Shown: piece after piece, positions 1-64,000 of the stretch
Layout of the letters: every line of letters starts with the position of its first letter
Numbering within the stretch: position 1 is the first letter of the stretch
Assembly: GCA_946414025.1 (NCBI GenBank)
Contig: CAMKMX010000009.1
Coordinates: 21,049-85,048, forward strand
Direction: 5' to 3'
Origin: an uncultured Fibrobacter sp.
Lineage (GTDB): Bacteria; Fibrobacterota; Fibrobacteria; Fibrobacterales; Fibrobacteraceae
DNA length: 64,000 bases
Notes under the pieces: model-generated
Told to the model about the DNA's origin: nothing
Database searches by the model: none
What the model saw: the letters and a program-made list of their open reading frames with translations, nothing else
Position numbers and translations under genes: made by a program

Positions 1-20
1 GGATTTTCGGAAACGACTCC

Positions 21-656
21 ATGTGGTACATATCTGTTTCCCTTGCGCTTTATTTAGCATTCCCCTTTATTTACCGTTTTCTCTTTAGTGGGAAAATGTA
101 TCCCCAAGTCAAATGTCTTGCCCTTATCACATTATGGATTTCCATCTGCTATGCCATTCACATTTTTTTTGCTGACTACTATAAATCTGTAGAATTAGGT
201 TTTCCTAAAATATGGATGTTCTTTTTGGGCATGCTTCTAGGCAAATTCGCCTACTCAAATACCAAAACATCCAAAACACACATAGCATTGTTCTGTTGTA
301 TTTCCGTCATGGCAGTCCTTTCAAATCTTTCGGACAACGACTTCATAAAGCCTTTTGCCGATTGCTTACTTAGGCTCGTGACAATCCCTATCGTTTGCAT
401 TCTATTCAACATCACCCAAAAATGGAACAGCATTGCCCACAAGATTCTTGGCTGGTTTGGAAAGTATTCCCTGGAACTTTACATCATCCACTTGTTGGCA
501 TACGAATCCATCAAATTCAGCTATCAATTCTTCAGTTCCATTCCGTACACATCCTATAGCAGAATTGGAGCAACCATTAGCATTATTGCCGCCGTCTCGA
601 CGTGTTCCTTCGTACACAACGGAATCAATCGACTTTTAAAAAGACAGCTCGTATAA
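21..656 (+). CDS. Acyltransferase-3-like membrane protein, C-terminal part (gene probably begins upstream of the window)
   Basis: Multi-TM ORF with WYISVSLALYLAFPF and GKYSLELYIIHLL motifs typical of acyltransferase 3 C-termini; open toward the window edge. Confidence 0.6.
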   Translation: MWYISVSLALYLAFPFIYRFLFSGKMYPQVKCLALITLWISICYAIHIFFADYYKSVELGFPKIWMFFLGMLLGKFAYSNTKTSKTHIALFCCISVMAVLSNLSDNDFIKPFADCLLRLVTIPIVCILFNITQKWNSIAHKILGWFGKYSLELYIIHLLAYESIKFSYQFFSSIPYTSYSRIGATISIIAAVSTCSFVHNGINRLLKRQLV

Positions 657-1235
657 GAAATTTACATGAATCCTGGTATATTGCGTTTTCAGGTTTGTTG
701 GAATCGAAATCTCAGGAGACACGCTCAGGTTTTTGACGGAAAAACTCATTCCCGCTAAAAAGCGGTCTTCCGACTTTCGGTATTCTGGAATATTCTTTAT
801 TCCACCAAAAACAGCGATTTCTTTCCATCCCGAAATTTTGCCAACGAACTCATAACCATAATTGAATTTCAAATCGCTATCATATTGGGGCCTAAAGCGT
901 CCGTCAAGTTCAATCAAACGATTAAAAAACAACGCATTCAAATACAAATCGGCCCCGTAATCATAATATGACCGTTCATACGTCGTCCCATAAAAAACAG
1001 AATACTGTCCAGAGACATTATCATTTATACGGAACCTGTAAAAGGGGCCCAAACGGACATATTGCGAGGCGTCCTGGATCCACAACGAATGCATCAAGGC
1101 AACACCCACGTTTTCACCAGGCCTAAACCCAGCAATGGCATATTTTGAATTTTCCACGCCAACAAATGCAACAGACGCCAAAGCGTTCCCCGCCACAAGA
1201 GTCAAAGAAAATATAAGAGATTTTAAAGATTTCAT
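636..1235 (-). CDS. Secreted/outer-membrane-like hypothetical protein
   Basis: Signal peptide (MKSLKSLIFSLTLVAGNALA), alternating aromatic beta-strand pattern, terminal ELSF. Confidence 0.5.
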   Translation of the reverse strand: MKSLKSLIFSLTLVAGNALASVAFVGVENSKYAIAGFRPGENVGVALMHSLWIQDASQYVRLGPFYRFRINDNVSGQYSVFYGTTYERSYYDYGADLYLNALFFNRLIELDGRFRPQYDSDLKFNYGYEFVGKISGWKEIAVFGGIKNIPEYRKSEDRFLAGMSFSVKNLSVSPEISIPTNLKTQYTRIHVNFLYELSF

Positions 1236-1834
1236 AGGAACTTCTTCAATTCGTTGCTTAAAATTTCATATCCTGCGGGACTAGGATGCAAACCATCGTT
1301 AAATAGTTCTTTTTTTATTGCGTAGCCATCTTCTAAAAAGAAGGGGAAAACATTGACGAAAGAGCCACCTTCAACTTCTAACATCACGCGAGCCTTAAGG
1401 CCCTGATTAAAAGATTCAATGTACTTATTTATGTTTTCACTTTGATCGTAATGCAGATTTCTCGGAAGAACCGACACAACAACGACGGACTCATAAGGAA
1501 TCCTCTTCAACATTTCAATATAACGACTTTCAACATTTTCCTTTATTTTATCATTATTCGTAGCCACATTCCCAACATCATTAGTACCTATTAGAACAAC
1601 CGCTTTTTTCCCTTCACACGAACTGACATCCCAATCAAGCACATCTTGAACCTTTCCACCAGACTTAGAAAGTTTCACAATTGAGAATTCCGGGAAATAA
1701 AAATCGAGATCCCACAATTCAATAATGGAATCCCCGATAAAACACAAATCAGTTTCTTCATATTCGTTCGAACAGGCCATTAAAAAACATGCACCCAAAC
1801 CCAGCAAGGTTTTTCTCAACAGGCCACACATCAT
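1232..1834 (-). CDS. SGNH/GDSL-type esterase lipoprotein
   Basis: Lipobox LMAC; FIGDSIIE block, VLIGTNDVGN, GLHPSPAGYEIL. Confidence 0.7.
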   Translation of the reverse strand: MMCGLLRKTLLGLGACFLMACSNEYEETDLCFIGDSIIELWDLDFYFPEFSIVKLSKSGGKVQDVLDWDVSSCEGKKAVVLIGTNDVGNVATNNDKIKENVESRYIEMLKRIPYESVVVVSVLPRNLHYDQSENINKYIESFNQGLKARVMLEVEGGSFVNVFPFFLEDGYAIKKELFNDGLHPSPAGYEILSNELKKFL

Positions 1835-2697
1835 TTCGTTTCCAAATTGATTTTGACAACAACAGGGAAATGGTCCGATGGAAAACGGTCTTCGCCATAT
1901 TGGCCAGGATAAGTATCCAAAAGGACGTCATATTCCAAGACGTTTATATTTTTCGTCACCAGAATATGATCCAGGCGTTCTTCTGATTTATAGTCATTTT
2001 CAAACTTATTGAATGTCCCCGCCACTTTTATCTTTTTCTGGGCCAAATTAAGGCAATCTTCAACAACGCCCGATTCCGTCAAGATTTTATAACCTGGACT
2101 ATGCTGGCTAAAATTCAAATCACCCATAACAATAACGGCAGCATTCTCTCCTGCAATTTCACGAATCTTGCGCAGCAACATCTTACAGGACTCCCGTTCA
2201 ACTTCTCCACCAGCATAATCCATGTGCGTATTGAAAACCCAAAAAACTTGAGAAGTATTACGCTCAACCAATTTCACCCACGTACAAGAACGAATGTACT
2301 TGCCGTTCCAACCAATCATCGGAACATCATCCCGCGGCGCAAGGTAGAACATTCCACTTTCCCGTTCATCAAACCGCTTTTTCTTGTAAAATACGGAATT
2401 GAATGTGCCAACCCTGCCATTTTCATGATTAGGGAATCCTTTTCGTGAAAAATTAGGCAACAAGGAATTCAATTCGTTCAATTCCCTGTTAAAATCTTCT
2501 TGAACGCCCCAAATATCAAAATCATTCGATTGTACCATCTTTACAATCGCTTCACGGCGATTGCCCCAAACATTTCCCGCAATAGAATCTTTCTTTATAT
2601 TAATACGGATATTCCAGGTTGCGACATTAATAGGTTCGGCAAAAGACGCCCCCACAAACAAGCCGCAAAAGAAAAGAAAGATGAAAAGTTTCTTCAT
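1831..2697 (-). CDS. Endonuclease/exonuclease/phosphatase family protein, secreted
   Basis: Signal peptide; VATWNIRI, GVQED, VMGDLNFS, DHILVTKN, PSDHFPVVV motifs. Confidence 0.8.
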   Translation of the reverse strand: MKKLFIFLFFCGLFVGASFAEPINVATWNIRINIKKDSIAGNVWGNRREAIVKMVQSNDFDIWGVQEDFNRELNELNSLLPNFSRKGFPNHENGRVGTFNSVFYKKKRFDERESGMFYLAPRDDVPMIGWNGKYIRSCTWVKLVERNTSQVFWVFNTHMDYAGGEVERESCKMLLRKIREIAGENAAVIVMGDLNFSQHSPGYKILTESGVVEDCLNLAQKKIKVAGTFNKFENDYKSEERLDHILVTKNINVLEYDVLLDTYPGQYGEDRFPSDHFPVVVKINLETK

Positions 2698-2706
2698 ATT
2701 CTTTTT

Positions 2707-3594
2707 TTATAACAAGTCGTTCTTCAAATTTGAAAGAACGCCTCTGACAAAGCCCTTCAACCCTATAGCTTTCACAACACGAGAACAATTGTATATTCCC
2801 TTCCACAGGGATTTCTTTAGCAACAAGTAGAACCAATATTCAATATGCTTTGCCCTGTATTGAGCATACCCGTTATCAATCAACAAGCCCTCACATTTTA
2901 ATGCGACATCGAGCCGGCAGAGCAAAGCATCCGCAGAAGACGCCCTAATCAGGGAACTTTCTCTGTATGTATAATTATAAAGACGAGAATCCACATATTT
3001 AACATTTTTGGCAAGCAAGGCAATACGCGTACTGAACCAGGCATCGTTGCTCCATAGAGTTTCATCAAAGCACACGTGATTGGCATCAACAAGTTCTCGA
3101 CGAATAAATTTCGCCCATGGGGCATTTCGCCTGTACCGAATATAGCCTTGATCATTTTCTCTTTTAGCCAAATCAAAAATAGAATTCGCCTTATGTTCAA
3201 AATCCGCCAGCAGCAGAGTTTCCGAATCTCTATAATTTATCTTAAAAAAAACAAGGTCACAAGCATCATCCTTGAAGGCGTCCATTTGGGAATCAAGCAA
3301 ATCCTTTTCAAAGAAATCATCGCAATCCGCAAATACAAGCCATTTACCAGAAGCTTTCAAAAGGCCGACATTTCGTGCATGCCCAGCCCCTAGGCCGCTT
3401 TTGTCAAAAACTACCTGAACGTTCTTTTTTTGAAGACCGGGAAATTTTTCAAAATCAACAACGGACAGATCGCTATTGTCATCTACGATAATCGTTTCAA
3501 CATCATCCCGGTCAGGAATTGAATCAAGGCACCTCTGCAAAAACGTCGGCAAGTTCTTGTGCGGAATGATGATGGAGTAATTATACATGGTCAA
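2707..3594 (-). CDS. Family 2 glycosyltransferase
   Basis: YSIIIPHKNLPTFLQRCLDSI, VDDNSD, LVFADCDDFFE. Confidence 0.8.
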   Translation of the reverse strand: MTMYNYSIIIPHKNLPTFLQRCLDSIPDRDDVETIIVDDNSDLSVVDFEKFPGLQKKNVQVVFDKSGLGAGHARNVGLLKASGKWLVFADCDDFFEKDLLDSQMDAFKDDACDLVFFKINYRDSETLLLADFEHKANSIFDLAKRENDQGYIRYRRNAPWAKFIRRELVDANHVCFDETLWSNDAWFSTRIALLAKNVKYVDSRLYNYTYRESSLIRASSADALLCRLDVALKCEGLLIDNGYAQYRAKHIEYWFYLLLKKSLWKGIYNCSRVVKAIGLKGFVRGVLSNLKNDLL

Positions 3595-4577
3595 ATTTCA
3601 AAAGCAGACTTGTTGGGAAGCAGTTTGTCAAATGTTTGTATAAGTTCATTCTTCAGTTTTTCAAAATCCATATTGGGATCGGAATCATTCAAGCAAACCA
3701 TCGGTTCTTTTTGATTCAAAATGACATCCTCAATTTCCGTCATGGTCAATTCTGAGATTTCTAAGAATCTGCCCCTGCTTCTACACGGAAAAAAGCTACC
3801 CTTTGCATAGCGCCAATACCTAAAGAGCCAGTTTGTCACATCATCATTTTGCCTGAACTTATGAGTAGTGGTCTCCTCAAGGGCCTCATGTTCCATTTTC
3901 CAAATCTCTTCTATAAGAGCCTTGGTGTGGGCAATCGGAAGATGGTCGTCATAAAAACCCGTAAACTGCCCCCATGGAATCAGGGCAACATTCCTATACA
4001 AATTCGCGCCATACTTTAGGGAAAAATACTTTTTGAAATTTCGCTTTAAGCATTTTTTCTTCGAGAAGTTTTTGTTCACAAGCGCCATGTTGTTGGCTCT
4101 TAAACTGAATAAGGATTCCCCATTCGGGATAAGCGCATTAAAAATGGCTCTGTCGCAGGGGAGGCCTCTCTTGAAAAAGAACTCTGGACGCAAGTTTTTC
4201 AACAGGAACATATCATCGTTAAAATAGACAAATTGTTCCGATAATCCAGGGATTTTATGCAAATTTAGTTCCAGAGGATTACAATTAAATGTCGGCAAAA
4301 CATCGGACTGTAAAAAATCAGAATGTTTCACTATATGCAATTTAGGGTGTTCCGTATTCAAAAATTTGGGCAAATGCCCATAGGTTACAAAATGGATTTT
4401 ATTTACCCACGGAGTAAATTTTTCAACAGCCCTAAACCAATACTGTAAATTATTCCAGTCACGAAAACGGATGACCGACTCTGGAGTATAATTCGGATTC
4501 CACTCGTTCTTCTCAGCGAGCCACTTCGGGTCATTTCCATCAACCCACAAAAGAACAAAGTCAATTGCATCTTTCAT
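3591..4577 (-). CDS. Stealth family capsular polysaccharide phosphotransferase
   Basis: DFVLLWVDGNDPKW (CR1-like), RFRDWNNLQYWFRAVEKFTPWVNKIHFVTYG, QFVYFNDDMFL, NDDVTNWLFRYW. Confidence 0.85.
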   Translation of the reverse strand: MKDAIDFVLLWVDGNDPKWLAEKNEWNPNYTPESVIRFRDWNNLQYWFRAVEKFTPWVNKIHFVTYGHLPKFLNTEHPKLHIVKHSDFLQSDVLPTFNCNPLELNLHKIPGLSEQFVYFNDDMFLLKNLRPEFFFKRGLPCDRAIFNALIPNGESLFSLRANNMALVNKNFSKKKCLKRNFKKYFSLKYGANLYRNVALIPWGQFTGFYDDHLPIAHTKALIEEIWKMEHEALEETTTHKFRQNDDVTNWLFRYWRYAKGSFFPCRSRGRFLEISELTMTEIEDVILNQKEPMVCLNDSDPNMDFEKLKNELIQTFDKLLPNKSAFEI

Positions 4578-4578
4578 C

Positions 4579-5676
4579 TTATAGCCACTGATTCAGAATA
4601 AATGATGTATATGGATACGTATCATGATAGCCGTTGAGGATAAACATATAATACCAGTATCCAATATAAAAACTCATTCCCAGAGCCCCCGTCACCTTTT
4701 GCAAAGCTTTATTCAAATGCGCACAGACAAAAGGTAACACAAAAACCTGGGTGATTACGAAATAATTCATAATACGTTCGGCATCATTGCCAATAAGCTC
4801 TCTCGCTTGTGTCGCCGCAACCATGACAATCAGAGAAAACGCCAAATAAATAGTTTCTTTTCTGAAAAACTTTTTCCTATAGTAAAAGAATATGATTGGT
4901 ATGGGCAATGTCATCAGGAACTTCGTAACAAAGAACCCATGAGTACTGTCTTTAAAATAATGCGCATAACTAGAATTCAGCCCAATTGAAGCTAACACCA
5001 CATCCACTGATTTTTGAACCAGCAAAGCCATGAGAATCCCCATAATCACCATGGACCACATCATTTTATACGACTGGGTTCTTCTAAGAAACATGAACAG
5101 GGGATAGATAACAAAAGCGACAAAAGCAGATATGTGAAAGGTGCAAGCTAAACCGACTACAAGTAAGAAGGGCAGCAATTTTCGCTTATAAGCATAGGTA
5201 CAAGCAAACAGGACTATTGCGCACGCAAAACTTTGCCTCATTTGGTTTAGCGATATGTTATAGTAAGAGAAATAATACACCAAAAGAGCCAGCCATACAG
5301 GCATGCGGTTCCTGAACACCAACAAAGCCTTCATAACAAAAATCATTTGCAGCGCCATCAAAATTCCGAAAAAAAAGTTGTAGCTATTCGTAAATCGGCT
5401 TACCGCATAATTTAACAACAAGTAGCCAGGTTCCATACGAACCATCCAAGAAAGATCTATCTCTGAATACCATCTACTTTGAGCCACATCTAAAAAGCAA
5501 TCTTTACCATAAACCAAAACGTCCGTGCCAATGCTATCATCGCGCACACCGGCAATCAATGCTACAGGCAAGATTGCGAGCATCACCAAAAACCAACGCT
5601 GTTTCGCATCACTGATTTTTGACGCCTTATAAAAAAACAGCGTTGATACGGCAAATATTGTAATATAGATAGACAA
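4579..5676 (-). CDS. EpsG/Wzy-like polysaccharide polymerase membrane protein
   Basis: About 10 predicted TM segments; LAGVRDDSIGTDVLVY and YYNISLNQMRQSFA motifs typical of EpsG family. Confidence 0.7.
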   Translation of the reverse strand: MSIYITIFAVSTLFFYKASKISDAKQRWFLVMLAILPVALIAGVRDDSIGTDVLVYGKDCFLDVAQSRWYSEIDLSWMVRMEPGYLLLNYAVSRFTNSYNFFFGILMALQMIFVMKALLVFRNRMPVWLALLVYYFSYYNISLNQMRQSFACAIVLFACTYAYKRKLLPFLLVVGLACTFHISAFVAFVIYPLFMFLRRTQSYKMMWSMVIMGILMALLVQKSVDVVLASIGLNSSYAHYFKDSTHGFFVTKFLMTLPIPIIFFYYRKKFFRKETIYLAFSLIVMVAATQARELIGNDAERIMNYFVITQVFVLPFVCAHLNKALQKVTGALGMSFYIGYWYYMFILNGYHDTYPYTSFILNQWL

Positions 5677-5678
5677 AT

Positions 5679-6773
5679 TTACAACTCTTTTAGATAAGCG
5701 GGAATCGATTGACTTTGATACTTTCTAAGGAACAAATTCTTAAATTCGCCCCTTGCGGCACAGTCAAACGCCATCGAATCCATTTTCTTCGCATAATCCG
5801 AAGGCGACTCGGCATGCAGCATAAAGTCCGAGAAATCCTTCGAAATGCCTTCAAAGGCGAATTCATTCCCGACAACAGGCGTACCGCATGCAAGCGATTC
5901 AACCACTTTCACCTTTACGCCGGCGCCCGAGAAAATCGGGGAAATAACAGCCTTGCTGTTCGCAATGATTTCATACGGATTGTCGACAAAGCCCAAATAC
6001 TCCACATTCGGAAGGCCTTCCACATACTTCCTGAAATTGTCTGGCAGGCCAATTCCAATAATCACATATTTTTCGGTCTTTGGCCGGCAGGAATAGACAT
6101 TGTCAAAGAACCATTTCAGTCCGTCAAAATTGTCGGGACGTTTCCACTTGCCAAAAAAGACAAGGCGGTCTTCGACCTTTTGAGGCACGGCCTTTACAAT
6201 GTTCTCATCCAAATAGAAATTCGTATAGAGGGAGCGCAAACCATACGCACTCTGCACCAAATCAACATCTTTCTGGCTAAATGTAAAGATGGTCAGTTTC
6301 GGCATATGCATCAAACGGCCTTCGGAAAGCCTCACGAATTTTGCAACAACGCCTCCATTATGGCCAAAGCGTTCCGCCATGACATCGTGAGACATCAAGA
6401 TTTTTTTTGCTTCCGGGAAATGTTTACCGTACAAAAGCATCTGGCTATGGTCCAAATACAGCAAGTCGTAGGAATTCTGCTTCCAGGCTTTTTTCAGGAA
6501 GCGCAGCAACCTGTAGCTAAAGCGGATAGAGAACGTCGGGTGAAGCGTCGGATGGTTAACAGCGTTCCAGAGCTTCACAAACGTAGAATTCTTGCAGACT
6601 TTTAAGACGCGGACATTCTCATTCGGACACACGTACTCTTTATCAAAGGAATATTTGTAATACACCAAATCCACCTGATTTTCCCTGGACAGGTCCTCAA
6701 GCAGTAATCTGGTGAATTTTTCTCCACCCGCCCTATCACTCGGCACATACGGCGTCAGAAACAATATTCGCAT
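5679..6773 (-). CDS. Glycosyltransferase (GT-B / GT4-like)
   Basis: N-term FLTPYVPSDRAGGEKF; C-term AVISPIFSGAGVKVKVVESLACGTPVV. Confidence 0.8.
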   Translation of the reverse strand: MRILFLTPYVPSDRAGGEKFTRLLLEDLSRENQVDLVYYKYSFDKEYVCPNENVRVLKVCKNSTFVKLWNAVNHPTLHPTFSIRFSYRLLRFLKKAWKQNSYDLLYLDHSQMLLYGKHFPEAKKILMSHDVMAERFGHNGGVVAKFVRLSEGRLMHMPKLTIFTFSQKDVDLVQSAYGLRSLYTNFYLDENIVKAVPQKVEDRLVFFGKWKRPDNFDGLKWFFDNVYSCRPKTEKYVIIGIGLPDNFRKYVEGLPNVEYLGFVDNPYEIIANSKAVISPIFSGAGVKVKVVESLACGTPVVGNEFAFEGISKDFSDFMLHAESPSDYAKKMDSMAFDCAARGEFKNLFLRKYQSQSIPAYLKEL

Positions 6774-6779
6774 AAATAC

Positions 6780-7700
6780 CTATTCGTGTGTTTTCCAATA
6801 GTTTTTATTCAGAGCGAATCGAATTCTAGTCTTTTTTGACAATTTCTTGTATCGGGCTCCCAACTTATTCGCCAAAAGCTTTGTCGCACATTCAAGAACA
6901 TAATAGCCTGCAGCGATAAACCGTCCCCGCCTCACCAATTGCAAAAGAATCCACTTCACCATCTTTATACCTTCAGATGCAGCGGACACATTGGCAAACA
7001 GGTCATCGTTCATTTTCATGAAGGCGGCGACATCAAAATTTCGAGTAAACTGTTGCTTTAGGGAATAATTGTGGGAATGATAAACTCCGGCAGTACCCAC
7101 ATAGGCAATCTTGTAACCGGCAAAGATAAACTGGGCGGCAATTTTCATGTCCTCGTTCACCAGGATATCCTTGTCAAAGCCGCCGATAGCATTGTACGCC
7201 GTCCTCCGATAAGCGGAGCAACAATCCGACGAGAAGAACGTCTTGACACCCAGATGCGGCAAGTCCTCCTTGCTACGGACAAACACATGCTCCGGGTAAT
7301 TGAACTCGCGGTTCAACTTTTCCGTCACGGTGGCATCATCCCTTGCAATCTGCCTTCCGCTGGACATCGCGATTTTTTCATCGTCCGCAAAGGGAGCTAT
7401 CAAGTTCGCAGCATAGTTTTCATCGACGGGCAAAGCATCCTGCGTTAAGCAGAGAATAATATCGCCTGTCGTTTTTTGAATGGCCATATCACGAGTGCCG
7501 CCATGATTAAAATTCCTGCGTTCGACATTAAGAACGGTCACACCCGCAAAAGACTTAGCGATTTCGACGGTCTTGTCTGTAGATTCCGAATCTATGACGA
7601 CAATCTCACTGAACCTTACCGTCTGGGACAAAAGCCTTTCAAGGAGAGCGCCGATGAAGCGTTCCGCATTTAACGTAGGAATGACGACACTCGCACTCAT
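6780..7700 (-). CDS. Family 2 glycosyltransferase (rhamnosyltransferase-like)
   Basis: SASVVIPTLNAERF, VVIDSESTDKT, LTQDALP; start chosen at Met12 of the supplied ORF, overlapping (ATGA) the preceding stop. Confidence 0.78.
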   Translation of the reverse strand: MSASVVIPTLNAERFIGALLERLLSQTVRFSEIVVIDSESTDKTVEIAKSFAGVTVLNVERRNFNHGGTRDMAIQKTTGDIILCLTQDALPVDENYAANLIAPFADDEKIAMSSGRQIARDDATVTEKLNREFNYPEHVFVRSKEDLPHLGVKTFFSSDCCSAYRRTAYNAIGGFDKDILVNEDMKIAAQFIFAGYKIAYVGTAGVYHSHNYSLKQQFTRNFDVAAFMKMNDDLFANVSAASEGIKMVKWILLQLVRRGRFIAAGYYVLECATKLLANKLGARYKKLSKKTRIRFALNKNYWKTHE

Positions 7701-8659
7701 TCGAGGACCTTTCCGTCGCAATCCCTGAACCAATCTTTAAACGCTTCTTCCAAAGAATAGCTAAGGGGGTAATCCTTTGCCAACTTCTGGCCATCGATAT
7801 TCGTCGAAACCATCAGTTTTTTTACACGGGCAGGGCATATACCCAGGCCCAAGCCACCAAGCATCCCAGCCACCGTCGCCGCAGCCATCATGGGCTTCTT
7901 GGGAATGTACGGAACATGGCGTTTCATTCCGGTGGCCTGCATCATGGTATTGCAAATTTGCTCAATGGTGAATGACGGATAATAGCAACAGTTGTAGAGT
8001 TGCACCTTCGGGGCAGAAACGTTTTCGGCCATGGCAAGCATTACGCGGACCAAGTCCTTCACGTAGATGCAAGCCTTGATGGTGTCCTTGCGCCCCGCAT
8101 AGGCAAACTTGCGGCTAGCAAGCCCCTTGTACAAGCGGGTCATATTGCCATTTTCACCCGTACCGAACACGATTCCCGGACGAACTATGGAAAGCCTGCG
8201 ATTTGCACTACCAGCAACCCACTCCCTGTGGATTTTTTCAGCAACCAACTTGGATATGCCATAGGGCGTGTTAGGCGTCGGGAGGGTATTTTCTGTTTTC
8301 AATTCCTCTGCCGCGCCATAGGGGGCTATACTACTTGTGAAAATAATGTTTTCTATACCATTTTTTTCAGCAAAAGCACAAACATTTTCTGCACCGCGAA
8401 TGTTGGTTTCAAAATAAGCATAATCTGGATGCCCCGGCGTACGGTGAACTGCCGCAAAGTTGAACACCAAAGTATTGGGTCCAAAGGACCCAGACATTTC
8501 TATCGGCTTGCGAACATCAACCTTTTGAGAATACTCAGAACCATCGGCAAGCAAGTCAGCAACATATACCTTAGCCTGCGGGTATTTTTCCCGAAGAAGC
8601 CGCTGCATATGCGTACCTACAAAACCGCTGCCACCAAATATGACAAAAGAGTCGAACAT
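7697..8659 (-). CDS. NAD-dependent epimerase/dehydratase (SDR)
   Basis: FGGSGFVGTHMQRLL Rossmann motif; YGISKLVAEK catalytic YxxxK. Confidence 0.85.
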   Translation of the reverse strand: MFDSFVIFGGSGFVGTHMQRLLREKYPQAKVYVADLLADGSEYSQKVDVRKPIEMSGSFGPNTLVFNFAAVHRTPGHPDYAYFETNIRGAENVCAFAEKNGIENIIFTSSIAPYGAAEELKTENTLPTPNTPYGISKLVAEKIHREWVAGSANRRLSIVRPGIVFGTGENGNMTRLYKGLASRKFAYAGRKDTIKACIYVKDLVRVMLAMAENVSAPKVQLYNCCYYPSFTIEQICNTMMQATGMKRHVPYIPKKPMMAAATVAGMLGGLGLGICPARVKKLMVSTNIDGQKLAKDYPLSYSLEEAFKDWFRDCDGKVLE

Positions 8660-8661
8660 CC

Positions 8662-10032
8662 CTACTCCGCCTTTCCCTTGCCGATGCTGGACACCTCGAA
8701 ACCAATCTTACGGAGGGCGTCAGCGTCCAAGATGTTACGACCGTCAAATACGAAGGCGGGTTTGGCCATAGAGCTATAAATTCGTTTCCAGTCCAGTTCG
8801 GCAAAGCATTTCCATTCAGTGCAGACCACCACCGCATGAGCGCCTTCGGCAGCCTTGTAGGGGTCTTCTTCAAATGTCACCTGGTCCAACACGTCCTTCA
8901 GGTCGCGCTTGGCATCAGGAATAGCCTTGGGGTCAGTCACCACCGGCATCGCATGTTCATTGAGCAGGTCACGGACCACCAGGTTCGCAGGGCTTTCGCG
9001 GGTATCACCGGTATTGGCCTTGAAGGCAAAGCCGAACACCGCAATCTTCTTGCCGGCGATGGTATTGAACATAGTCTCCAGCATGCGGTCCACCACGCGG
9101 TGGGTCTGCCATTCATTAATCTTCACCACGGATTCCCAGTAGGCGGCCACTTCGGGGAGTCCATAGTAGCCGCACAGGTACACCAGGTTCAAGATGTCCT
9201 TCTTGAAGCAACTTCCGCCAAAGCCGATAGAAGCCTTGAGGAATTTGGAGCCGATACGGGTATCCTTGCCCATCACAAAGGCCACCTCGTCCACGTCGGC
9301 GCCGGTCTTTTCACAAAGGGCACTGATGGAGTTGATGGAGCTGATGCGTTGTGCCAGGAAGGCGTTGGCGGTAAGCTTGGTGAGTTCGGAACTCCAGAGG
9401 TTGGTCGTGAGGATACGGTCACGGGGAACCCAGTGGGCATACACATCCACCAGTTTCTGACAGGCGGCAAGTCCAGACTCCGTCTGGTGGGACCCGATAA
9501 GCACACGGTCCGGTTCAAACAGGTCCTTGATGGCCGTTCCTTCGGCCAGGAACTCGGGGTTCGATAGAACCTCAAAGTGCAGGCCCTTGTCGTTGCTGTT
9601 CAAGATTCGTTCCATGGCGGCAGCAGTACGAACCGGCAATGTGGATTTTTCCACGATAATCTTGCCTTCGTCGGCAATTTCCAGAATGTTGCGGGCGGTC
9701 TTTTCCCAGTACTGCAGGTCAGATGCCTTTCCGGCGCCATGACCAAACGTCTTTGTGGGAGTGTTCACAGACACGAATATAATGTCCGCTTCCTTGATAG
9801 CTGCGGGAATGTCGGTGCTAAAGAAGAGGTTGCGGCCGCGAGCACGCTTCACCACGTCGTCGAGACCCGGTTCAAAAATCGGTAGGTTTTCGCTGTTCCA
9901 GGCATCAATACGATCCTGGTTGATATCCACCACAGTCACCTTCACATCGGGGCACTTGTCGGCGATAACGGTCATGGTGGGGCCACCGACGTAGCCCGCA
10001 CCAATACAAAGAATCTTGATATTGAAACTCAT
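8662..10032 (-). CDS. UDP-glucose 6-dehydrogenase-like protein
   Basis: [36 protein letters not shown] active-site Cys, [17 protein letters not shown]. Confidence 0.88.
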
Positions 10033-10058
10033 AGTAATTACAATGTAGAAAAAAGCTA

Positions 10059-10120
10059 GATGGCAGGTCGGAGCCCGCCATGACGAAAGCAGAAAATAGC
10101 GGGTCGCAGCCCGCTATGAC
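10059..10120. repeat. Two consecutive GTCAT hairpin elements
   Basis: GATGGCAGGTCGGAGCCCGCCATGAC (10059-10084) and ATAGCGGGTCGCAGCCCGCTATGAC (10096-10120). Confidence 0.85.
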
Positions 10121-10127
10121 GCCAGAA

Positions 10128-12914
10128 TCACTTAAAAATCGCCGTCAGCGAATCCACTTCCCCAGGCATTACAACGCGTGTCTTTTCTTTGACACCGTCC
10201 TTCCAGCCAACAAATGTACCTCCGTTCTCCTGGGCCGTAATGGTGACCGGCGTCCCCTTGAAGAAAGAGACCGTCATAGACGACTTATCCAAAGGCAAAT
10301 TATGGACCAGAATCTTCCCCGAACCACTGACAGAAAGAGTCGTTTCGGCTGTTTCGCCCAGACCGAAAAATTCCGTCATTTCCGACAAAATAACACTCTG
10401 ACGAGTTTTTGCAAAGGTCTTCATCTTGTCCAACTGTCCACTCATATAAGAGTCGTTAAGCCCCCATCGTTTCTGATCTCTTGAAATTTCTGATTCTATC
10501 TCGTTCATCATGATATTAATACGGACAAGCAGTCTATTTGTTTCAAAATTCATCGCCAAAAGTACCGGGAAACGATTGACAAAAGCCAACTTGAACTTTA
10601 CGTTTTCCAAAAGCCTGCGAAGCAACAAGGTAGAAGCCGGGCCATTGGGCCAATCAGGGCCATCTTCGGCTGTTGCAAATTCAAAAATGTTATTCTTGAA
10701 CTCGCTGTACTCGTTGCCGAACCCGAAATCCATATCGTAAATGAACCATTTCCACTTGGTCTTGGGATTTGTACCACGCCATTTTTTCAGGTTGTTGGCA
10801 GGCCAGTCGCGATTGTTCATAAACAGTTCCGTATGGATATAATTGATAAAATTATCCACATCAATCTGGTCGGCAACATAACTGTAGTTGTCTTCACTAT
10901 TCAGATGGTGATTTTCAAGATAGCTCATGAGGTTCACGTAATCCGCAGGCGACCCTGCCGTAGCAGAATTGTCCGCCTTCAACAAATCTATCTCGTCGGC
11001 ATTCAAACCATAATGGGTTTCGAAATAGTATTCCGTAGAGCGTTCCCGAATATTGTGGATCCCGTAGTATTCCCCATTGTAATAGACCACAACGCCGCGG
11101 CCCCGCTGGTAATCTACATTCAATCCCTCGGACACGGAGCTGCAAAGTCTGTCGCGGATATAGTCACTCCCAAAATTGCTTCCGTTGCTACGCAACAAGA
11201 ACACCTTGAACTTCTTGAGATTTGGAAAATCCGGGAATAGCGGGTATTCCAGTCTTTTATCACCGTATTTTTCCCGGAATACAATAGCTACAGATTTCTT
11301 TTTGTTTGCGCGACTATAATTTCCGAAAATCTGGAACCCGGCGTTTTTCGCGAAGGCCGGCGACTTGCCACCCTTTTCCAGAAGTTCCACAAATACGGGG
11401 ATTTCCCTATCTTCCCAGTAGTTCGCTCCATAATGCGGGTCCTTCGTCTGGGCATTGGGACCTTCCATGTAGATTCCCGTATCGGGATCAAACAGAGACT
11501 TGGGATTGGCTGTCAAGAATACCACGGGCGTTTGGGGTTGCGTTTCGAATACGTATGTGCGGGTCACCACATCGCTGGCGACACTATTCGCAGCAAAGCT
11601 CGCGCAACGAAGTACGGTAGTCTTGTTAATTGTGATATTATCTTGACGGGAACTTTTTTCTGTAGGCGTATAGCCGCCCGTTTCACAGCGCACGTTCGGC
11701 TCGCTGGAAAGGTTTATGGTAAAAGCAGAACTGTAGAATCCAGATGCTGGGAAGGAAACCTTTTTTTCGGGACTGGGTTCGCGTTTTACCATAATGGCGT
11801 TCTGACCGTAGGCGAACGGCGACGGCTCTGCATAGCCCCAGCCTTCACCATCAGTGAATACCTTATTGCCATCTTTATCAATGTAATTGTCGGTATAAGA
11901 ATAGCTCCAACTCTTTCCAAGAGGCAGTTCCGGATAAGTGACGGAATCCACAAGTGTTCCATCCGGTTTCATCAAGAAGAGAGAACCGCCTGTTTTTTTC
12001 AGTTTGAAATTCGCGTGAGGTTCATGACCCCGATTCCGCGCGATATAGGAATCCACCTTGAATGATAGAGGACGCAGTTCCTGATCATCAGGACTAAAAC
12101 GCGTGCCGTAAATATGAGCTAAATCGGGAAGCGTTGAACCCATAGGAAGGGTAATGCGGTATGTGTAAGACGAATCCCCAGTTCCCGTAAGGACCTTGGC
12201 CCAGCCCTTCCAGTCATCCAAATCTGTTTGGGCGAGGCGCAATTGAAGCTTTCGGTCTTTTTCGACATAGCCTGTCAACAGAATTTCATTGGTCTTGCTC
12301 AAATCCATCGCGTCTGCCGAATTTCCCCTATCACCAACACCCACAAAGAAAGAAATCGAATGCCATCCTAGGTCCGTATTTTCACCAAAGCGCATTGTCC
12401 CGCCGAATTTACGAATGCCTGATTCATTAAAACAAGGATGGGAACCATCCAAATACTGGACCGAACTTTCTCCCTTGATGGGTGTGTTTTGGGAATCTGT
12501 CCAAGCCCAACAACCATTACCGATTAAATTAATTGAATCGTGGGGAGCCACGTAATCCGGAAGGTTCTTGCCTGACAGAAACACCAGCATGGTTTCACCA
12601 GGATTTAAAGACACATTTCCGAAAGTCCATTTTTTCGGGTTGTCTCTGGAATCAGTCAAAACCATTCCCGACAAATCTACGACGCTGTCTGTCGGGTTAA
12701 AAAGCTCTATCCAGCCGGCGTCATCGCCTTCGTGGTCCTTATAAACCAAGTTGACGGGGTCCACTTCAGAAAAGACAATTGGACCCCGGAAAATGTTGTC
12801 CGGATTTTCACTTTCGCAATCCAGGCATTCAACGATGGTAACGGTTCCATCATCCGAGGAACAGGCAACAAGCCACAGGGCAAAGAGCAAGACCGAATAG
12901 TTTTTCCATTCCAT
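10128..12914 (-). CDS. CotH kinase-like lipoprotein with lamin-tail-like N-terminus and chitobiase-C-like and InlB-B-repeat-like segments
   Basis: Lipobox LVACSS after Met36 of the supplied ORF; VDPVNLVYKDHEGDDAGWIELFNPTDSVVDLSGMVLTD; NNRDWPANNLKKWRGTNPKTKWKWFIYDMDFGFG (CotH core); FVGWKDGV..MPGEVDSLTAIF. Confidence 0.75.
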   Translation of the reverse strand: MEWKNYSVLLFALWLVACSSDDGTVTIVECLDCESENPDNIFRGPIVFSEVDPVNLVYKDHEGDDAGWIELFNPTDSVVDLSGMVLTDSRDNPKKWTFGNVSLNPGETMLVFLSGKNLPDYVAPHDSINLIGNGCWAWTDSQNTPIKGESSVQYLDGSHPCFNESGIRKFGGTMRFGENTDLGWHSISFFVGVGDRGNSADAMDLSKTNEILLTGYVEKDRKLQLRLAQTDLDDWKGWAKVLTGTGDSSYTYRITLPMGSTLPDLAHIYGTRFSPDDQELRPLSFKVDSYIARNRGHEPHANFKLKKTGGSLFLMKPDGTLVDSVTYPELPLGKSWSYSYTDNYIDKDGNKVFTDGEGWGYAEPSPFAYGQNAIMVKREPSPEKKVSFPASGFYSSAFTINLSSEPNVRCETGGYTPTEKSSRQDNITINKTTVLRCASFAANSVASDVVTRTYVFETQPQTPVVFLTANPKSLFDPDTGIYMEGPNAQTKDPHYGANYWEDREIPVFVELLEKGGKSPAFAKNAGFQIFGNYSRANKKKSVAIVFREKYGDKRLEYPLFPDFPNLKKFKVFLLRSNGSNFGSDYIRDRLCSSVSEGLNVDYQRGRGVVVYYNGEYYGIHNIRERSTEYYFETHYGLNADEIDLLKADNSATAGSPADYVNLMSYLENHHLNSEDNYSYVADQIDVDNFINYIHTELFMNNRDWPANNLKKWRGTNPKTKWKWFIYDMDFGFGNEYSEFKNNIFEFATAEDGPDWPNGPASTLLLRRLLENVKFKLAFVNRFPVLLAMNFETNRLLVRINIMMNEIESEISRDQKRWGLNDSYMSGQLDKMKTFAKTRQSVILSEMTEFFGLGETAETTLSVSGSGKILVHNLPLDKSSMTVSFFKGTPVTITAQENGGTFVGWKDGVKEKTRVVMPGEVDSLTAIFK

Positions 12915-12981
12915 AGGATTAAATATATACAAAAAAAGGCAAAGCGGCACAAGAAAAGCGGACGCCCACAAAAAACATCCA

Positions 12982-13824
12982 CTAATCTGCGGATTTTTTG
13001 CGGCGGGGCCTGCGGACAATAAACAAACAGGCGCCGATAAGCACCAGAGTCACCGAAATGGCCTTGCCCGTGGGGAACGCTTCTGAGAACACCAGGGCAC
13101 CCGCCAGCGTGGGAACGGCCGCTCCTACAGCGGCACTGAAGGGAATAATGAACAGCGCCCGCCCGCGGGAGAACGAAATCTGAGAATAAAGGAACGCTAT
13201 CCCGTAAGTCGCAATGTAACCGAGAGTCCTAAAGTCCAGCAACAGGTTCGCTACCGACGAAAGCTCAATATGGTCCAAATCGAAATCCATGGCAAGGCTC
13301 TTGTAGAACGCCGCCGAAAGCCCGAAACCTACGCCCATAATCAAAGAATCCACCATCTCCCGATCCTTCACGAAAAGGTGAGCAAACAGAGTGACGGCGC
13401 AAAGCCCACCGGCATAGGCCCATAACATGGGGATGTTCTGCAGGGCCGTAGATTCACCCAAGTTCTCTACAGAATACAAGAGCCCCGCCACCACAAAGCA
13501 GATGGCCACCACAATGCGCTTGGTCAAGGCCTCTTTCAAAATGCAGAAACCCATCAGGGCGGTAAGCACCGGATTCAGGACCATCATGGGCTGGACCTGG
13601 CTCAGGTCGTACTGCGCCATGGCGATGTAGTAGCCCACCGTGGCAAGCCCGGAGCAGCTGATGCCCAGCCACCAGAACTTGTTGGTAATGACGCCCTTGA
13701 AAAATTCCCAGGGCCTGGAAGTTCCGCCGGTGCGCTTGCCAACGGTAGAAACTCCGGACTTTTCCAGAATATTTCCGCAGGCAAAGAGGAAGGCAGGGCC
13801 GATTGTGAGAAGAAGGAAAAGCAT
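12982..13824 (-). CDS. EamA/DMT family transporter
   Basis: 10-TM pattern; MAQYDLSQVQPMMVLNPVLTALMGFCILKEAL. Confidence 0.75.
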   Translation of the reverse strand: MLFLLLTIGPAFLFACGNILEKSGVSTVGKRTGGTSRPWEFFKGVITNKFWWLGISCSGLATVGYYIAMAQYDLSQVQPMMVLNPVLTALMGFCILKEALTKRIVVAICFVVAGLLYSVENLGESTALQNIPMLWAYAGGLCAVTLFAHLFVKDREMVDSLIMGVGFGLSAAFYKSLAMDFDLDHIELSSVANLLLDFRTLGYIATYGIAFLYSQISFSRGRALFIIPFSAAVGAAVPTLAGALVFSEAFPTGKAISVTLVLIGACLFIVRRPRRKKSAD

Positions 13825-13826
13825 TG

Positions 13827-14279
13827 TTAATTCGGAATTCGGAGTTCGGAGTTCGGAGTTGTTTTTAATTTGGAATTCGAAGTTTGGAGTTCACAATTAG
13901 AAAACTGCTTTAAGCATTTTTGCTTCATAATCTTGTTATGTAGTGTTTTTGTGATTGATACGAGTAACCTAATTAATTCTTCACAATCTGAATTATAACT
14001 TTTAAATGTTTCCTCATTAACATAGCCTGTTCTATGCAACAATTCTAGCCAATATTGCGTTTCGTCTGCCTCTTTCAATGAAATTGTGAGTTTTGAATAA
14101 AAATCAGGCGTAGACTGCGCTCTCTTAGCCTCCAGCACATTAGCGCCAATACTAGTTCCACTTCTAAGAACCTGCTTGGACATAACGTACTCATGTTTTT
14201 CATCAGAAAGTTTTTGATAAAGCTCTACCATTCTAATAGAAAAATACATGCTTTTGTTCTGCAGGTAATTTCTTTCCAT
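13827..14279 (-). CDS. Four-helix bundle protein (23S rRNA IVS-type)
   Basis: IRMVELYQKLSDEKHEYVMSKQVLRSGTSIGANVLEAKRAQST..FYSKLTISLKEADETQYWLELL; C-terminal ELQTSNSKLKTTPNSELRIPN is encoded by heptad repeats. Confidence 0.85.
   Translation of the reverse strand: MERNYLQNKSMYFSIRMVELYQKLSDEKHEYVMSKQVLRSGTSIGANVLEAKRAQSTPDFYSKLTISLKEADETQYWLELLHRTGYVNEETFKSYNSDCEELIRLLVSITKTLHNKIMKQKCLKQFSNCELQTSNSKLKTTPNSELRIPN
13829..13901. repeat. Heptad arrays (AATTCGG type), two blocks 13829-13856 and 13867-13901
   Basis: AATTCGG AATTCGG AGTTCGG AGTTCGG, then AATTTGG AATTCGA AGTTTGG AGTTCAC AATTAGA. Confidence 0.85.
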
Positions 14280-14300
14280 TTTTTTTCTCCAAACTTCAAT

Positions 14301-14328
14301 AAATCCGAAATCTGAAATCAGAAATCAG
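14301..14328. repeat. Heptad array (AAATCNG type)
   Basis: AAATCCG AAATCTG AAATCAG AAATCAG; contains the slt stop codon. Confidence 0.9.
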
Positions 14329-16762
14329 AACTATCATAAATTTCCTGGTAAATCCAGTAGTTGCCCATGACGCGCTTTACGTAGTCGCGGGTTTCCCAGT
14401 AGCTGATTTCTTCGGCGCGGATATCCCAGTGCTTGCCCCGGCCTGCGGCCTGCCAGCGCTTGGTGGGCTTGGGGCCTGCATTGTAGTTGCCCAGAACATA
14501 CATGTAGTCATCGCTGTATTCGGCTTTCAAGTCCACCAGGTAACGAACACCCAGGCGAATGTTCATGTAAGGGTTGAAAAGGAACAGCGGGTCAAAATCG
14601 GGAATCCCTTCTTTGGCGGCCACCATCTTGCCTGTGGCGGGCATAATCTGCAAGAGCCCGCGGGCGCCTACCGGAGAGGCAATCTCGAAATTGAAGATGG
14701 ATTCCTGACGCATGACGCTATAGACGAAGAAGGGGTCAATTCGCGTTCCGGAATGGAACTTCACCTGGTCCTTGAAGGGAATGGGATAAAGGTAATGCAG
14801 CACATCTATAGGCGGTGCCATCAGGCGACGACGATCGATATTATTCTGGAACTGCCGTGCTAGCCTGTAGCCGGCGGCCACCTCCCCCATCTCGTAGAAG
14901 AGCTTGCCGTATTCGTACAAGAAATCCAGACGCTTGTAATTCTTGCGGCGCACCTCGTCGTAGAGGGCAAAGGCCTCGTCGCTGAAACCGTAAAGGAACA
15001 GATCCCGAATGCGGTTGTAGCGGACCGGGTTGTAGGTGGTGTCCGGCTTGCCGATTTTCTGGGAGGCGCGAATCCACGCCAGAGTCTCTTCGGGAGACAT
15101 GGCGACCCCGTGAGCATACGGGATGTCCTTCTCTTCCATCAGCTTGTATTCCGAAAGCTTCAGGCGGCTGCGGTGGGCGTAGTAGGCCAGCGGGAAATCC
15201 CGGATGCAGTCCAGATAGGCTTCACGAGCGAGGGAATCCTTGCCCAGCTTCATGTAGGCATCTCCCAAGAACATGCGGGCCCCGCTTCCGCTCCAAAGGA
15301 ACGGCTCCTTGGCCGCATCGATAAAGGCATCGACGGCCTCTTGCCATTTTTCTTGCTTGTAATAGACGAAACCGATGCGGAACTTTGCCCACTGGCGCTT
15401 CACATTGTTCTTGAACCTGCGATGGGAAAGTTTCTTGAAACACACGATGGCACTATCGTATTTTTCGTTCTGCTCGTATTCAAAGCCTTTTATCCAGAGG
15501 TTGTTGGCGTTTTCCTTGCTGAACTGGCTTGCATCCTGTAACAGGGAATCGGTGGTCTTGATTTCTTTGGCGTATTTCTTGGCGTTGTTGCGGTACAGTT
15601 TCAAGATAGACTGCATCCACAAAGGCTTAGCCTCCACAGAATCCAACAGGAAGCGGAACTGGGCAATAGACTCGTCTTCGCGCTTCAAACTACGAAGCGT
15701 AACAGCCCGTTTTTCCCACAGGGCAATGCGGGTGTCCATGTCCAGAGTGCTGGGCGGCAAAAGCTTCTGCAGGGAGTCTTCCGACGGCGCCACCGCGGCA
15801 GACGGATTTTTCGCAAGGGCGATAGAATCCATAATGGCGATGGAATCCAGCAGAACAAGGCAAGCGGACGCCTCGTCCTTGGCGCAGGCCATCCTGGCAT
15901 AGGCAATTTTTTCGGGCAGGCTTTCCGGAGTTCCCTGGACCTTGCGCAGGCGCTGAATCGCCTTGAAGGCGGAATCCTTGTAAGCCGTAGAACTGGCCAA
16001 CAGCTGGATATAAAGCTTCTTGGCCTGGGCCGGCTGCTTGAACTGTTCCAAGTACAGGGCATAGCGATACTTGAGAGCGGCAGCGTCTTCGCCCTTGGGG
16101 TACTTTTCCAGGAACACCTTCAGGGAATCCGCATGGGCCGCGTCGGTAAGGCTGGTGTCCGCCATGGCGGCCTCGATACGCATACGGGAGGCGGACTTGT
16201 CAAAATCGGAATCCTTGGCGTACTTGTTCCCGAGAGCAAGGGTTGCGCGCATCTTGGCGTAATCCCCCCGCATAAAACAGGTGCGGGCCATTCGCAAAAC
16301 AACGCTCTTTTCTAGAACGGAATCCCTGCTCCGCAGAGAATCGTAGGCGGCGTAGGCGCTATCCCAAAGTTCCCTGTAATAGTAATAAGCGGCCTTCGCG
16401 AAATCCTGAACGTTTTTCGAGACGTCAAAATCCGTAGAGGCCCGCTTGGAGCGTTCTGCACGAACTACCAGGTTCTGGAAATCCTTGGGCAGAATCTTTT
16501 CTTGTTCTGCAAAAGGATCATTCAGGGGGACTGTCGAAATCAGGCTGTCGGTGGCGACAAATGTTGCGGGGAGAGAATCCTTCTTTGCCGTTGTCGGCTT
16601 AGAAACAACGGCCGTTGCGGCACTGGAAACTACGATGGCTGGGGCGGAAGCAGACGACTGGGCGACAGGGGCCGAAGAAGAGACAACTGCAGAAGATACA
16701 GCAGCGGTATCAGCAAGAGCGAAGGCGACACTAAAAAAAAGGACTGTTAAAATTTTACTCAT
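14318..16762 (-). CDS. Lytic murein transglycosylase (Slt-like, TPR/alpha-superhelical N-terminus)
   Basis: SVMRQESIFNFEIASPVGARGLLQIMPATGKMVA, YVLGNYNAGP; Ala/Ser-rich N-terminus after signal peptide. Confidence 0.88.
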   Translation of the reverse strand: MSKILTVLFFSVAFALADTAAVSSAVVSSSAPVAQSSASAPAIVVSSAATAVVSKPTTAKKDSLPATFVATDSLISTVPLNDPFAEQEKILPKDFQNLVVRAERSKRASTDFDVSKNVQDFAKAAYYYYRELWDSAYAAYDSLRSRDSVLEKSVVLRMARTCFMRGDYAKMRATLALGNKYAKDSDFDKSASRMRIEAAMADTSLTDAAHADSLKVFLEKYPKGEDAAALKYRYALYLEQFKQPAQAKKLYIQLLASSTAYKDSAFKAIQRLRKVQGTPESLPEKIAYARMACAKDEASACLVLLDSIAIMDSIALAKNPSAAVAPSEDSLQKLLPPSTLDMDTRIALWEKRAVTLRSLKREDESIAQFRFLLDSVEAKPLWMQSILKLYRNNAKKYAKEIKTTDSLLQDASQFSKENANNLWIKGFEYEQNEKYDSAIVCFKKLSHRRFKNNVKRQWAKFRIGFVYYKQEKWQEAVDAFIDAAKEPFLWSGSGARMFLGDAYMKLGKDSLAREAYLDCIRDFPLAYYAHRSRLKLSEYKLMEEKDIPYAHGVAMSPEETLAWIRASQKIGKPDTTYNPVRYNRIRDLFLYGFSDEAFALYDEVRRKNYKRLDFLYEYGKLFYEMGEVAAGYRLARQFQNNIDRRRLMAPPIDVLHYLYPIPFKDQVKFHSGTRIDPFFVYSVMRQESIFNFEIASPVGARGLLQIMPATGKMVAAKEGIPDFDPLFLFNPYMNIRLGVRYLVDLKAEYSDDYMYVLGNYNAGPKPTKRWQAAGRGKHWDIRAEEISYWETRDYVKRVMGNYWIYQEIYDSSDF

Positions 16763-16794
16763 TCTGGTTTACGTCATGCGGTGCATCGTATGTG

Positions 16795-16829
16795 TAGGTT
16801 GTAGGTGTTAGGTTTTAGGCGTTAGGGCT
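16795..16829. repeat. Heptad array (TAGGNNN type)
   Basis: TAGGTTG TAGGTGT TAGGTTT TAGGCGT TAGGGCT. Confidence 0.9.
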
Positions 16830-16868
16830 GATAGAGATAATTAGATGTCATTTCAAACATCTCTAGCA

Positions 16869-16892
16869 GATCCTCGCCTACGCGAGGATGAC
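16869..16892. repeat. GTCAT hairpin element
   Basis: GATCCTCGCCTACGCGAGGATGAC. Confidence 0.85.
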
Positions 16893-16908
16893 ATCTGGCA
16901 TCACTCAC

Positions 16909-16936
16909 ACCACACATTTCACATTCCACATTATTT
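16909..16936. repeat. Short heptad array (ATTNCAC type)
   Basis: ..ATTTCAC ATTCCAC ATTATTT; contains the ptsI stop codon. Confidence 0.65.
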
Positions 16937-18766
16937 CCCATCCACCTGGCCCACAAAGCTGGAAATACCCAAGTCCGTAATGGTCTGGGCATACTTCTTG
17001 TGCATATACTCGTTCACGTTGTCGGAATCGTCCATCTGCAAAACGGTCAGGGCGGACTCGCGAACGTCTTCGTAGTTGATGGAACGGATAATCTTCTTGG
17101 TGGCCATAACGCTCCAGGGCGTCATGGAAAGTTCATCTACGCCAAGCCCAACGAGCAAAAGCACACTCATGGGGTCCGCACTCATTTCGCCGCAAACCGC
17201 CACAGGAATCCCCTCGCGGTGCGCCGCCATCACCACACGGTTGATCATGTGCAGAATGGCCGGATGGTGAGGTTGGAACATTTCGGTGATAAGTTCGTTG
17301 GTCCGGTCCACCGCCAAGGTAAACTGGATAAGGTCGTTTGTACCGATGCTGAAGAAATCCACTTCCTTGGCAAGCAGGTCCACAAGCATCACGGCGGCAG
17401 GCACTTCTATCATGGCTCCAATCTTGATATTGCCTACCTGCACTCCTTCGGCCTTCAGCTCGTCGGCACAGCGCTTGATATACGCCTTCGCCTTGCGGAG
17501 TTCGTTGAGCCCGGAAATCATGGGCAACAAAATCCGGAGGTTCCCGCTCTTGTTGGCCCGGAGCAACGCCCGCAATTGCGTACAGAAAATGTCTTCGCGG
17601 CTAAGGCACACGCGGATAGAGCGCCAGCCCATAAAGGGGTTGGCCTCGTTCACGGCGGTAAGGCCCGCCACCAGCTTATCACCACCGGCATCCAGGGTGC
17701 GGATCGTCACCGGACAGGGCGACATGGTAGAAAGGATTTCTTCGTAGGCTGTTTCCTGCTCGCTTTCGGTGGGAGCGTCTTTCTGAAAGAACAAGAATTC
17801 CGAACGGTAAAGACCGATACCTGTGGCTCCGAAATCTGTGACCTTCGATGCTTCCGACGGAAGTTCGATGTTGGCGTGGAGCGTAATGTACTTGCCGTCC
17901 CGGGTCATGGGCTCCAGACGGCGCATGGTGAACAGTTCCCGGCGCTGGCGTTCAAAGACCTCTTGCCGTTCGTGGAACTTGCGGATGTCCTCTTCGTCCG
18001 GGTTGACAATGACCATGCCGCCGGTACCATCTACAATGATGGTGTCACCGGCGTTCACCTGGGCAGCTACGTTCCTAAGGCCCGACACCGCCGGAATCTG
18101 CAACGACCTGGCAAGAATTGCCACGTGGCTCGTACGGCCACCCGTATCCATCACCAGGGCGCTGACCTGACCGGGCTTGATGGCAATGAGCATGCTGGGC
18201 ATGATTTCGTGAGCCGCCAGCACCACGCCCTGTTCCAGAGCTACGTCCTCCAGTACCGGACCGGAATCGTCCAGGGCGGTCATCAGGCGGTTATACAAGT
18301 CCCGAAGGTCTGCCGCCTTGTCCCGCATGGCCGGGGAATTGATCTTCTCGAATTTTTCGATGTAGTTGCCCAGCACCACGTGCACCGACCAGCGGGCCGT
18401 CTTGTGCTTTTTCTTGACCATTTCCAGGACGCCGTTCACCAGGCCCGGGTCCTGCAAAATCATCAGGTGGGTTGCAAATATCAAGCTGTCGTGGACGCCG
18501 GTGCGGGTCTCGGAGATTTCCTTGATCTGGCTGATTTCTTTTGCCGTCTTGCTCACGGCCTTCAAGAACAGCTGTTCTTCGGTGGTGACCCGGCTTTCGG
18601 GAATGGACTCCTCGACGACGGAAATTTCCCTGTTGGTAATCGGGAAAACTTTGCCCATGGCAAAGCCCGGCGACGCAGGAACGCCAACCAATACAATGCG
18701 TAATGGTTTCTTGGATGTCTTGGAGCTAGAAGACCCCTTAGCCTGCTTCTTCGTTGAAGTTGTCAT
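16931..18766 (-). CDS. ptsI: Phosphoenolpyruvate-protein phosphotransferase (PTS Enzyme I)
   Basis: MDTGGRTSHVAILARS (active His), IGLYRSEFLFF, TIRTLDAGGDK, FSIGTNDLIQFTLAVDR, VCGEMSADP. Confidence 0.93.
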   Translation of the reverse strand: MTTSTKKQAKGSSSSKTSKKPLRIVLVGVPASPGFAMGKVFPITNREISVVEESIPESRVTTEEQLFLKAVSKTAKEISQIKEISETRTGVHDSLIFATHLMILQDPGLVNGVLEMVKKKHKTARWSVHVVLGNYIEKFEKINSPAMRDKAADLRDLYNRLMTALDDSGPVLEDVALEQGVVLAAHEIMPSMLIAIKPGQVSALVMDTGGRTSHVAILARSLQIPAVSGLRNVAAQVNAGDTIIVDGTGGMVIVNPDEEDIRKFHERQEVFERQRRELFTMRRLEPMTRDGKYITLHANIELPSEASKVTDFGATGIGLYRSEFLFFQKDAPTESEQETAYEEILSTMSPCPVTIRTLDAGGDKLVAGLTAVNEANPFMGWRSIRVCLSREDIFCTQLRALLRANKSGNLRILLPMISGLNELRKAKAYIKRCADELKAEGVQVGNIKIGAMIEVPAAVMLVDLLAKEVDFFSIGTNDLIQFTLAVDRTNELITEMFQPHHPAILHMINRVVMAAHREGIPVAVCGEMSADPMSVLLLVGLGVDELSMTPWSVMATKKIIRSINYEDVRESALTVLQMDDSDNVNEYMHKKYAQTITDLGISSFVGQVDGK

Positions 18767-19010
18767 GGAATAACTGCTCCAACTTCTGCACGACCAGTTC
18801 TTCGTCTTCGCCGTCCACCTCGAACTTCACCTCGGAACCCAGGGGAATGGCCAGCATCATCACGTTCAAAATGCTCTTGGCATTGGCCTTAGAACCATCA
18901 AAAATTATGGAGACATCACTCTTGGCAGGTCCCGTAATATCAACAATCATCCCCGCAGGGCGGGCATGAACACCAAGTTTATTGGTCACCGTAAGCGTCT
19001 TTACAATCAT
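18738..19010 (-). CDS. ptsH: HPr phosphocarrier protein
   Basis: KLGVHARPAGMIVD (His15), KANAKSILNVMMLAIPLGSEV. Confidence 0.9.
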   Translation of the reverse strand: MIVKTLTVTNKLGVHARPAGMIVDITGPAKSDVSIIFDGSKANAKSILNVMMLAIPLGSEVKFEVDGEDEELVVQKLEQLFHDNFNEEAG

Positions 19011-19016
19011 AGCCCC

Positions 19017-19925
19017 TCAGAAAATATCCACGTTGATGTCAAGACCATCGTTCAAGATGACCCTGAACAGGCTGTCGGCGGAATGGACTGTCTTGACCAG
19101 GTCGTCGTGCAGCTTGCGGTCCGAAAGCAGGGCGCCCACCGTATTCTCCTTGGACTGGACCTTGGCAATGAGTTCGTCCAGGTGCTTGGTGACACCTTCC
19201 AGTTCGGCAATCAAGTTGTTGGCATTTCCGATAACCACATCCGTATTGGCAAAAAGGTTGTCGATAGGTGGTTTGACGCCATCGACCAGGTTGCCCACCT
19301 TGAGAGTCACCTCGTTCAGGCCGGCCAGGCTCTTCTTGAGCTCGGGGTCCGTGGTGTTCACAAGCTCCATCAGGCGGTCTTCCAAAGTTTCCGCCTTCAC
19401 GAGAAGCGTGTTGAACCTGTCCTGGAAATCCTCGCTGGCGATGGTGCCCTTCAGGGCCCGCTTCACGGATTCCAGCAAGACCTTGGTGCTGTCACAAACT
19501 TCGCCCGCCAGACCGAGGGCCTCAGCGATGCCGGCGTCGAACTGGCCCGTAATGGTGTCACCCGGCTCAAAATACTCCTCGGAGTCCCCGAGAATCATGC
19601 CAATCTGGCGTTCGCCCATGATACCGATGTTCTGGACCCGGATTTCGGAATCCTTGGGAATCATCACATCGGTGCGGAGACGGATAGTCACCACCACGCG
19701 ATGGCCTGCAAGCTCGATGCTTTCCACCTTGCCCAGCTTGACGCCATTGACCTTAACCGGGTCGTCCAGCACAAGGGTACTGACCTGGGTAAACCGCAGG
19801 TGGAAGGTGTTAAACGTCTCTCGCGGGTCCTTCTCGTTCAAGAAGAACATGCCGAAAACCAAGATGACGATAGCCAACAGGACGACAAGACCGACAGAGA
19901 AGTAAAGTGTGGTATTCTTCTTCAT
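19017..19925 (-). CDS. MlaD family (MCE domain) protein
   Basis: Single N-terminal TM; DDPVKVNGVKLGKVESIELAGHRVVVTIRL MCE core. Confidence 0.82.
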   Translation of the reverse strand: MKKNTTLYFSVGLVVLLAIVILVFGMFFLNEKDPRETFNTFHLRFTQVSTLVLDDPVKVNGVKLGKVESIELAGHRVVVTIRLRTDVMIPKDSEIRVQNIGIMGERQIGMILGDSEEYFEPGDTITGQFDAGIAEALGLAGEVCDSTKVLLESVKRALKGTIASEDFQDRFNTLLVKAETLEDRLMELVNTTDPELKKSLAGLNEVTLKVGNLVDGVKPPIDNLFANTDVVIGNANNLIAELEGVTKHLDELIAKVQSKENTVGALLSDRKLHDDLVKTVHSADSLFRVILNDGLDINVDIF

Positions 19926-20009
19926 TTCTGCCTTAAAATAGCATTTTTACCATAATCTACACAAAGAAATCTTCTAAACAAGGGCTTTTCATTCATTCTC
20001 TTGGTTCTT

Positions 20010-20037
20010 AAATCCGAATTCCGAACCCCGAATTACC
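20010..20037. repeat. Heptad array (AATTCCG type)
   Basis: AAATCCG AATTCCG AACCCCG AATTACC; contains the trmH-like stop codon. Confidence 0.75.
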
Positions 20038-20689
20038 CCTCTACCCGGACAATGGGGCTGTTATTCTCGATGCCGTTCACGTGCCGGTCCAGGTAGTCAT
20101 AGAGCAGGGCATCCCTTTCTGCCTGGGGGAGCAGGAATTTTTCACGGCCCTCCCGCTGCATGAAAATGTCCAGGTAGGTCATAAGCACACCGCCCGCCAC
20201 GGAGACGTTCATGGATTCCGTAATGCCGTACTGGGGCAGTTTGAATTCGTAGTCCGCATGTGCCAGGGTGTCGGGGTGGTTCCCGTGGAACTCGCTCCCC
20301 AGGTAAAAGGCCGTAGGCTGACTCAGGTCCAGATCCAAAACCGAATTGGTGGTGTTGGTGCTGGCCACTGCAATCTTGTAGCCCTTGGCACGGAGCTTTT
20401 CCATACAGAGCATGCGTTTCTTGTACAGGTAGATGGACATCCACTTGTAGGAGCCCTTCAAGATGGACTTGTTCACGCTGTAGGCGTTGTCCTCTTCGAT
20501 GACGTGGACATCCTGCAAGCCGAAAACCTCTGCGGTGCGGATAACGGCGGAAATATTGTGGGGGTCGAACAGGTCTTCCAGCACCATGCAGAAATGGCGG
20601 GTACGGCGGTTTACCACGCCAGTCAGGAGTTCCCGACGGCGGTCCGTGACCCGTGCAAGCAAACTTTCTAAACTTTCCTTTTCGCTCAT
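20033..20689 (-). CDS. TrmH/SpoU family RNA methyltransferase
   Basis: VLEDLFDPHNISAVIRTAEVFGLQDVHVIE, FYLGSEFHG, ITESMNVSVAGGVLMTYL. Confidence 0.9.
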   Translation of the reverse strand: MSEKESLESLLARVTDRRRELLTGVVNRRTRHFCMVLEDLFDPHNISAVIRTAEVFGLQDVHVIEEDNAYSVNKSILKGSYKWMSIYLYKKRMLCMEKLRAKGYKIAVASTNTTNSVLDLDLSQPTAFYLGSEFHGNHPDTLAHADYEFKLPQYGITESMNVSVAGGVLMTYLDIFMQREGREKFLLPQAERDALLYDYLDRHVNGIENNSPIVRVEG

Positions 20690-20743
20690 AAATTTTCCTT
20701 TTTAATCTCTTTTTTTTCAATCCTAACACTTCACCATCAAGCG

Positions 20744-20791
20744 GATCCTCGTGATTCTATCGCTGCGCTCCAGAATGACAGCGAGGATGAC
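20744..20791. repeat. Nested GTCAT hairpin elements
   Basis: Outer GATCCTCG...GCGAGGATGAC interrupted by inner GATTCTATCGCTGCGCTCCAGAATGAC (20753-20779). Confidence 0.85.
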
Positions 20792-20814
20792 ACCTCTTGA
20801 GACCAGCTTTACTA

Positions 20815-20856
20815 ACCCCTAAATCCTATCCCCTAAATCCTAACCCCTATTACCTA
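20815..20856. repeat. Heptad array (NNNCCTA = TAGGNNN type, inverse)
   Basis: ACCCCTA AATCCTA TCCCCTA AATCCTA ACCCCTA TTACCTA; last unit forms the stop codon of 20854..21867. Confidence 0.92.
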
Positions 20857-21867
20857 TTCTTTCACCTGCAGCGGCACAGGGACTTCCTTGGCCTGCCGAC
20901 GCTGAATCTGCAACTTTTCAAAGTCTCCCAACTTCCAGGGCGCGCCGTTTACCACGTTCTCGAAATCCAGAATGTACTGCACGTTCTCCATGGACTTGAG
21001 AGAAGCGCTCTTGAGCATGGGCTCCTTGTTTCCGCCAAAGTATTCTCCCGACGACTTCTTGATATCCTTGACGATGTGGTCAATCTTGTCGCCTACCACG
21101 CTCTTGAAAACCCGCATCTGCATAATGGAATTCAACACGGAATTCCCGGGGAATACGATAGCCGTTAACTTGTACCGAATTTCCTTGTCGGAGACGGGGT
21201 CCATGTCCAGGTAGGCCACAGCCGTTCCGTGCAGCGACCACTTGAGGACCTGGGCGTGTCCATACCCGAAAAACACGTTCCGCATGCCGAGCTTCTGCCC
21301 AGCACTATCCTGCAGGGCCCAGAAGAATTCACCCGAAAGGCTCCGGCCGTTGCTACCGCTGAAGAACCGCCTGTCCTTGCTGGTGTATTCTAGCCGGTAG
21401 TTCGTACCCAAGTAGGCGTTGATAAGTTCTGCCGTAAAGGGCATGTTGTCGAACAAATAACTGATGACATTTTGCCCCAGAGGAAGCGTACCCTTGTTCT
21501 CGTAAATGGCGCGGTACTGTCGGCCTAATCTGGAATAGATTTCCGTCGCTCCCGTAATTTTGGGATCTGCAGGCAAGCCCCGCTTGGTAATTTCTACAAA
21601 GGGGGCGCAGAACTCCTCGTTGTACTTGACCTTGGGCCAAGGTTTCTGATCTTCTTCTGTACAAAAACCGTAATCGATGTTCAGGCATTTCTTGACACCG
21701 GAACAGAGGGAACGGAATCCCTCTTCGCCGCCGGACTTTTCGATCATGCGCTTGCGGCCGATTTCTTTCATCAAGGCTTCGCGCTTGCTTTCGGGCGAAT
21801 CTGCGGCAAACGCCTCTGCACAGGCAAAGGCCAACAGCATCAAGAAAACAAGAACTCGCCTACCCAC
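20854..21867 (-). CDS. Hypothetical secreted protein
   Basis: Long ORF with signal peptide; no family recognised. Confidence 0.6.
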   Translation of the reverse strand: MGRRVLVFLMLLAFACAEAFAADSPESKREALMKEIGRKRMIEKSGGEEGFRSLCSGVKKCLNIDYGFCTEEDQKPWPKVKYNEEFCAPFVEITKRGLPADPKITGATEIYSRLGRQYRAIYENKGTLPLGQNVISYLFDNMPFTAELINAYLGTNYRLEYTSKDRRFFSGSNGRSLSGEFFWALQDSAGQKLGMRNVFFGYGHAQVLKWSLHGTAVAYLDMDPVSDKEIRYKLTAIVFPGNSVLNSIMQMRVFKSVVGDKIDHIVKDIKKSSGEYFGGNKEPMLKSASLKSMENVQYILDFENVVNGAPWKLGDFEKLQIQRRQAKEVPVPLQVKE

Positions 21868-21881
21868 AGGAATCCTTTTGG

Positions 21882-23453
21882 CTATTGCCTAAAATCCAGG
21901 CTATCCTGGGGAATTACGGTGAAGGGTTTCAACGCATCGAATTTAGAGACAGGACCCACGATAGAAATGGTCATCTTGTCGCGGGCAAAATATTTTGCAA
22001 TCATGGCCTTCACCTGTTCAGGAGTGACGGCAGAAATTTCTTTCACGTAGTCCAGGTAGTGGTCAAAGGTCTTGCCCAGCAGTTCTCCCTTGGCAAAGAT
22101 GGTGGCCGTAGAAGCAGGGGAATCGAACAGGCTGGGCAAGCTTTCAATCAGCGCTTTTTTCGCCTGTTCCAGTTCTTCTGCCGTCGGGCCTTCCTTGGCC
22201 AGCTTTTCCACTTCTTCAAAAATCAGCTTCAGGGCAAAATCCACGGACTCCACCTTGGTCTGCAAGGCGATGGTGGTCATGGCGGTATCCCGATAGTCGT
22301 TACCCACAGTGCTGTAGATACTGTAGGCCAGGCCCTCGTCGCTACGCACGCGGTTCATGAGGCGGCTAGTAAAGCTTCCGCCACCCAAGATAAAGCTCGC
22401 CACCGCCGCCGGGTAGTAGTCGGGATGGGGGCGTTTCACGAAAGGCTGGTTGATGGCAATGTTCGCCTGGGTAATGTCCTTGTCCACCACGTAGGTGCCG
22501 GGCTTACGCAGGTAAGCGAGAGGCTGCGGCGCCACAAAGGCGGAATCCGCAGGCTTAGAAGAAACGGTGGAAGTGTCCTTTTTCCAGTCGGCGAAAAATT
22601 CCTTAAGCATCTGCACGCTGGAATCCCGGTCCACATCACCGGACAAGGCAAAGATGATTCGGCTAGACTGGAACACCCCGCGGGAAAGCCGTTTCAGGTC
22701 GGCGTCAGTGACCTTCTTGTATTCGTCACCGGTAGCGTCCCACAAACGATTGTTAGGAGCGTAGTTCACCTTGGCACGCAAGGCCGAAAGCACCTTGGCA
22801 GGAGTATCGTAACGCTGTTCGTAAGCGGTGGCGGACTTGGTCTTTACGATTTCCAGCTGTTCCTTGTCAAAGGCGGGAGCGAGCAGCACCTTCTTTGTCA
22901 GCGCAAGCACCGATGGAAAGTCCTTGGTCAGGCAGTCAATGTCGAAAGAGGCGGTCCACACGCCGGCCGAAGAACCGACTCCGGCGCTGATAAACTCAAG
23001 GGTATCTTCCAGGGCGCCGGGGGCGATACCGCCACCGCCGCCACGCCTAAGCATGGAGCCCAGCATCTCGAAGGCGGCCTCGTCCTTGATGGAGGCGGGG
23101 ACTCTCGGATTCTCGAAATAGACCGTAAAATTCACCAGGGGCAAGCGGCGGTCGCTCACGATGTAACCGGTGACACCTTCGGCTATTTCTACCCGGTAAT
23201 CCTTCGGGTAAGGCGCTACGTAGTTGTATTCCGGAAACTGGATGTCCTTGTAACTGGCGGGGATGTCGGACTTTGCAGGCTGAGTTGCAGCACCGCTCTG
23301 TTCAGACACTGCGGCAGAATCCTTTGGGGTAGCAACCGTCGCAGTATTTTCCGTTGCAGGGGCAGGCGCGCTGGAACAAGCGGCAATAGAGGCCAAGAGG
23401 GCAGAGCCCACCAGCAACGATATGGTTTTCACATCATTTTTCTTCATCACCAA
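21882..23453 (-). CDS. M16 (insulinase-like) peptidase family lipoprotein
   Basis: Lipobox SIAACSS; ALSGDVDRDSSVQMLKEFF, ANIAINQPFVKRPHPDYYPAAVASFILGGGSFTSRLMNRVRSDEGLAYSIYS. No HxxEH seen, so probably the inactive or processing-partner type. Confidence 0.82.
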   Translation of the reverse strand: MVMKKNDVKTISLLVGSALLASIAACSSAPAPATENTATVATPKDSAAVSEQSGAATQPAKSDIPASYKDIQFPEYNYVAPYPKDYRVEIAEGVTGYIVSDRRLPLVNFTVYFENPRVPASIKDEAAFEMLGSMLRRGGGGGIAPGALEDTLEFISAGVGSSAGVWTASFDIDCLTKDFPSVLALTKKVLLAPAFDKEQLEIVKTKSATAYEQRYDTPAKVLSALRAKVNYAPNNRLWDATGDEYKKVTDADLKRLSRGVFQSSRIIFALSGDVDRDSSVQMLKEFFADWKKDTSTVSSKPADSAFVAPQPLAYLRKPGTYVVDKDITQANIAINQPFVKRPHPDYYPAAVASFILGGGSFTSRLMNRVRSDEGLAYSIYSTVGNDYRDTAMTTIALQTKVESVDFALKLIFEEVEKLAKEGPTAEELEQAKKALIESLPSLFDSPASTATIFAKGELLGKTFDHYLDYVKEISAVTPEQVKAMIAKYFARDKMTISIVGPVSKFDALKPFTVIPQDSLDFRQ

Positions 23454-23536
23454 ACAATATAGCTATTCCCTCATTCCAAATTGGACTAAGGAATTTCAAA
23501 ATAATTTGGTTTATCGGGCTTTTTGAATGTATATTA

Positions 23537-23630
23537 TACTCATAGCCTTTCCGGTGGATTCTAATTCGGCCTCCCATGGAGCGCCGCCCGTCTCCAAGAG
23601 AGACATACCCACCCGAAAGGCTTTTTTTGT
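23537..23630 (+). ncRNA. Candidate structured small RNA ending in a rho-independent terminator (family unknown)
   Basis: AT-rich TATATTATACT just upstream; 14-nt arms 23544-23557 / 23609-23622 pair 13/14; internal hairpins GGC-CTCC..GGAG-C-GCC and GTCTC..GAGAC; 7-T run 23622-23628. Confidence 0.55.
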
Positions 23631-23645
23631 ACCCGGAGCAATGAC

Positions 23646-24674
23646 TCAGCTGAAACGGCCGGCCAGCTGCTTGCGACGGCGGCCCCGTTCGGATACCACC
23701 GCTTCAATCAGGAACAGCAGGGCCGCAATCCCGAGGAAAATCTGGTAGCGGTCCTGGTAATTTTCAAAGCGGTCGCTTGCCTGATCCTTCTTTTCGAGGG
23801 TGGCAATTTCGGTCAGCACCTTCTGCAGCTGGAACTCACCGGGGCTCGCGTAAAAGTACAACCCGCCGGTAGCGCTTGCAATTTCTTGAAGAGTCCCGTC
23901 TTCTAGGCGGGTGGTCACGATGTTCCCTTGCATGTCCTTTTTGTAGGCCACTTCTCCGTTCTTGGTCTTGACAGGGATTGGCACACCTTCGCGAGAACCG
24001 ATACCCACCGTATAGATGCGGATGCCCATCTCGGCGGCTTCCTTGGCGGCATTGACGGCGGCGTCTTCAAGCTCTTCGCCGTCACTCATGAGGACCATTA
24101 CCGAATACTTGCCCGCCCCGCCGGAGTTGCGGAACAAATCCATCCCCTTGCGGATGGCCTTTTCCAGGTTCGTTCCCGGCATGAGCCAGCCCGGCTCCAG
24201 TTCCCGAAGCATCATCTGCACGGTTCCGTAGTCCAGTGTCAGAGGCACCATCACCTGGGCCTCGCCGCTAAAGGCCACTAGACCCACGCGGTCGCCGGTG
24301 AGAGATTCCAGGAACGAGGCAATCTCGTGACGGCTACGCACCAGACGGTTGGGCTTGATGTCTTCGGCCAGCATGGAAAGGGAAATATCCTGCAGCAGCA
24401 CCAAATCCAGACCGCGACGCTCCACGTGTTCTAGCTTATGGCCCCACTGGGGCCTTGCAAGGGCAACGAACAAAAAGGCAATCGCCAAAAGGAGGATCAG
24501 AACCTTGGCAAGCCTCCGCCAGGGAGACACGCTGGTCGAAAGCTTGGGCAGCATGGAAAGGGACACGAACCGCTCCGCCAGTTTTTTACGGCGGTAAAAG
24601 GCATAATAGAACAAAAGGGCAAAAAATGGCAGGGTAAAAAGTCCCCACAAAAAGCTCGGTTCCGCAAATCGCAT
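23646..24674 (-). CDS. VWA domain membrane protein (BatA/BatB-like)
   Basis: LQDISLSMLAED MIDAS-like, LMSDGEELED; TM segments at both ends; start at Met28 of the supplied ORF. Confidence 0.82.
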   Translation of the reverse strand: MRFAEPSFLWGLFTLPFFALLFYYAFYRRKKLAERFVSLSMLPKLSTSVSPWRRLAKVLILLLAIAFLFVALARPQWGHKLEHVERRGLDLVLLQDISLSMLAEDIKPNRLVRSRHEIASFLESLTGDRVGLVAFSGEAQVMVPLTLDYGTVQMMLRELEPGWLMPGTNLEKAIRKGMDLFRNSGGAGKYSVMVLMSDGEELEDAAVNAAKEAAEMGIRIYTVGIGSREGVPIPVKTKNGEVAYKKDMQGNIVTTRLEDGTLQEIASATGGLYFYASPGEFQLQKVLTEIATLEKKDQASDRFENYQDRYQIFLGIAALLFLIEAVVSERGRRRKQLAGRFS

Positions 24675-24865
24675 GGACAGACTCCAGAAAAAAAACGGCG
24701 CGGGGCAGGGCCCGCATACCCATGAATATACAAAAAAAGGGCTTTTTCGCCCCATTTTTTCAAAAAAATGACCCCAAAAACGGGAAAAATCACATTTATT
24801 TGCGGGCGATGACTTTTTTGTTAAAAAAAAGATATATTTTACTTATTGGATTATAGGGTAAATCT

Positions 24866-25984
24866 ATGGAAATCAATCCCTTTGTAGTCGAAATCGATCT
24901 CATAAGCATCGCCATTCTCCTGATGGTGCGTTATGGCATCACGGAGCGGGCCTCCCGCCTCAGAGAAGTTCACGTTTTCCGATACCTGGTGGACCTGTCC
25001 ATCGCTTTCTGCGTCCTGAATTCTACAGGACAGTTCATTCCCTCCACTTACATCCCCGTCATCAAGATTATCAACGGCCTCAAGATCGTCACCTGCATCT
25101 GCATGGGTTGTTCCTGGTTCCTGACCGTATTCTTTATTACGTCCACAAGCACCTACCACCTTCGCAATAAGTTCATCCCCATATTGTTGCCAAGCCTTGT
25201 GGTAAGTGCCATGGCCATCATAGATGTCTTGAGCAACCTGACAGAACCGCCTCTCGACATGAGACCCCATGTGTGGATTTTGCTGAACATCCTGACGATT
25301 GTCTATGTGGTATCCGCGTCGATCCTGTGCCTGACCAAGGCCCGCAAGTGCACCAACAGGATTCGCCGTCGTAGCCTTTACCTGCTTTCGGGAGCCATGG
25401 CTTTCCCCCTGCTTCTGCTTGTGGTACAGGCCAAATTCTACGATATGCCCATCACGTCACCCTCGTTTGTCATCGTCACTCTATTTATTCACCTGACCTC
25501 GTTGCGCAGGAGAATTACCGTCGATGAAATCACCAAGCTCAACAATGACAACAAACTTGCAGACTACCTGGATGCCATTACCCAAAAACAGAACCCTGCC
25601 AAGAGACTGTTTTTTGTGAAAATCGACATCGACAAGTTCAAGGCCATGAAAAAGAAATACGGGGGTGTGGCCGCAGCCATAGCCCTCCAAAAAATGGCCT
25701 CGTTCCTACGGCAGCAATGCATCAATCGCGGGTCTTTTATCGCCCGTTACAGCACTTCGTCTTTTGCCATTGTTACCGAATGTAACGATTTCTCCGAGAT
25801 AGAGACTCTGGCCAACAGGCTGATTGCCACCAGCGCCACCAGCGAAGAACTTGCCCAGGGTCCGTGGCCCATTACCTTCTCCATCTACTGGTCCGAATTC
25901 GGCACGCCCACCACCAAGACGGTTGACGATCTAATCGAAAACTGCACCAGGAACTGCTACAAACCTTCAGTAGATGGGGAGTAG
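24866..25984 (+). CDS. Membrane protein with degenerate GGDEF-like domain
   Basis: Predicted TM N-terminus; KIDIDKFKAMKKKYGGVAAAIALQKMASFLRQQC..FIARYSTSSFAIV resembles GGDEF but has STSSF at the signature. Confidence 0.65.
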   Translation: MEINPFVVEIDLISIAILLMVRYGITERASRLREVHVFRYLVDLSIAFCVLNSTGQFIPSTYIPVIKIINGLKIVTCICMGCSWFLTVFFITSTSTYHLRNKFIPILLPSLVVSAMAIIDVLSNLTEPPLDMRPHVWILLNILTIVYVVSASILCLTKARKCTNRIRRRSLYLLSGAMAFPLLLLVVQAKFYDMPITSPSFVIVTLFIHLTSLRRRITVDEITKLNNDNKLADYLDAITQKQNPAKRLFFVKIDIDKFKAMKKKYGGVAAAIALQKMASFLRQQCINRGSFIARYSTSSFAIVTECNDFSEIETLANRLIATSATSEELAQGPWPITFSIYWSEFGTPTTKTVDDLIENCTRNCYKPSVDGE

Positions 25985-25985
25985 C

Positions 25986-27086
25986 CTACGGAATCCGCAC
26001 AAAGCGGGTGTTGGCAAGAATCAGCTCCAGCAGAATGAGGAGCGCACCCACCAAAAGCCAGGGGTAGAACTTTTCGGCGTAGCGAGCGTAGGCCACCGTC
26101 TCGATTTCGGATTTTTCCAGCTGGTCTATTTCGGAATAAATTTCTTCTAGCTGTTCCTTGTTTTCGGCCCGGTAGAACTTTCCGCCGGTCTTTTGCGCCA
26201 CCGCCTTGAGGGTGGTTTCGTCGACTCCTTTTTCAGGCGTAATATCCTCTTCTATCCACGAGATTTCACCCGTCCAAGGATTTCTTCCAAAGTCAAGATA
26301 TTTTCCTTTTCTTTTACCAACACCAACTGTATATACTTTCGCTCCTAAAGACTGCGCTACCTCAGCAGCACGAACAGGCGGAACTGCGCTATTATTGTCC
26401 GAGCCATCTGTCAATAAAACTACAACTTTTGACTTTGCTTCAGATTTTTGTAAACGAGCGAGAGCCGTCATAAGCCCATCACCCAAAGCCGTAAGCTGCA
26501 TCGATGAGTCCCTCGATAAATCATCCGACGCTCCGAGTATTTCTAACAAGCTCCCATAATCTAGAGTCAAAGGGCACAATGTCACAGCCCTCGTACCGAA
26601 GGCAGACAGGCCAATGCGGTCACCATGCCGTTTCTGGATGAACTCCGCAATAACCTGCTGAGCATAACCCATGCGGGTATATTTCCAGTAGTCTCCGGAC
26701 TTGTATATTCTTTCAGCATTTAAAACCCCGAGTTTCGCCTGTTCCGTGCGGGTCAACATGTCCAGCGTGCCCATAGAACCCGACACATCCAGCACCAGCA
26801 TAATATCCACACCATCGGTATTGGTGTACTCCACCTCGGTGGCATTTTGCGGGCGGGCAAGTGCCACCACAAAGCAGCACAGGGCCGCAAGGCGGAGCGC
26901 CGGCACAATGTGGCGCATGCGCACCCGGTGGCTAGGCGATGCTTTTTTGGCTATGGCCAGGGCCGGGAACTTGATGGTGCTCTTGCGACGCTGCTGGCGG
27001 TAAACGTAGAGCGCCACAAGCACAGGAACAAGCAGCAACAGCCAAAAGGCTTCGGGATTCTGAAAATGTAACGAACCGATATCCAT
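25986..27086 (-). CDS. VWA domain membrane protein (BatA-like)
   Basis: LVLDVSGSMGTLD MIDAS, LLTDGSDNNSA; start at Met11 of the supplied ORF. Confidence 0.83.
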   Translation of the reverse strand: MDIGSLHFQNPEAFWLLLLVPVLVALYVYRQQRRKSTIKFPALAIAKKASPSHRVRMRHIVPALRLAALCCFVVALARPQNATEVEYTNTDGVDIMLVLDVSGSMGTLDMLTRTEQAKLGVLNAERIYKSGDYWKYTRMGYAQQVIAEFIQKRHGDRIGLSAFGTRAVTLCPLTLDYGSLLEILGASDDLSRDSSMQLTALGDGLMTALARLQKSEAKSKVVVLLTDGSDNNSAVPPVRAAEVAQSLGAKVYTVGVGKRKGKYLDFGRNPWTGEISWIEEDITPEKGVDETTLKAVAQKTGGKFYRAENKEQLEEIYSEIDQLEKSEIETVAYARYAEKFYPWLLVGALLILLELILANTRFVRIP

Positions 27087-27446
27087 CTTGACTCCGAAAA
27101 ATCTTTTCGGACACAATATACAATTTTACGGCTCCTTAGACCCAATCCCCTATTTTTTTTTGTATATTGTTATTGTCTTAGCATCAATCCCGCTGACAGC
27201 GTATTCGATTCGGGCGGGCCGTTTAACTCTCTGCTTGACATCGTCCACCCTTTGCAGGTCAAGACAACCGGCAATTCGTGAGACAGCTATCCCTGTGGGG
27301 GTCGGCCCCATGATGATTAACGTAGAGCACCGTCCACATTTGTGGACTTCATCAATCTGTCATAAACAGGTTTGTGAACAGGTGTTCTGCGTTCATTCGA
27401 CACATACTCCTGTTTACACACCTCAACAACCATACAGGAGCAATCC

Positions 27447-28433
27447 ATGAATCGAACACAACACTATTCCTTGCTCAAGGCAATGGAAATGGACAAGAAC
27501 AACCTCCTCAAGTACCAGGAACTTTACAAATATGCCTACATCCTTAGCGACGGCATTTTCAAGATTGTTTTCGCCGAGGAAAAGGACCACTCGCTTCTCA
27601 TCTCGCTGGTGAACGCGATGCTGGGTCTGCAGGGCGACGACGCCATCAAGGACATCTCACTCGAAATGCAGGAATTCCCAGGGGTATTCAACAAAAAAGA
27701 CTGTATCCTGGACATCATCGGCACGACCAATGCCGGCGAAAAGGTGCTGGTGGAGGTGCAACAACAGGGGGATGACTTGTTCCGTGACCGAGTAGAATAC
27801 TACATCTCTCGCGTCATCGAAAACCAAGTGCACACCAGCGAAAAATACGAACTACCCCGCATCTACTTTCTTGGACTTCTCGATTTCGAGATGTTCCCGG
27901 AAGAGCCCACAGAATATATCCACCACGTCGATGAAATGTGTCACGGTAAAAAATTTTTCCCTAAAGTTCAGAAGATTTTTGTTGAAATCGACAAGTTTTT
28001 CGAGCTCGAAAAGGCGGGAGTCACCGCAAGCGACAATTCCGAGGCGGCGCAGTGGCTTCGTGCCATCAAGGTGATTATCAAAGAAGAGCCCGTTCCCGAA
28101 AAGATTATGCAGAACGAAACATTCCGGCACTTGCTTGATTCTGTGAAATTGATTAACTTTGTAGAAGAACTTTTCAATGCCGAGGTAAAGAATATGACGG
28201 ACTTGAAAGCAGAACACGAAATCGGTTTTTCTGAAGGCAGGGTGCAAGGCCGTACCGAAGGGTTCGTCCAGGGAAAGACCGAAGGTTTCGCCCAAGGCAA
28301 GACCGAAGGATTCAGCCAGGGTCGCAAGGAAGAACGTGCTGACTCTATAGCCGTCCTACGCGAAATGGGCCTGTCTGCAGAAAAGGTCGCTGAATTTCAG
28401 GAAAGAATCGAGACGCTGAACAAAAAACAGTAA
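27447..28433 (+). CDS. Rpn/PD-(D/E)XK nuclease family (putative transposase-like) protein
   Basis: YAYILSDGIFKIVFAEEKDHSLLISLVNAML, DCILDIIGTTNAGEKVLVEVQQ (D-ExQ), YYISRVIE; C-terminal EGFxQGKT repeats. Confidence 0.85.
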   Translation: MNRTQHYSLLKAMEMDKNNLLKYQELYKYAYILSDGIFKIVFAEEKDHSLLISLVNAMLGLQGDDAIKDISLEMQEFPGVFNKKDCILDIIGTTNAGEKVLVEVQQQGDDLFRDRVEYYISRVIENQVHTSEKYELPRIYFLGLLDFEMFPEEPTEYIHHVDEMCHGKKFFPKVQKIFVEIDKFFELEKAGVTASDNSEAAQWLRAIKVIIKEEPVPEKIMQNETFRHLLDSVKLINFVEELFNAEVKNMTDLKAEHEIGFSEGRVQGRTEGFVQGKTEGFAQGKTEGFSQGRKEERADSIAVLREMGLSAEKVAEFQERIETLNKKQ

Positions 28434-28457
28434 AAGTCCGGTTCAAGCCGATATATC

Positions 28458-28488
28458 AAAAGCCTATGGATTGTCTCCATGGGCTTTT
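28458..28488. terminator. Bidirectional rho-independent terminator between convergent genes
   Basis: AAAAGCCTATGGA-TTGTC-TCCATGGGCTTTT: 13-bp stem (one G-T pair) with A/T tracts on both sides. Confidence 0.8.
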
Positions 28489-28495
28489 CTGATTC

Positions 28496-29698
28496 CTACT
28501 TCCCAGCCGCTTTCGCCTTGGCACGCTTGCGGCGCCAGGTCTTGAATTCCATGTACAGGGTACTGACGGTATAGATGAAGACCATCAGGATCAAGGTATT
28601 CAAGGGCTTGTTCAGATTGCAAATGCCCCAGGCGATGGTGATAATCGGCAGGTGGATCAAGTAGGGGTAGAAACTGGCGCGGCCCACCTTGCGGACCAGC
28701 GGAATGCAGAAGAACCTGGCCGCAAATCCCTTGCCACTCAGGAGCGAAAGCAGGAACAGCCCGTAAAGCAGAATCGGGAGGCTGTGATGGAAGAAATAGT
28801 TCACGCCGGGGTTCCATTCGGGCCGAAGCAGGAACAGGCTCCCGTAAATGGCGGCAAGAATCACCGCCTGGGCAATGCCGCTTGCAAATTTCTTCTTGAG
28901 GAAATCGAACCCGCCCTCGCTGTACAGGCGGAAAAGTACCATGCCGAACAGGTATTCAAAAATACGGACCGGTGCGAAGATGTGGAAGAAACGGTACTTG
29001 GCCTCGTAGCCGCTGAACCACAGGTTGTCGGAAGCCCCGAAGAAAACTGCCCACAGAATTCCTGGAATAAACAGCGTGCCGAACAGCACCCAGAGCGTGC
29101 GGTAGTTCTGGCGGAAAAGCCAGCGGCTGAACCAAGGCGTGATGGCGTAGCACATAAAAAAGCTGGTCAATGACCAAGAAGGCTCATTCAGTTTCATGCC
29201 CAGGTCAGGCACAATGGACCAAGTGAGGGAAAGGTGCAAAAACAGGCTCCGCCAGGGGTGGGTCATCTTGGCAAGACCCGCCGAGGCGCAGTCGCCGATT
29301 TCAGAAAGCCCTGGCAGGTGGGTGTAGCCGCTGAACTTGAACACCAGCACCACGAACATCAAGAGCGTCATGAAAAAATGCAGACGGTAGAGTTTCGCGA
29401 TGCGGGCGAACATGAAGGGAATCACGGGGATGCGCCGTTCCGGATCGCTGAACTTGCTTGCAAACAAGAATCCCGCAAACACGTAGAAGATGCCCGCCGC
29501 AAAGGCAGGAGCGCTGATGATGGGCATGAGCCACTTGCAGTCCTGCATGTAATTCAGCGCGCTGGAACTGCCCAGGTGGAGCATCACGATGTTCACGCTA
29601 GCCAAAAGCCTAAGCCCGTCAATAGCCGGAAAGTAGTTCGGCTTGGAGGCAGTTGGCTTTGCCGCACAATCTGTCGAGTTGTTTTCCATGGCTGCCAA
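28496..29698 (-). CDS. Acyltransferase 3 family membrane protein
   Basis: FPAIDGLRLLASVNIVMLHLG, WSLTSFFMCYAITPW, GRASFYPYLIHLPI. Confidence 0.8.
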   Translation of the reverse strand: MAAMENNSTDCAAKPTASKPNYFPAIDGLRLLASVNIVMLHLGSSSALNYMQDCKWLMPIISAPAFAAGIFYVFAGFLFASKFSDPERRIPVIPFMFARIAKLYRLHFFMTLLMFVVLVFKFSGYTHLPGLSEIGDCASAGLAKMTHPWRSLFLHLSLTWSIVPDLGMKLNEPSWSLTSFFMCYAITPWFSRWLFRQNYRTLWVLFGTLFIPGILWAVFFGASDNLWFSGYEAKYRFFHIFAPVRIFEYLFGMVLFRLYSEGGFDFLKKKFASGIAQAVILAAIYGSLFLLRPEWNPGVNYFFHHSLPILLYGLFLLSLLSGKGFAARFFCIPLVRKVGRASFYPYLIHLPIITIAWGICNLNKPLNTLILMVFIYTVSTLYMEFKTWRRKRAKAKAAGK

Positions 29699-29707
29699 AA
29701 ATAGCTA

Positions 29708-30595
29708 TTACTGCTCTTTCTTGCGGCCAGCGGAACGCCTCAGCTGGGTGACCAGGAACTTGTAGAATCCTTCGATGTGGGAGTTGTCCTGCTTGCCGCG
29801 GAGAAGCGTCACCACGATGTCGCGCTTGAATTCGATATCGGTAATCTTCAGGAGCTTGATTCTGCGATTGTCCACCTTGCCCCAAGAGAACTCGGGCCAG
29901 AATCCCACGCCCAGGCCGCCTGCGATGGCGTCCTTGACCATAAGGGCGTTGTCGCTTTCGAAAATCAGGTGGGCCTGGAAACCAATGCGGTTGCAGTAAT
30001 CTTCACAGATGGTGTGGAGCTGCTTGGAACCGTACAGGCCGATAAAGTTGGTGTCGCCCAGTTCATGCAGCGAAATACTGTCCCGCTTCTTGTATTCCGC
30101 CGTATTGGGAACGGCGAGGTAGATGTTCTCGGAACAGACAAAAACCTCTTCGTCGGGATTTTCCTGTGGACGGTAATTGGCGAAAGTCTGGATGGAAATG
30201 TCGTACAGGGACGATTCCTCTTTCTGCACCAGATAAAAACGGAGCGCCGGAGCGTCTTTCTTGTACTGGATAACCGCATTGGTCACAAAGGAAGAAGCCG
30301 CTAAGACCTTTAGGCTCACGGTAATGGCCTGCTTGTCGGACTTGGCGCGAAGGCGGGCGGGCAGGGCCTCGATGTCTTCGTAGAGGGGCTTCACCTTTTT
30401 GTAGAAGTAATCACCCGCTTCGGTAAGCTTGATGTTACGGCCGCTGGACTTGAAAAGCTTGACGCCCAGTTCGTCTTCTAGCTTGTGGATGGCGTGAGTC
30501 AATGCGGGCTGCACAATGCACAGGTTCTTGGCGCTCTGGGTCACGTGTTCGGTTCGGGCCACTTCCAGAAAGTACTTGATATGGGTCAGTTCCAT
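29708..30595 (-). CDS. LysR family transcriptional regulator
   Basis: MELTHIKYFLEVARTEHVTQSAKNLCIVQPALTHAIHKLEDELGVKLF. Confidence 0.9.
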   Translation of the reverse strand: MELTHIKYFLEVARTEHVTQSAKNLCIVQPALTHAIHKLEDELGVKLFKSSGRNIKLTEAGDYFYKKVKPLYEDIEALPARLRAKSDKQAITVSLKVLAASSFVTNAVIQYKKDAPALRFYLVQKEESSLYDISIQTFANYRPQENPDEEVFVCSENIYLAVPNTAEYKKRDSISLHELGDTNFIGLYGSKQLHTICEDYCNRIGFQAHLIFESDNALMVKDAIAGGLGVGFWPEFSWGKVDNRRIKLLKITDIEFKRDIVVTLLRGKQDNSHIEGFYKFLVTQLRRSAGRKKEQ

Positions 30596-30801
30596 AAAAA
30601 CTCCAATTCATCAAAAATTTTTATAACACAAATATAAACAATAAAATCAGGATACAGAAGGGTAAAACAGGGATTTTTGAAAAAATCATCAAAAAAAGTG
30701 ATTAAAAACGAAAAAATTATTTATTAGTCAATATCAAAATCATGTTTTATCTTTGTCACCGAAAACAAAAAAAGCCCCAAGGCACATTCAAAGGAGTTCT
30801 C

Positions 30802-31368
30802 ATGAAATCGGTTCTTAAAACACTTGCCACCACAGCCCTCGTCGCATTCACCGCCGTTGTCTTTACCGCCTGCAACGACAACCGGGACTGCGCCTACAAC
30901 GAGGCCGGCCACACTCTCGCCTGCCCCGAAAAGACCTACAAGACCGTAACTCTGGGCGGAAAGACCTGGATGGCCGAAAACCTGGACGTGTTTACTCCGG
31001 ATTCAAGCGTGTGCTACGCCAACAACCACGACAACTGCAATACGGACGGACGCCTGTACACCTTCGCCTCTGCAACGGGTAACGTATGCCCCACCGGTTG
31101 GGCGCTCCCCACCGTAGAAGACTTCAAGGCTGCCTTCGGCACAAGCGAGCCCGCCGCACTCAAAAGCGCCAACGGTTTTAGCGCCCTCTTCGCCGGATTC
31201 AAGTACTACGACGGAAACTTCGCCGACAAGGGCGTAAGCGCCAGCTTCTGGACAAGCGACAGCTACGACGATTCCAGGGCTTACCTTGTCCGCATTACCG
31301 ACTCCGGAATCGCCTACGAGCACTTCAACAAGAACATTTTCGCCTCTGTCCGCTGCATCAAGAAATAG
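30802..31368 (+). CDS. FISUMP-domain lipoprotein
   Basis: Lipobox VFTACN; KTVTLGGKTWMAENLDV...CPTGWALPTVEDFKAAF...FWTSDSYDDSRAYLVRI...SVRCIKK. Confidence 0.85.
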   Translation: MKSVLKTLATTALVAFTAVVFTACNDNRDCAYNEAGHTLACPEKTYKTVTLGGKTWMAENLDVFTPDSSVCYANNHDNCNTDGRLYTFASATGNVCPTGWALPTVEDFKAAFGTSEPAALKSANGFSALFAGFKYYDGNFADKGVSASFWTSDSYDDSRAYLVRITDSGIAYEHFNKNIFASVRCIKK

Positions 31369-31445
31369 CTACACCCCTCCGGTGGAGTTAGTTGTTATTT
31401 TTGACTGGGGCTCCTAGCCTCGAACCTCACCATCCTTCATCACAC

Positions 31446-31473
31446 ACTTCACATTCCACATTTCACACCTCAA
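31446..31473. repeat. Heptad array (ATTNCAC type)
   Basis: ACTTCAC ATTCCAC ATTTCAC ACCTCAA, weaker units upstream. Confidence 0.75.
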
Positions 31474-31528
31474 AGGGAGCCTTTGGCGACCGAGCTCACT
31501 CCTCACAGGCACGAAGTGCCGCCCTCAT

Positions 31529-31556
31529 ACCCCTAGATCCTAACCCCTATTCCCTA
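31529..31556. repeat. Heptad array (NNNCCTA type) directly before an ATG
   Basis: ACCCCTA GATCCTA ACCCCTA TTCCCTA then ACTATG. Confidence 0.9.
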
Positions 31557-31559
31557 ACT

Positions 31560-33242
31560 ATGACCTGGCTTATCAATCTATTCACCCAGCCCTCGGTAGG
31601 GCAACAAGTTGTGGCGATTGCCCTCACGGCGGCAGTCGGCCTCATGGTCGGAAAAATCAAGGTCAAGGGCATTAGCCTTGGCGGTGCAGGAGCGCTCTTT
31701 GTGGGCATCTTGCTTGGGCACTTGGGGCTCCGCGTCGAAGGAAATGTACTCCATTTTATCCAGGAATTCGGCCTTATCCTGTTCGTCTATACCATCGGCA
31801 TGCAGGTGGGTCCCGGATTCATAGATTCCATACGTAGGCACGGGCTGGTGCTGAACATTCTGTCTGTAGGAATTGTGCTGCTGGGCGTTGTGGTGACCCT
31901 CTGCCTCTACTTCTTTACCAGCATGCACGACAACGTGCCCGTGCTTATCGGCATGCTCTGCGGTGCAGTGACCAACACGCCCTCGTTGGGAGCCGCCAAT
32001 TCCGCATTTGCCGCCGCCGGCGTAGATACATCCCTGACGGGAATCGGCTATGCGGTGGCCTACCCCTTCGGCGTCATCGGAATTATTCTCGTAATGCTAC
32101 TCGTGCGGCTCGTGTTCCGGCAGGACCCCGCCAAGGCGGCAACCGACTACGCCGACGAAATCGCCGCCACCAGCAAGGAAATCGAATCCTGCAGCCTTAC
32201 GGTAGATAACCAGAACCTGTACGGAATCATGCTGAAAGAAATCCCGGACCTGATTTCTAGCGGCGTGGTGGTGACTCGACTCTTGCGGGGCGAAAACATC
32301 TTTACCCCCAACGGAAAGACCATCATCGAGAAAGGCGACAAGGTGCACATCGTAGGCATGCCCGAGGCCGTAGCCGCCATGGAAAAGATTATCGGCAAGC
32401 GCCTGGACACGCCCATCACCGCCATTCCCGCCAAGAATACGGAACCCATCCAGGTGAGGACCGTACTCGTGACCAACAAGAAAATACTGGGCCGCACCAT
32501 CGGCTCCTTGGCTCTGGCGGAACGCTTTGGCGTGACCGTAAGTCGCGTGACCCGGAGCGGGTTCAAGTTTACGGGCCGACTGGATTTGCGCATCAAGTTT
32601 GCCGACAAGCTGAAAATCGTAGGCCCCGCCTCTGGACTCGACATCGTCGCGAAAAAACTGGGCAACTCCCTCACCGCCCTGGACCATCCCGAAATCCTGC
32701 CCGCGTTCTTGGGCATTTTCTTGGGAGTCATCGTAGGAAGCATTCCCTTCGCCATTCCCGGGATGCCTACCCCGCTAAAGCTGGGGCTTGCGGGCGGCCC
32801 GCTGATTGTGGCCATCCTGTTAAGCCGCAAGCGCAAAATCGGACCGCTAAACTTTTTCATGGCCAACAGCGCCAACCTGATGCTCCGGGAATTCGGCCTT
32901 ACGCTTTTCTTGAGCTGCGTGGGTCTGAACGCAGGCATCAAATTCTTCGAAGTGCTCTTGAACGGCGACGGGCTCTACTACATGGGGCTTGCGGCCATCA
33001 TCACCTTCTTCCCACTTGCCATCATGGCAGTGGTGGGGCACCTGGTTTTCAAGGTGAACTACCTTTCGCTCTGCGGCGTGCTGGCAGGCGCTACCACGGA
33101 CCCGCCGGCCCTGGCCTTTGCCAACAGCCAGGCGGACAGCGAAGCGGTGAACATCGGGTATGCGTCAGTCTATCCGCTCACCATGCTGCTCCGAATTTTA
33201 AGCGGGCAGGTGCTGGCTATACTGCTGCTTTCGGCGGTGTAG
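31560..33242 (+). CDS. AspT/YidE/YbjL-type antiporter with TrkA-C-like domains
   Basis: GKIKVKGISLGGAGALFVGILLGHLG, FVYTIGMQVGPGF, GAVTNTPSLGAANSAF; start ATG directly after a TAGG-type heptad array. Confidence 0.82.
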   Translation: MTWLINLFTQPSVGQQVVAIALTAAVGLMVGKIKVKGISLGGAGALFVGILLGHLGLRVEGNVLHFIQEFGLILFVYTIGMQVGPGFIDSIRRHGLVLNILSVGIVLLGVVVTLCLYFFTSMHDNVPVLIGMLCGAVTNTPSLGAANSAFAAAGVDTSLTGIGYAVAYPFGVIGIILVMLLVRLVFRQDPAKAATDYADEIAATSKEIESCSLTVDNQNLYGIMLKEIPDLISSGVVVTRLLRGENIFTPNGKTIIEKGDKVHIVGMPEAVAAMEKIIGKRLDTPITAIPAKNTEPIQVRTVLVTNKKILGRTIGSLALAERFGVTVSRVTRSGFKFTGRLDLRIKFADKLKIVGPASGLDIVAKKLGNSLTALDHPEILPAFLGIFLGVIVGSIPFAIPGMPTPLKLGLAGGPLIVAILLSRKRKIGPLNFFMANSANLMLREFGLTLFLSCVGLNAGIKFFEVLLNGDGLYYMGLAAIITFFPLAIMAVVGHLVFKVNYLSLCGVLAGATTDPPALAFANSQADSEAVNIGYASVYPLTMLLRILSGQVLAILLLSAV

Positions 33243-33261
33243 CTCTTGTAAAACTGGCGAA

Positions 33262-34353
33262 CTACTGTTCCAGTTCCAGCAAGTCCGCCTTTAGGGACTG
33301 ATCCGCCGGATAGTATTTCTGGGCCAAAAGCAATAGGCGGCGGGCCTCGTCGGTACGCTTTTTCGCCATGGCATCGTAGGCCATATTCTTGAGACCATAA
33401 ATAGCTTCGGCGTTTCCTTTTTTGGCCGCCAGTTCGTAGGCATATTCAGCACGGTCCAGGAACTTGGTGTCGTAGGCCAGGTTCCCGAGGAAAATGGCGG
33501 CATCGGAAAAGTCCGGCTTGATTTGCAAGATATTGTTCAGGATGTCCATGGCCACAAAGGGCTTGTTGTCTTCGGCCAAGACATCGGCCAGCTTGTACAT
33601 GACATTCACGTCGTCAGGGCGCACGCCCAAGGCCTCGCGGTAATGACCAGCGCTCTGTTCATACTGCTTGTTCATGCGGAAAACATCCCCGAGATAGACC
33701 AGAAAATCCACTTCTTCGGGGTGTGCCGTGTAGCCCTTGCGGACAATTTCTACAGCACGGTCGTAATCGTCCATGGCGATGTTCGCCTCCGAAAGCTGAT
33801 AGACGATGCTCAGGTCGTCAGGGTCCAGCTGGTAGGCCTTTTCTACCGAACGGAGCGCCCCCACCTTGTCGCCCACCTTGCTGTAGGCCTCCCCCAGGTA
33901 GAGCCATCCCGAAATGTTGTTCGGCTCCAGCTTCAGCGCCCTGTGGTAAGCGGCGATACATTCGGGATATTGCTTCAGGCGGAAATAGACGCTGGCCATA
34001 TTGAACAGCGCAGGGGAAAACGCCCCGTCCGAAAAATCCACCGCCTTGCGGTAGGCGGCCGCCGCCTCGGGGTATTTTTCCATCTGGTAATAACTATTGG
34101 CGATATTGAAACTTGTGGCCGTGGGATCGGCACCACGTTCTTCGGCCTTGTGGTATAGGATGATGGCCTGGTTGAATTTTCCGTTACGGTAAAGGGCGTT
34201 GGCACGCTCCAGCAGGTCGTAAGAAGACTGCGCAGCAAAAACAGGAATGGCAAAAAATATGATGATATAAGACAGAAGCGAGAGCCGCGACAAACCATGT
34301 TTGCCGTTACTTATACCCCAAAGCTCGCGAACGCGAGCGACCTCATAGCTCAT
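33262..34353 (-). CDS. TPR repeat protein at the end of the Ton system locus
   Basis: Repeated TPR units (A.A.YRKAVDFSDGAFSPALFNMASVYFRLKQYPECIAAYHRALKLEPN); N-terminus MSYEVARVREL is encoded by a palindromic repeat, start uncertain. Confidence 0.8.
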   Translation of the reverse strand: MSYEVARVRELWGISNGKHGLSRLSLLSYIIIFFAIPVFAAQSSYDLLERANALYRNGKFNQAIILYHKAEERGADPTATSFNIANSYYQMEKYPEAAAAYRKAVDFSDGAFSPALFNMASVYFRLKQYPECIAAYHRALKLEPNNISGWLYLGEAYSKVGDKVGALRSVEKAYQLDPDDLSIVYQLSEANIAMDDYDRAVEIVRKGYTAHPEEVDFLVYLGDVFRMNKQYEQSAGHYREALGVRPDDVNVMYKLADVLAEDNKPFVAMDILNNILQIKPDFSDAAIFLGNLAYDTKFLDRAEYAYELAAKKGNAEAIYGLKNMAYDAMAKKRTDEARRLLLLAQKYYPADQSLKADLLELEQ

Positions 34354-34357
34354 ACCA

Positions 34358-35005
34358 CTAATCCCTAAACTTCACCTCGAAAGGTTGTTCCATTCCACAA
34401 AACGCCACCGCCTTGCCGTCTTTTTCTGCAGGGGAAAAGGTCATGCGGCCAAGGGCTTCGCGACCGGCGGCAGCAAGCCCAGAACCTGCAGGAGATTCCT
34501 CGATAACGCGGATATCATAGGCGCGCCCGCCCACGTCTACACAGAAACTCAGGCGAAGCGTAGCGTCAATTTCCCGGTCCCGAATTTGCGGCGGCACCTG
34601 GAAATTGGGCATGGACTTGCTTTCGGGCTTTTTGTCCACATCACCCTTTTCGCTGGACATGGCGCCCCCGCGGAAATCCGCCACCAGTTCTTCGTTAATG
34701 GCCGCCCCTGCCGTCCCCGAAGCCACCCCCAAGTTCATGGCAAGACGGGGGCCCGCCTTGGGCGTGCGGGAGGTGGTCTTTTGTCGCTCCGGCTTGCGGG
34801 AAGGCTTTTTCTTTTCCACCTTCTTTTCCATTTCTTCCACCTTCTTTACGGAGACTTCCGTCTTGGTGTACTTTTTTTCGTGGAAGATTTTTCCGGTCAG
34901 AAACATATTGGCAAGAGTCACGGAAAATACCAGCAGCAGGCTACAAAGCACCGCCGCCAGGAGAAGCAGAGACCGCTTGATTATTTTCCTTAGAATCTTA
35001 CGCAT
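34358..35005 (-). CDS. TonB-like energy transducer
   Basis: N-terminal TM, Lys/Pro-rich linker, C-terminal EIDATLRLSFCVDVGGRAYDIRVIEESPAGSGLAAAGREALGRMTFSPA. Confidence 0.75.
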   Translation of the reverse strand: MRKILRKIIKRSLLLLAAVLCSLLLVFSVTLANMFLTGKIFHEKKYTKTEVSVKKVEEMEKKVEKKKPSRKPERQKTTSRTPKAGPRLAMNLGVASGTAGAAINEELVADFRGGAMSSEKGDVDKKPESKSMPNFQVPPQIRDREIDATLRLSFCVDVGGRAYDIRVIEESPAGSGLAAAGREALGRMTFSPAEKDGKAVAFCGMEQPFEVKFRD

Positions 35006-35008
35006 TGT

Positions 35009-35036
35009 AGTTATGAGTTATGAGTTGTGAGTTGTG
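35009..35036. repeat. Heptad array (AGTTRTG type)
   Basis: AGTTATG AGTTATG AGTTGTG AGTTGTG. Confidence 0.92.
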
Positions 35037-35059
35037 AGTGGCGAAAGAATCGTCTAGTA

Positions 35060-35104
35060 GATCCTCGCCAGTTTATCCCGGACCTGTTCCGTGACGAAGA
35101 TGAC
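35060..35104. repeat. GTCAT hairpin with probable nested inner copy
   Basis: GATCCTCGCCAGTT-TATCCCGGACCTGTTCCGTGAC-GAAGATGAC. Confidence 0.65.
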
Positions 35105-35137
35105 ACATTTACACTCATTCCACATTTCACATTACAC
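35103..35137. repeat. Heptad array (ATTNCAC type)
   Basis: ACACATT TACACTC ATTCCAC ATTTCAC ATTACAC. Confidence 0.8.
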
Positions 35138-35144
35138 ATCGAAA

Positions 35145-35549
35145 CTATTCCGCTTGGGCCGCGATGGACACCTTCTTGACTCCGGCCAAGTTGCACATGT
35201 CTATGACCTGCACCAGCACGCCTGTTTCTGCCCCCTTGTCGGCAATGACCACGGCCTCCCTGTCGGGATTTTTCGAGAGGGACTGTTTCAAGATATCCTG
35301 CAGGCTTGCCAAGTCCACCTGGCGCTCGTTCATGTGGATGGTTCCTTCGCGGGTAATGGCAATAAGCAGGTTTTCCTTTTCCAGCTGGCTTGCCGTCTGG
35401 GCCTGTGGCTTGGTCACATCCACGCCAGTTTCGCGGGTAAAGGACGACGTAACCACAAAAAAGATAAGCAAGATGAACACAATGTCCATCAGGGGGCCCA
35501 TCTCGATGCCCATATCCTTTTTCTTTCTGCTCGGCAGGTTGAATTCCAT
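35145..35549 (-). CDS. ExbD/TolR family biopolymer transporter
   Basis: KKKDMGIEMGPLMDIVFILLIFFVVTSSF. Confidence 0.92.
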   Translation of the reverse strand: MEFNLPSRKKKDMGIEMGPLMDIVFILLIFFVVTSSFTRETGVDVTKPQAQTASQLEKENLLIAITREGTIHMNERQVDLASLQDILKQSLSKNPDREAVVIADKGAETGVLVQVIDMCNLAGVKKVSIAAQAE

Positions 35550-35551
35550 AA

Positions 35552-36186
35552 TTACCCTACAAAATAATTGTCAATAATCGTGGCCCCGAGTTTCAAGTCC
35601 TGGGTCAAAATTTCCACACGTTCATCCAGGCGCTGCTTCAGCAAGGTCAAGGGGAACGCCACCAGGAGCCCGCTCTGGGTAGAAATAAGGGCTTCCGAAA
35701 TTCCGTCGGCCATAAGGACCGGGTTCTGGTTTCCGTAAAGGGTAATTACCTCGAAGGTGGAGACCATGCCCGTCACCGTTCCCAAAAGGCCAAGCAGCGG
35801 GGCCGCCGCCGCCATTACCGCCACGATGTGGCTTCCCTTTTCCATGTGGCGTAGCGTCCCCAGCATGCGCACCTGCATAATGTCGCGGAATCCTTCGGGA
35901 TTCTTTTGCGCATGTTCAATGGCGTAACGGAGTTCGCTGGCCAAAATTCCACGGCGTTTTTCCAGCCGGGACATGGCCTTTTCGACACCGCCTTCATTCA
36001 GGTCGTGACGCAGGTTCTTGATGACCTTCTGGACATCTTGCCTGAAAAAGTCAGAGCCGATACGGAACCAGCTGTAAAACAGGTAGTAGAATCCGACAGT
36101 TCCCACCAGCAGAATGGGGAGCATCACCACGCCACCGGCCTGGTACGTGCTTTTCAGGGATTCAACGAATACATAGAAGGAATTGC

Positions 36187-36190
<4 letters not shown>
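35552..36190 (-). CDS. MotA/TolQ/ExbB proton channel protein
   Basis: MEKGSHIVAVMAAAAPLLGLLGTVTGMVSTFEVI, LISTQSGLLVAFPL. Confidence 0.9.
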
Positions 36191-38588
<2,398 letters not shown>

Positions 38589-38716
38589 ATTCTTCTGCGT
38601 TAAGTTGCACCAAAATTACATATTTAAAACACCTGAACCTGTAAAAAATGTCACCGTCACACTGGAAATAATCAACTTTTGCCCCATATTTCTATATTGT
38701 GCACAAAGGTAAGTCC

Positions 38717-39868
38717 ATGTTTAGAACTAATTACTTCCGTAGCGCGGTCTGCGCCGCATTGACCATCGCCCTTTCCGGGCTCCTGTTTACCGCCTGCTCC
38801 AACGACAGCTCCAGCAGCGCCTCTGACCAAGGCAAGGCGGATTCCCTTGCCGAATGCACTGCCCCCGCCTTCCTCAAAAAAGGCGACAAGGTGGCACTCC
38901 TTTCGCCCTCCTACTCCACTCCCGATTCGAACATCCAGAACACGGCGGCCGTCTTGAAGGAATGGGGCTTTGAACCCGTTATCGGCAAGAACGTGGGCAA
39001 GCTGGACGCGGGCAAGTATGCAGGCACCGCCCAGGAGCGGGCCGACGACTTCATCGAAGCCCTCAAGGACACCAGCATCAAGGCCATCTTGAGCAACCGT
39101 GGCGGCTACGGCACCATCCAGCTGGTGGACCTTATCGACCTGAAGCTGGTGACGGACAATCCCAAGTGGCTCATCGGGTTCAGCGACATTACCACCCTGC
39201 ATGCCATGGAAACCAAGGCAGGCGTCATGAGCATCCACGGCACCATGAGTTCGTTTATCGGAAAGACCCGCGGCAAGGACGACAACAGCACCCTCTTGCG
39301 GGATCTGCTCAAGGGCACCGTGCCTACCTATAAGGTTCCCAAACACAAGTTCAACCAAAAGGGAAAAGCCGAAGGGATTCTCGTGGGCGGCAACATGGCC
39401 ACATTCGTTCCGCTGGTAGGTGCCAGCGACATCGACGTGTTCTCCGGCGACGGAATCATCTTGTTCATGGAAGAAGTGGGCGAATCCCTGCACAACATCG
39501 ACCGCATGTTCAACGCACTGGAACTTCACGGCGTCATGGAAAACGTGAAGGGCGTTGTCCTCGGAGAATTCGTAGATTCCGGGACGGACCTGAATTATGA
39601 AACCACCGAGGAAATGCTTTCCAAGTACCTGAAGAAATACAACATCCCTGTCCTGTGCGGGTTCCCTGCAGGCCACGACGACGTAAATGTTCCCATTGTC
39701 ATGGGAGCGAAGGTCAAAATGGATGTTACCGACAACGGCGCCACTCTGGCCTTTGACATAGACGGCGAAAAGAAGGACGTGGATACGGAAAAACTGTTGA
39801 ACAAGCCTTCTCTTGCAAAGTCCCTCCGGCTGATGCTTTCGGGAAAATTATTCTCCATCAACGAATAA
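38717..39868 (+). CDS. S66 family LD-carboxypeptidase, lipoprotein form
   Basis: Lipobox LFTACS; GDKVALLSPS, SNRGGYGTIQLVDLID, IGFSDITTLHA, GNMATFVPLVGASD. Confidence 0.85.
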   Translation: MFRTNYFRSAVCAALTIALSGLLFTACSNDSSSSASDQGKADSLAECTAPAFLKKGDKVALLSPSYSTPDSNIQNTAAVLKEWGFEPVIGKNVGKLDAGKYAGTAQERADDFIEALKDTSIKAILSNRGGYGTIQLVDLIDLKLVTDNPKWLIGFSDITTLHAMETKAGVMSIHGTMSSFIGKTRGKDDNSTLLRDLLKGTVPTYKVPKHKFNQKGKAEGILVGGNMATFVPLVGASDIDVFSGDGIILFMEEVGESLHNIDRMFNALELHGVMENVKGVVLGEFVDSGTDLNYETTEEMLSKYLKKYNIPVLCGFPAGHDDVNVPIVMGAKVKMDVTDNGATLAFDIDGEKKDVDTEKLLNKPSLAKSLRLMLSGKLFSINE

Positions 39869-39876
39869 GAGAAAGA

Positions 39877-40437
39877 CTAGCTTCTGCTCCACAGGATACA
39901 ATAAGCCTGGGTTCTCGCCGCAAAGCGCTCCGTCTTTAGCAGTTGCCGCACTTGTTCCTTGCTGTACCAGGCGGCATCGATTTCTTCACGCTCGGAATCG
40001 CTGGGCCTGATTTCACCAGCGGCTACACCGACCACAACCACGTTCAACTCGTTGGCAAAGCCGATGGCGGAATAACTTTCTTTCCAGGTTTCGTCTATGC
40101 GCAAAAGGGTTAGACCCGTTTCTTCGCGCAGTTCACGGGCAGCAGCCTGCTCTACCGTTTCGCCCTCGTCTATGAGTCCCGCAGGGAAATTCACCACCTG
40201 CTCCCCCACCGCCATGCGGAATTCCTTGCACAGCAGCAGTTTTTCGCCGGACTCGTCGTGCATTATCAGGACCACAGCGTTATTTTTGTGGCGCCGCAGG
40301 TCTTCAATACTCTTGACGTTCGGTTCACGGCTGATCATCTCGTAGGTAACCGGCTTGCCGCTTGCCGTTTCGTAATGGAGGTCGTAACGGGTAATGAACT
40401 TTCCGGAATGGATTTTTTCAATGCTCTTGAACTTCAT
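39877..40437 (-). CDS. NUDIX hydrolase
   Basis: FPAGLIDEGETVEQAAARELREETGL Nudix box. Confidence 0.92.
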   Translation of the reverse strand: MKFKSIEKIHSGKFITRYDLHYETASGKPVTYEMISREPNVKSIEDLRRHKNNAVVLIMHDESGEKLLLCKEFRMAVGEQVVNFPAGLIDEGETVEQAAARELREETGLTLLRIDETWKESYSAIGFANELNVVVVGVAAGEIRPSDSEREEIDAAWYSKEQVRQLLKTERFAARTQAYCILWSRS

Positions 40438-40459
40438 TTTTCAATCACGCCGTTAACGA

Positions 40460-41161
40460 CTAGTCTTCCAAGAAATACTGCACGTTGGTGACCACACGAA
40501 CCTTCTTGACAAAGGGCGTATTTTCGTCACGGTCCTCAATAGAGAACAGCCCCTGGGTTGCCGTCTTGATTTTACCCAGCTTGCTCCTGGAATCCTTGGC
40601 GAATTTTTCGGCAGCAGCACGGGCGTCCTTGTTGGCCTCTTCAATCATTTCGGGCTTGATGGCGTTGAGCCCGTTAAAGCTGTAAATCTTGCGGTAACGG
40701 AAATCCCCTTCGCTGAAGGCGATACCCTGTTTCAAGAGCTCGCCCTGCTTGCCCATGAGTTCGCGAACCTTGTCCACATTCTTGGAGGCCACCGTAAGCG
40801 ACATGGTCACCACATAGCGGAAGGGGCGTTTTTCACTGGTATACAGTTCGCTCTGGGTATCCATAATATCGGGAGATGCTTTGGTGATTTCTTCTTGGGC
40901 GACCCCGTTGTCCAAAAGGAACTTCTCCAGGGCTAAAGTCTTGGCCTGGACCGTCTCGTACAGGGCCGAAAGGTCGTTGCCCGCTTCCTTGAACACGATG
41001 GGCCATATTACATAATCGGCAGGAACTTCCCTCTCAGCAAGCCCGCGGACAAACACCACGCGGTCGCGGTCCTTCACATGGATCATGGCGCAATAGAGGA
41101 AAGCGCCCAGCCCGAGAATGGCGATAGCGAGCACAACTGCTTCTTTGAGTCTTGACTGCAT
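40460..41161 (-). CDS. SIMPL domain protein
   Basis: VFVRGLAEREVPADYVIWPIVFKEAGNDLSALYETVQAKTLALEKFL; NKDARAAAEKFAKDS. Confidence 0.8.
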   Translation of the reverse strand: MQSRLKEAVVLAIAILGLGAFLYCAMIHVKDRDRVVFVRGLAEREVPADYVIWPIVFKEAGNDLSALYETVQAKTLALEKFLLDNGVAQEEITKASPDIMDTQSELYTSEKRPFRYVVTMSLTVASKNVDKVRELMGKQGELLKQGIAFSEGDFRYRKIYSFNGLNAIKPEMIEEANKDARAAAEKFAKDSRSKLGKIKTATQGLFSIEDRDENTPFVKKVRVVTNVQYFLED

Positions 41162-41215
41162 AACAGGCCTCCTGTTTCAACCTTTTTCTTATAAAATACA
41201 AAAAAGAAGTCTATC

Positions 41216-41368
41216 ATGAAAACCGCATTTATCGCTTCCGCTATGGCCACCGCTGTTTCATCTGCTTTCGCCACCTATTGCGAACCCTATAGGTTTATCT
41301 GCACCGATCCCTGGGGCGACGATTTGGTTTCAGAAGAAGAAAACGCCGTAGGAATCATTATGCCGTGA
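41216..41368 (+). CDS. Candidate small secreted protein (50 aa)
   Basis: MKTAFIASAMATAVSSAFATYCEPYRFICTDPWGDDLVSEEENAVGIIMP*: signal peptide with AFA cleavage site, two Cys; below the ORF-track size cutoff. Confidence 0.4.
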   Translation: MKTAFIASAMATAVSSAFATYCEPYRFICTDPWGDDLVSEEENAVGIIMP

Positions 41369-41404
41369 GCAGGCGCCGTTGACCTGGTATAGGCCGCTTC
41401 AAAC

Positions 41405-41439
41405 CAACTCCACCTCCCTCGCCAAGACGGGGGATTTTT
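41405..41439. repeat. Left copy of 35-bp perfect direct repeat flanking the DUF4143-type ATPase gene
   Basis: CAACTCCACCTCCCTCGCCAAGACGGGGGATTTTT, identical to 42827-42861. Confidence 0.9.
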
Positions 41440-41503
41440 TCACAAAACATAAATTTTCCAAATACACTTGAAAATGCTTCGAAAATTGTATATATTTTAA
41501 GAT

Positions 41504-42763
41504 ATGGTTGAAATTATTGATTCCATATCCAAATATAACCTGTGGGGCGGGAACAGCCCGTTTTTGGGCTTTAATCGGCATATTTACCAGGAAAAAGTCC
41601 TAAAAAGCGTGGGGAACAGCCTCGTCAAGGTTGTTGTCGGGCAGCGTCGTGTCGGAAAGAGCTTCGTCTTGCGGCAGATCCTATCAAAAATCGTTGCAGG
41701 CGGAGTTCCTGCCGAAAACACGCTATACATCAATAAGGAATTTCTTGAATTCTCCGCCATAAAATCCGCGGAGGATTTGCAGTCTCTTTACGCTGCTTAC
41801 AAGAGCCGGTTTTCGCCCCAAGGCAAGACATATCTTTTCATTGACGAAATCCAGTATATTGATGGATGGGAAAGATTTGTGAACGCCCGTTCACAGGATT
41901 TTGCCGAGCCCTGCGAAGTATTCATAAGCGGGTCCAATTCGGATATTCTCTCCGGGGAACTCTCGACCATGCTTTCGGGCCGGTATGTCCGGTTTGAAGT
42001 GTTTCCATACAGTTTTGGCGAGTTTTGCGAGTTGACCGACAAGCCGCAGAATGCAACGTCGTTTACCGATTATATTCAGCATGGGGCTTTACCCGAACTG
42101 TTCAACCTTGATTCGGAAGAAATGCGACGGAACTATGTCGAAAGCCTGAAGGATTCCGTGATGCTTCGCGATGTCGTACAGCGTTACAGAATCAAGGACG
42201 CCGCCCTGTTGAACGACCTTTTTGTCTTTCTTTCGAATAATGCCTCGAACTTGATTTCGTTCACGAATGTGGTCAAGAGCCTTAAGGGGCAAGGGCGGAA
42301 AACAAATTACGAGACTGTCTCGACCTATGCGGGGTATTTGGAAAATGCCTTCTTGATACATTCCTGTCCGCGCTTCAACATTCGTGGCAAGGATTCGCTG
42401 TCCGGTCCTGCCAAATACTACATGAACGATTTTTCGTTCCACAATTATCTGTATGCAGGTTTTGGTTATGGAATGGGTTATCTTTTTGAAAATGCCATTT
42501 ATCTGGAACTTCGCAGGCGCGGCTATGATGTGTATGTCGGGGAATTGGACGGATACGAGGTTGACTTTGTCGCGATCAAGAACGATGCGCGCATTTACAT
42601 CCAGGTAGCCTATAAAATGGACGGCGAATCAACCATTGCAAGAGAATACGCTCCGCTAGAAAGAATCAGGGACAGTTACCCAAAATACGTTGTGTCTTTG
42701 GACGAGTTCAAACTACCGTCAAATAACGGAATTTTGCATGTCCGCCCTTGGGAAATACCTTGA
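41504..42763 (+). CDS. AAA ATPase with DUF4143-like C-terminus
   Basis: VVVGQRRVGKSFVLRQIL Walker A, YLFIDEIQYIDGWERFV Walker B, SGSNSDILSGELSTMLSGRYVRFEVFPYSFGEF. Confidence 0.9.
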   Translation: MVEIIDSISKYNLWGGNSPFLGFNRHIYQEKVLKSVGNSLVKVVVGQRRVGKSFVLRQILSKIVAGGVPAENTLYINKEFLEFSAIKSAEDLQSLYAAYKSRFSPQGKTYLFIDEIQYIDGWERFVNARSQDFAEPCEVFISGSNSDILSGELSTMLSGRYVRFEVFPYSFGEFCELTDKPQNATSFTDYIQHGALPELFNLDSEEMRRNYVESLKDSVMLRDVVQRYRIKDAALLNDLFVFLSNNASNLISFTNVVKSLKGQGRKTNYETVSTYAGYLENAFLIHSCPRFNIRGKDSLSGPAKYYMNDFSFHNYLYAGFGYGMGYLFENAIYLELRRRGYDVYVGELDGYEVDFVAIKNDARIYIQVAYKMDGESTIAREYAPLERIRDSYPKYVVSLDEFKLPSNNGILHVRPWEIP

Positions 42764-42784
42764 TTTTTAGGATGTTAGTTTGGA

Positions 42785-44389
42785 CTACCAGTTTTTGCAA
42801 ACCGCAGGCTTGTCCTGCTTACAAATCAACTCCACCTCCCTCGCCAAGACGGGGGATTTTTGTTCTTCTATGTAGTAGCGACTCACCAGGGCGGATTTAC
42901 ACTGGGGGAACCTCCCGTAATCCCAGTCCCTGTCGGCGCACCACTCCCAGAAATACTCCAGGCAGTCGTTCTTTTCGGTGCTTTCCAGGCAATCCTTCTT
43001 GAGGGCCGAACAGTCCGCAATCTTGTTGCTTTCGAAGTTGCCTGCCACGCAGTAACGCTTGAGGCCGTCGGCGTAGGCGTTTGACTTGTCCTTGGCATCA
43101 ATTGTATCGGGCAGGAACACGGACCACTTGGTAGTATCCAGCATCATGGCGGCCTTGACCAGGGATGGGTAGCATGTCTCGTTCACCAGGTAGTCGCCTT
43201 CCGCAAAATAGGCTCCAGCCTTCGAATTGGCCGTAACCAAATCTGTGCCGCCGGCTGTCGAATCCCCATAGGGCATTCCAGAGCAATAGACATCCTGGTA
43301 CAGCCTGCAGGCCCTGTTTTTCCAGCCCTCCTTGTCGTCGGGGTCGTCGCCAGCCTGCTTGCAGGAGGCGCTCCTGATGTATTCAAATTCCAGGTAGTCA
43401 TCGCCCTTGATTTTTACGGGGATGTCCACCCGTTTCATGCCCGAAAAAACGCCCATGCCGTTTTCGATGTTGGACACGGGAACCACCCGGGGGTCTTCCA
43501 GAGCTTCCAAAACATAGTCCTCGTAATCCATGTAGGCGCTGTCGGTGGCATAAAAATGGAGCACTGATTCCCCTATGGGGAAAGAGATGTTCGACACGAA
43601 AATGGTGTCAGCGCTATTGTAGCCGCCTATGGTCCAATTGTCGTTGTACCCCAGCCTCTTGGTGTTTTCAAGGCTGTTGCTCAGGGAGAAAACAAAGCCG
43701 GCGGAATCTTCGTCTGCGAAGCTAGAAAGCATCTTGTGGATGGTGGTGTTCATGGATTCGCCACCGTTCACGTTGTCGTAGGTCAGCGTCACCAGCACGC
43801 CGCCCAAATCCTTGTCGTGTTCCGTGTAGAACTTGAAGATATCCATGTCCCTGGGGAAAGTCAAGAAATTCGTTTCAAATCCCTTGCCGTTCAAGGCCAC
43901 ATCCTTGGTCTTGCCGTCCTGCTGGGGAATTTTCACCTTCTTGACAGAGAATTTCTTGGGGATAGTAGCAACGGCCTTATAGGTGGTAGAAACCTTTTCG
44001 CCGGAACTGTCCCACTTGAAGAACGCCTCCATCTTGTAGGAATTGCCAGCCTTGCCCACAAGGCCCGACGACGAATCCGCCACGAAACAGTTGGGCTTGC
44101 CCGTTTCGGGGACAAGCTGCACGGGAGCGGATTTTGCCGTGGTGTCAAAGACCGTCACCTTGGCGCTGTCATAGAACGCGAAGTTTTCTGCCGAGGATTC
44201 TTCCAGTTCATACATCTTGGAAAAACAGATTCGCGGGGACTCGCCCTCCATAATGTATCCGTAGGTGTAAACGCCTGCATAGATTTCCGTGGTGTGGGGG
44301 TAGTATTCCCAGGGCCCGTGAAAATCCCCGCAGGCAGCGAGAAGACCCACCAAAGAAACAACAACCAGATGGCGGATCTGGTCCGCCAT
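42785..44389 (-). CDS. DUF4249-like lipoprotein next to a TonB receptor
   Basis: Lipobox LLAACGD; position directly after the receptor; start Met lies in a GTCAT hairpin. Confidence 0.65.
   Translation of the reverse strand: MADQIRHLVVVSLVGLLAACGDFHGPWEYYPHTTEIYAGVYTYGYIMEGESPRICFSKMYELEESSAENFAFYDSAKVTVFDTTAKSAPVQLVPETGKPNCFVADSSSGLVGKAGNSYKMEAFFKWDSSGEKVSTTYKAVATIPKKFSVKKVKIPQQDGKTKDVALNGKGFETNFLTFPRDMDIFKFYTEHDKDLGGVLVTLTYDNVNGGESMNTTIHKMLSSFADEDSAGFVFSLSNSLENTKRLGYNDNWTIGGYNSADTIFVSNISFPIGESVLHFYATDSAYMDYEDYVLEALEDPRVVPVSNIENGMGVFSGMKRVDIPVKIKGDDYLEFEYIRSASCKQAGDDPDDKEGWKNRACRLYQDVYCSGMPYGDSTAGGTDLVTANSKAGAYFAEGDYLVNETCYPSLVKAAMMLDTTKWSVFLPDTIDAKDKSNAYADGLKRYCVAGNFESNKIADCSALKKDCLESTEKNDCLEYFWEWCADRDWDYGRFPQCKSALVSRYYIEEQKSPVLAREVELICKQDKPAVCKNW
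42827..42861. repeat. Right copy of 35-bp direct repeat, inside the 3' end of the DUF4249-like CDS
   Basis: Identical to 41405-41439; encodes KSPVLAREVEL. Confidence 0.9.
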
Positions 44390-44392
44390 GAC
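44368..44392. repeat. GTCAT hairpin containing a start codon
   Basis: GATGGCGGATCTGGTCCGCCATGAC; CAT at 44387-44389 is the ATG of the DUF4249-like lipoprotein. Confidence 0.8.
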
Positions 44393-44406
44393 GGTTCTAC
44401 ATTCTA

Positions 44407-44434
44407 TCTCTCGTCTCTCGCCTCTCGTCTCTCG
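44407..44434. repeat. Heptad array (TCTCTCG type)
   Basis: TCTCTCG TCTCTCG CCTCTCG TCTCTCG, 1 bp from the TonB receptor stop. Confidence 0.93.
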
Positions 44435-44435
44435 T

Positions 44436-47006
44436 CTAGAAATAATACTCATAACTCAACATAATCGGTAAAAAGGGGAACTGGTATATTTCGTTGTATT
44501 CAGGCGGGTTCTCGCGGGTGTCGTAGAAGGAGTAGAACATATTGTCGTGGTTGGTCAGGTTGATGATGGTCCAGCTGAAATTCCACTTGTTTTCGCGACC
44601 GATATCGATGACCTTCACATCTACGCGGAAATAGTCGGTTTGCCTCTCCGCATTGCGGCTACCCTGCACCACCACGATGTTGTCGGAATAATTCCTGTTT
44701 CCCAAATCTTCCCGATAGAAATACCCCTTGTATCCCGTAATGGGCATGCCCGCCGAATACTTAAGGGCAATAGAGGAGCGGAAATAGCGGCCCTTGACCG
44801 GGTGCTTTTTCAGGGCATCCTCGTCGCCCTTCCAGTTGATGCCCGCATCCAGCTTCAGGGCGTAGGGCTGATGCCAGCTGGGGTAATAGGCTTTGGTTCC
44901 GTCGTCGGAGCGGATAACGCTTATGCTCTGGCTCCAGTTGATTCCGCCAAACCACCAGCCCCTATCCTTGCGAAGCGAAAGTTCGTAACCGAAAGAATAG
45001 CCGGACGCCGTGCCGAAATAATCCGCCATGACCATGCTTTGGGAATTGGCAGAGGCCTCGCTGTCGTCTTCGGTGGAGTCCGAATCCATGGCAAATGTCT
45101 TGAGGTCACTCTGGGTCTTGTAATAGAGCCCGACGGTGGCGTCGTAGCCGTCGAACAAATTCCTGTGGCTGTATTCCGTGGCAAACAGCCACGACGAAGC
45201 GGGTTTCATCTGCTTGCCGTAATTGTCCGTGGTGGCCGGGTAGTAAAACTCATTCAAGGTTTCCTGATCGCTAAACATGATGGAATTCAAGTATTGCAAA
45301 TAATAGCCGCCATAAAATTCAACCGTCTTGGTTTCGTCCAGGTTCACAGTCAAGGACGCCCTCGGTTCTACACCAAAATGCTTAGCCGCCGTCTGGTAGT
45401 TGAATCGCGCACCGTATTGCAGCAAATAATCGGGAGTAACCTTCCAGGCATCTTGCAGGTAGCCCACATGGTGGAAAGGCCTCTGCTTGTCTTCCAGCTT
45501 GGTGTCGGAAACCCGCTCTCCCAGGCGGTCGTATGTATATTCCAGTTCGTAGCCGCCGGTTATCACGTGGTCCTTGACGCCGCGGTAGTTGAGCCACTGC
45601 TTGCCCGAAAAGGTCATCAGGTTCATGCTGATGGACATCAGGTCCGATATTTCCATGTTCTGGTAAAAACGGCTGAAAGCGTAGGTGGAATTGTAATCCC
45701 AGTTGCCGTTAAAACGGTGGTATATCCCGAGAGGAATCGCCACGTTTCCCCAGTCCACGTAAAGGGGGTCAAAGGACAGTTCGTCCTTGCCCACATAGAA
45801 GCTGAACTTGAATCGGGTATCGTCCGTCAAATTGTACAGGAACGTTCCCTGCAGGTCCGTAAACTCGTAGTCCAGATCAAGGTCCAAAAGCCCGATAGCG
45901 TTGCACAGGTCCAGCACATAGCCGATGTAGGTGGTGCGCCCCGCCACCACCCAACGGGCGGGGCCCTGATGGCCTTCGGTATGGAGCTGGGCGGCGAAAG
46001 TGCTTATCTTGATACTGCTCTTGCTGAACCATTCATCGACGGTGTCTTGCCCACCCGCGCGGCCGTCCATCTTGAGTACCGAACTCAGGCGGTTGCCGTA
46101 TTGGGCCGGAAAACCACTCTTGTAGAACTTCACGTCGTCGATACCTTCTACGAGAAATGTGCTGAACAACCCGAAGAAATGGACCGGAGAATAGACCACG
46201 GCGTTATCGAACAGAAACAGGTTCTGGTCCGCGGCGCCGCCTCGAACGTAAATCTTGGAACTGAAATCAGAACTGGCGACCACTCCCGGGAGGGCCTGGA
46301 TACTCTTGATGACGTCGGCCTCGGCGAGGCTCGGCATGCGCTTGATGGACTTGGCCGACACCACGGACTCGCCGGGGCTGCGCTTGGGGCGGCGCCGCAG
46401 CTGCACCACCACCTTCTTGAGTTCGGTGACCTTGCCATTGTTGCCTGCGGCAAGGAGGGAATCTACGTTCATGTCGCTAGCGGAGGCTTTGTGGCCTGGA
46501 TCCTTCGCGACTACGTCGCTTTGGGCCCTATCGCCTCCATGAGGCTCCAGGGCGACATCTTTTGTGCTTGTCATTCTGGAGCGACCAACGGGAGCGATAG
46601 AATCCAATTCATTCTGCACAAACCCGTCGCCCAGGGCCTGGGAAAAGGCGCGTTCAGCGCCGACATACTTGAGTTCGTAACATTTTTCCTTCTCGGCGCC
46701 GGCCGTGTCGGAATTGGTGACGCAGATATTCCAGAGGGTGTCTTCGGGCAGCACCACGCTAAAAGGCGTGCCCACGGTGGTCTGGAGCGCCTCGCCGGAT
46801 TCAAGAATTTCAACGTTGAGCTTTTCGCCCACGGCAAAGGAACTGTCCTGCACCACGCCGTTGAAGACGATGCCCACGACCTTTGCAGAGTCTGCTGTTG
46901 CAGAGCCGAGAACGGGCTGCGCGGAACCTGCCGTCCCTTGCGCAAAAGCAAGAGAGGCCGCCAGGGAGGCAAACAAGCTGGTCCAGATTTTCAACCGGAA
47001 TCTCAC
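44436..47006 (-). CDS. TonB-dependent receptor
   Basis: Plug: RMPSLAEADVIKSIQALPGVVASSDFSSKIYVRGGAADQNLFLFDNAVVYSPVHFFGLFS; long beta-rich C-terminus ending YEYYF. Confidence 0.88.
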   Translation of the reverse strand: MRFRLKIWTSLFASLAASLAFAQGTAGSAQPVLGSATADSAKVVGIVFNGVVQDSSFAVGEKLNVEILESGEALQTTVGTPFSVVLPEDTLWNICVTNSDTAGAEKEKCYELKYVGAERAFSQALGDGFVQNELDSIAPVGRSRMTSTKDVALEPHGGDRAQSDVVAKDPGHKASASDMNVDSLLAAGNNGKVTELKKVVVQLRRRPKRSPGESVVSAKSIKRMPSLAEADVIKSIQALPGVVASSDFSSKIYVRGGAADQNLFLFDNAVVYSPVHFFGLFSTFLVEGIDDVKFYKSGFPAQYGNRLSSVLKMDGRAGGQDTVDEWFSKSSIKISTFAAQLHTEGHQGPARWVVAGRTTYIGYVLDLCNAIGLLDLDLDYEFTDLQGTFLYNLTDDTRFKFSFYVGKDELSFDPLYVDWGNVAIPLGIYHRFNGNWDYNSTYAFSRFYQNMEISDLMSISMNLMTFSGKQWLNYRGVKDHVITGGYELEYTYDRLGERVSDTKLEDKQRPFHHVGYLQDAWKVTPDYLLQYGARFNYQTAAKHFGVEPRASLTVNLDETKTVEFYGGYYLQYLNSIMFSDQETLNEFYYPATTDNYGKQMKPASSWLFATEYSHRNLFDGYDATVGLYYKTQSDLKTFAMDSDSTEDDSEASANSQSMVMADYFGTASGYSFGYELSLRKDRGWWFGGINWSQSISVIRSDDGTKAYYPSWHQPYALKLDAGINWKGDEDALKKHPVKGRYFRSSIALKYSAGMPITGYKGYFYREDLGNRNYSDNIVVVQGSRNAERQTDYFRVDVKVIDIGRENKWNFSWTIINLTNHDNMFYSFYDTRENPPEYNEIYQFPFLPIMLSYEYYF

Positions 47007-47097
47007 AATTCAACAAAAATAGCAAATAAGGGAACTTATTTGCCATTGAAACACCCGATGGGGTTGAAAGTGTTACTTTTGCTGATTTTTCTACGGC

Positions 47098-49296
47098 CTA
47101 CCTTGCACACTTGGTATAACTGGAGGGGTTGTTGGCAAGGACATTGTTCTTCACCCATGTCCCGCTTTGGGAGTAGTTCCACGCCCCAGAAGTCGTAAAG
47201 AACGAGGCCCCCTCGGATAGGCTTGCCACGCTCCAGTTCGCAGAAGAGAGCTTGTACTTGTCCATCCAAGTCTGCCACGAGCCATTGGCGTCCGCCACCT
47301 TGCCGTCCCCTTCTGCGTTTACCGTTCCCCATTCGCTAACGAATACGGAAAGACCCGCCTGCATGGCCTCCTCGGCATTGGCGCCTTCTTCTTCAACAGT
47401 GTGAGTTCCGGCGTAGTAGTGGAATGCGTATGCCGTGTTGTTTTTTGAATCGGTGACTTCTTCACCTATGGCGGCATTAGGCTGCTGGTCCCACGCCGGA
47501 GTCCCTACGATAATCAGGTTGTCGGAATACTGACGAATAACCGGTATAATCTGGTTCGCATAGGTTTTGATGCTTGACCAGGGCAGGAATCCACCACCGT
47601 ACTCAGTCATCACGCAATTCCCGCTACCGTTTTTCAAGCAGGCCGGTTCATTGAATATCTCGAAAATAACATTGTCGTAGCTACCCCATTTTTGCGCCAT
47701 CGTTTCAAAAAACATCTTTGCATTAGCCACATTGTCGTTGGCCTTGTGGCTATGATAATCAATAATGACATAGATGTCGTTATCTATGGCGGCCTGAACG
47801 ACTTGGTCCAGGTATTGTTGATAAGTCATCGTATTGGAGAAATAGTTTCCATCACCGAAATTTTCGTCAACGCCCATGGGCGCGCGAATGAGTTCTACCT
47901 TCAGGTTTTTCACCACGTAATCTATGACAGTCTTGTTCCAGAATGACTTGGTCTGGCCAAGGTTGATACTCCAGTACAGGCTTAATCCTTTTACCTGCAC
48001 TTCTTTGCCGGAGGCGGACCAGTTTTTGCAACTACCGTAAATGCGGCCCTCGCCCTTGGAGTTTGTCCCTGTTTGCAGCTGGCCATACTGGCTTACCGGG
48101 CCAACGCCGCTCGCATTTTCGGAGGAAGAAGATGAACTGGCGACCACAGCCGAACCGTCCTTTATACAACGGACCGAAATTCTCGCATAATCGTCGTATT
48201 GAGTGCGGCCAACATCGGGGTCCAATTCCATCAGGTCGCTGTCATAGGAAATCTTGTACGCCCAGCCGTTGCTAATCCAGAACCTGGCCTCGTCATCACT
48301 GTAACATTTCCCGCTCCAGCAGCTCCCCGCCGGGAGTGCCGAAAAGCCAAAAGGGTCATCCCCTGCCGCAACGGCAACCCGTCTTTCCACTGTCGTTCCA
48401 ACCTCGTACCACCCCTTGCTGGATTTCAGGCTCTTGCCCACTCCTTCGTAACCGTTGTTCACATCGACGTAGTCCAACATCGTCTGCCATTCCGAAAGGG
48501 ACGGAACATGCCACCCTTCGGGGCAGAGCTTTCCATCTACTGCGGCGTACAGGTATATGCGTCCGTACTTGTCGCAATAGGAATTTTTTTCCAGGGGGCA
48601 AGAGGAACTCAGCGAGGCATAGTTCAGGTTCTCCGCCATCCAGGTCTGGGTACCAATAACAACGGTCTTGTAGGTACGGCCATCACGGGAATCGGTAAGA
48701 GTCCCTTCTTCTGGTTCGGGAACCTTAGAGGCGCTAGATTCCGGGTCGGCATCCGGAATGGCGCTAGACGAAGAACCTGAAGCCTTGCCTTCTTCCCATA
48801 CGCCGTCGGAACAGACGAAGACTTTTTTTACGTCATTTACGTAAGCCTGTTCTCCCTCCCTGTTCTTGCTGCAGTTGGGCAAATCTTCTTCGGTTTCGTA
48901 TTCCTGCATATCAACGGCCTTTTTTGCCTTGCTCCAGCGTTTGCCATCACAAGTGTATGCTGCATGTTCACTCGCGATAAACAATGAAAGGCCTTCTTTC
49001 TTAGCTGTGCAGGCAGGTAAATCGTCTTCTGTCGCTACAGAATCATAAACGTCGTGGTCGAATTCCCAGACACCCTTTTGGCAGCGGTAGGCCTTACGCT
49101 CGTCCAAGACTTCGGCCAGGTCCCCTTCCCTGCTCTTGCTGCAATTGGGCAGGTCGTCGAAGGTTTCAGCCTGGACAGACACCTCTTCGGTGTCTTTTGC
49201 GGTGGTACCACTGTCACTATCGGAACCGCAGGCGGCCAAGAATAGGGCCATCACTGCGGTAGCACCCAGTGTAATTATTTTTGCCATCCGATACAT
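47098..49296 (-). CDS. Lipoprotein: Cys-repeat modules + FISUMP domain + GH5-like cellulase
   Basis: DLPNCSKSREGDLAEV modules; FISUMP block (KTVVIGTQTWMAENLNY..SVRCIKD); GH5: KNLKVELIRAPMG, IFEIFNEPACL, VFVSEWGT. Confidence 0.88.
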   Translation of the reverse strand: MYRMAKIITLGATAVMALFLAACGSDSDSGTTAKDTEEVSVQAETFDDLPNCSKSREGDLAEVLDERKAYRCQKGVWEFDHDVYDSVATEDDLPACTAKKEGLSLFIASEHAAYTCDGKRWSKAKKAVDMQEYETEEDLPNCSKNREGEQAYVNDVKKVFVCSDGVWEEGKASGSSSSAIPDADPESSASKVPEPEEGTLTDSRDGRTYKTVVIGTQTWMAENLNYASLSSSCPLEKNSYCDKYGRIYLYAAVDGKLCPEGWHVPSLSEWQTMLDYVDVNNGYEGVGKSLKSSKGWYEVGTTVERRVAVAAGDDPFGFSALPAGSCWSGKCYSDDEARFWISNGWAYKISYDSDLMELDPDVGRTQYDDYARISVRCIKDGSAVVASSSSSSENASGVGPVSQYGQLQTGTNSKGEGRIYGSCKNWSASGKEVQVKGLSLYWSINLGQTKSFWNKTVIDYVVKNLKVELIRAPMGVDENFGDGNYFSNTMTYQQYLDQVVQAAIDNDIYVIIDYHSHKANDNVANAKMFFETMAQKWGSYDNVIFEIFNEPACLKNGSGNCVMTEYGGGFLPWSSIKTYANQIIPVIRQYSDNLIIVGTPAWDQQPNAAIGEEVTDSKNNTAYAFHYYAGTHTVEEEGANAEEAMQAGLSVFVSEWGTVNAEGDGKVADANGSWQTWMDKYKLSSANWSVASLSEGASFFTTSGAWNYSQSGTWVKNNVLANNPSSYTKCAR

Positions 49297-49297
49297 T

Positions 49298-49912
49298 TCA
49301 CTCCTCATTCCATACACCATCTTCACAATAAACTGTTGTATGAAAGTTTGCCACATAGGCCCTTTCGCCATCACGCTTCGCCGTGCAATTTTTCAGGTCT
49401 TCCTCGGTGGCATAGTAAATACCCATATCTTTCCAGCGCCCATCGTAGCAATGGTAAGCCACCTTGTTTACCAAGGCTATTTCATCACTACGTGAACTAG
49501 AACAGACCGGTAAATCGTCTTCGCTCCTGTACTCCTTAGGCTTAAATTTAGCGAGGTCGTATGATACCAGGTTACCATTTACACAGGAATAAAGGTCTTC
49601 CTTTTCCTTCACAAAAATCGCAAAATAAACATCGCCTTCGCACTCCGGCAAGTTTGCCAATGTCATGACGGTATCCACATAATAATCCTTTAACTCCCAA
49701 TATCCGTTCGTACATTCGTATATTTCTTGTTTATCCTTGACTTTTGCCCTCTCCCCTTCCCTGTTCTTGCTGCAGTTAGGCAAATCCTCATAGGTATCCA
49801 CCCTAAGTTTAATCCTATTAGAATCATTTACTGCAACACCTCCTCCGCCACCGCCGCTACAGGCAGCAAGGACGAAGACGAGAAATAAAAAAAGAATAAG
49901 GGTAACTCTCAT
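49298..49912 (-). CDS. Lipoprotein made only of Cys-repeat modules
   Basis: Lipobox VLAACSG; several (D)LPxC..(R/K)xGE.A.V....Y.C..G.W units. Confidence 0.75.
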   Translation of the reverse strand: MRVTLILFLFLVFVLAACSGGGGGGVAVNDSNRIKLRVDTYEDLPNCSKNREGERAKVKDKQEIYECTNGYWELKDYYVDTVMTLANLPECEGDVYFAIFVKEKEDLYSCVNGNLVSYDLAKFKPKEYRSEDDLPVCSSSRSDEIALVNKVAYHCYDGRWKDMGIYYATEEDLKNCTAKRDGERAYVANFHTTVYCEDGVWNEE

Positions 49913-49926
49913 TTTTGCAATCCTTT

Positions 49927-51039
49927 TTAATAAAAGTTGACGTTGAACCAGCCGGTAGTTCCGTCTTCGGATACCGCTATACCGCAGGCCACCTTGGTGT
50001 AGTCACCCCGCATGTTCTTGTAGTGCCCGATGTAGGGGTAGTCCTCGTCTTTGTCCAGGTCCCGCTCCCCGCTCTCTACCAGTTTCTTTTCGCTCCACAT
50101 CATGTCCAGATAGTACTTGGCCACGTCGGCAGCCTTGCGACCGTTTGCCATGGAGGCGTTGGGACCGGAATTCTGGGCCCATTCACCACATTCCTTGAAA
50201 TGCCCGTGGGCTTTGTTGGACTTGAGGTCCGCGGCGGCCTGTTCGTCGGCGCATTTCTGCTTTTCTTCGTCTGCAAGGGCGAGGGGTTCCAGGTTTTCGG
50301 TGGCGCGATACTCGTTGATAATGTCTAGGCACTGTTCGCGCCAACCCGTTTCTTTTTCGCCTTCAGCCGATTCGGGGGCCTTTGCAGTAGATGACGAACT
50401 CTTCCTGGCGCCACTAACCCATTCCCCATCAACACATTTCAGGGTAGTGCCCTCATCAGCGATGTAGGCCTTTTCGCCATCCCGTTTGGCAGTACAGTTC
50501 GCGAGGCTGTCTATGGTGGCGTAATAGGCGCCCTTGTCGTTCCAGTGTTTGTCTTCGCAAAGGTATGCATCGCCATCAATCAAGGCCAAGGAGCCCTCCC
50601 GGTTGTCGGAGCAACTGGGCAAATCGTCTTCGGATTCGTATTCGGCAATGCCAAAATCGGCATTTCCCTTTTCCGCCTTGCTCCAGTGCATGTCATCACA
50701 AGTGTATACCGCGTGCTCATATTGCACGAACAGGGACAGGCCCTCCTTCCTGCCAGTACAGGCGGGCAAGTCATCTTCGGTCTTGACCGTATCAAGAACA
50801 TCGTGGTCAAATTCCCAGGCACCATTTTGGCAGCGGTAGGCCTTGCGTTCGTCCTGAACTTCGGCCAGGTCACCTTCCCTGCTCTTGCTGCAATTGGGCA
50901 AATCATCAAAAACTTCCGTCTGTAGCGACACAATGTCGGAATAGTCAACTGCTGTGCCACTATTGCCGTTGTCACAGGCAAATAGGAAAAAGGTTAGCAA
51001 AAAAACAAATAAGTATTTTATCATTAGACTTACCTTCAT
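49927..51039 (-). CDS. Lipoprotein: Cys-repeat modules + CAP/SCP domain
   Basis: Modules; CLDIINEYRATENLEPLALADEEKQKCADEQAAAD..HGHFKECGEWAQN..YYLDMMWSEKK..GHYKNMRGDYTKVACGIA. Confidence 0.87.
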   Translation of the reverse strand: MKVSLMIKYLFVFLLTFFLFACDNGNSGTAVDYSDIVSLQTEVFDDLPNCSKSREGDLAEVQDERKAYRCQNGAWEFDHDVLDTVKTEDDLPACTGRKEGLSLFVQYEHAVYTCDDMHWSKAEKGNADFGIAEYESEDDLPSCSDNREGSLALIDGDAYLCEDKHWNDKGAYYATIDSLANCTAKRDGEKAYIADEGTTLKCVDGEWVSGARKSSSSTAKAPESAEGEKETGWREQCLDIINEYRATENLEPLALADEEKQKCADEQAAADLKSNKAHGHFKECGEWAQNSGPNASMANGRKAADVAKYYLDMMWSEKKLVESGERDLDKDEDYPYIGHYKNMRGDYTKVACGIAVSEDGTTGWFNVNFY

Positions 51040-51041
51040 AT

Positions 51042-52547
51042 CTAATCGAACGACATGTCATCGCAGGTCACACTACCTGAATATATGTATGCATTCACCT
51101 TTTCAGAAGAACATTTTTCACGATATCCGCCCTTGCATCCATTTCCCATGACACCATCAAGTTCATCGCATTGAGCCCGCAATTCATTTTCATAACTCTC
51201 TGCAAACTCATCACAGAACTCCCCCAAAGACAACAAGGAATATTGGCAAGATACCAGATTCCCTGTAGGACCAACAGATCCGTTGCCACTACTGGACGAG
51301 TTTGCCGCACTTGACGAAGATGACACTGTAGTACTCGAGCTAGATTCAGACGCCTCATCTTTCAAGCAACGAACTGAAAGTCCTTCGGACTTGTATCTGT
51401 AATACAAATACACGTTCTTGTCGCTAGAAGCCAAGTACACATAGTATGCATCAATATTAGATGCTTCGTCTGCTGTCCAGAAGTAGGCACTGTCAAGATC
51501 ACCCATACACCCACCATTGGTATCCCGTGGTCTTCGACCCGCAGGGAGAACAGAAAAACCATAATCATCTGTTCCATTACCGCTGCCGCTCCAGCCCGTG
51601 GTCGACTTCAATTTTGCTGCGGTTGCACCAGAGCCACCCACAAAAGCACCTAAAGCACTCCATTCTTCTTTAGTTGGCAAATGCCACCCTTTGGGACACA
51701 AGCCCCTAGTTACATAAGAGGGATTTTTACAACTACTTATCATACCACAACCAATGCCATTTTTGGAATAGATTCCCGCACTATCTAAAGCCGCAGACCA
51801 GTCATACAACCGACCATATACAGAGCAACGAGATTCATCATTATAGTGGCATGCGCTTGCGGCTGGCTTTACACTATACACATGATTCAAGTTTTCCGCC
51901 AACCAAATCTCAAAGTAATCCGTTCCCTTGATGGTAACGGTTCTGTAGACATGTCCATCACGGAAATCCGTCAAAGTATTTCTTTGTGCGTCATAGTAAC
52001 TACTGTCCTTACCATCAAAACTGCTACTTGATTCAACAAAACTGGAACTACTACTCTCCGCACTAAAAAATATGTCAAAAGACGAAGAACTGCGAATAGA
52101 ATTGGAGGAACTATTTGCCTGATTATTCCTATTCTCATCTTCACTACGATCAGCGGAATCCTTGCGGCCAATGGGACGATTCTCTATGACAGTCCAGCGT
52201 TTGCCATCGCAAGTATATGCGGAATGTTCTATTTGAACAAAAAACGAATAGCCCTCCTTCCTGCCAGTGCAGGCAGGCAACTCGTCTTCGGTCTTGACCG
52301 TATCAAGAACATCGTGGTCAAATTCCCAGGCACCCTTTTGGCAGCGGTAGGCCTTGCGTTCGTCCTGAACTTCGGCCAAATCGCCTTCCCTGTTCTTGCT
52401 GCAGTTGGGCATATCGTCAAAAGATTCTACCTGCAGCGACACAAAATCGGAGTTGTCAGCAGCCGTACCATTGTCTCCATTGTCACAGGCAAGCAGGAGA
52501 AAGGTCAGCAAGAAAGGGAGGAATAGTTTTTTCATTGGGCTTACCAT
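51042..52547 (-). CDS. Lipoprotein: Cys-repeat modules + FISUMP domain
   Basis: Modules plus EIWLAENLNHVYS..GLCPKGWHLPTKEEWSALGAFVGG..YGFSVLPAGRRP..LSVRCLKD. Confidence 0.87.
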   Translation of the reverse strand: MVSPMKKLFLPFLLTFLLLACDNGDNGTAADNSDFVSLQVESFDDMPNCSKNREGDLAEVQDERKAYRCQKGAWEFDHDVLDTVKTEDELPACTGRKEGYSFFVQIEHSAYTCDGKRWTVIENRPIGRKDSADRSEDENRNNQANSSSNSIRSSSSFDIFFSAESSSSSFVESSSSFDGKDSSYYDAQRNTLTDFRDGHVYRTVTIKGTDYFEIWLAENLNHVYSVKPAASACHYNDESRCSVYGRLYDWSAALDSAGIYSKNGIGCGMISSCKNPSYVTRGLCPKGWHLPTKEEWSALGAFVGGSGATAAKLKSTTGWSGSGNGTDDYGFSVLPAGRRPRDTNGGCMGDLDSAYFWTADEASNIDAYYVYLASSDKNVYLYYRYKSEGLSVRCLKDEASESSSSTTVSSSSSAANSSSSGNGSVGPTGNLVSCQYSLLSLGEFCDEFAESYENELRAQCDELDGVMGNGCKGGYREKCSSEKVNAYIYSGSVTCDDMSFD

Positions 52548-52555
52548 TATTTTGA

Positions 52556-53074
52556 TTACTTTTCAAACATTTTTTCTACTCGTTCTCTTGCCTTTTTTAT
52601 CTTCTCCTTTGTCTTTTTTGCAAATTCATGTTCATTACCATCGCTATTCAATATGCGAAAATAAGTCTTATCGGAATTTTTTATTGGTTCATTTATGTAT
52701 TTTTTCTCTTCTTTGGGGTTCACATATATCGGTTCAATTTTAAACTTGCTAATAAAATCATTGTTAATTCTCTGTTCATATTGATCCTGATACCCCATCA
52801 ACCCAGCAATTGTCTTACGAAGCGTTGAATTGCGCACAGAACCATCTATATGATTATAGATGAGTCTCTTTCTTACATTTGTAGACTTACCCACATATAT
52901 ACAGTAAAAGCCATTCTTTTCTTCAAGAAATTCTTTAATTTGTTCAAATTTAAGACCCAAACTTGGCAACAACTTAACCAATTCATCTTTAGAAGCCCAC
53001 CATTTATAACATCCTTGTTCAGCTTCAAATGGAAAATCATTCACACTCACCATTTTATTACTCATTTTTACCAT
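52556..53074 (-). CDS. GIY-YIG nuclease family protein
   Basis: FYCIYVGKSTNVRKRLIYNHIDGSVRNSTLRKTIAGL. Confidence 0.8.
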   Translation of the reverse strand: MVKMSNKMVSVNDFPFEAEQGCYKWWASKDELVKLLPSLGLKFEQIKEFLEEKNGFYCIYVGKSTNVRKRLIYNHIDGSVRNSTLRKTIAGLMGYQDQYEQRINNDFISKFKIEPIYVNPKEEKKYINEPIKNSDKTYFRILNSDGNEHEFAKKTKEKIKKARERVEKMFEK

Positions 53075-53160
53075 TCCTTTACGCTTTAGGCGTGTTTAAG
53101 TGATTTGTTTTTTATTAGTTAAATTCTTTGAAATTTCGGTTGATTCAGTGAATCCACACT

Positions 53161-55125
53161 TTACCAACAACTTTCAAATTGCATGTATTCCCCCACAGGG
53201 ATTGTGATATACAGAGGAAATTCAACCTTAACACTTCCACTACAAGGTTCTCTATCGCTATATTTATTAACTGTTCCGGTTACTTGCTGACCATCAATCC
53301 AATCAAGGCAATTTTCGGAACTTCCACTTAGTGCTACTGTTGCAATTGTCGTAGAAGAGTTCGTTCCAGTCCACCTTGGGCATTCAGGTATATAATAGCC
53401 ACCAGGTCCTAATCGTTTCGCACTCGGGAATTCAATTTCATCATAGGGATTATCACTGTCAACTACATAAACACTGGGGCAGGTAACTTCCTTGGCATTG
53501 CCGTCAGCATTGGTCACGGTGACACTTGGAGTATATTCGCCCTTCTTGGTGTAAGATGCGGTCACGCTGCTCTTGGTCCCCGATACAGAACCCGACCAGA
53601 TATAACTCAAGGGTTCTGCGCCCTCGCTAGAGCAACCGGTAACGTTCCATGTGTATTCAACAGGATTGTCGCTTGCCAAGTCATTAGTTTCTGTCGTGAG
53701 TTCCCCGTCACAAGTACATCCGGTGATTTCCTTCTTCGCCAACGAAGAAGAACTAGTGGTTGTTGTGCTGGTAGCAGCCCCCTTCAGGCACCTGACGGAA
53801 ATACTGGGAGCAGTTAAAGAGTTCGCAGCATCGTCCTGTTCAAAGATGTCACTATCGTAAGAAATCTTAAAGGCATATCCTCCACTCGCGAAGAATCTCG
53901 CCTCGTCATCGCTGTAGCATTTCCCACTCCAGCAACTACCAGCCGGGAGTGCCGAAAATCCAAAAAGGTCTTCCCCAGTGGCAACGGCAACCCTTGTTTC
54001 GATTTCGGTCCCTGCTTCGTACCAGCCCGTGGTGGATTTCAGGCTTTTGCCTACCCCCTCCGTGCCGTTATTCGCATCTACATAATTGTACAGCACGGTC
54101 CATTCCGCAATTGCCGGAACATGCCATCCGGCTGGACAAAGGGATGTGGCACTTATGTTAGAAGGGTAAAGCCTGCCATATTTTTTACAGTAGGCACTGT
54201 TTTTCAAAGGGCATACGGAACCCGTAGCCTCATAGTTCAGGTTCTCCGCCATCCAGGTCTGGGTACCGATGACAACGGTCTTGTATGTCTGACCATCGCG
54301 GGAGTCGGTGAGAGTCCCTTCTTCTGGTTCGGGGACCTTGACAGAAGACGAAGACAGATCCTCGATCGGGGTCGAGGATGACGTGGGGGTATCCGGGGTC
54401 GAGGATGACGTGGGGGGATCTGGGGTCGAGGATGACGATTTTGGTGAATCATCGTCAGGCTCACTTCGGCCTTGATCAGCGGCCTTAGCTTCTTTCCATT
54501 CCCCGTCGATGCATTTCAGGGCTGTGCCCTCGTCGGCGATGTAGGCCTTTTCACCCTCCCGTTTGGCGGTGCAGTTGCTGAGGCTGTCCTCGGTAGCGTA
54601 GTAGGTGCCCACGGCTTTCCAACGGGTGCCGTCGCACAGATAGGCCTCACCCTCTATCAGGGCCGTTTCACCCTCGCGCTTGACAACACAGTTGGGTAAA
54701 TCGTCTTCGGTTTCGTATTCTACGACCCCCGATTCGCCAGGGGCGTCTTCCTTAATCCAGCGCTTGCCATCGCAGGTGTAGGCGGCACTTTCGCTTTTGA
54801 CAAACAACGAAAGGCCTTCCTTCTTGCCAATACAGGCGGGCAACTCATCTTCGGTCTTGACTGTATCGAGGACATCGTGGTCGAATTCCCAGGCACCCTT
54901 CTGGCAGCGGTAGGCCTTGCGTTCGTCCTGAACTTCGGCCAGGTCGCCCTCCCTGCTCTTGCTGCAATTGGGCAGGTCGTCGAAGGTTTCTGCCTGAACG
55001 GAGACGAGTTCCCCGTCGTTTGCATTGGTTCCGCTGCTGTCGGAACCGCAGGCCACGAGAAATACAGCAGCCGAGGCTGCAAACAAAGTAACGATTTCTC
55101 TTTTCATTTTCACCTCTCTCCACAT
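53161..55125 (-). CDS. Lipoprotein: Cys-repeat modules + Ser/Thr/Pro linker + FISUMP domain + Ig/PKD-like tail
   Basis: Modules; PTSSSTPDTPTSSSTPIEDLSSSS linker; FISUMP block; YTWNVTGCSSEGAEPLSYIWSGSVSGTKSSVTASYTKKGEYTPSVTVTNADG. Confidence 0.85.
   Translation of the reverse strand: MWREVKMKREIVTLFAASAAVFLVACGSDSSGTNANDGELVSVQAETFDDLPNCSKSREGDLAEVQDERKAYRCQKGAWEFDHDVLDTVKTEDELPACIGKKEGLSLFVKSESAAYTCDGKRWIKEDAPGESGVVEYETEDDLPNCVVKREGETALIEGEAYLCDGTRWKAVGTYYATEDSLSNCTAKREGEKAYIADEGTALKCIDGEWKEAKAADQGRSEPDDDSPKSSSSTPDPPTSSSTPDTPTSSSTPIEDLSSSSVKVPEPEEGTLTDSRDGQTYKTVVIGTQTWMAENLNYEATGSVCPLKNSAYCKKYGRLYPSNISATSLCPAGWHVPAIAEWTVLYNYVDANNGTEGVGKSLKSTTGWYEAGTEIETRVAVATGEDLFGFSALPAGSCWSGKCYSDDEARFFASGGYAFKISYDSDIFEQDDAANSLTAPSISVRCLKGAATSTTTTSSSSLAKKEITGCTCDGELTTETNDLASDNPVEYTWNVTGCSSEGAEPLSYIWSGSVSGTKSSVTASYTKKGEYTPSVTVTNADGNAKEVTCPSVYVVDSDNPYDEIEFPSAKRLGPGGYYIPECPRWTGTNSSTTIATVALSGSSENCLDWIDGQQVTGTVNKYSDREPCSGSVKVEFPLYITIPVGEYMQFESCW
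54357..54436. repeat. In-CDS GTCAT hairpin and 27-bp tandem derivatives
   Basis: GATCCTCGATCGGGGTCGAGGATGAC (54357-54382); GGTCGAGGATGAC starts at 54370, 54397, 54424. Confidence 0.88.
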
Positions 55126-55501
55126 CCTTTTTAAGGCTCAATTCCCATATACATGAATATATATGGGCCAGGTTTGAAAGAAACGCCCCAAAGCCCCCAA
55201 AACCGCAAATTTGCCACTTTTTGATAGTTTGACGAAAATTTTTACTGTTTTATGATACATAACAGTTGATTTTTATGGAAAAACGGATATCGCGGCTCTA
55301 ATTTTTGGAACTTTTCCTGATTTTTTTACATTACGGGCTTGTACAGGGCAAATACTCCTTTCCTACACTTAACTTGTTAAATGTAAACAAAAAAAAACAA
55401 AACGATGTAAATTTTCGTTAACACGCTTTTTTAGTGCTTTTTCAGAGACTTTCGTCGATTTGACATGATTTTGACGCTTGCCGAAGGCCTATATGCAAAA
55501 C

Positions 55502-57865
55502 CTATTCTTCGTCTTTGATGCAGCGGACGGAGTACATACCTTTTTTTTGACCCCTTTCCCCACACTTCCATTCTCTGTAGTCTGGTAAAAAAGCAGCCCC
55601 GTAAGACGCGCCACCCAAGATAAAACGACTCCCATTAGAAACCCATAAATGCGCCCAGGATCCGAGATCTTCATAACGCTCTTTACCATAATTAAAGCTT
55701 CCAGCAGGGAGTACGGAAAAACCATATGTATTTGGTTCAGCCTTATGCAGACAGTCTTCTGGAATCTCGTTCCAGCACCACTCACCAGTCATCAACTCTT
55801 CCATCGTATCGGTTAATTCTAAGGCAAGCAATTCATTCCATTCATTACAATCAGGTACATGCCAACCCGAAGGGCATGACTCCAGCAAAACCTCATATGC
55901 ATACAACCTTCCGTAAACTGAGCAATTTTTTTCATCATTGTCATAGCAGTAACTTCCAGATTCAGTTTCATAGTTTAGGTTTTCAGCAAGCCACTCGTGC
56001 TTTTTTATCCCTATAGTTTTGTATTTTTTCCCGTCACGGGGATCTACTACTTCGCCATAATTCAACTTTTCTGTAGTAAATTTCCATACAGATGCGTGAC
56101 ATTTGTAAAAGGAATAATACCCCTTGGGAATCCAATACGTTCCCTCGGTATAATTTGTACAGCCCAAGCCTACGCTTACTTCATTTTCTGTTGCAGCCCT
56201 AAACACACCATCATCGCACACATACTTATTTGTTTTTATAAAGGTTCCATCAAAAATCACACCATCGTTTGTACATTTCTTTTGATAGGTATCATACTCC
56301 AATATGCTAGCCAGTCTCCATGCTTTTTTTCTTACTTCGTAGATATAATAATCTTTTTCATTCACTTGACCCTGACGTATTTCACCTTCAAATTCTCCAT
56401 GGCCCCATGTTGCAGTATCTTTTTCTATGTCTGTAGCAGTACGCCAAGTTTGCGAAACACACTTGTACCAGTTTTTATCCGAGCCCTGGCCAACAGTATC
56501 TTGCCTCAAGACTGTGCATCCGCGAAGCCCTAGCGAGCAGTCATTTGCCTCACCGGCTCGCCAGACTTTATCCTCATAGACATAGCAGTTGGTCTTAACC
56601 ACATCACCGAATTTCACATCGTCGTCTTTTCCAGCTTTCCATTTGTAAGTATCTTTCTCGATATCCGAAGCCAGACGCCACACACTGTCCTTGCAAATGA
56701 AATAATTCGAATCAACTTTTCCAACAGAATCTGCAATCGCTGCCACACAACCGCCAAGTTTCGCTTCAACATTGTCCGCCGCTCGCCATACTGTTTTGTC
56801 GAACACATAGATGCTATCCGTCACATTGCCTTTCTTTATTGTGCCATCGGTCGATTTTTCCCAACCGAACGTATCTTTCTCGATATCCGAGGCCAGGCGC
56901 CACAAGTTATCCTTGCAAATGAAATGAACGCCGTTCAACTTGCTCAACGCATTGGTGTTTGCTTTCACAACACCTTCCCGCTCCTTGTCGCAATCACCGA
57001 GGCCGTAGTTTTCCCACCAGAACTTGTCCATGGATTTTTCAAAATCGGGTATGATGTCAGAAATTTTCCAGCCCTTTATGTTGCTACGGATGGCAGAATA
57101 GTAGGTGGACAGGCTAACTGCACTTGCCCAGTCCGCCACGGCGGTAGCGGTTACCGAGTCGTTCCACACGCCATCCTTTTCGATATCGTAGGCAAAATTC
57201 GCCAGCCTTTCGGAGAAATCTCCTTCTGCAAGATCCGCCTGCATCAAGGAACTTATGGCCAGAAGGGCTGCGTTCCCCTCTCCCTTCTTGAATATGGAAA
57301 GTCCTTCGAAGTCGCCAATCAATTCGTTTTCAATATGAAACGCCTTCAGGATTTCCTGTTCCGCCTGCTGCTTGGCATCCTTTACGGGTTTGCCCTCGTT
57401 TACCAAGAACAGTGTGCGCTCGAACGCCAAATGAGTCAAAAGATTGATGTTGGCCGTTTCCTTGTCAGACAAATCCACCAGGGCATTAAGGGTTATAGGG
57501 GCCGTCGATTGTTTTCCGGTATTTTCATTGCGGTAATATCCCGAAACCTCCATAAATGCAAATTGGCATTCCAAATTCAAATGGGTAAACCGAAAATCCC
57601 CACGGTCGCTGGCGATTTTTCCAGGAATGGAGCGTCCCGTATGTCCGAGGGTTTCAAATTCCAATTCGTAAATGTGGACTGCAGAACCCACCGTGAAGGG
57701 ACCCTTTTCAGAAACACCGGCAACGGTCTTGTCTTCGATGGCAATCTGGGTCTCTTCGGTAGCACCGCCGGCCTGTTTGTCGTCTCCTGAACAGGCGCAC
57801 GCAAACAACGCGACCAAGGCAAGCAATGCAAGCCAAAAAAAGCTATGTCCAAATGTCTTTTTCAT
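55502..57865 (-). CDS. Large FISUMP lipoprotein with repeated FICKDxxWRLASDIEKDT modules
   Basis: Lipobox LFACACS; several C..W repeats; C-terminal WLAENLNYETESGSYCY..CPSGWHVPDCNEWNELL..YSVRCIKDEE; start could also be 57889. Confidence 0.83.
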   Translation of the reverse strand: MKKTFGHSFFWLALLALVALFACACSGDDKQAGGATEETQIAIEDKTVAGVSEKGPFTVGSAVHIYELEFETLGHTGRSIPGKIASDRGDFRFTHLNLECQFAFMEVSGYYRNENTGKQSTAPITLNALVDLSDKETANINLLTHLAFERTLFLVNEGKPVKDAKQQAEQEILKAFHIENELIGDFEGLSIFKKGEGNAALLAISSLMQADLAEGDFSERLANFAYDIEKDGVWNDSVTATAVADWASAVSLSTYYSAIRSNIKGWKISDIIPDFEKSMDKFWWENYGLGDCDKEREGVVKANTNALSKLNGVHFICKDNLWRLASDIEKDTFGWEKSTDGTIKKGNVTDSIYVFDKTVWRAADNVEAKLGGCVAAIADSVGKVDSNYFICKDSVWRLASDIEKDTYKWKAGKDDDVKFGDVVKTNCYVYEDKVWRAGEANDCSLGLRGCTVLRQDTVGQGSDKNWYKCVSQTWRTATDIEKDTATWGHGEFEGEIRQGQVNEKDYYIYEVRKKAWRLASILEYDTYQKKCTNDGVIFDGTFIKTNKYVCDDGVFRAATENEVSVGLGCTNYTEGTYWIPKGYYSFYKCHASVWKFTTEKLNYGEVVDPRDGKKYKTIGIKKHEWLAENLNYETESGSYCYDNDEKNCSVYGRLYAYEVLLESCPSGWHVPDCNEWNELLALELTDTMEELMTGEWCWNEIPEDCLHKAEPNTYGFSVLPAGSFNYGKERYEDLGSWAHLWVSNGSRFILGGASYGAAFLPDYREWKCGERGQKKGMYSVRCIKDEE

Positions 57866-57885
57866 CTGTGCAAATTTTCCTTGTT

Positions 57886-58719
57886 TCATTTTTTACCGGA
57901 GGCAAGTTTCCATGTCAAGGGGAAAAGCTGAAGGTTCAATCGGAACACCTGTTCCATATCGTCGTCTTCGGTGGCGATGGCGATAACGCGCTTACGGAAA
58001 TCCGCCAGTTCCTTGACAATTTTCTGAAATGTTTTTTCAGTAAGGCCCAGCGTGAGCCCTGAAACAGAGCGGCCGGACAGGGGCACGTTCTTTATAGCCT
58101 CTAGAGCGAGCGCACCCATCTGCAAGTGCATCTGCTGAACCGCCAGCGGGACAAAATCCATTTTCCCCGTCGATACGGTCTTATTCGTTTGTATAAAGGT
58201 ATCCTTGCCGACTTTTTTCAAGAGACCCATAGATATCAGGTACTTGATGGTGGCCGACACCTGTCGCGCCGTGATTTTCGGCATGCACTGGACCGCGATT
58301 TGCTTTGCCTTTTTGCCCGCCATGTGGGGCACCAGTTCCCTGAGTACCGGGTTCTGCCACGATTCAAAATACCCCATGGACTTTTGCCCCAGGACATTCA
58401 CCTGGTGCGCCTTGGAAAGGGCCTGCATCTCGTCGAAATATTTCTGCCTTATGGATTCCCGTTTTGCCTGATTAAATGCCACTAGCGCCTTGAAATAGGC
58501 CAGTTCAAAGCCCTCCAGCCCCATGGCATGTGCTACACGAGCTACCCCTGCTCCGCTCAACCCCGACTTGCCTTCGCAAACCAGCTTCAGGTAAACGGGA
58601 GAACGGAATCCGGCCAGTTTTGAAAATTCACGCCACGTCATTACGGCATGGGCCTTTTTCTCCTGAAACCAATGGTCCATGAACTTTCGATAATCCTGGA
58701 ATGCGATGACGGAATCCAT
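57886..58719 (-). CDS. TIGR02147-like transcriptional regulator (Fibrobacter-type)
   Basis: DYRKFMDHWFQEKKAHAVMTWREFSKLAGFRSPVYLKLVCEGKSGLSGAGVARVAHAMGLEGFELAYFKALVAFNQAK. Confidence 0.8.
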   Translation of the reverse strand: MDSVIAFQDYRKFMDHWFQEKKAHAVMTWREFSKLAGFRSPVYLKLVCEGKSGLSGAGVARVAHAMGLEGFELAYFKALVAFNQAKRESIRQKYFDEMQALSKAHQVNVLGQKSMGYFESWQNPVLRELVPHMAGKKAKQIAVQCMPKITARQVSATIKYLISMGLLKKVGKDTFIQTNKTVSTGKMDFVPLAVQQMHLQMGALALEAIKNVPLSGRSVSGLTLGLTEKTFQKIVKELADFRKRVIAIATEDDDMEQVFRLNLQLFPLTWKLASGKK

Positions 58720-59015
58720 ATTCCAGAATATAAATGCAAAACGCCCAAAAAGGAGAGAAAAAAGATACAATCTGCCGATTTTTCTGCCGTCTTGACGTCT
58801 ATTTTTGTTTATTTACATTTATATGATACAAAAAATTGGAAATTCATTCAAATTATGCGTTTTTTGTGATTGAAATTTCGAATTTTAGGCAAATAATTTA
58901 CAATAGTCGGCCAACCACCCTTTGTAAAAAACGCACGTAAACAAAAATTTTCGGCATATTTTGGCCTTCATCTCCGTTTATATAGCAGACAGAAAGTCTT
59001 AAAAACATCCGCCCC

Positions 59016-59044
59016 TTGACAATTCGTATCCAATTGGATACATT
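59016..59044 (+). promoter_or_regulatory. Candidate promoter with palindromic operator for the toxin-antitoxin pair
   Basis: TTGACA (59016-59021), 17-bp spacer containing most of perfect 16-bp palindrome GTATCCAATTGGATAC (59026-59041), TACATT (59039-59044). Confidence 0.7.
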
Positions 59045-59055
59045 TGGAGAAAACA

Positions 59056-59358
59056 ATGATCGTAAACCAAACCCCTGTATTTCAGAAATGGATGCAAAAA
59101 TTACGAGATTTTCGGGCTAAAGCACACATACTTTCCCGATTGACACAAATTGAAAAAGGAAATCTTGGCGACTTTAAATCTGTAGGGAGCGGCGTATTGG
59201 AGATGCGCATCGATTATGGACCAGGCTACAGACTCTATTTTGCAAAAGATGGCGAGATTATTGTAATTATTCTGATTGGCGGCGAAAAATCCACACAAGA
59301 TCAAGACATCGTAAAGGCAAAAAACATTTGGCAAGGAATGAAAAATGAAAAAAAGTGA
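59056..59358 (+). CDS. RelE/HigB-type addiction module toxin
   Basis: FQKWMQKLRDFRAKAHILSRLTQIEKGNLGDFKSVGSGVLEMRIDYGPGYRLYFAKDGEIIVIILIGGEKSTQ. Confidence 0.9.
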   Translation: MIVNQTPVFQKWMQKLRDFRAKAHILSRLTQIEKGNLGDFKSVGSGVLEMRIDYGPGYRLYFAKDGEIIVIILIGGEKSTQDQDIVKAKNIWQGMKNEKK

Positions 59359-59701
59359 AGTCACACGTTTAGACATCGCAGAGTATCTTGACAGCAAAGA
59401 AATCGTTGCCGAATACCTCGACCTGATTTGCCAAGAAAACGACCCCGCATTGTTGCTGCATGCTATCGGACATGTCGCACGTAGCAAGGGCATGGCGAAA
59501 ATTGCGGAATCGTCAGGACTCGGACGAGAAAGCCTCTACAAGGCTTTAGCCGAAAATGCCCATCCGCGCTTTGAAACCGTATTCAAGGTTCTTGCCGCGC
59601 TGGGCATTCAAATGCATCTGGTTCCCAGAGTAAAATTCAAGCGCAGGCGGACACCAGCGCCAATTGCCGTGGCCGAGAAGAAATCTATGTATAAGGTCTA
59701 A
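59345..59701 (+). CDS. HigA-type addiction module antidote
   Basis: LLHAIGHVARSKGMAKIAESSGLGRESLYKALAENAHPRFETVFKVLAALGIQMHLVPR; overlaps the toxin ORF. Confidence 0.9.
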   Translation: MKKSEVTRLDIAEYLDSKEIVAEYLDLICQENDPALLLHAIGHVARSKGMAKIAESSGLGRESLYKALAENAHPRFETVFKVLAALGIQMHLVPRVKFKRRRTPAPIAVAEKKSMYKV

Positions 59702-59745
59702 AACCGGAGGGGCTGCAATCAACCCCGTTCTTCCCCCGCCAAGTT

Positions 59746-62130
59746 CTAGAACCTTCCGACGGTAATGCCAGCGTAGAATCCGGGCCAGAAGCGGAATTTA
59801 TCCCCTTCGTGGCCAAAGTCGTCGTGGTATTCCGCCAGCGGCTTAAGCCAAAGCTTATCTCCAGTGATTTCTTGAGCAAAGTTGAGCGAACCGCCTACCG
59901 AAAGCCCGAAGAAGGGGAATACTTGAGTCGTGTAGCCCAGGCGCAGACGATGATGGAAATTGACATCGTCGCCGTCGCGGTATTCAAATCCCGAAAAATG
60001 CGAATCAAGACCATGCCTGTTTTGTGCAGCCAGGAACATGTATTCCAAATCAAAGTGACTGCCGTATTTACCGAACTGCGTTCCAAGGCCGATACCGGTT
60101 TCATTAACGTCGCTGAATTCCTTGAACCCCGTTCCCTTTTCAATCAGGCGGGCCCCTTCAAGAGCGGTGTAGAGGTAGGCCGTACCCATGTGGAGGGAAA
60201 CGCCCAGGGCGCCCATTTCGTTGAGTGAGCCCGTGACGCTCCACACGCCGTTACCCACGATATTGATGAGGCCCACGGGAGTCTTTTCGCAGTGGCCGCA
60301 GATGTTCAAGATACCCACCTGGCGGCCGTCGGCACGACCCGCGATGTTCAAGACGCTCACCTGGGCGGTATTGAGCTTGCCCGCCACATTCATAGCGGCT
60401 GCCACCTGCACGTCGGATTCCTTGGCCGCGTTCAGGGCGGCAGTCACCTGCACACCGGATTTCTTGGCAGCATTCAGAGCAGCGGACACCTGCACGTCAG
60501 ACTCTCTCGCGATGTTCGCCGCGGCGGTAACCTGGGCATGGGTTTCCTTGGCCACATTCAGGGCGGCAGAAATCTGGGCCTTGGTTTCACGGGCGTAGTT
60601 GATAGCGGGGGCAACCTGCACGCCGTTCAGGGAATCACGGGCCACGTTCATGGTGGCCGAGACCTGCACTCCCGAAGAATTCTCCTTGGCCACGTTGATC
60701 ACGGGAGACACCTGGATTCCATCAAAGGAACCCGCATAGTTCATGACGCTCGAAACCTGCGCCCCTTCGTAATGCTCCTTCGCGCCGTTGAACACCGCCG
60801 AAAGTTGCAGGCCATGCATTTCCTTGCGGGCGATGTTTGCAAAGATGCTGATTTGCGAACCCAGCATATAGCTGTCGGTACGGGTCACGAACAGGCCCAT
60901 CTGCAGGCCCTTGCGGGCTTCGCGGTCCTTGTCCACCAAGTTGAAGGTCACCCGGAATTTTCCGTTGTGGTCCAGGGAATCCAAGGAACAGGCGGTAGTA
61001 TCGCCGGAGGCGCAGTCCCCGCGGCGGGCGATTTCGCCCCGGAGGGTGGTCTTTTCGGCAACGATGGCGCTGAACTGTTTTTGCGTCAACTGGGCGCGGT
61101 AATTGTCCTGCAGGGTGACGCTCGCCTCCTTATATTCGGCGGGCCTTTCCAGACGCACGCTGTACTTACCGGCGGCAAGCCCCAGGTTGATGGGGCGACC
61201 CGCCTTCTTGTAAAGTTCCGCCACCAGCTCGCCCCGTTCGTCACGGATGAACAGACGGCCCTCCACATCGTCGCCGATGTCCAGGCCCGCGTTCATGCTG
61301 CGCAAATCCGTCATCACCACGTCGCCGGTTCCGGCCAGGTTCATATCCCGGCTGGGGTGCTGGGCGCCACCCATGGTGGCTTCCGTTTTCTGGAGTGTTT
61401 CATTGAAAGCAAACTGGTAAGCTTCCGAAAGGGTCACCTTGCCGTCGCCGCTGATATCGCCGGCCCCGCGTAGGCCGCTCACCAGGGAATGGGTAAAGAA
61501 GGATCCCTTCAGCCTGTCGCTTTCCTGGCTGGATTCATCTTGCGTGCTGCTGGTAATAAAGGCATAGCCCTTCATGTCGGAACTCTTGTCCACCATAAAG
61601 GCGGGCACAGCCACGCCACCCTTCGCGCGGGTAATGGCTCCCGAACCGCAGGCATCAATCACCGCAATCTTCACGTCGGCATGGAGGGAATCGATTTTTG
61701 TGCGGAGCGCCTTCCAGGCGAAGGTCTCCTTGCCCAAGCGCAGGCCCTTTTCATCGGCGTGACCGCTGTAATAGACCAGCACCTCGTCGCGACCGCCTGC
61801 CGACTTGTTCTTTGCAATCTTCTTGTCCAATTCGTCAATCTTCTGCTGGAATGCGGCGACACTGGGTTCCTTCACCTCCACGATGTTCCCCGCCTGCACA
61901 CCGCCCATTTCCTTCAGCACGTTCACGAAGGAGCGGGCATCGCTTGCGGCATAGCGGAGGGTGGGGCGGCCTTCGCCGCCGTAGTTGGCACTTACGGCCA
62001 GCACGTAGCGGTTGATCTGAATCTCCTGGGCGGCAGAAACGTTGGATACCGCAGCCAACAGGAGCAAGGCGACAACCGAAATAATCTGGAGCGTCAAAGA
62101 AGCGTCCATCTTTTTAATCAAATTCATCAT
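59746..62130 (-). CDS. Exported caspase-like (C14) protein fused to surface-type repeats and a beta-barrel-like C-terminus
   Basis: Signal peptide; VLVYYSGHADEKGL and IAVIDACGSGAI (His/Cys dyad); GDISGDGKVTLSEAYQFAF; about 14-aa VQVxAALNxAKxxx repeats; C-term beta-rich ending FYAGITVGRF. Confidence 0.8.
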   Translation of the reverse strand: MMNLIKKMDASLTLQIISVVALLLLAAVSNVSAAQEIQINRYVLAVSANYGGEGRPTLRYAASDARSFVNVLKEMGGVQAGNIVEVKEPSVAAFQQKIDELDKKIAKNKSAGGRDEVLVYYSGHADEKGLRLGKETFAWKALRTKIDSLHADVKIAVIDACGSGAITRAKGGVAVPAFMVDKSSDMKGYAFITSSTQDESSQESDRLKGSFFTHSLVSGLRGAGDISGDGKVTLSEAYQFAFNETLQKTEATMGGAQHPSRDMNLAGTGDVVMTDLRSMNAGLDIGDDVEGRLFIRDERGELVAELYKKAGRPINLGLAAGKYSVRLERPAEYKEASVTLQDNYRAQLTQKQFSAIVAEKTTLRGEIARRGDCASGDTTACSLDSLDHNGKFRVTFNLVDKDREARKGLQMGLFVTRTDSYMLGSQISIFANIARKEMHGLQLSAVFNGAKEHYEGAQVSSVMNYAGSFDGIQVSPVINVAKENSSGVQVSATMNVARDSLNGVQVAPAINYARETKAQISAALNVAKETHAQVTAAANIARESDVQVSAALNAAKKSGVQVTAALNAAKESDVQVAAAMNVAGKLNTAQVSVLNIAGRADGRQVGILNICGHCEKTPVGLINIVGNGVWSVTGSLNEMGALGVSLHMGTAYLYTALEGARLIEKGTGFKEFSDVNETGIGLGTQFGKYGSHFDLEYMFLAAQNRHGLDSHFSGFEYRDGDDVNFHHRLRLGYTTQVFPFFGLSVGGSLNFAQEITGDKLWLKPLAEYHDDFGHEGDKFRFWPGFYAGITVGRF

Positions 62131-62131
62131 C

Positions 62132-62962
62132 TTACTTGCCCTCCGTCTTGCGGAGCGTGAGGCTCACCGTCTTCACACCGTCCTGTTTCAGCGAGGCGTC
62201 GATATTGCCCGCATCCAGCCCGAATTCACTTTTCGAAGTCAAGAAAAAGAACTTCTCGAATTTCGGGGCGTTGTCCAGCTTGTAGGCAAAGGGAAGCGTA
62301 GTCATCTTCCCGGGTTCAAGTTCTACGGCGCGGTTCTCATGCCCCATGTGCATGGTGATAGTCCCGTTCCCGTCCATGCTGAAAAGCAGTCCGTAGCACT
62401 TCTCGGCCACAGCGTAACGCAACTGGATTTCATCGCCTTCGCGGGCCTCCCCCAGATTTTCCATCTGGACGGCGCTATCGCCTGTCTTTTTCCAGACTTC
62501 CATACGGGCGGAGAGTCCCTTGATACGCAGGCCATCGTCACCGGCACCGGAAGCATCGACCATGGCCACTTCCATAACCTGTGCACCGTTTACACTGTTC
62601 GCCATGTTCGCATTGTTCGCAAGAACCGTGCCGCCCTGTTCCGAAAGGGAACGCTGGCTGAACAGTGCCACCGTCACCACCGCAAGCACCAGGGCCGCGG
62701 CGGCGGCAAGTTTCACCAACTTGAAATTCACACGCATCGTGTTGCCGACATCTGCATTGGAGCGTCCTGGCATCGTGGCAATCTTTTCCGAAAGTTTTTC
62801 GAAAGGAAGCCTCTTGAGGATTGCCGCATTGTCTTCACGCAGCATCTTCACGCGATTGGCGAAAATCTCGTCAACCTCTTCCATCTTGCGGATTTCCCGC
62901 ATTTCTTCGGCAGGCAAGTCGCCCGTCAAGTATTTTTCCAGTTTCCAGTCGGGAATCATCAC
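62132..62962 (-). CDS. Membrane anti-sigma-like protein with DUF4384-like periplasmic domain
   Basis: Cytoplasmic helical N-term, one TM (KLVKLAAAAALVLAVVTVALF), periplasmic GDEIQLRYAVAEKCYGLLFSMDGNGTITMH; overlaps the sigma factor stop (ATGA). Confidence 0.65.
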   Translation of the reverse strand: MMIPDWKLEKYLTGDLPAEEMREIRKMEEVDEIFANRVKMLREDNAAILKRLPFEKLSEKIATMPGRSNADVGNTMRVNFKLVKLAAAAALVLAVVTVALFSQRSLSEQGGTVLANNANMANSVNGAQVMEVAMVDASGAGDDGLRIKGLSARMEVWKKTGDSAVQMENLGEAREGDEIQLRYAVAEKCYGLLFSMDGNGTITMHMGHENRAVELEPGKMTTLPFAYKLDNAPKFEKFFFLTSKSEFGLDAGNIDASLKQDGVKTVSLTLRKTEGK

Positions 62963-63462
62963 TTCACCTCCAGGTTTTTAACTCTTGCCTGCAAGGTGCG
63001 TAAACGCTTGCGCACCCCGCTTACCGAAAGCCCCACCATCTCGGCGGTTTCTTCCAGCGTCATACCATCTACATAGTGCAACACCGCAATGGTCCGGGTA
63101 GATTCCTGCTCCCGCGAAAAAATTTTCGCCAATATGCCGCGAGCCTCGTTGCCTTCCTGCTCGTCGTCTGCGCAGGCGATATTCAGCAGCAGTTCGCTGG
63201 AATCCACGTCCAGCCCCCTGCGCTTCTTGTCGCGGATGCGGTTCAGGCAGAGCCTGGTGGCCGTATTCCACAAAAGGCTGCTGGGACTGTCCAGGTTCAG
63301 ACGGTCCATGCCGGCATAAATCCGCAAAAACACGTCCTGCATCAGGTCCGAAGCCTCCGCCTCGTCCTTGAGCAGGGCCATGCAGCGACGGTAAACCATC
63401 GGGGCGTAGGCCTCGTACAGTCTAGAAAACGCCATGCGATCTGCGGAATTTATCCTTTCCAT
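62959..63462 (-). CDS. ECF RNA polymerase sigma factor
   Basis: FSRLYEAYAPMVYRRCMALLKDEAEASDLMQDVFLRIY (sigma2), VLHYVDGMTLEETAEMVGLSVSGVRKRLRTLQARVK (sigma4). Confidence 0.9.
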   Translation of the reverse strand: MERINSADRMAFSRLYEAYAPMVYRRCMALLKDEAEASDLMQDVFLRIYAGMDRLNLDSPSSLLWNTATRLCLNRIRDKKRRGLDVDSSELLLNIACADDEQEGNEARGILAKIFSREQESTRTIAVLHYVDGMTLEETAEMVGLSVSGVRKRLRTLQARVKNLEVK

Positions 63463-63518
63463 GCCTGTGTAACACTTGTGGAGGTTAAAAGTGTCACCGG
63501 AAATGTAAAAAAAGTGGA

Positions 63519-63567
63519 TAGGGGCTAGGATTTAGGATCTAGGGGCTAGGTGTTAGGTAATAGGGGC
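63519..63567. repeat. Heptad array (TAGGNNN type), seven units
   Basis: TAGGGGC TAGGATT TAGGATC TAGGGGC TAGGTGT TAGGTAA TAGGGGC. Confidence 0.95.
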
Positions 63568-63650
63568 GCGGAGGAAGTCTCCCACTCTCCTAAGGGAACA
63601 CTCCTGTAAAAACCACACCAAATATAGTTTTTTGACTTAGGCATTTTCCG

Positions 63651-64000
63651 CTACTTACTAAAATCAAAAAAAGCTGCGGGATCCGTCCCGAAGATTTCAC
63701 CGAGTTTTATCGCCATCTTGCGGGATACCGCCCTTCGTCCGTTTTCCATGGCACAGAGGTTCTGAACCTGAATCCCGAGTTTTTCGGCAAGGGTGACCTG
63801 CGACCAGTTGCGCAAATCTCGGTTCGCAACAATCATTTCGCCGGGGGTGGAATCCAAATTCTTGAACCAGTCAGACTCTTCGAAGGGGATCGAATCCTCG
63901 TTTTTGCAGACCGCCACATTTTCGGACTTGTAGGTATCCTTCAAGAACCTGACAAGCGGAGCAGGGATGTGCTTCGCACGAATTTCAATACGGGGCTTTT
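63651..64000 (-). CDS. XRE/HigA-like helix-turn-helix protein, 5' end outside the window
   Basis: MIVANRDLRNWSQVTLAEKLGIQVQNLCAMENGRRAVSRKMAIKLGEIFG; frame stays open to the window edge (KPRIEIRAKHIPAPLVRFLKDTYKSEN). Confidence 0.8.
   Translation of the reverse strand, partial: KPRIEIRAKHIPAPLVRFLKDTYKSENVAVCKNEDSIPFEESDWFKNLDSTPGEMIVANRDLRNWSQVTLAEKLGIQVQNLCAMENGRRAVSRKMAIKLGEIFGTDPAAFFDFSK

Follow-up and report, generated by a model that had tools for sequence, protein, structure and literature searches.

The 64,000-bp stretch of DNA analysed here (the window; contig CAMKMX010000009.1 of an uncultured Fibrobacter sp.) encodes an operon for an ECF sigma factor, a membrane-bound anti-sigma factor and an exported caspase, and this operon probably forms the regulatory core of an outer-membrane module that is under ECF control and coupled to TonB, in which the caspase would act in the periplasm on a component of the module. 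The promoter-like motif that the caspase operon shares with genes for a TonB-dependent receptor, for TonB/ExbBD and for FMN reductases points to envelope signalling or transport, and not to the cell-death role that had been considered in the initial annotation.

To our knowledge, little has been established about what most caspase homologues of bacteria do, and programmed cell death is the usual frame for them. Here, a motif conserved in several phyla links a large caspase family, whose catalytic residues are intact, to an ECF sigma factor and a TonB-dependent receptor; this link offers a specific non-death role that can be tested, with predictions for promoter, regulon and location and with candidates for the substrate, also in culturable organisms, e.g. 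Fibrobacter succinogenes and Myxococcus.

Operon structure and conservation

The sigma factor (167 aa; 62959..63462, minus strand) comprises regions sigma2 and sigma4 and little else, as expected of an ECF sigma factor; Sigma70_r2 (3.1e-14) and r4_2 (6.5e-7) both pass the Pfam cut-offs, and TIGR02937 matches at 1.2e-23. Its gene overlaps by 4 nt with the anti-sigma factor gene (276 aa, GTG start; 62132..62962, minus strand), which is followed after a 1-nt gap by the caspase gene (59746..62130, minus strand); the latter encodes an exported protein of 794 aa with an Ig-like domain, beta repeats and a predicted C-terminal outer-membrane barrel. The three overlapping or abutting genes of the initial annotation were recovered in an ORF check, and a neighbourhood check found the operon conserved in relatives.

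Of 79 named loci, 68 have the genes in the order sigma factor, anti-sigma factor, caspase, which is far beyond chance; the remaining 11 comprise two contig edges and nine loci of Fibrimonadaceae with a relocated caspase gene. The caspase was found in 104 and the anti-sigma factor in 88 of 121 Fibrobacterota genomes, and the six Fibrobacter genomes lacking the caspase are the same six that lack the anti-sigma factor. The operon is near-universal in Fibrobacter and widespread across Fibrobacterota; the same gene order occurs in other phyla, and the full-length architecture is also found in Myxococcota, Spirochaetes and other MAGs. The fusion and gene order, which had been thought unusual, are not so: Fibrobacterota and Myxococcota commonly encode the full-length architecture, and operons of the same kind, of sigma-70 factors with metacaspases, were reported in 2012 for Myxococcus, Anaeromyxobacter, Haliangium, Sorangium, Ralstonia and the genus Fibrobacter itself (Asplund-Samuelsson et al. 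2012, PMC3501461). The accessible part of that report names sigma factors only and does not describe a promoter motif, a barrel or a TonB link; the terms 'DUF4384' and 'periplasm' do not occur in its main text. Homologues on plasmids are distant matches only, mainly to the repeat/barrel part (Persicobacter, Hymenobacter, Bacillus pumilus).

The exported caspase

The Peptidase_C14 domain (residues 43-228; 61447..62004, minus strand) reaches 46.7 bits (cut-off 21.4). The annotated catalytic His (YYSGHAD) and Cys (DACGSG) are both present, as H124 and C161, and these are invariant, together with D64 and D159, in all 61 aligned sequences. In view of metacaspase structures, D64 and D159 are presumably the acidic S1 residues; such acids, as in metacaspases/orthocaspases, select for a basic P1 residue, and an Arg/Lys-type protease is proposed on this basis. 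Foldseek matches of the caspase domain are caspase-3/7, legumain and the metacaspase Yca1 (prob 1.00, E about 3e-3 or worse); E-values for both the caspase domain and the barrel are above 1e-3 despite the probability of 1.00, and the full-length model has a pTM of 0.42, with active-site loops at pLDDT <50. The nearest NCBIfam caspase model is NF047832, whose score (57.9) is below the cut-off (140); membership in the EACC1-associated caspase family was rejected on this ground. Sequence searches of the PDB returned nothing useful for the caspase or the anti-sigma factor.

The N-terminus carries a hydrophobic signal peptide, as had been claimed. The surface-type repeats, annotated at about 14 aa, are real and number about 13, with a length of 14-16 aa (residues about 420-620; 60271..60873, minus strand). 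They are of the LA_2272/VC2662 type, with a weak match in the window protein; the two families match 38 and 50, respectively, of the 61 aligned sequences. The repeat region is all-beta in the model, and its leading Foldseek matches were barrels; it may form either a solenoid or an extension of the barrel. The repeat units correspond to those of the LA_2272 and VC2662 surface-repeat proteins; in the present protein they join a caspase to a barrel.

For the beta-rich C-terminus with its terminal aromatic, confirmed as ...GITVGRF, the initial annotation left open whether a barrel is formed. Structure prediction gave an 8-stranded, OmpA/OprF-like outer-membrane barrel (residues about 629-794, final F; 59749..60246, minus strand), with alternating short turns and long loops, and with a pLDDT of mostly about 79-96 except in the outer loops. 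The barrel has Foldseek matches to OprF (TMt 0.62-0.63), NspA, OmpX, Ail and OmpA (E 2.4e-3). Since an 8-stranded barrel of the OmpA type places N-terminal domains in the periplasm, the caspase is predicted to be anchored in the outer membrane with its catalytic domain facing the periplasm; of the earlier 'periplasmic or surface caspase', the periplasmic part is retained and the surface part dropped. A surface or autotransporter topology is ruled out at the level of the model, where eight strands (OprF/OmpX-like) are predicted versus the 12 of a translocator barrel. A neighbourhood conserved in no relative, or a soluble, cytoplasmic C-terminus, would speak against the initial annotation; neither applies, because the operon is conserved and the C-terminus is predicted to be a barrel.

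The anti-sigma factor

By predicted topology, the anti-sigma factor consists of a cytoplasmic helical N-terminus (IPDWKLE.YL.G.LP..EM), a TM segment at about 82-100, which bears out the annotated one-TM protein, and a periplasmic DUF4384-like domain. The latter assignment holds for 18 of 34 family members, and is weak for the window protein itself (19.9 versus a cut-off of 27). Its place among the class I anti-sigma factors is tentative: the adjacency to the ECF gene and the TM segment agree with it, but no Pfam anti-sigma domain was found among the family members searched, none of the 34 matches FecR, and the match to NF052375 ('antisigma') is weak (4.1e-4, 20.4 versus a cut-off of 100).

In the alignment, almost all anti-sigma factors have an (R)xKG motif between the TM segment and DUF4384. 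Its Arg varies (IQIKG, IQYKG and TTIKG), and the motif is also kept in a sigma/anti-sigma pair that has no adjacent caspase gene (locus L363). Both observations weaken the case for RxKG as a specific caspase site, and the motif may therefore be structural.

Promoter-like motif and TonB-linked operons

A promoter-like motif, GTRACA-N16-GTGTT, lies upstream of the sigma operon (as GTGACA-N16-GTGTT; 63471..63497, minus strand) and of two unlinked operons of the window, at 47050..47076 and 38628..38654 (both minus strand); there are only five motif sites in the entire genome, including these three. The first unlinked operon encodes a TonB-dependent receptor (44436..47006, minus strand) with a Plug domain, and a DUF4249-like lipoprotein (42785..44452, minus strand; weak match, E 0.0032). 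The second, all on the minus strand, has the order DUF3450-ExbB-ExbB-ExbD-TonB-TPR, and encodes a DUF3450 protein (37752..38588; 2.5e-22), a MotA/TolQ/ExbB protein of the TtpC type (522 aa; 36187..37755; 1.6e-31), ExbB (35552..36190; 4.5e-27), ExbD (35145..35549; 2e-30), TonB (34358..35005; TonB_C 5.6e-6) and, as last gene, a TPR protein (33262..34353). No STN domain was found on the window receptor (Plug only) or on the other receptors, for which TonB_C/CarboxypepD_reg matches were obtained; CarboxypepD_reg domains are carried by the receptors of Myxococcota.

The motif precedes the sigma gene in 74 of 100 loci tested, with a spacing of 16 nt that is identical in MAGs of Spirochaetes, Myxococcota and Proteobacteria, and at a distance of 35 nt from the start codon in 54 of 62 Fibrobacterota sigma genes. 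In orthologous Fibrobacter operons the exact motif was found before 28 of 30 receptor operons and 30 of 30 DUF3450-TonB operons. Reversed-pattern controls gave 23 sites versus 264 motif sites in 73 Fibrobacter genomes, and three versus 89 in 13 Myxococcota genomes. The relocated caspase gene of termite Fibrimonadaceae has its own copy of the motif in six of nine loci, and motif-bearing genes include FMN reductases in some species. Outside Fibrobacter, the motif was found before none of 11 orthologous receptor operons, so that capture of this operon by the sigma factor would be lineage-specific; the motif was also not found at short-form systems with divergent sigma factors.

Linkage to TonB genes is in part physical. 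The receptor gene directly follows the caspase gene in 12 of 20 Fibrobacter loci. In Myxococcota, the motif precedes ExbB-ExbD-TonB-receptor operons; such an operon is divergent from the sigma operon in loci L230, L280 and L282, and a TonB cluster is adjacent in a minority (three) of the 20 Myxococcota loci read. In locus L284, the caspase gene forms the end of an ExbB-ExbD-TonB-receptor-lipoprotein cluster.

We infer that GTRACA-N16-GTGTT is the promoter of this sigma factor. A site for another regulator common to these operons is improbable: some of the sites show a partial palindrome and can be matched on either strand, as would suit a regulator, and the promoter reading derives from sequence patterns; however, two fixed blocks with constant spacing and a near-constant distance to the start codon resemble a sigma-factor promoter, and the motif tracks this sigma factor across phyla and is missing where the sigma factor diverges. 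The regulon, i.e. the shared motif linking a caspase operon to receptor and TonB genes, appears to be new; a search of the available literature found no paper that joins caspase, TonB, ECF sigma factor and anti-sigma factor.

Comparison with known systems

The module is best read as an analogue of FecIRA surface signalling. In FecIRA and Fox (PMC11637429), an ECF sigma factor, an inner-membrane anti-sigma factor and a TonB-dependent receptor are likewise under one sigma factor, a control that would apply here by motif, and proteolysis of the anti-sigma factor is the known switch. In contrast to these systems, no STN domain was found on the receptor here and no FecR-type anti-sigma factor, and the present module includes an outer-membrane caspase. 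The Oar/PopC pair of Myxococcus xanthus (PMC6434023) similarly combines a TonB-dependent outer-membrane protein and a Ton system with a protease, and the CarboxypepD_reg domains of the Myxococcota receptors fit this comparison; PopC, however, belongs to a different protease family and is secreted, and the main text of that paper contains neither 'caspase' nor 'ECF'. The EACC1/EACC2 systems (PMC7159879, PMC8195603) also pair caspases with a one-TM partner, and ECF genes occur near EACC2/TRADD-N, but multicellular bacteria carry these as variable conflict systems, and TonB is not mentioned in the main text of the EACC1 paper.

Proposed mechanism and alternatives

In the proposed module, the one-TM anti-sigma factor would hold the ECF sigma factor until a putative envelope signal frees it. 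The freed sigma factor would recognise GTRACA-N16-GTGTT and transcribe its own operon including the caspase gene (autoregulation), the receptor and lipoprotein operon, and the dedicated ExbB/ExbD/TonB energiser, with FMN reductases in some species. With the barrel as its anchor in the outer membrane, the caspase would expose its catalytic domain to the periplasm and serve there as the regulated Arg/Lys-type protease of the module. This scheme combines features read from the sequence (operon, motif, gene sets, and intact catalytic and S1-type residues) with a predicted barrel and topology and with a presumed promoter, signal and substrate. As target of the caspase, we consider a component of the module (anti-sigma factor, receptor or lipoprotein) most likely, rather than general cell protein.

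The caspase may possibly be an effector or processing protease that is induced by the sigma factor and cuts or clears receptor, lipoprotein or cargo at the outer membrane, with no part in triggering the sigma factor; its shared motif with receptor and TonB genes and its position in L284 agree with this, and Oar/PopC is a documented case of TonB-dependent protein secretion (PMC6434023), although PopC is a different protease and itself the secreted cargo, and any caspase substrate is speculative. A tentative alternative is a site-1 protease that cuts the anti-sigma factor after a basic juxtamembrane/DUF4384 residue and so starts regulated intramembrane proteolysis with positive feedback. Such cleavage is topologically possible, both proteins being predicted in the same compartment; they are nearly always co-encoded and were lost together in six Fibrobacter genomes, D64 and D159 are invariant, and (R)xKG would offer a site. 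Against it stand the variable Arg, the motif in an anti-sigma factor without adjacent caspase and the unlinked caspase of Fibrimonadaceae; moreover, a caspase that is itself a presumed sigma target would suit the role of effector no less than that of trigger.

An effector of cell death triggered by envelope damage or phage is very unlikely. The caspase fold with intact dyad would fit, and a role in conflict has been proposed for other caspase systems, some of them with ECF genes (PMC7159879, PMC8195603), but the gene is a chromosomal core gene nearly fixed in Fibrobacter and not part of a patchy island, its regulon comprises receptor, TonB and FMN reductase genes, and its product is predicted to be periplasmic. 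A defence system was also rejected, as the PADLOC caspase model matches weakly (14.8 bits, E 0.003) and the sigma and anti-sigma partners have no match. It is rather doubtful that the caspase, tethered to the outer membrane, is the dedicated signal-transducing protease of a non-FecR type of cell-surface signalling, in which receptor activity licenses the cut of the DUF4384-like anti-sigma factor; if true, the caspase fold would be used in transmembrane sigma signalling common to Fibrobacterota, Myxococcota, Spirochaetota and others.

Gene content and conservation of the operon

The initial annotation proposed an operon for signalling or cell death, consisting of an ECF sigma factor (62959..63462), a one-TM middle protein (62132..62962) and a caspase (59746..62130). 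All three positions agree with ORFs on the reverse strand of the window (794 aa for the caspase), and the operon and its gene content are established from the sequence: sigma2 and sigma4 domains are both present (Pfam), the middle protein has a single TM segment (at about 82-100), and the caspase domain scores above the Pfam cut-off. The DUF4384-like domain ascribed to the middle protein is matched by 18 of 34 aligned members, but weakly by the window protein alone (Pfam). The N-terminal signature of this protein, IPDWKLERYLLGELP..EM, is partly common to several phyla in the alignment and is in line with an anti-sigma domain; an NCBIfam anti-sigma model matched weakly.

Among 121 Fibrobacterota genomes the caspase is present in 104 and the anti-sigma in 88; in Fibrobacter each occurs in 67 of 73 genomes, and the identical six genomes are without both. 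The gene-neighbourhood comparison suggested initially for Fibrobacterota found the order sigma - anti-sigma - caspase kept in relatives: nearly all neighbourhoods first built have it (two were truncated at a contig end), as do 68 of 79 named loci, some of them in MAGs that carry the labels Myxococcota, Spirochaetes, Proteobacteria or Deltaproteobacteria. Repeats and barrel are present at most of these loci. A caspase relative was found in 162 of 195 Myxococcota genomes, dozens of them full length. The fusion and the gene order, considered unusual at first, are therefore widespread in Fibrobacterota, Myxococcota and other MAGs. That metacaspase operons can include sigma factors was reported for Myxococcus and Fibrobacter as early as 2012 (PMC3501461).

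Caspase

The caspase is the sole Peptidase_C14 protein detected in its own genome (82% complete). Its catalytic residues H124 and C161 are intact and, like the acidic residues D64 and D159, unchanged in all 61 aligned sequences. D64 and D159 are presumably, by position, the S1 acids of metacaspases, and from this conservation the caspase is expected to be active and to prefer a basic P1 residue.

In an AlphaFold model built on the 61-row alignment, the caspase domain is followed by an Ig-like domain and a long stretch of beta repeats, and the C-terminus forms a barrel. Foldseek matched the caspase domain to caspase-3/7, legumain and yeast metacaspase, and the barrel to OprF, NspA, OmpX and Ail, each with probability 1.00 but with E about 3e-3 or worse; the barrel matches were unchanged when the last 410 residues were modelled separately (mean pLDDT 86, pTM 0.65). 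Structure prediction of the C-terminus, an early suggestion, thus gave a barrel of eight predicted strands (at 629, 641, 654, 672, 691, 723, 741 and 777), connected by turns that are short (688-691, 738-741) on one side and by loops that are long (663-672, 704-723, 756-777) on the other, in alternation. The model thus follows the pattern of OmpA, where both barrel ends lie in the periplasm, so an outer-membrane barrel with a periplasmic catalytic domain is predicted; of the "periplasmic or surface" location first put forward, the model retains the former and speaks against the latter.

Putative promoter motif and regulon

The putative promoter motif and its regulon are the new part of this analysis. 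A shared motif, GTRACA-N16-GTGTT, with constant spacing and a variable spacer, precedes the sigma gene in Fibrobacter as well as in other phyla, and was found at 74 of 100 sigma genes examined (last block accepted as GTGTT or GGGTT). From its first base to the first in-frame start codon there are exactly 35 nt in 54 of 62 Fibrobacterota sigma genes, which implies a putatively leaderless or near-leaderless sigma mRNA. The same spacing before sigma in the window (63462-63497) and before three relocated caspase genes (L125, L126, L131) suggests leaderless mRNAs.

The whole genome contains five exact sites, three of them inside the window and all three on the reverse strand: before the sigma operon (63471..63497), before an operon of a TonB-dependent receptor and a DUF4249-like lipoprotein (47050-47076), and before a DUF3450-ExbB(TtpC-like)-ExbB-ExbD-TonB-TPR operon (38628-38654). 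Among Fibrobacter loci, the exact sense-strand motif precedes 28 of 30 orthologues of the receptor operon and 30 of 30 of the DUF3450-TonB operon, and a slightly stricter motif gave 264 sites in 73 genomes versus 23 for the reversed pattern. The receptor gene lies directly 3' of the caspase in 12 of 20 Fibrobacter loci; in the window, receptor and TonB operons are about 13 and 21 kb from the caspase operon. Fibrobacter genomes in which neither anti-sigma nor caspase is detectable (L285, in the 99% complete G063, and L286) nevertheless retain the motif before the receptor operon.

NADPH-dependent FMN reductases are further genes with the motif. A highly conserved variant, GTGACATTTTCTAGATTCTGGGGTGTTTAA (G000:C44:9807-9833 in L155; also L319 and L320), precedes an FMN reductase in L319; in L320, and probably in L155 too, the gene after it is ATPase-like, as if the reductase had been exchanged there while the promoter stayed in place.

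Independent support for the regulon comes from three sources. In termite Fibrimonadaceae the caspase is relocated away from sigma and anti-sigma, and the motif lies right before it in six of nine loci, three of which have it 35 nt ahead of the start; the sigma-anti-sigma pair is found elsewhere, and of the five relocated pairs located three have a motif of their own. A related motif has 89 sites in 13 Myxococcota genomes, versus 3 for controls, and ExbB-ExbD-TonB-receptor operons begin directly after it at L365, L380 and L381; at L284 a lipoprotein and a caspase come after such an operon. TonB clusters or receptors also lie near the caspase operon: at L230, L280 and L282 ExbB-ExbD-TonB-receptor-lipoprotein clusters are divergent from sigma-anti-sigma-caspase; at the spirochaete locus L231 a receptor with its own motif adjoins the operon; and at L149 a receptor-lipoprotein pair lies downstream. 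Counting against the regulon, no motif was found upstream of divergent short-form sigmas, nor at the orthologous Fibrobacterota receptor/TonB operon outside Fibrobacter; which TonB operon is captured thus differs by lineage. At L363 and L372 (Myxococcota, motif present) a ~203-aa exported, possibly barrel protein occupies the caspase's place after sigma/anti-sigma.

Proposed mechanism and comparison with known systems

The motif would be the promoter used by this sigma, an envelope signal would relieve the anti-sigma, and the caspase would act as the protease of the module. As substrate, the receptor, the lipoprotein or a cargo might be processed, which we propose tentatively. The anti-sigma itself is only slightly less probable as substrate. 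Its RxKG motif, located after the TM and before DUF4384, is a candidate cleavage site but probably structural. Cell death, the other role proposed at first, is very improbable for the caspase operon.

Cell-surface signalling combines ECF, anti-sigma and TonB-dependent receptor (PMC11637429), and the proposed module would work in a similar way; domain searches found no STN in the receptor and no FecR in the anti-sigma, however, and it is therefore not counted as a member of that family. The Oar/PopC system of Myxococcus xanthus (PMC6434023) likewise pairs a TonB-dependent protein with a protease, but protease and regulation differ. Identity with EACC1, a caspase family of conflict systems, was rejected on model score, and no listed defence system matched convincingly. 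The interest lies in a caspase-TonB-sigma link spanning several phyla, a link that we did not find in the open-licence literature searched.

Other genes of the window

An HTH_3 (Xre-like) gene (63651-63944, reverse strand) lies upstream of the sigma gene, close to the window end, and a small toxin-antitoxin pair (Gp49/ParE-like toxin, HI1420-type antidote; 59044-59701, forward strand) directly 3' of the caspase on the opposite strand. Three Fibrobacter-type lipoproteins (47098-49374, 53161-55125 and 55502-57889, reverse strand) separate window operons that adjoin one another in other Fibrobacter genomes; the last has a Fib_succ_major match, and visual inspection suggests a GH5-like cellulase domain at the end of the first.
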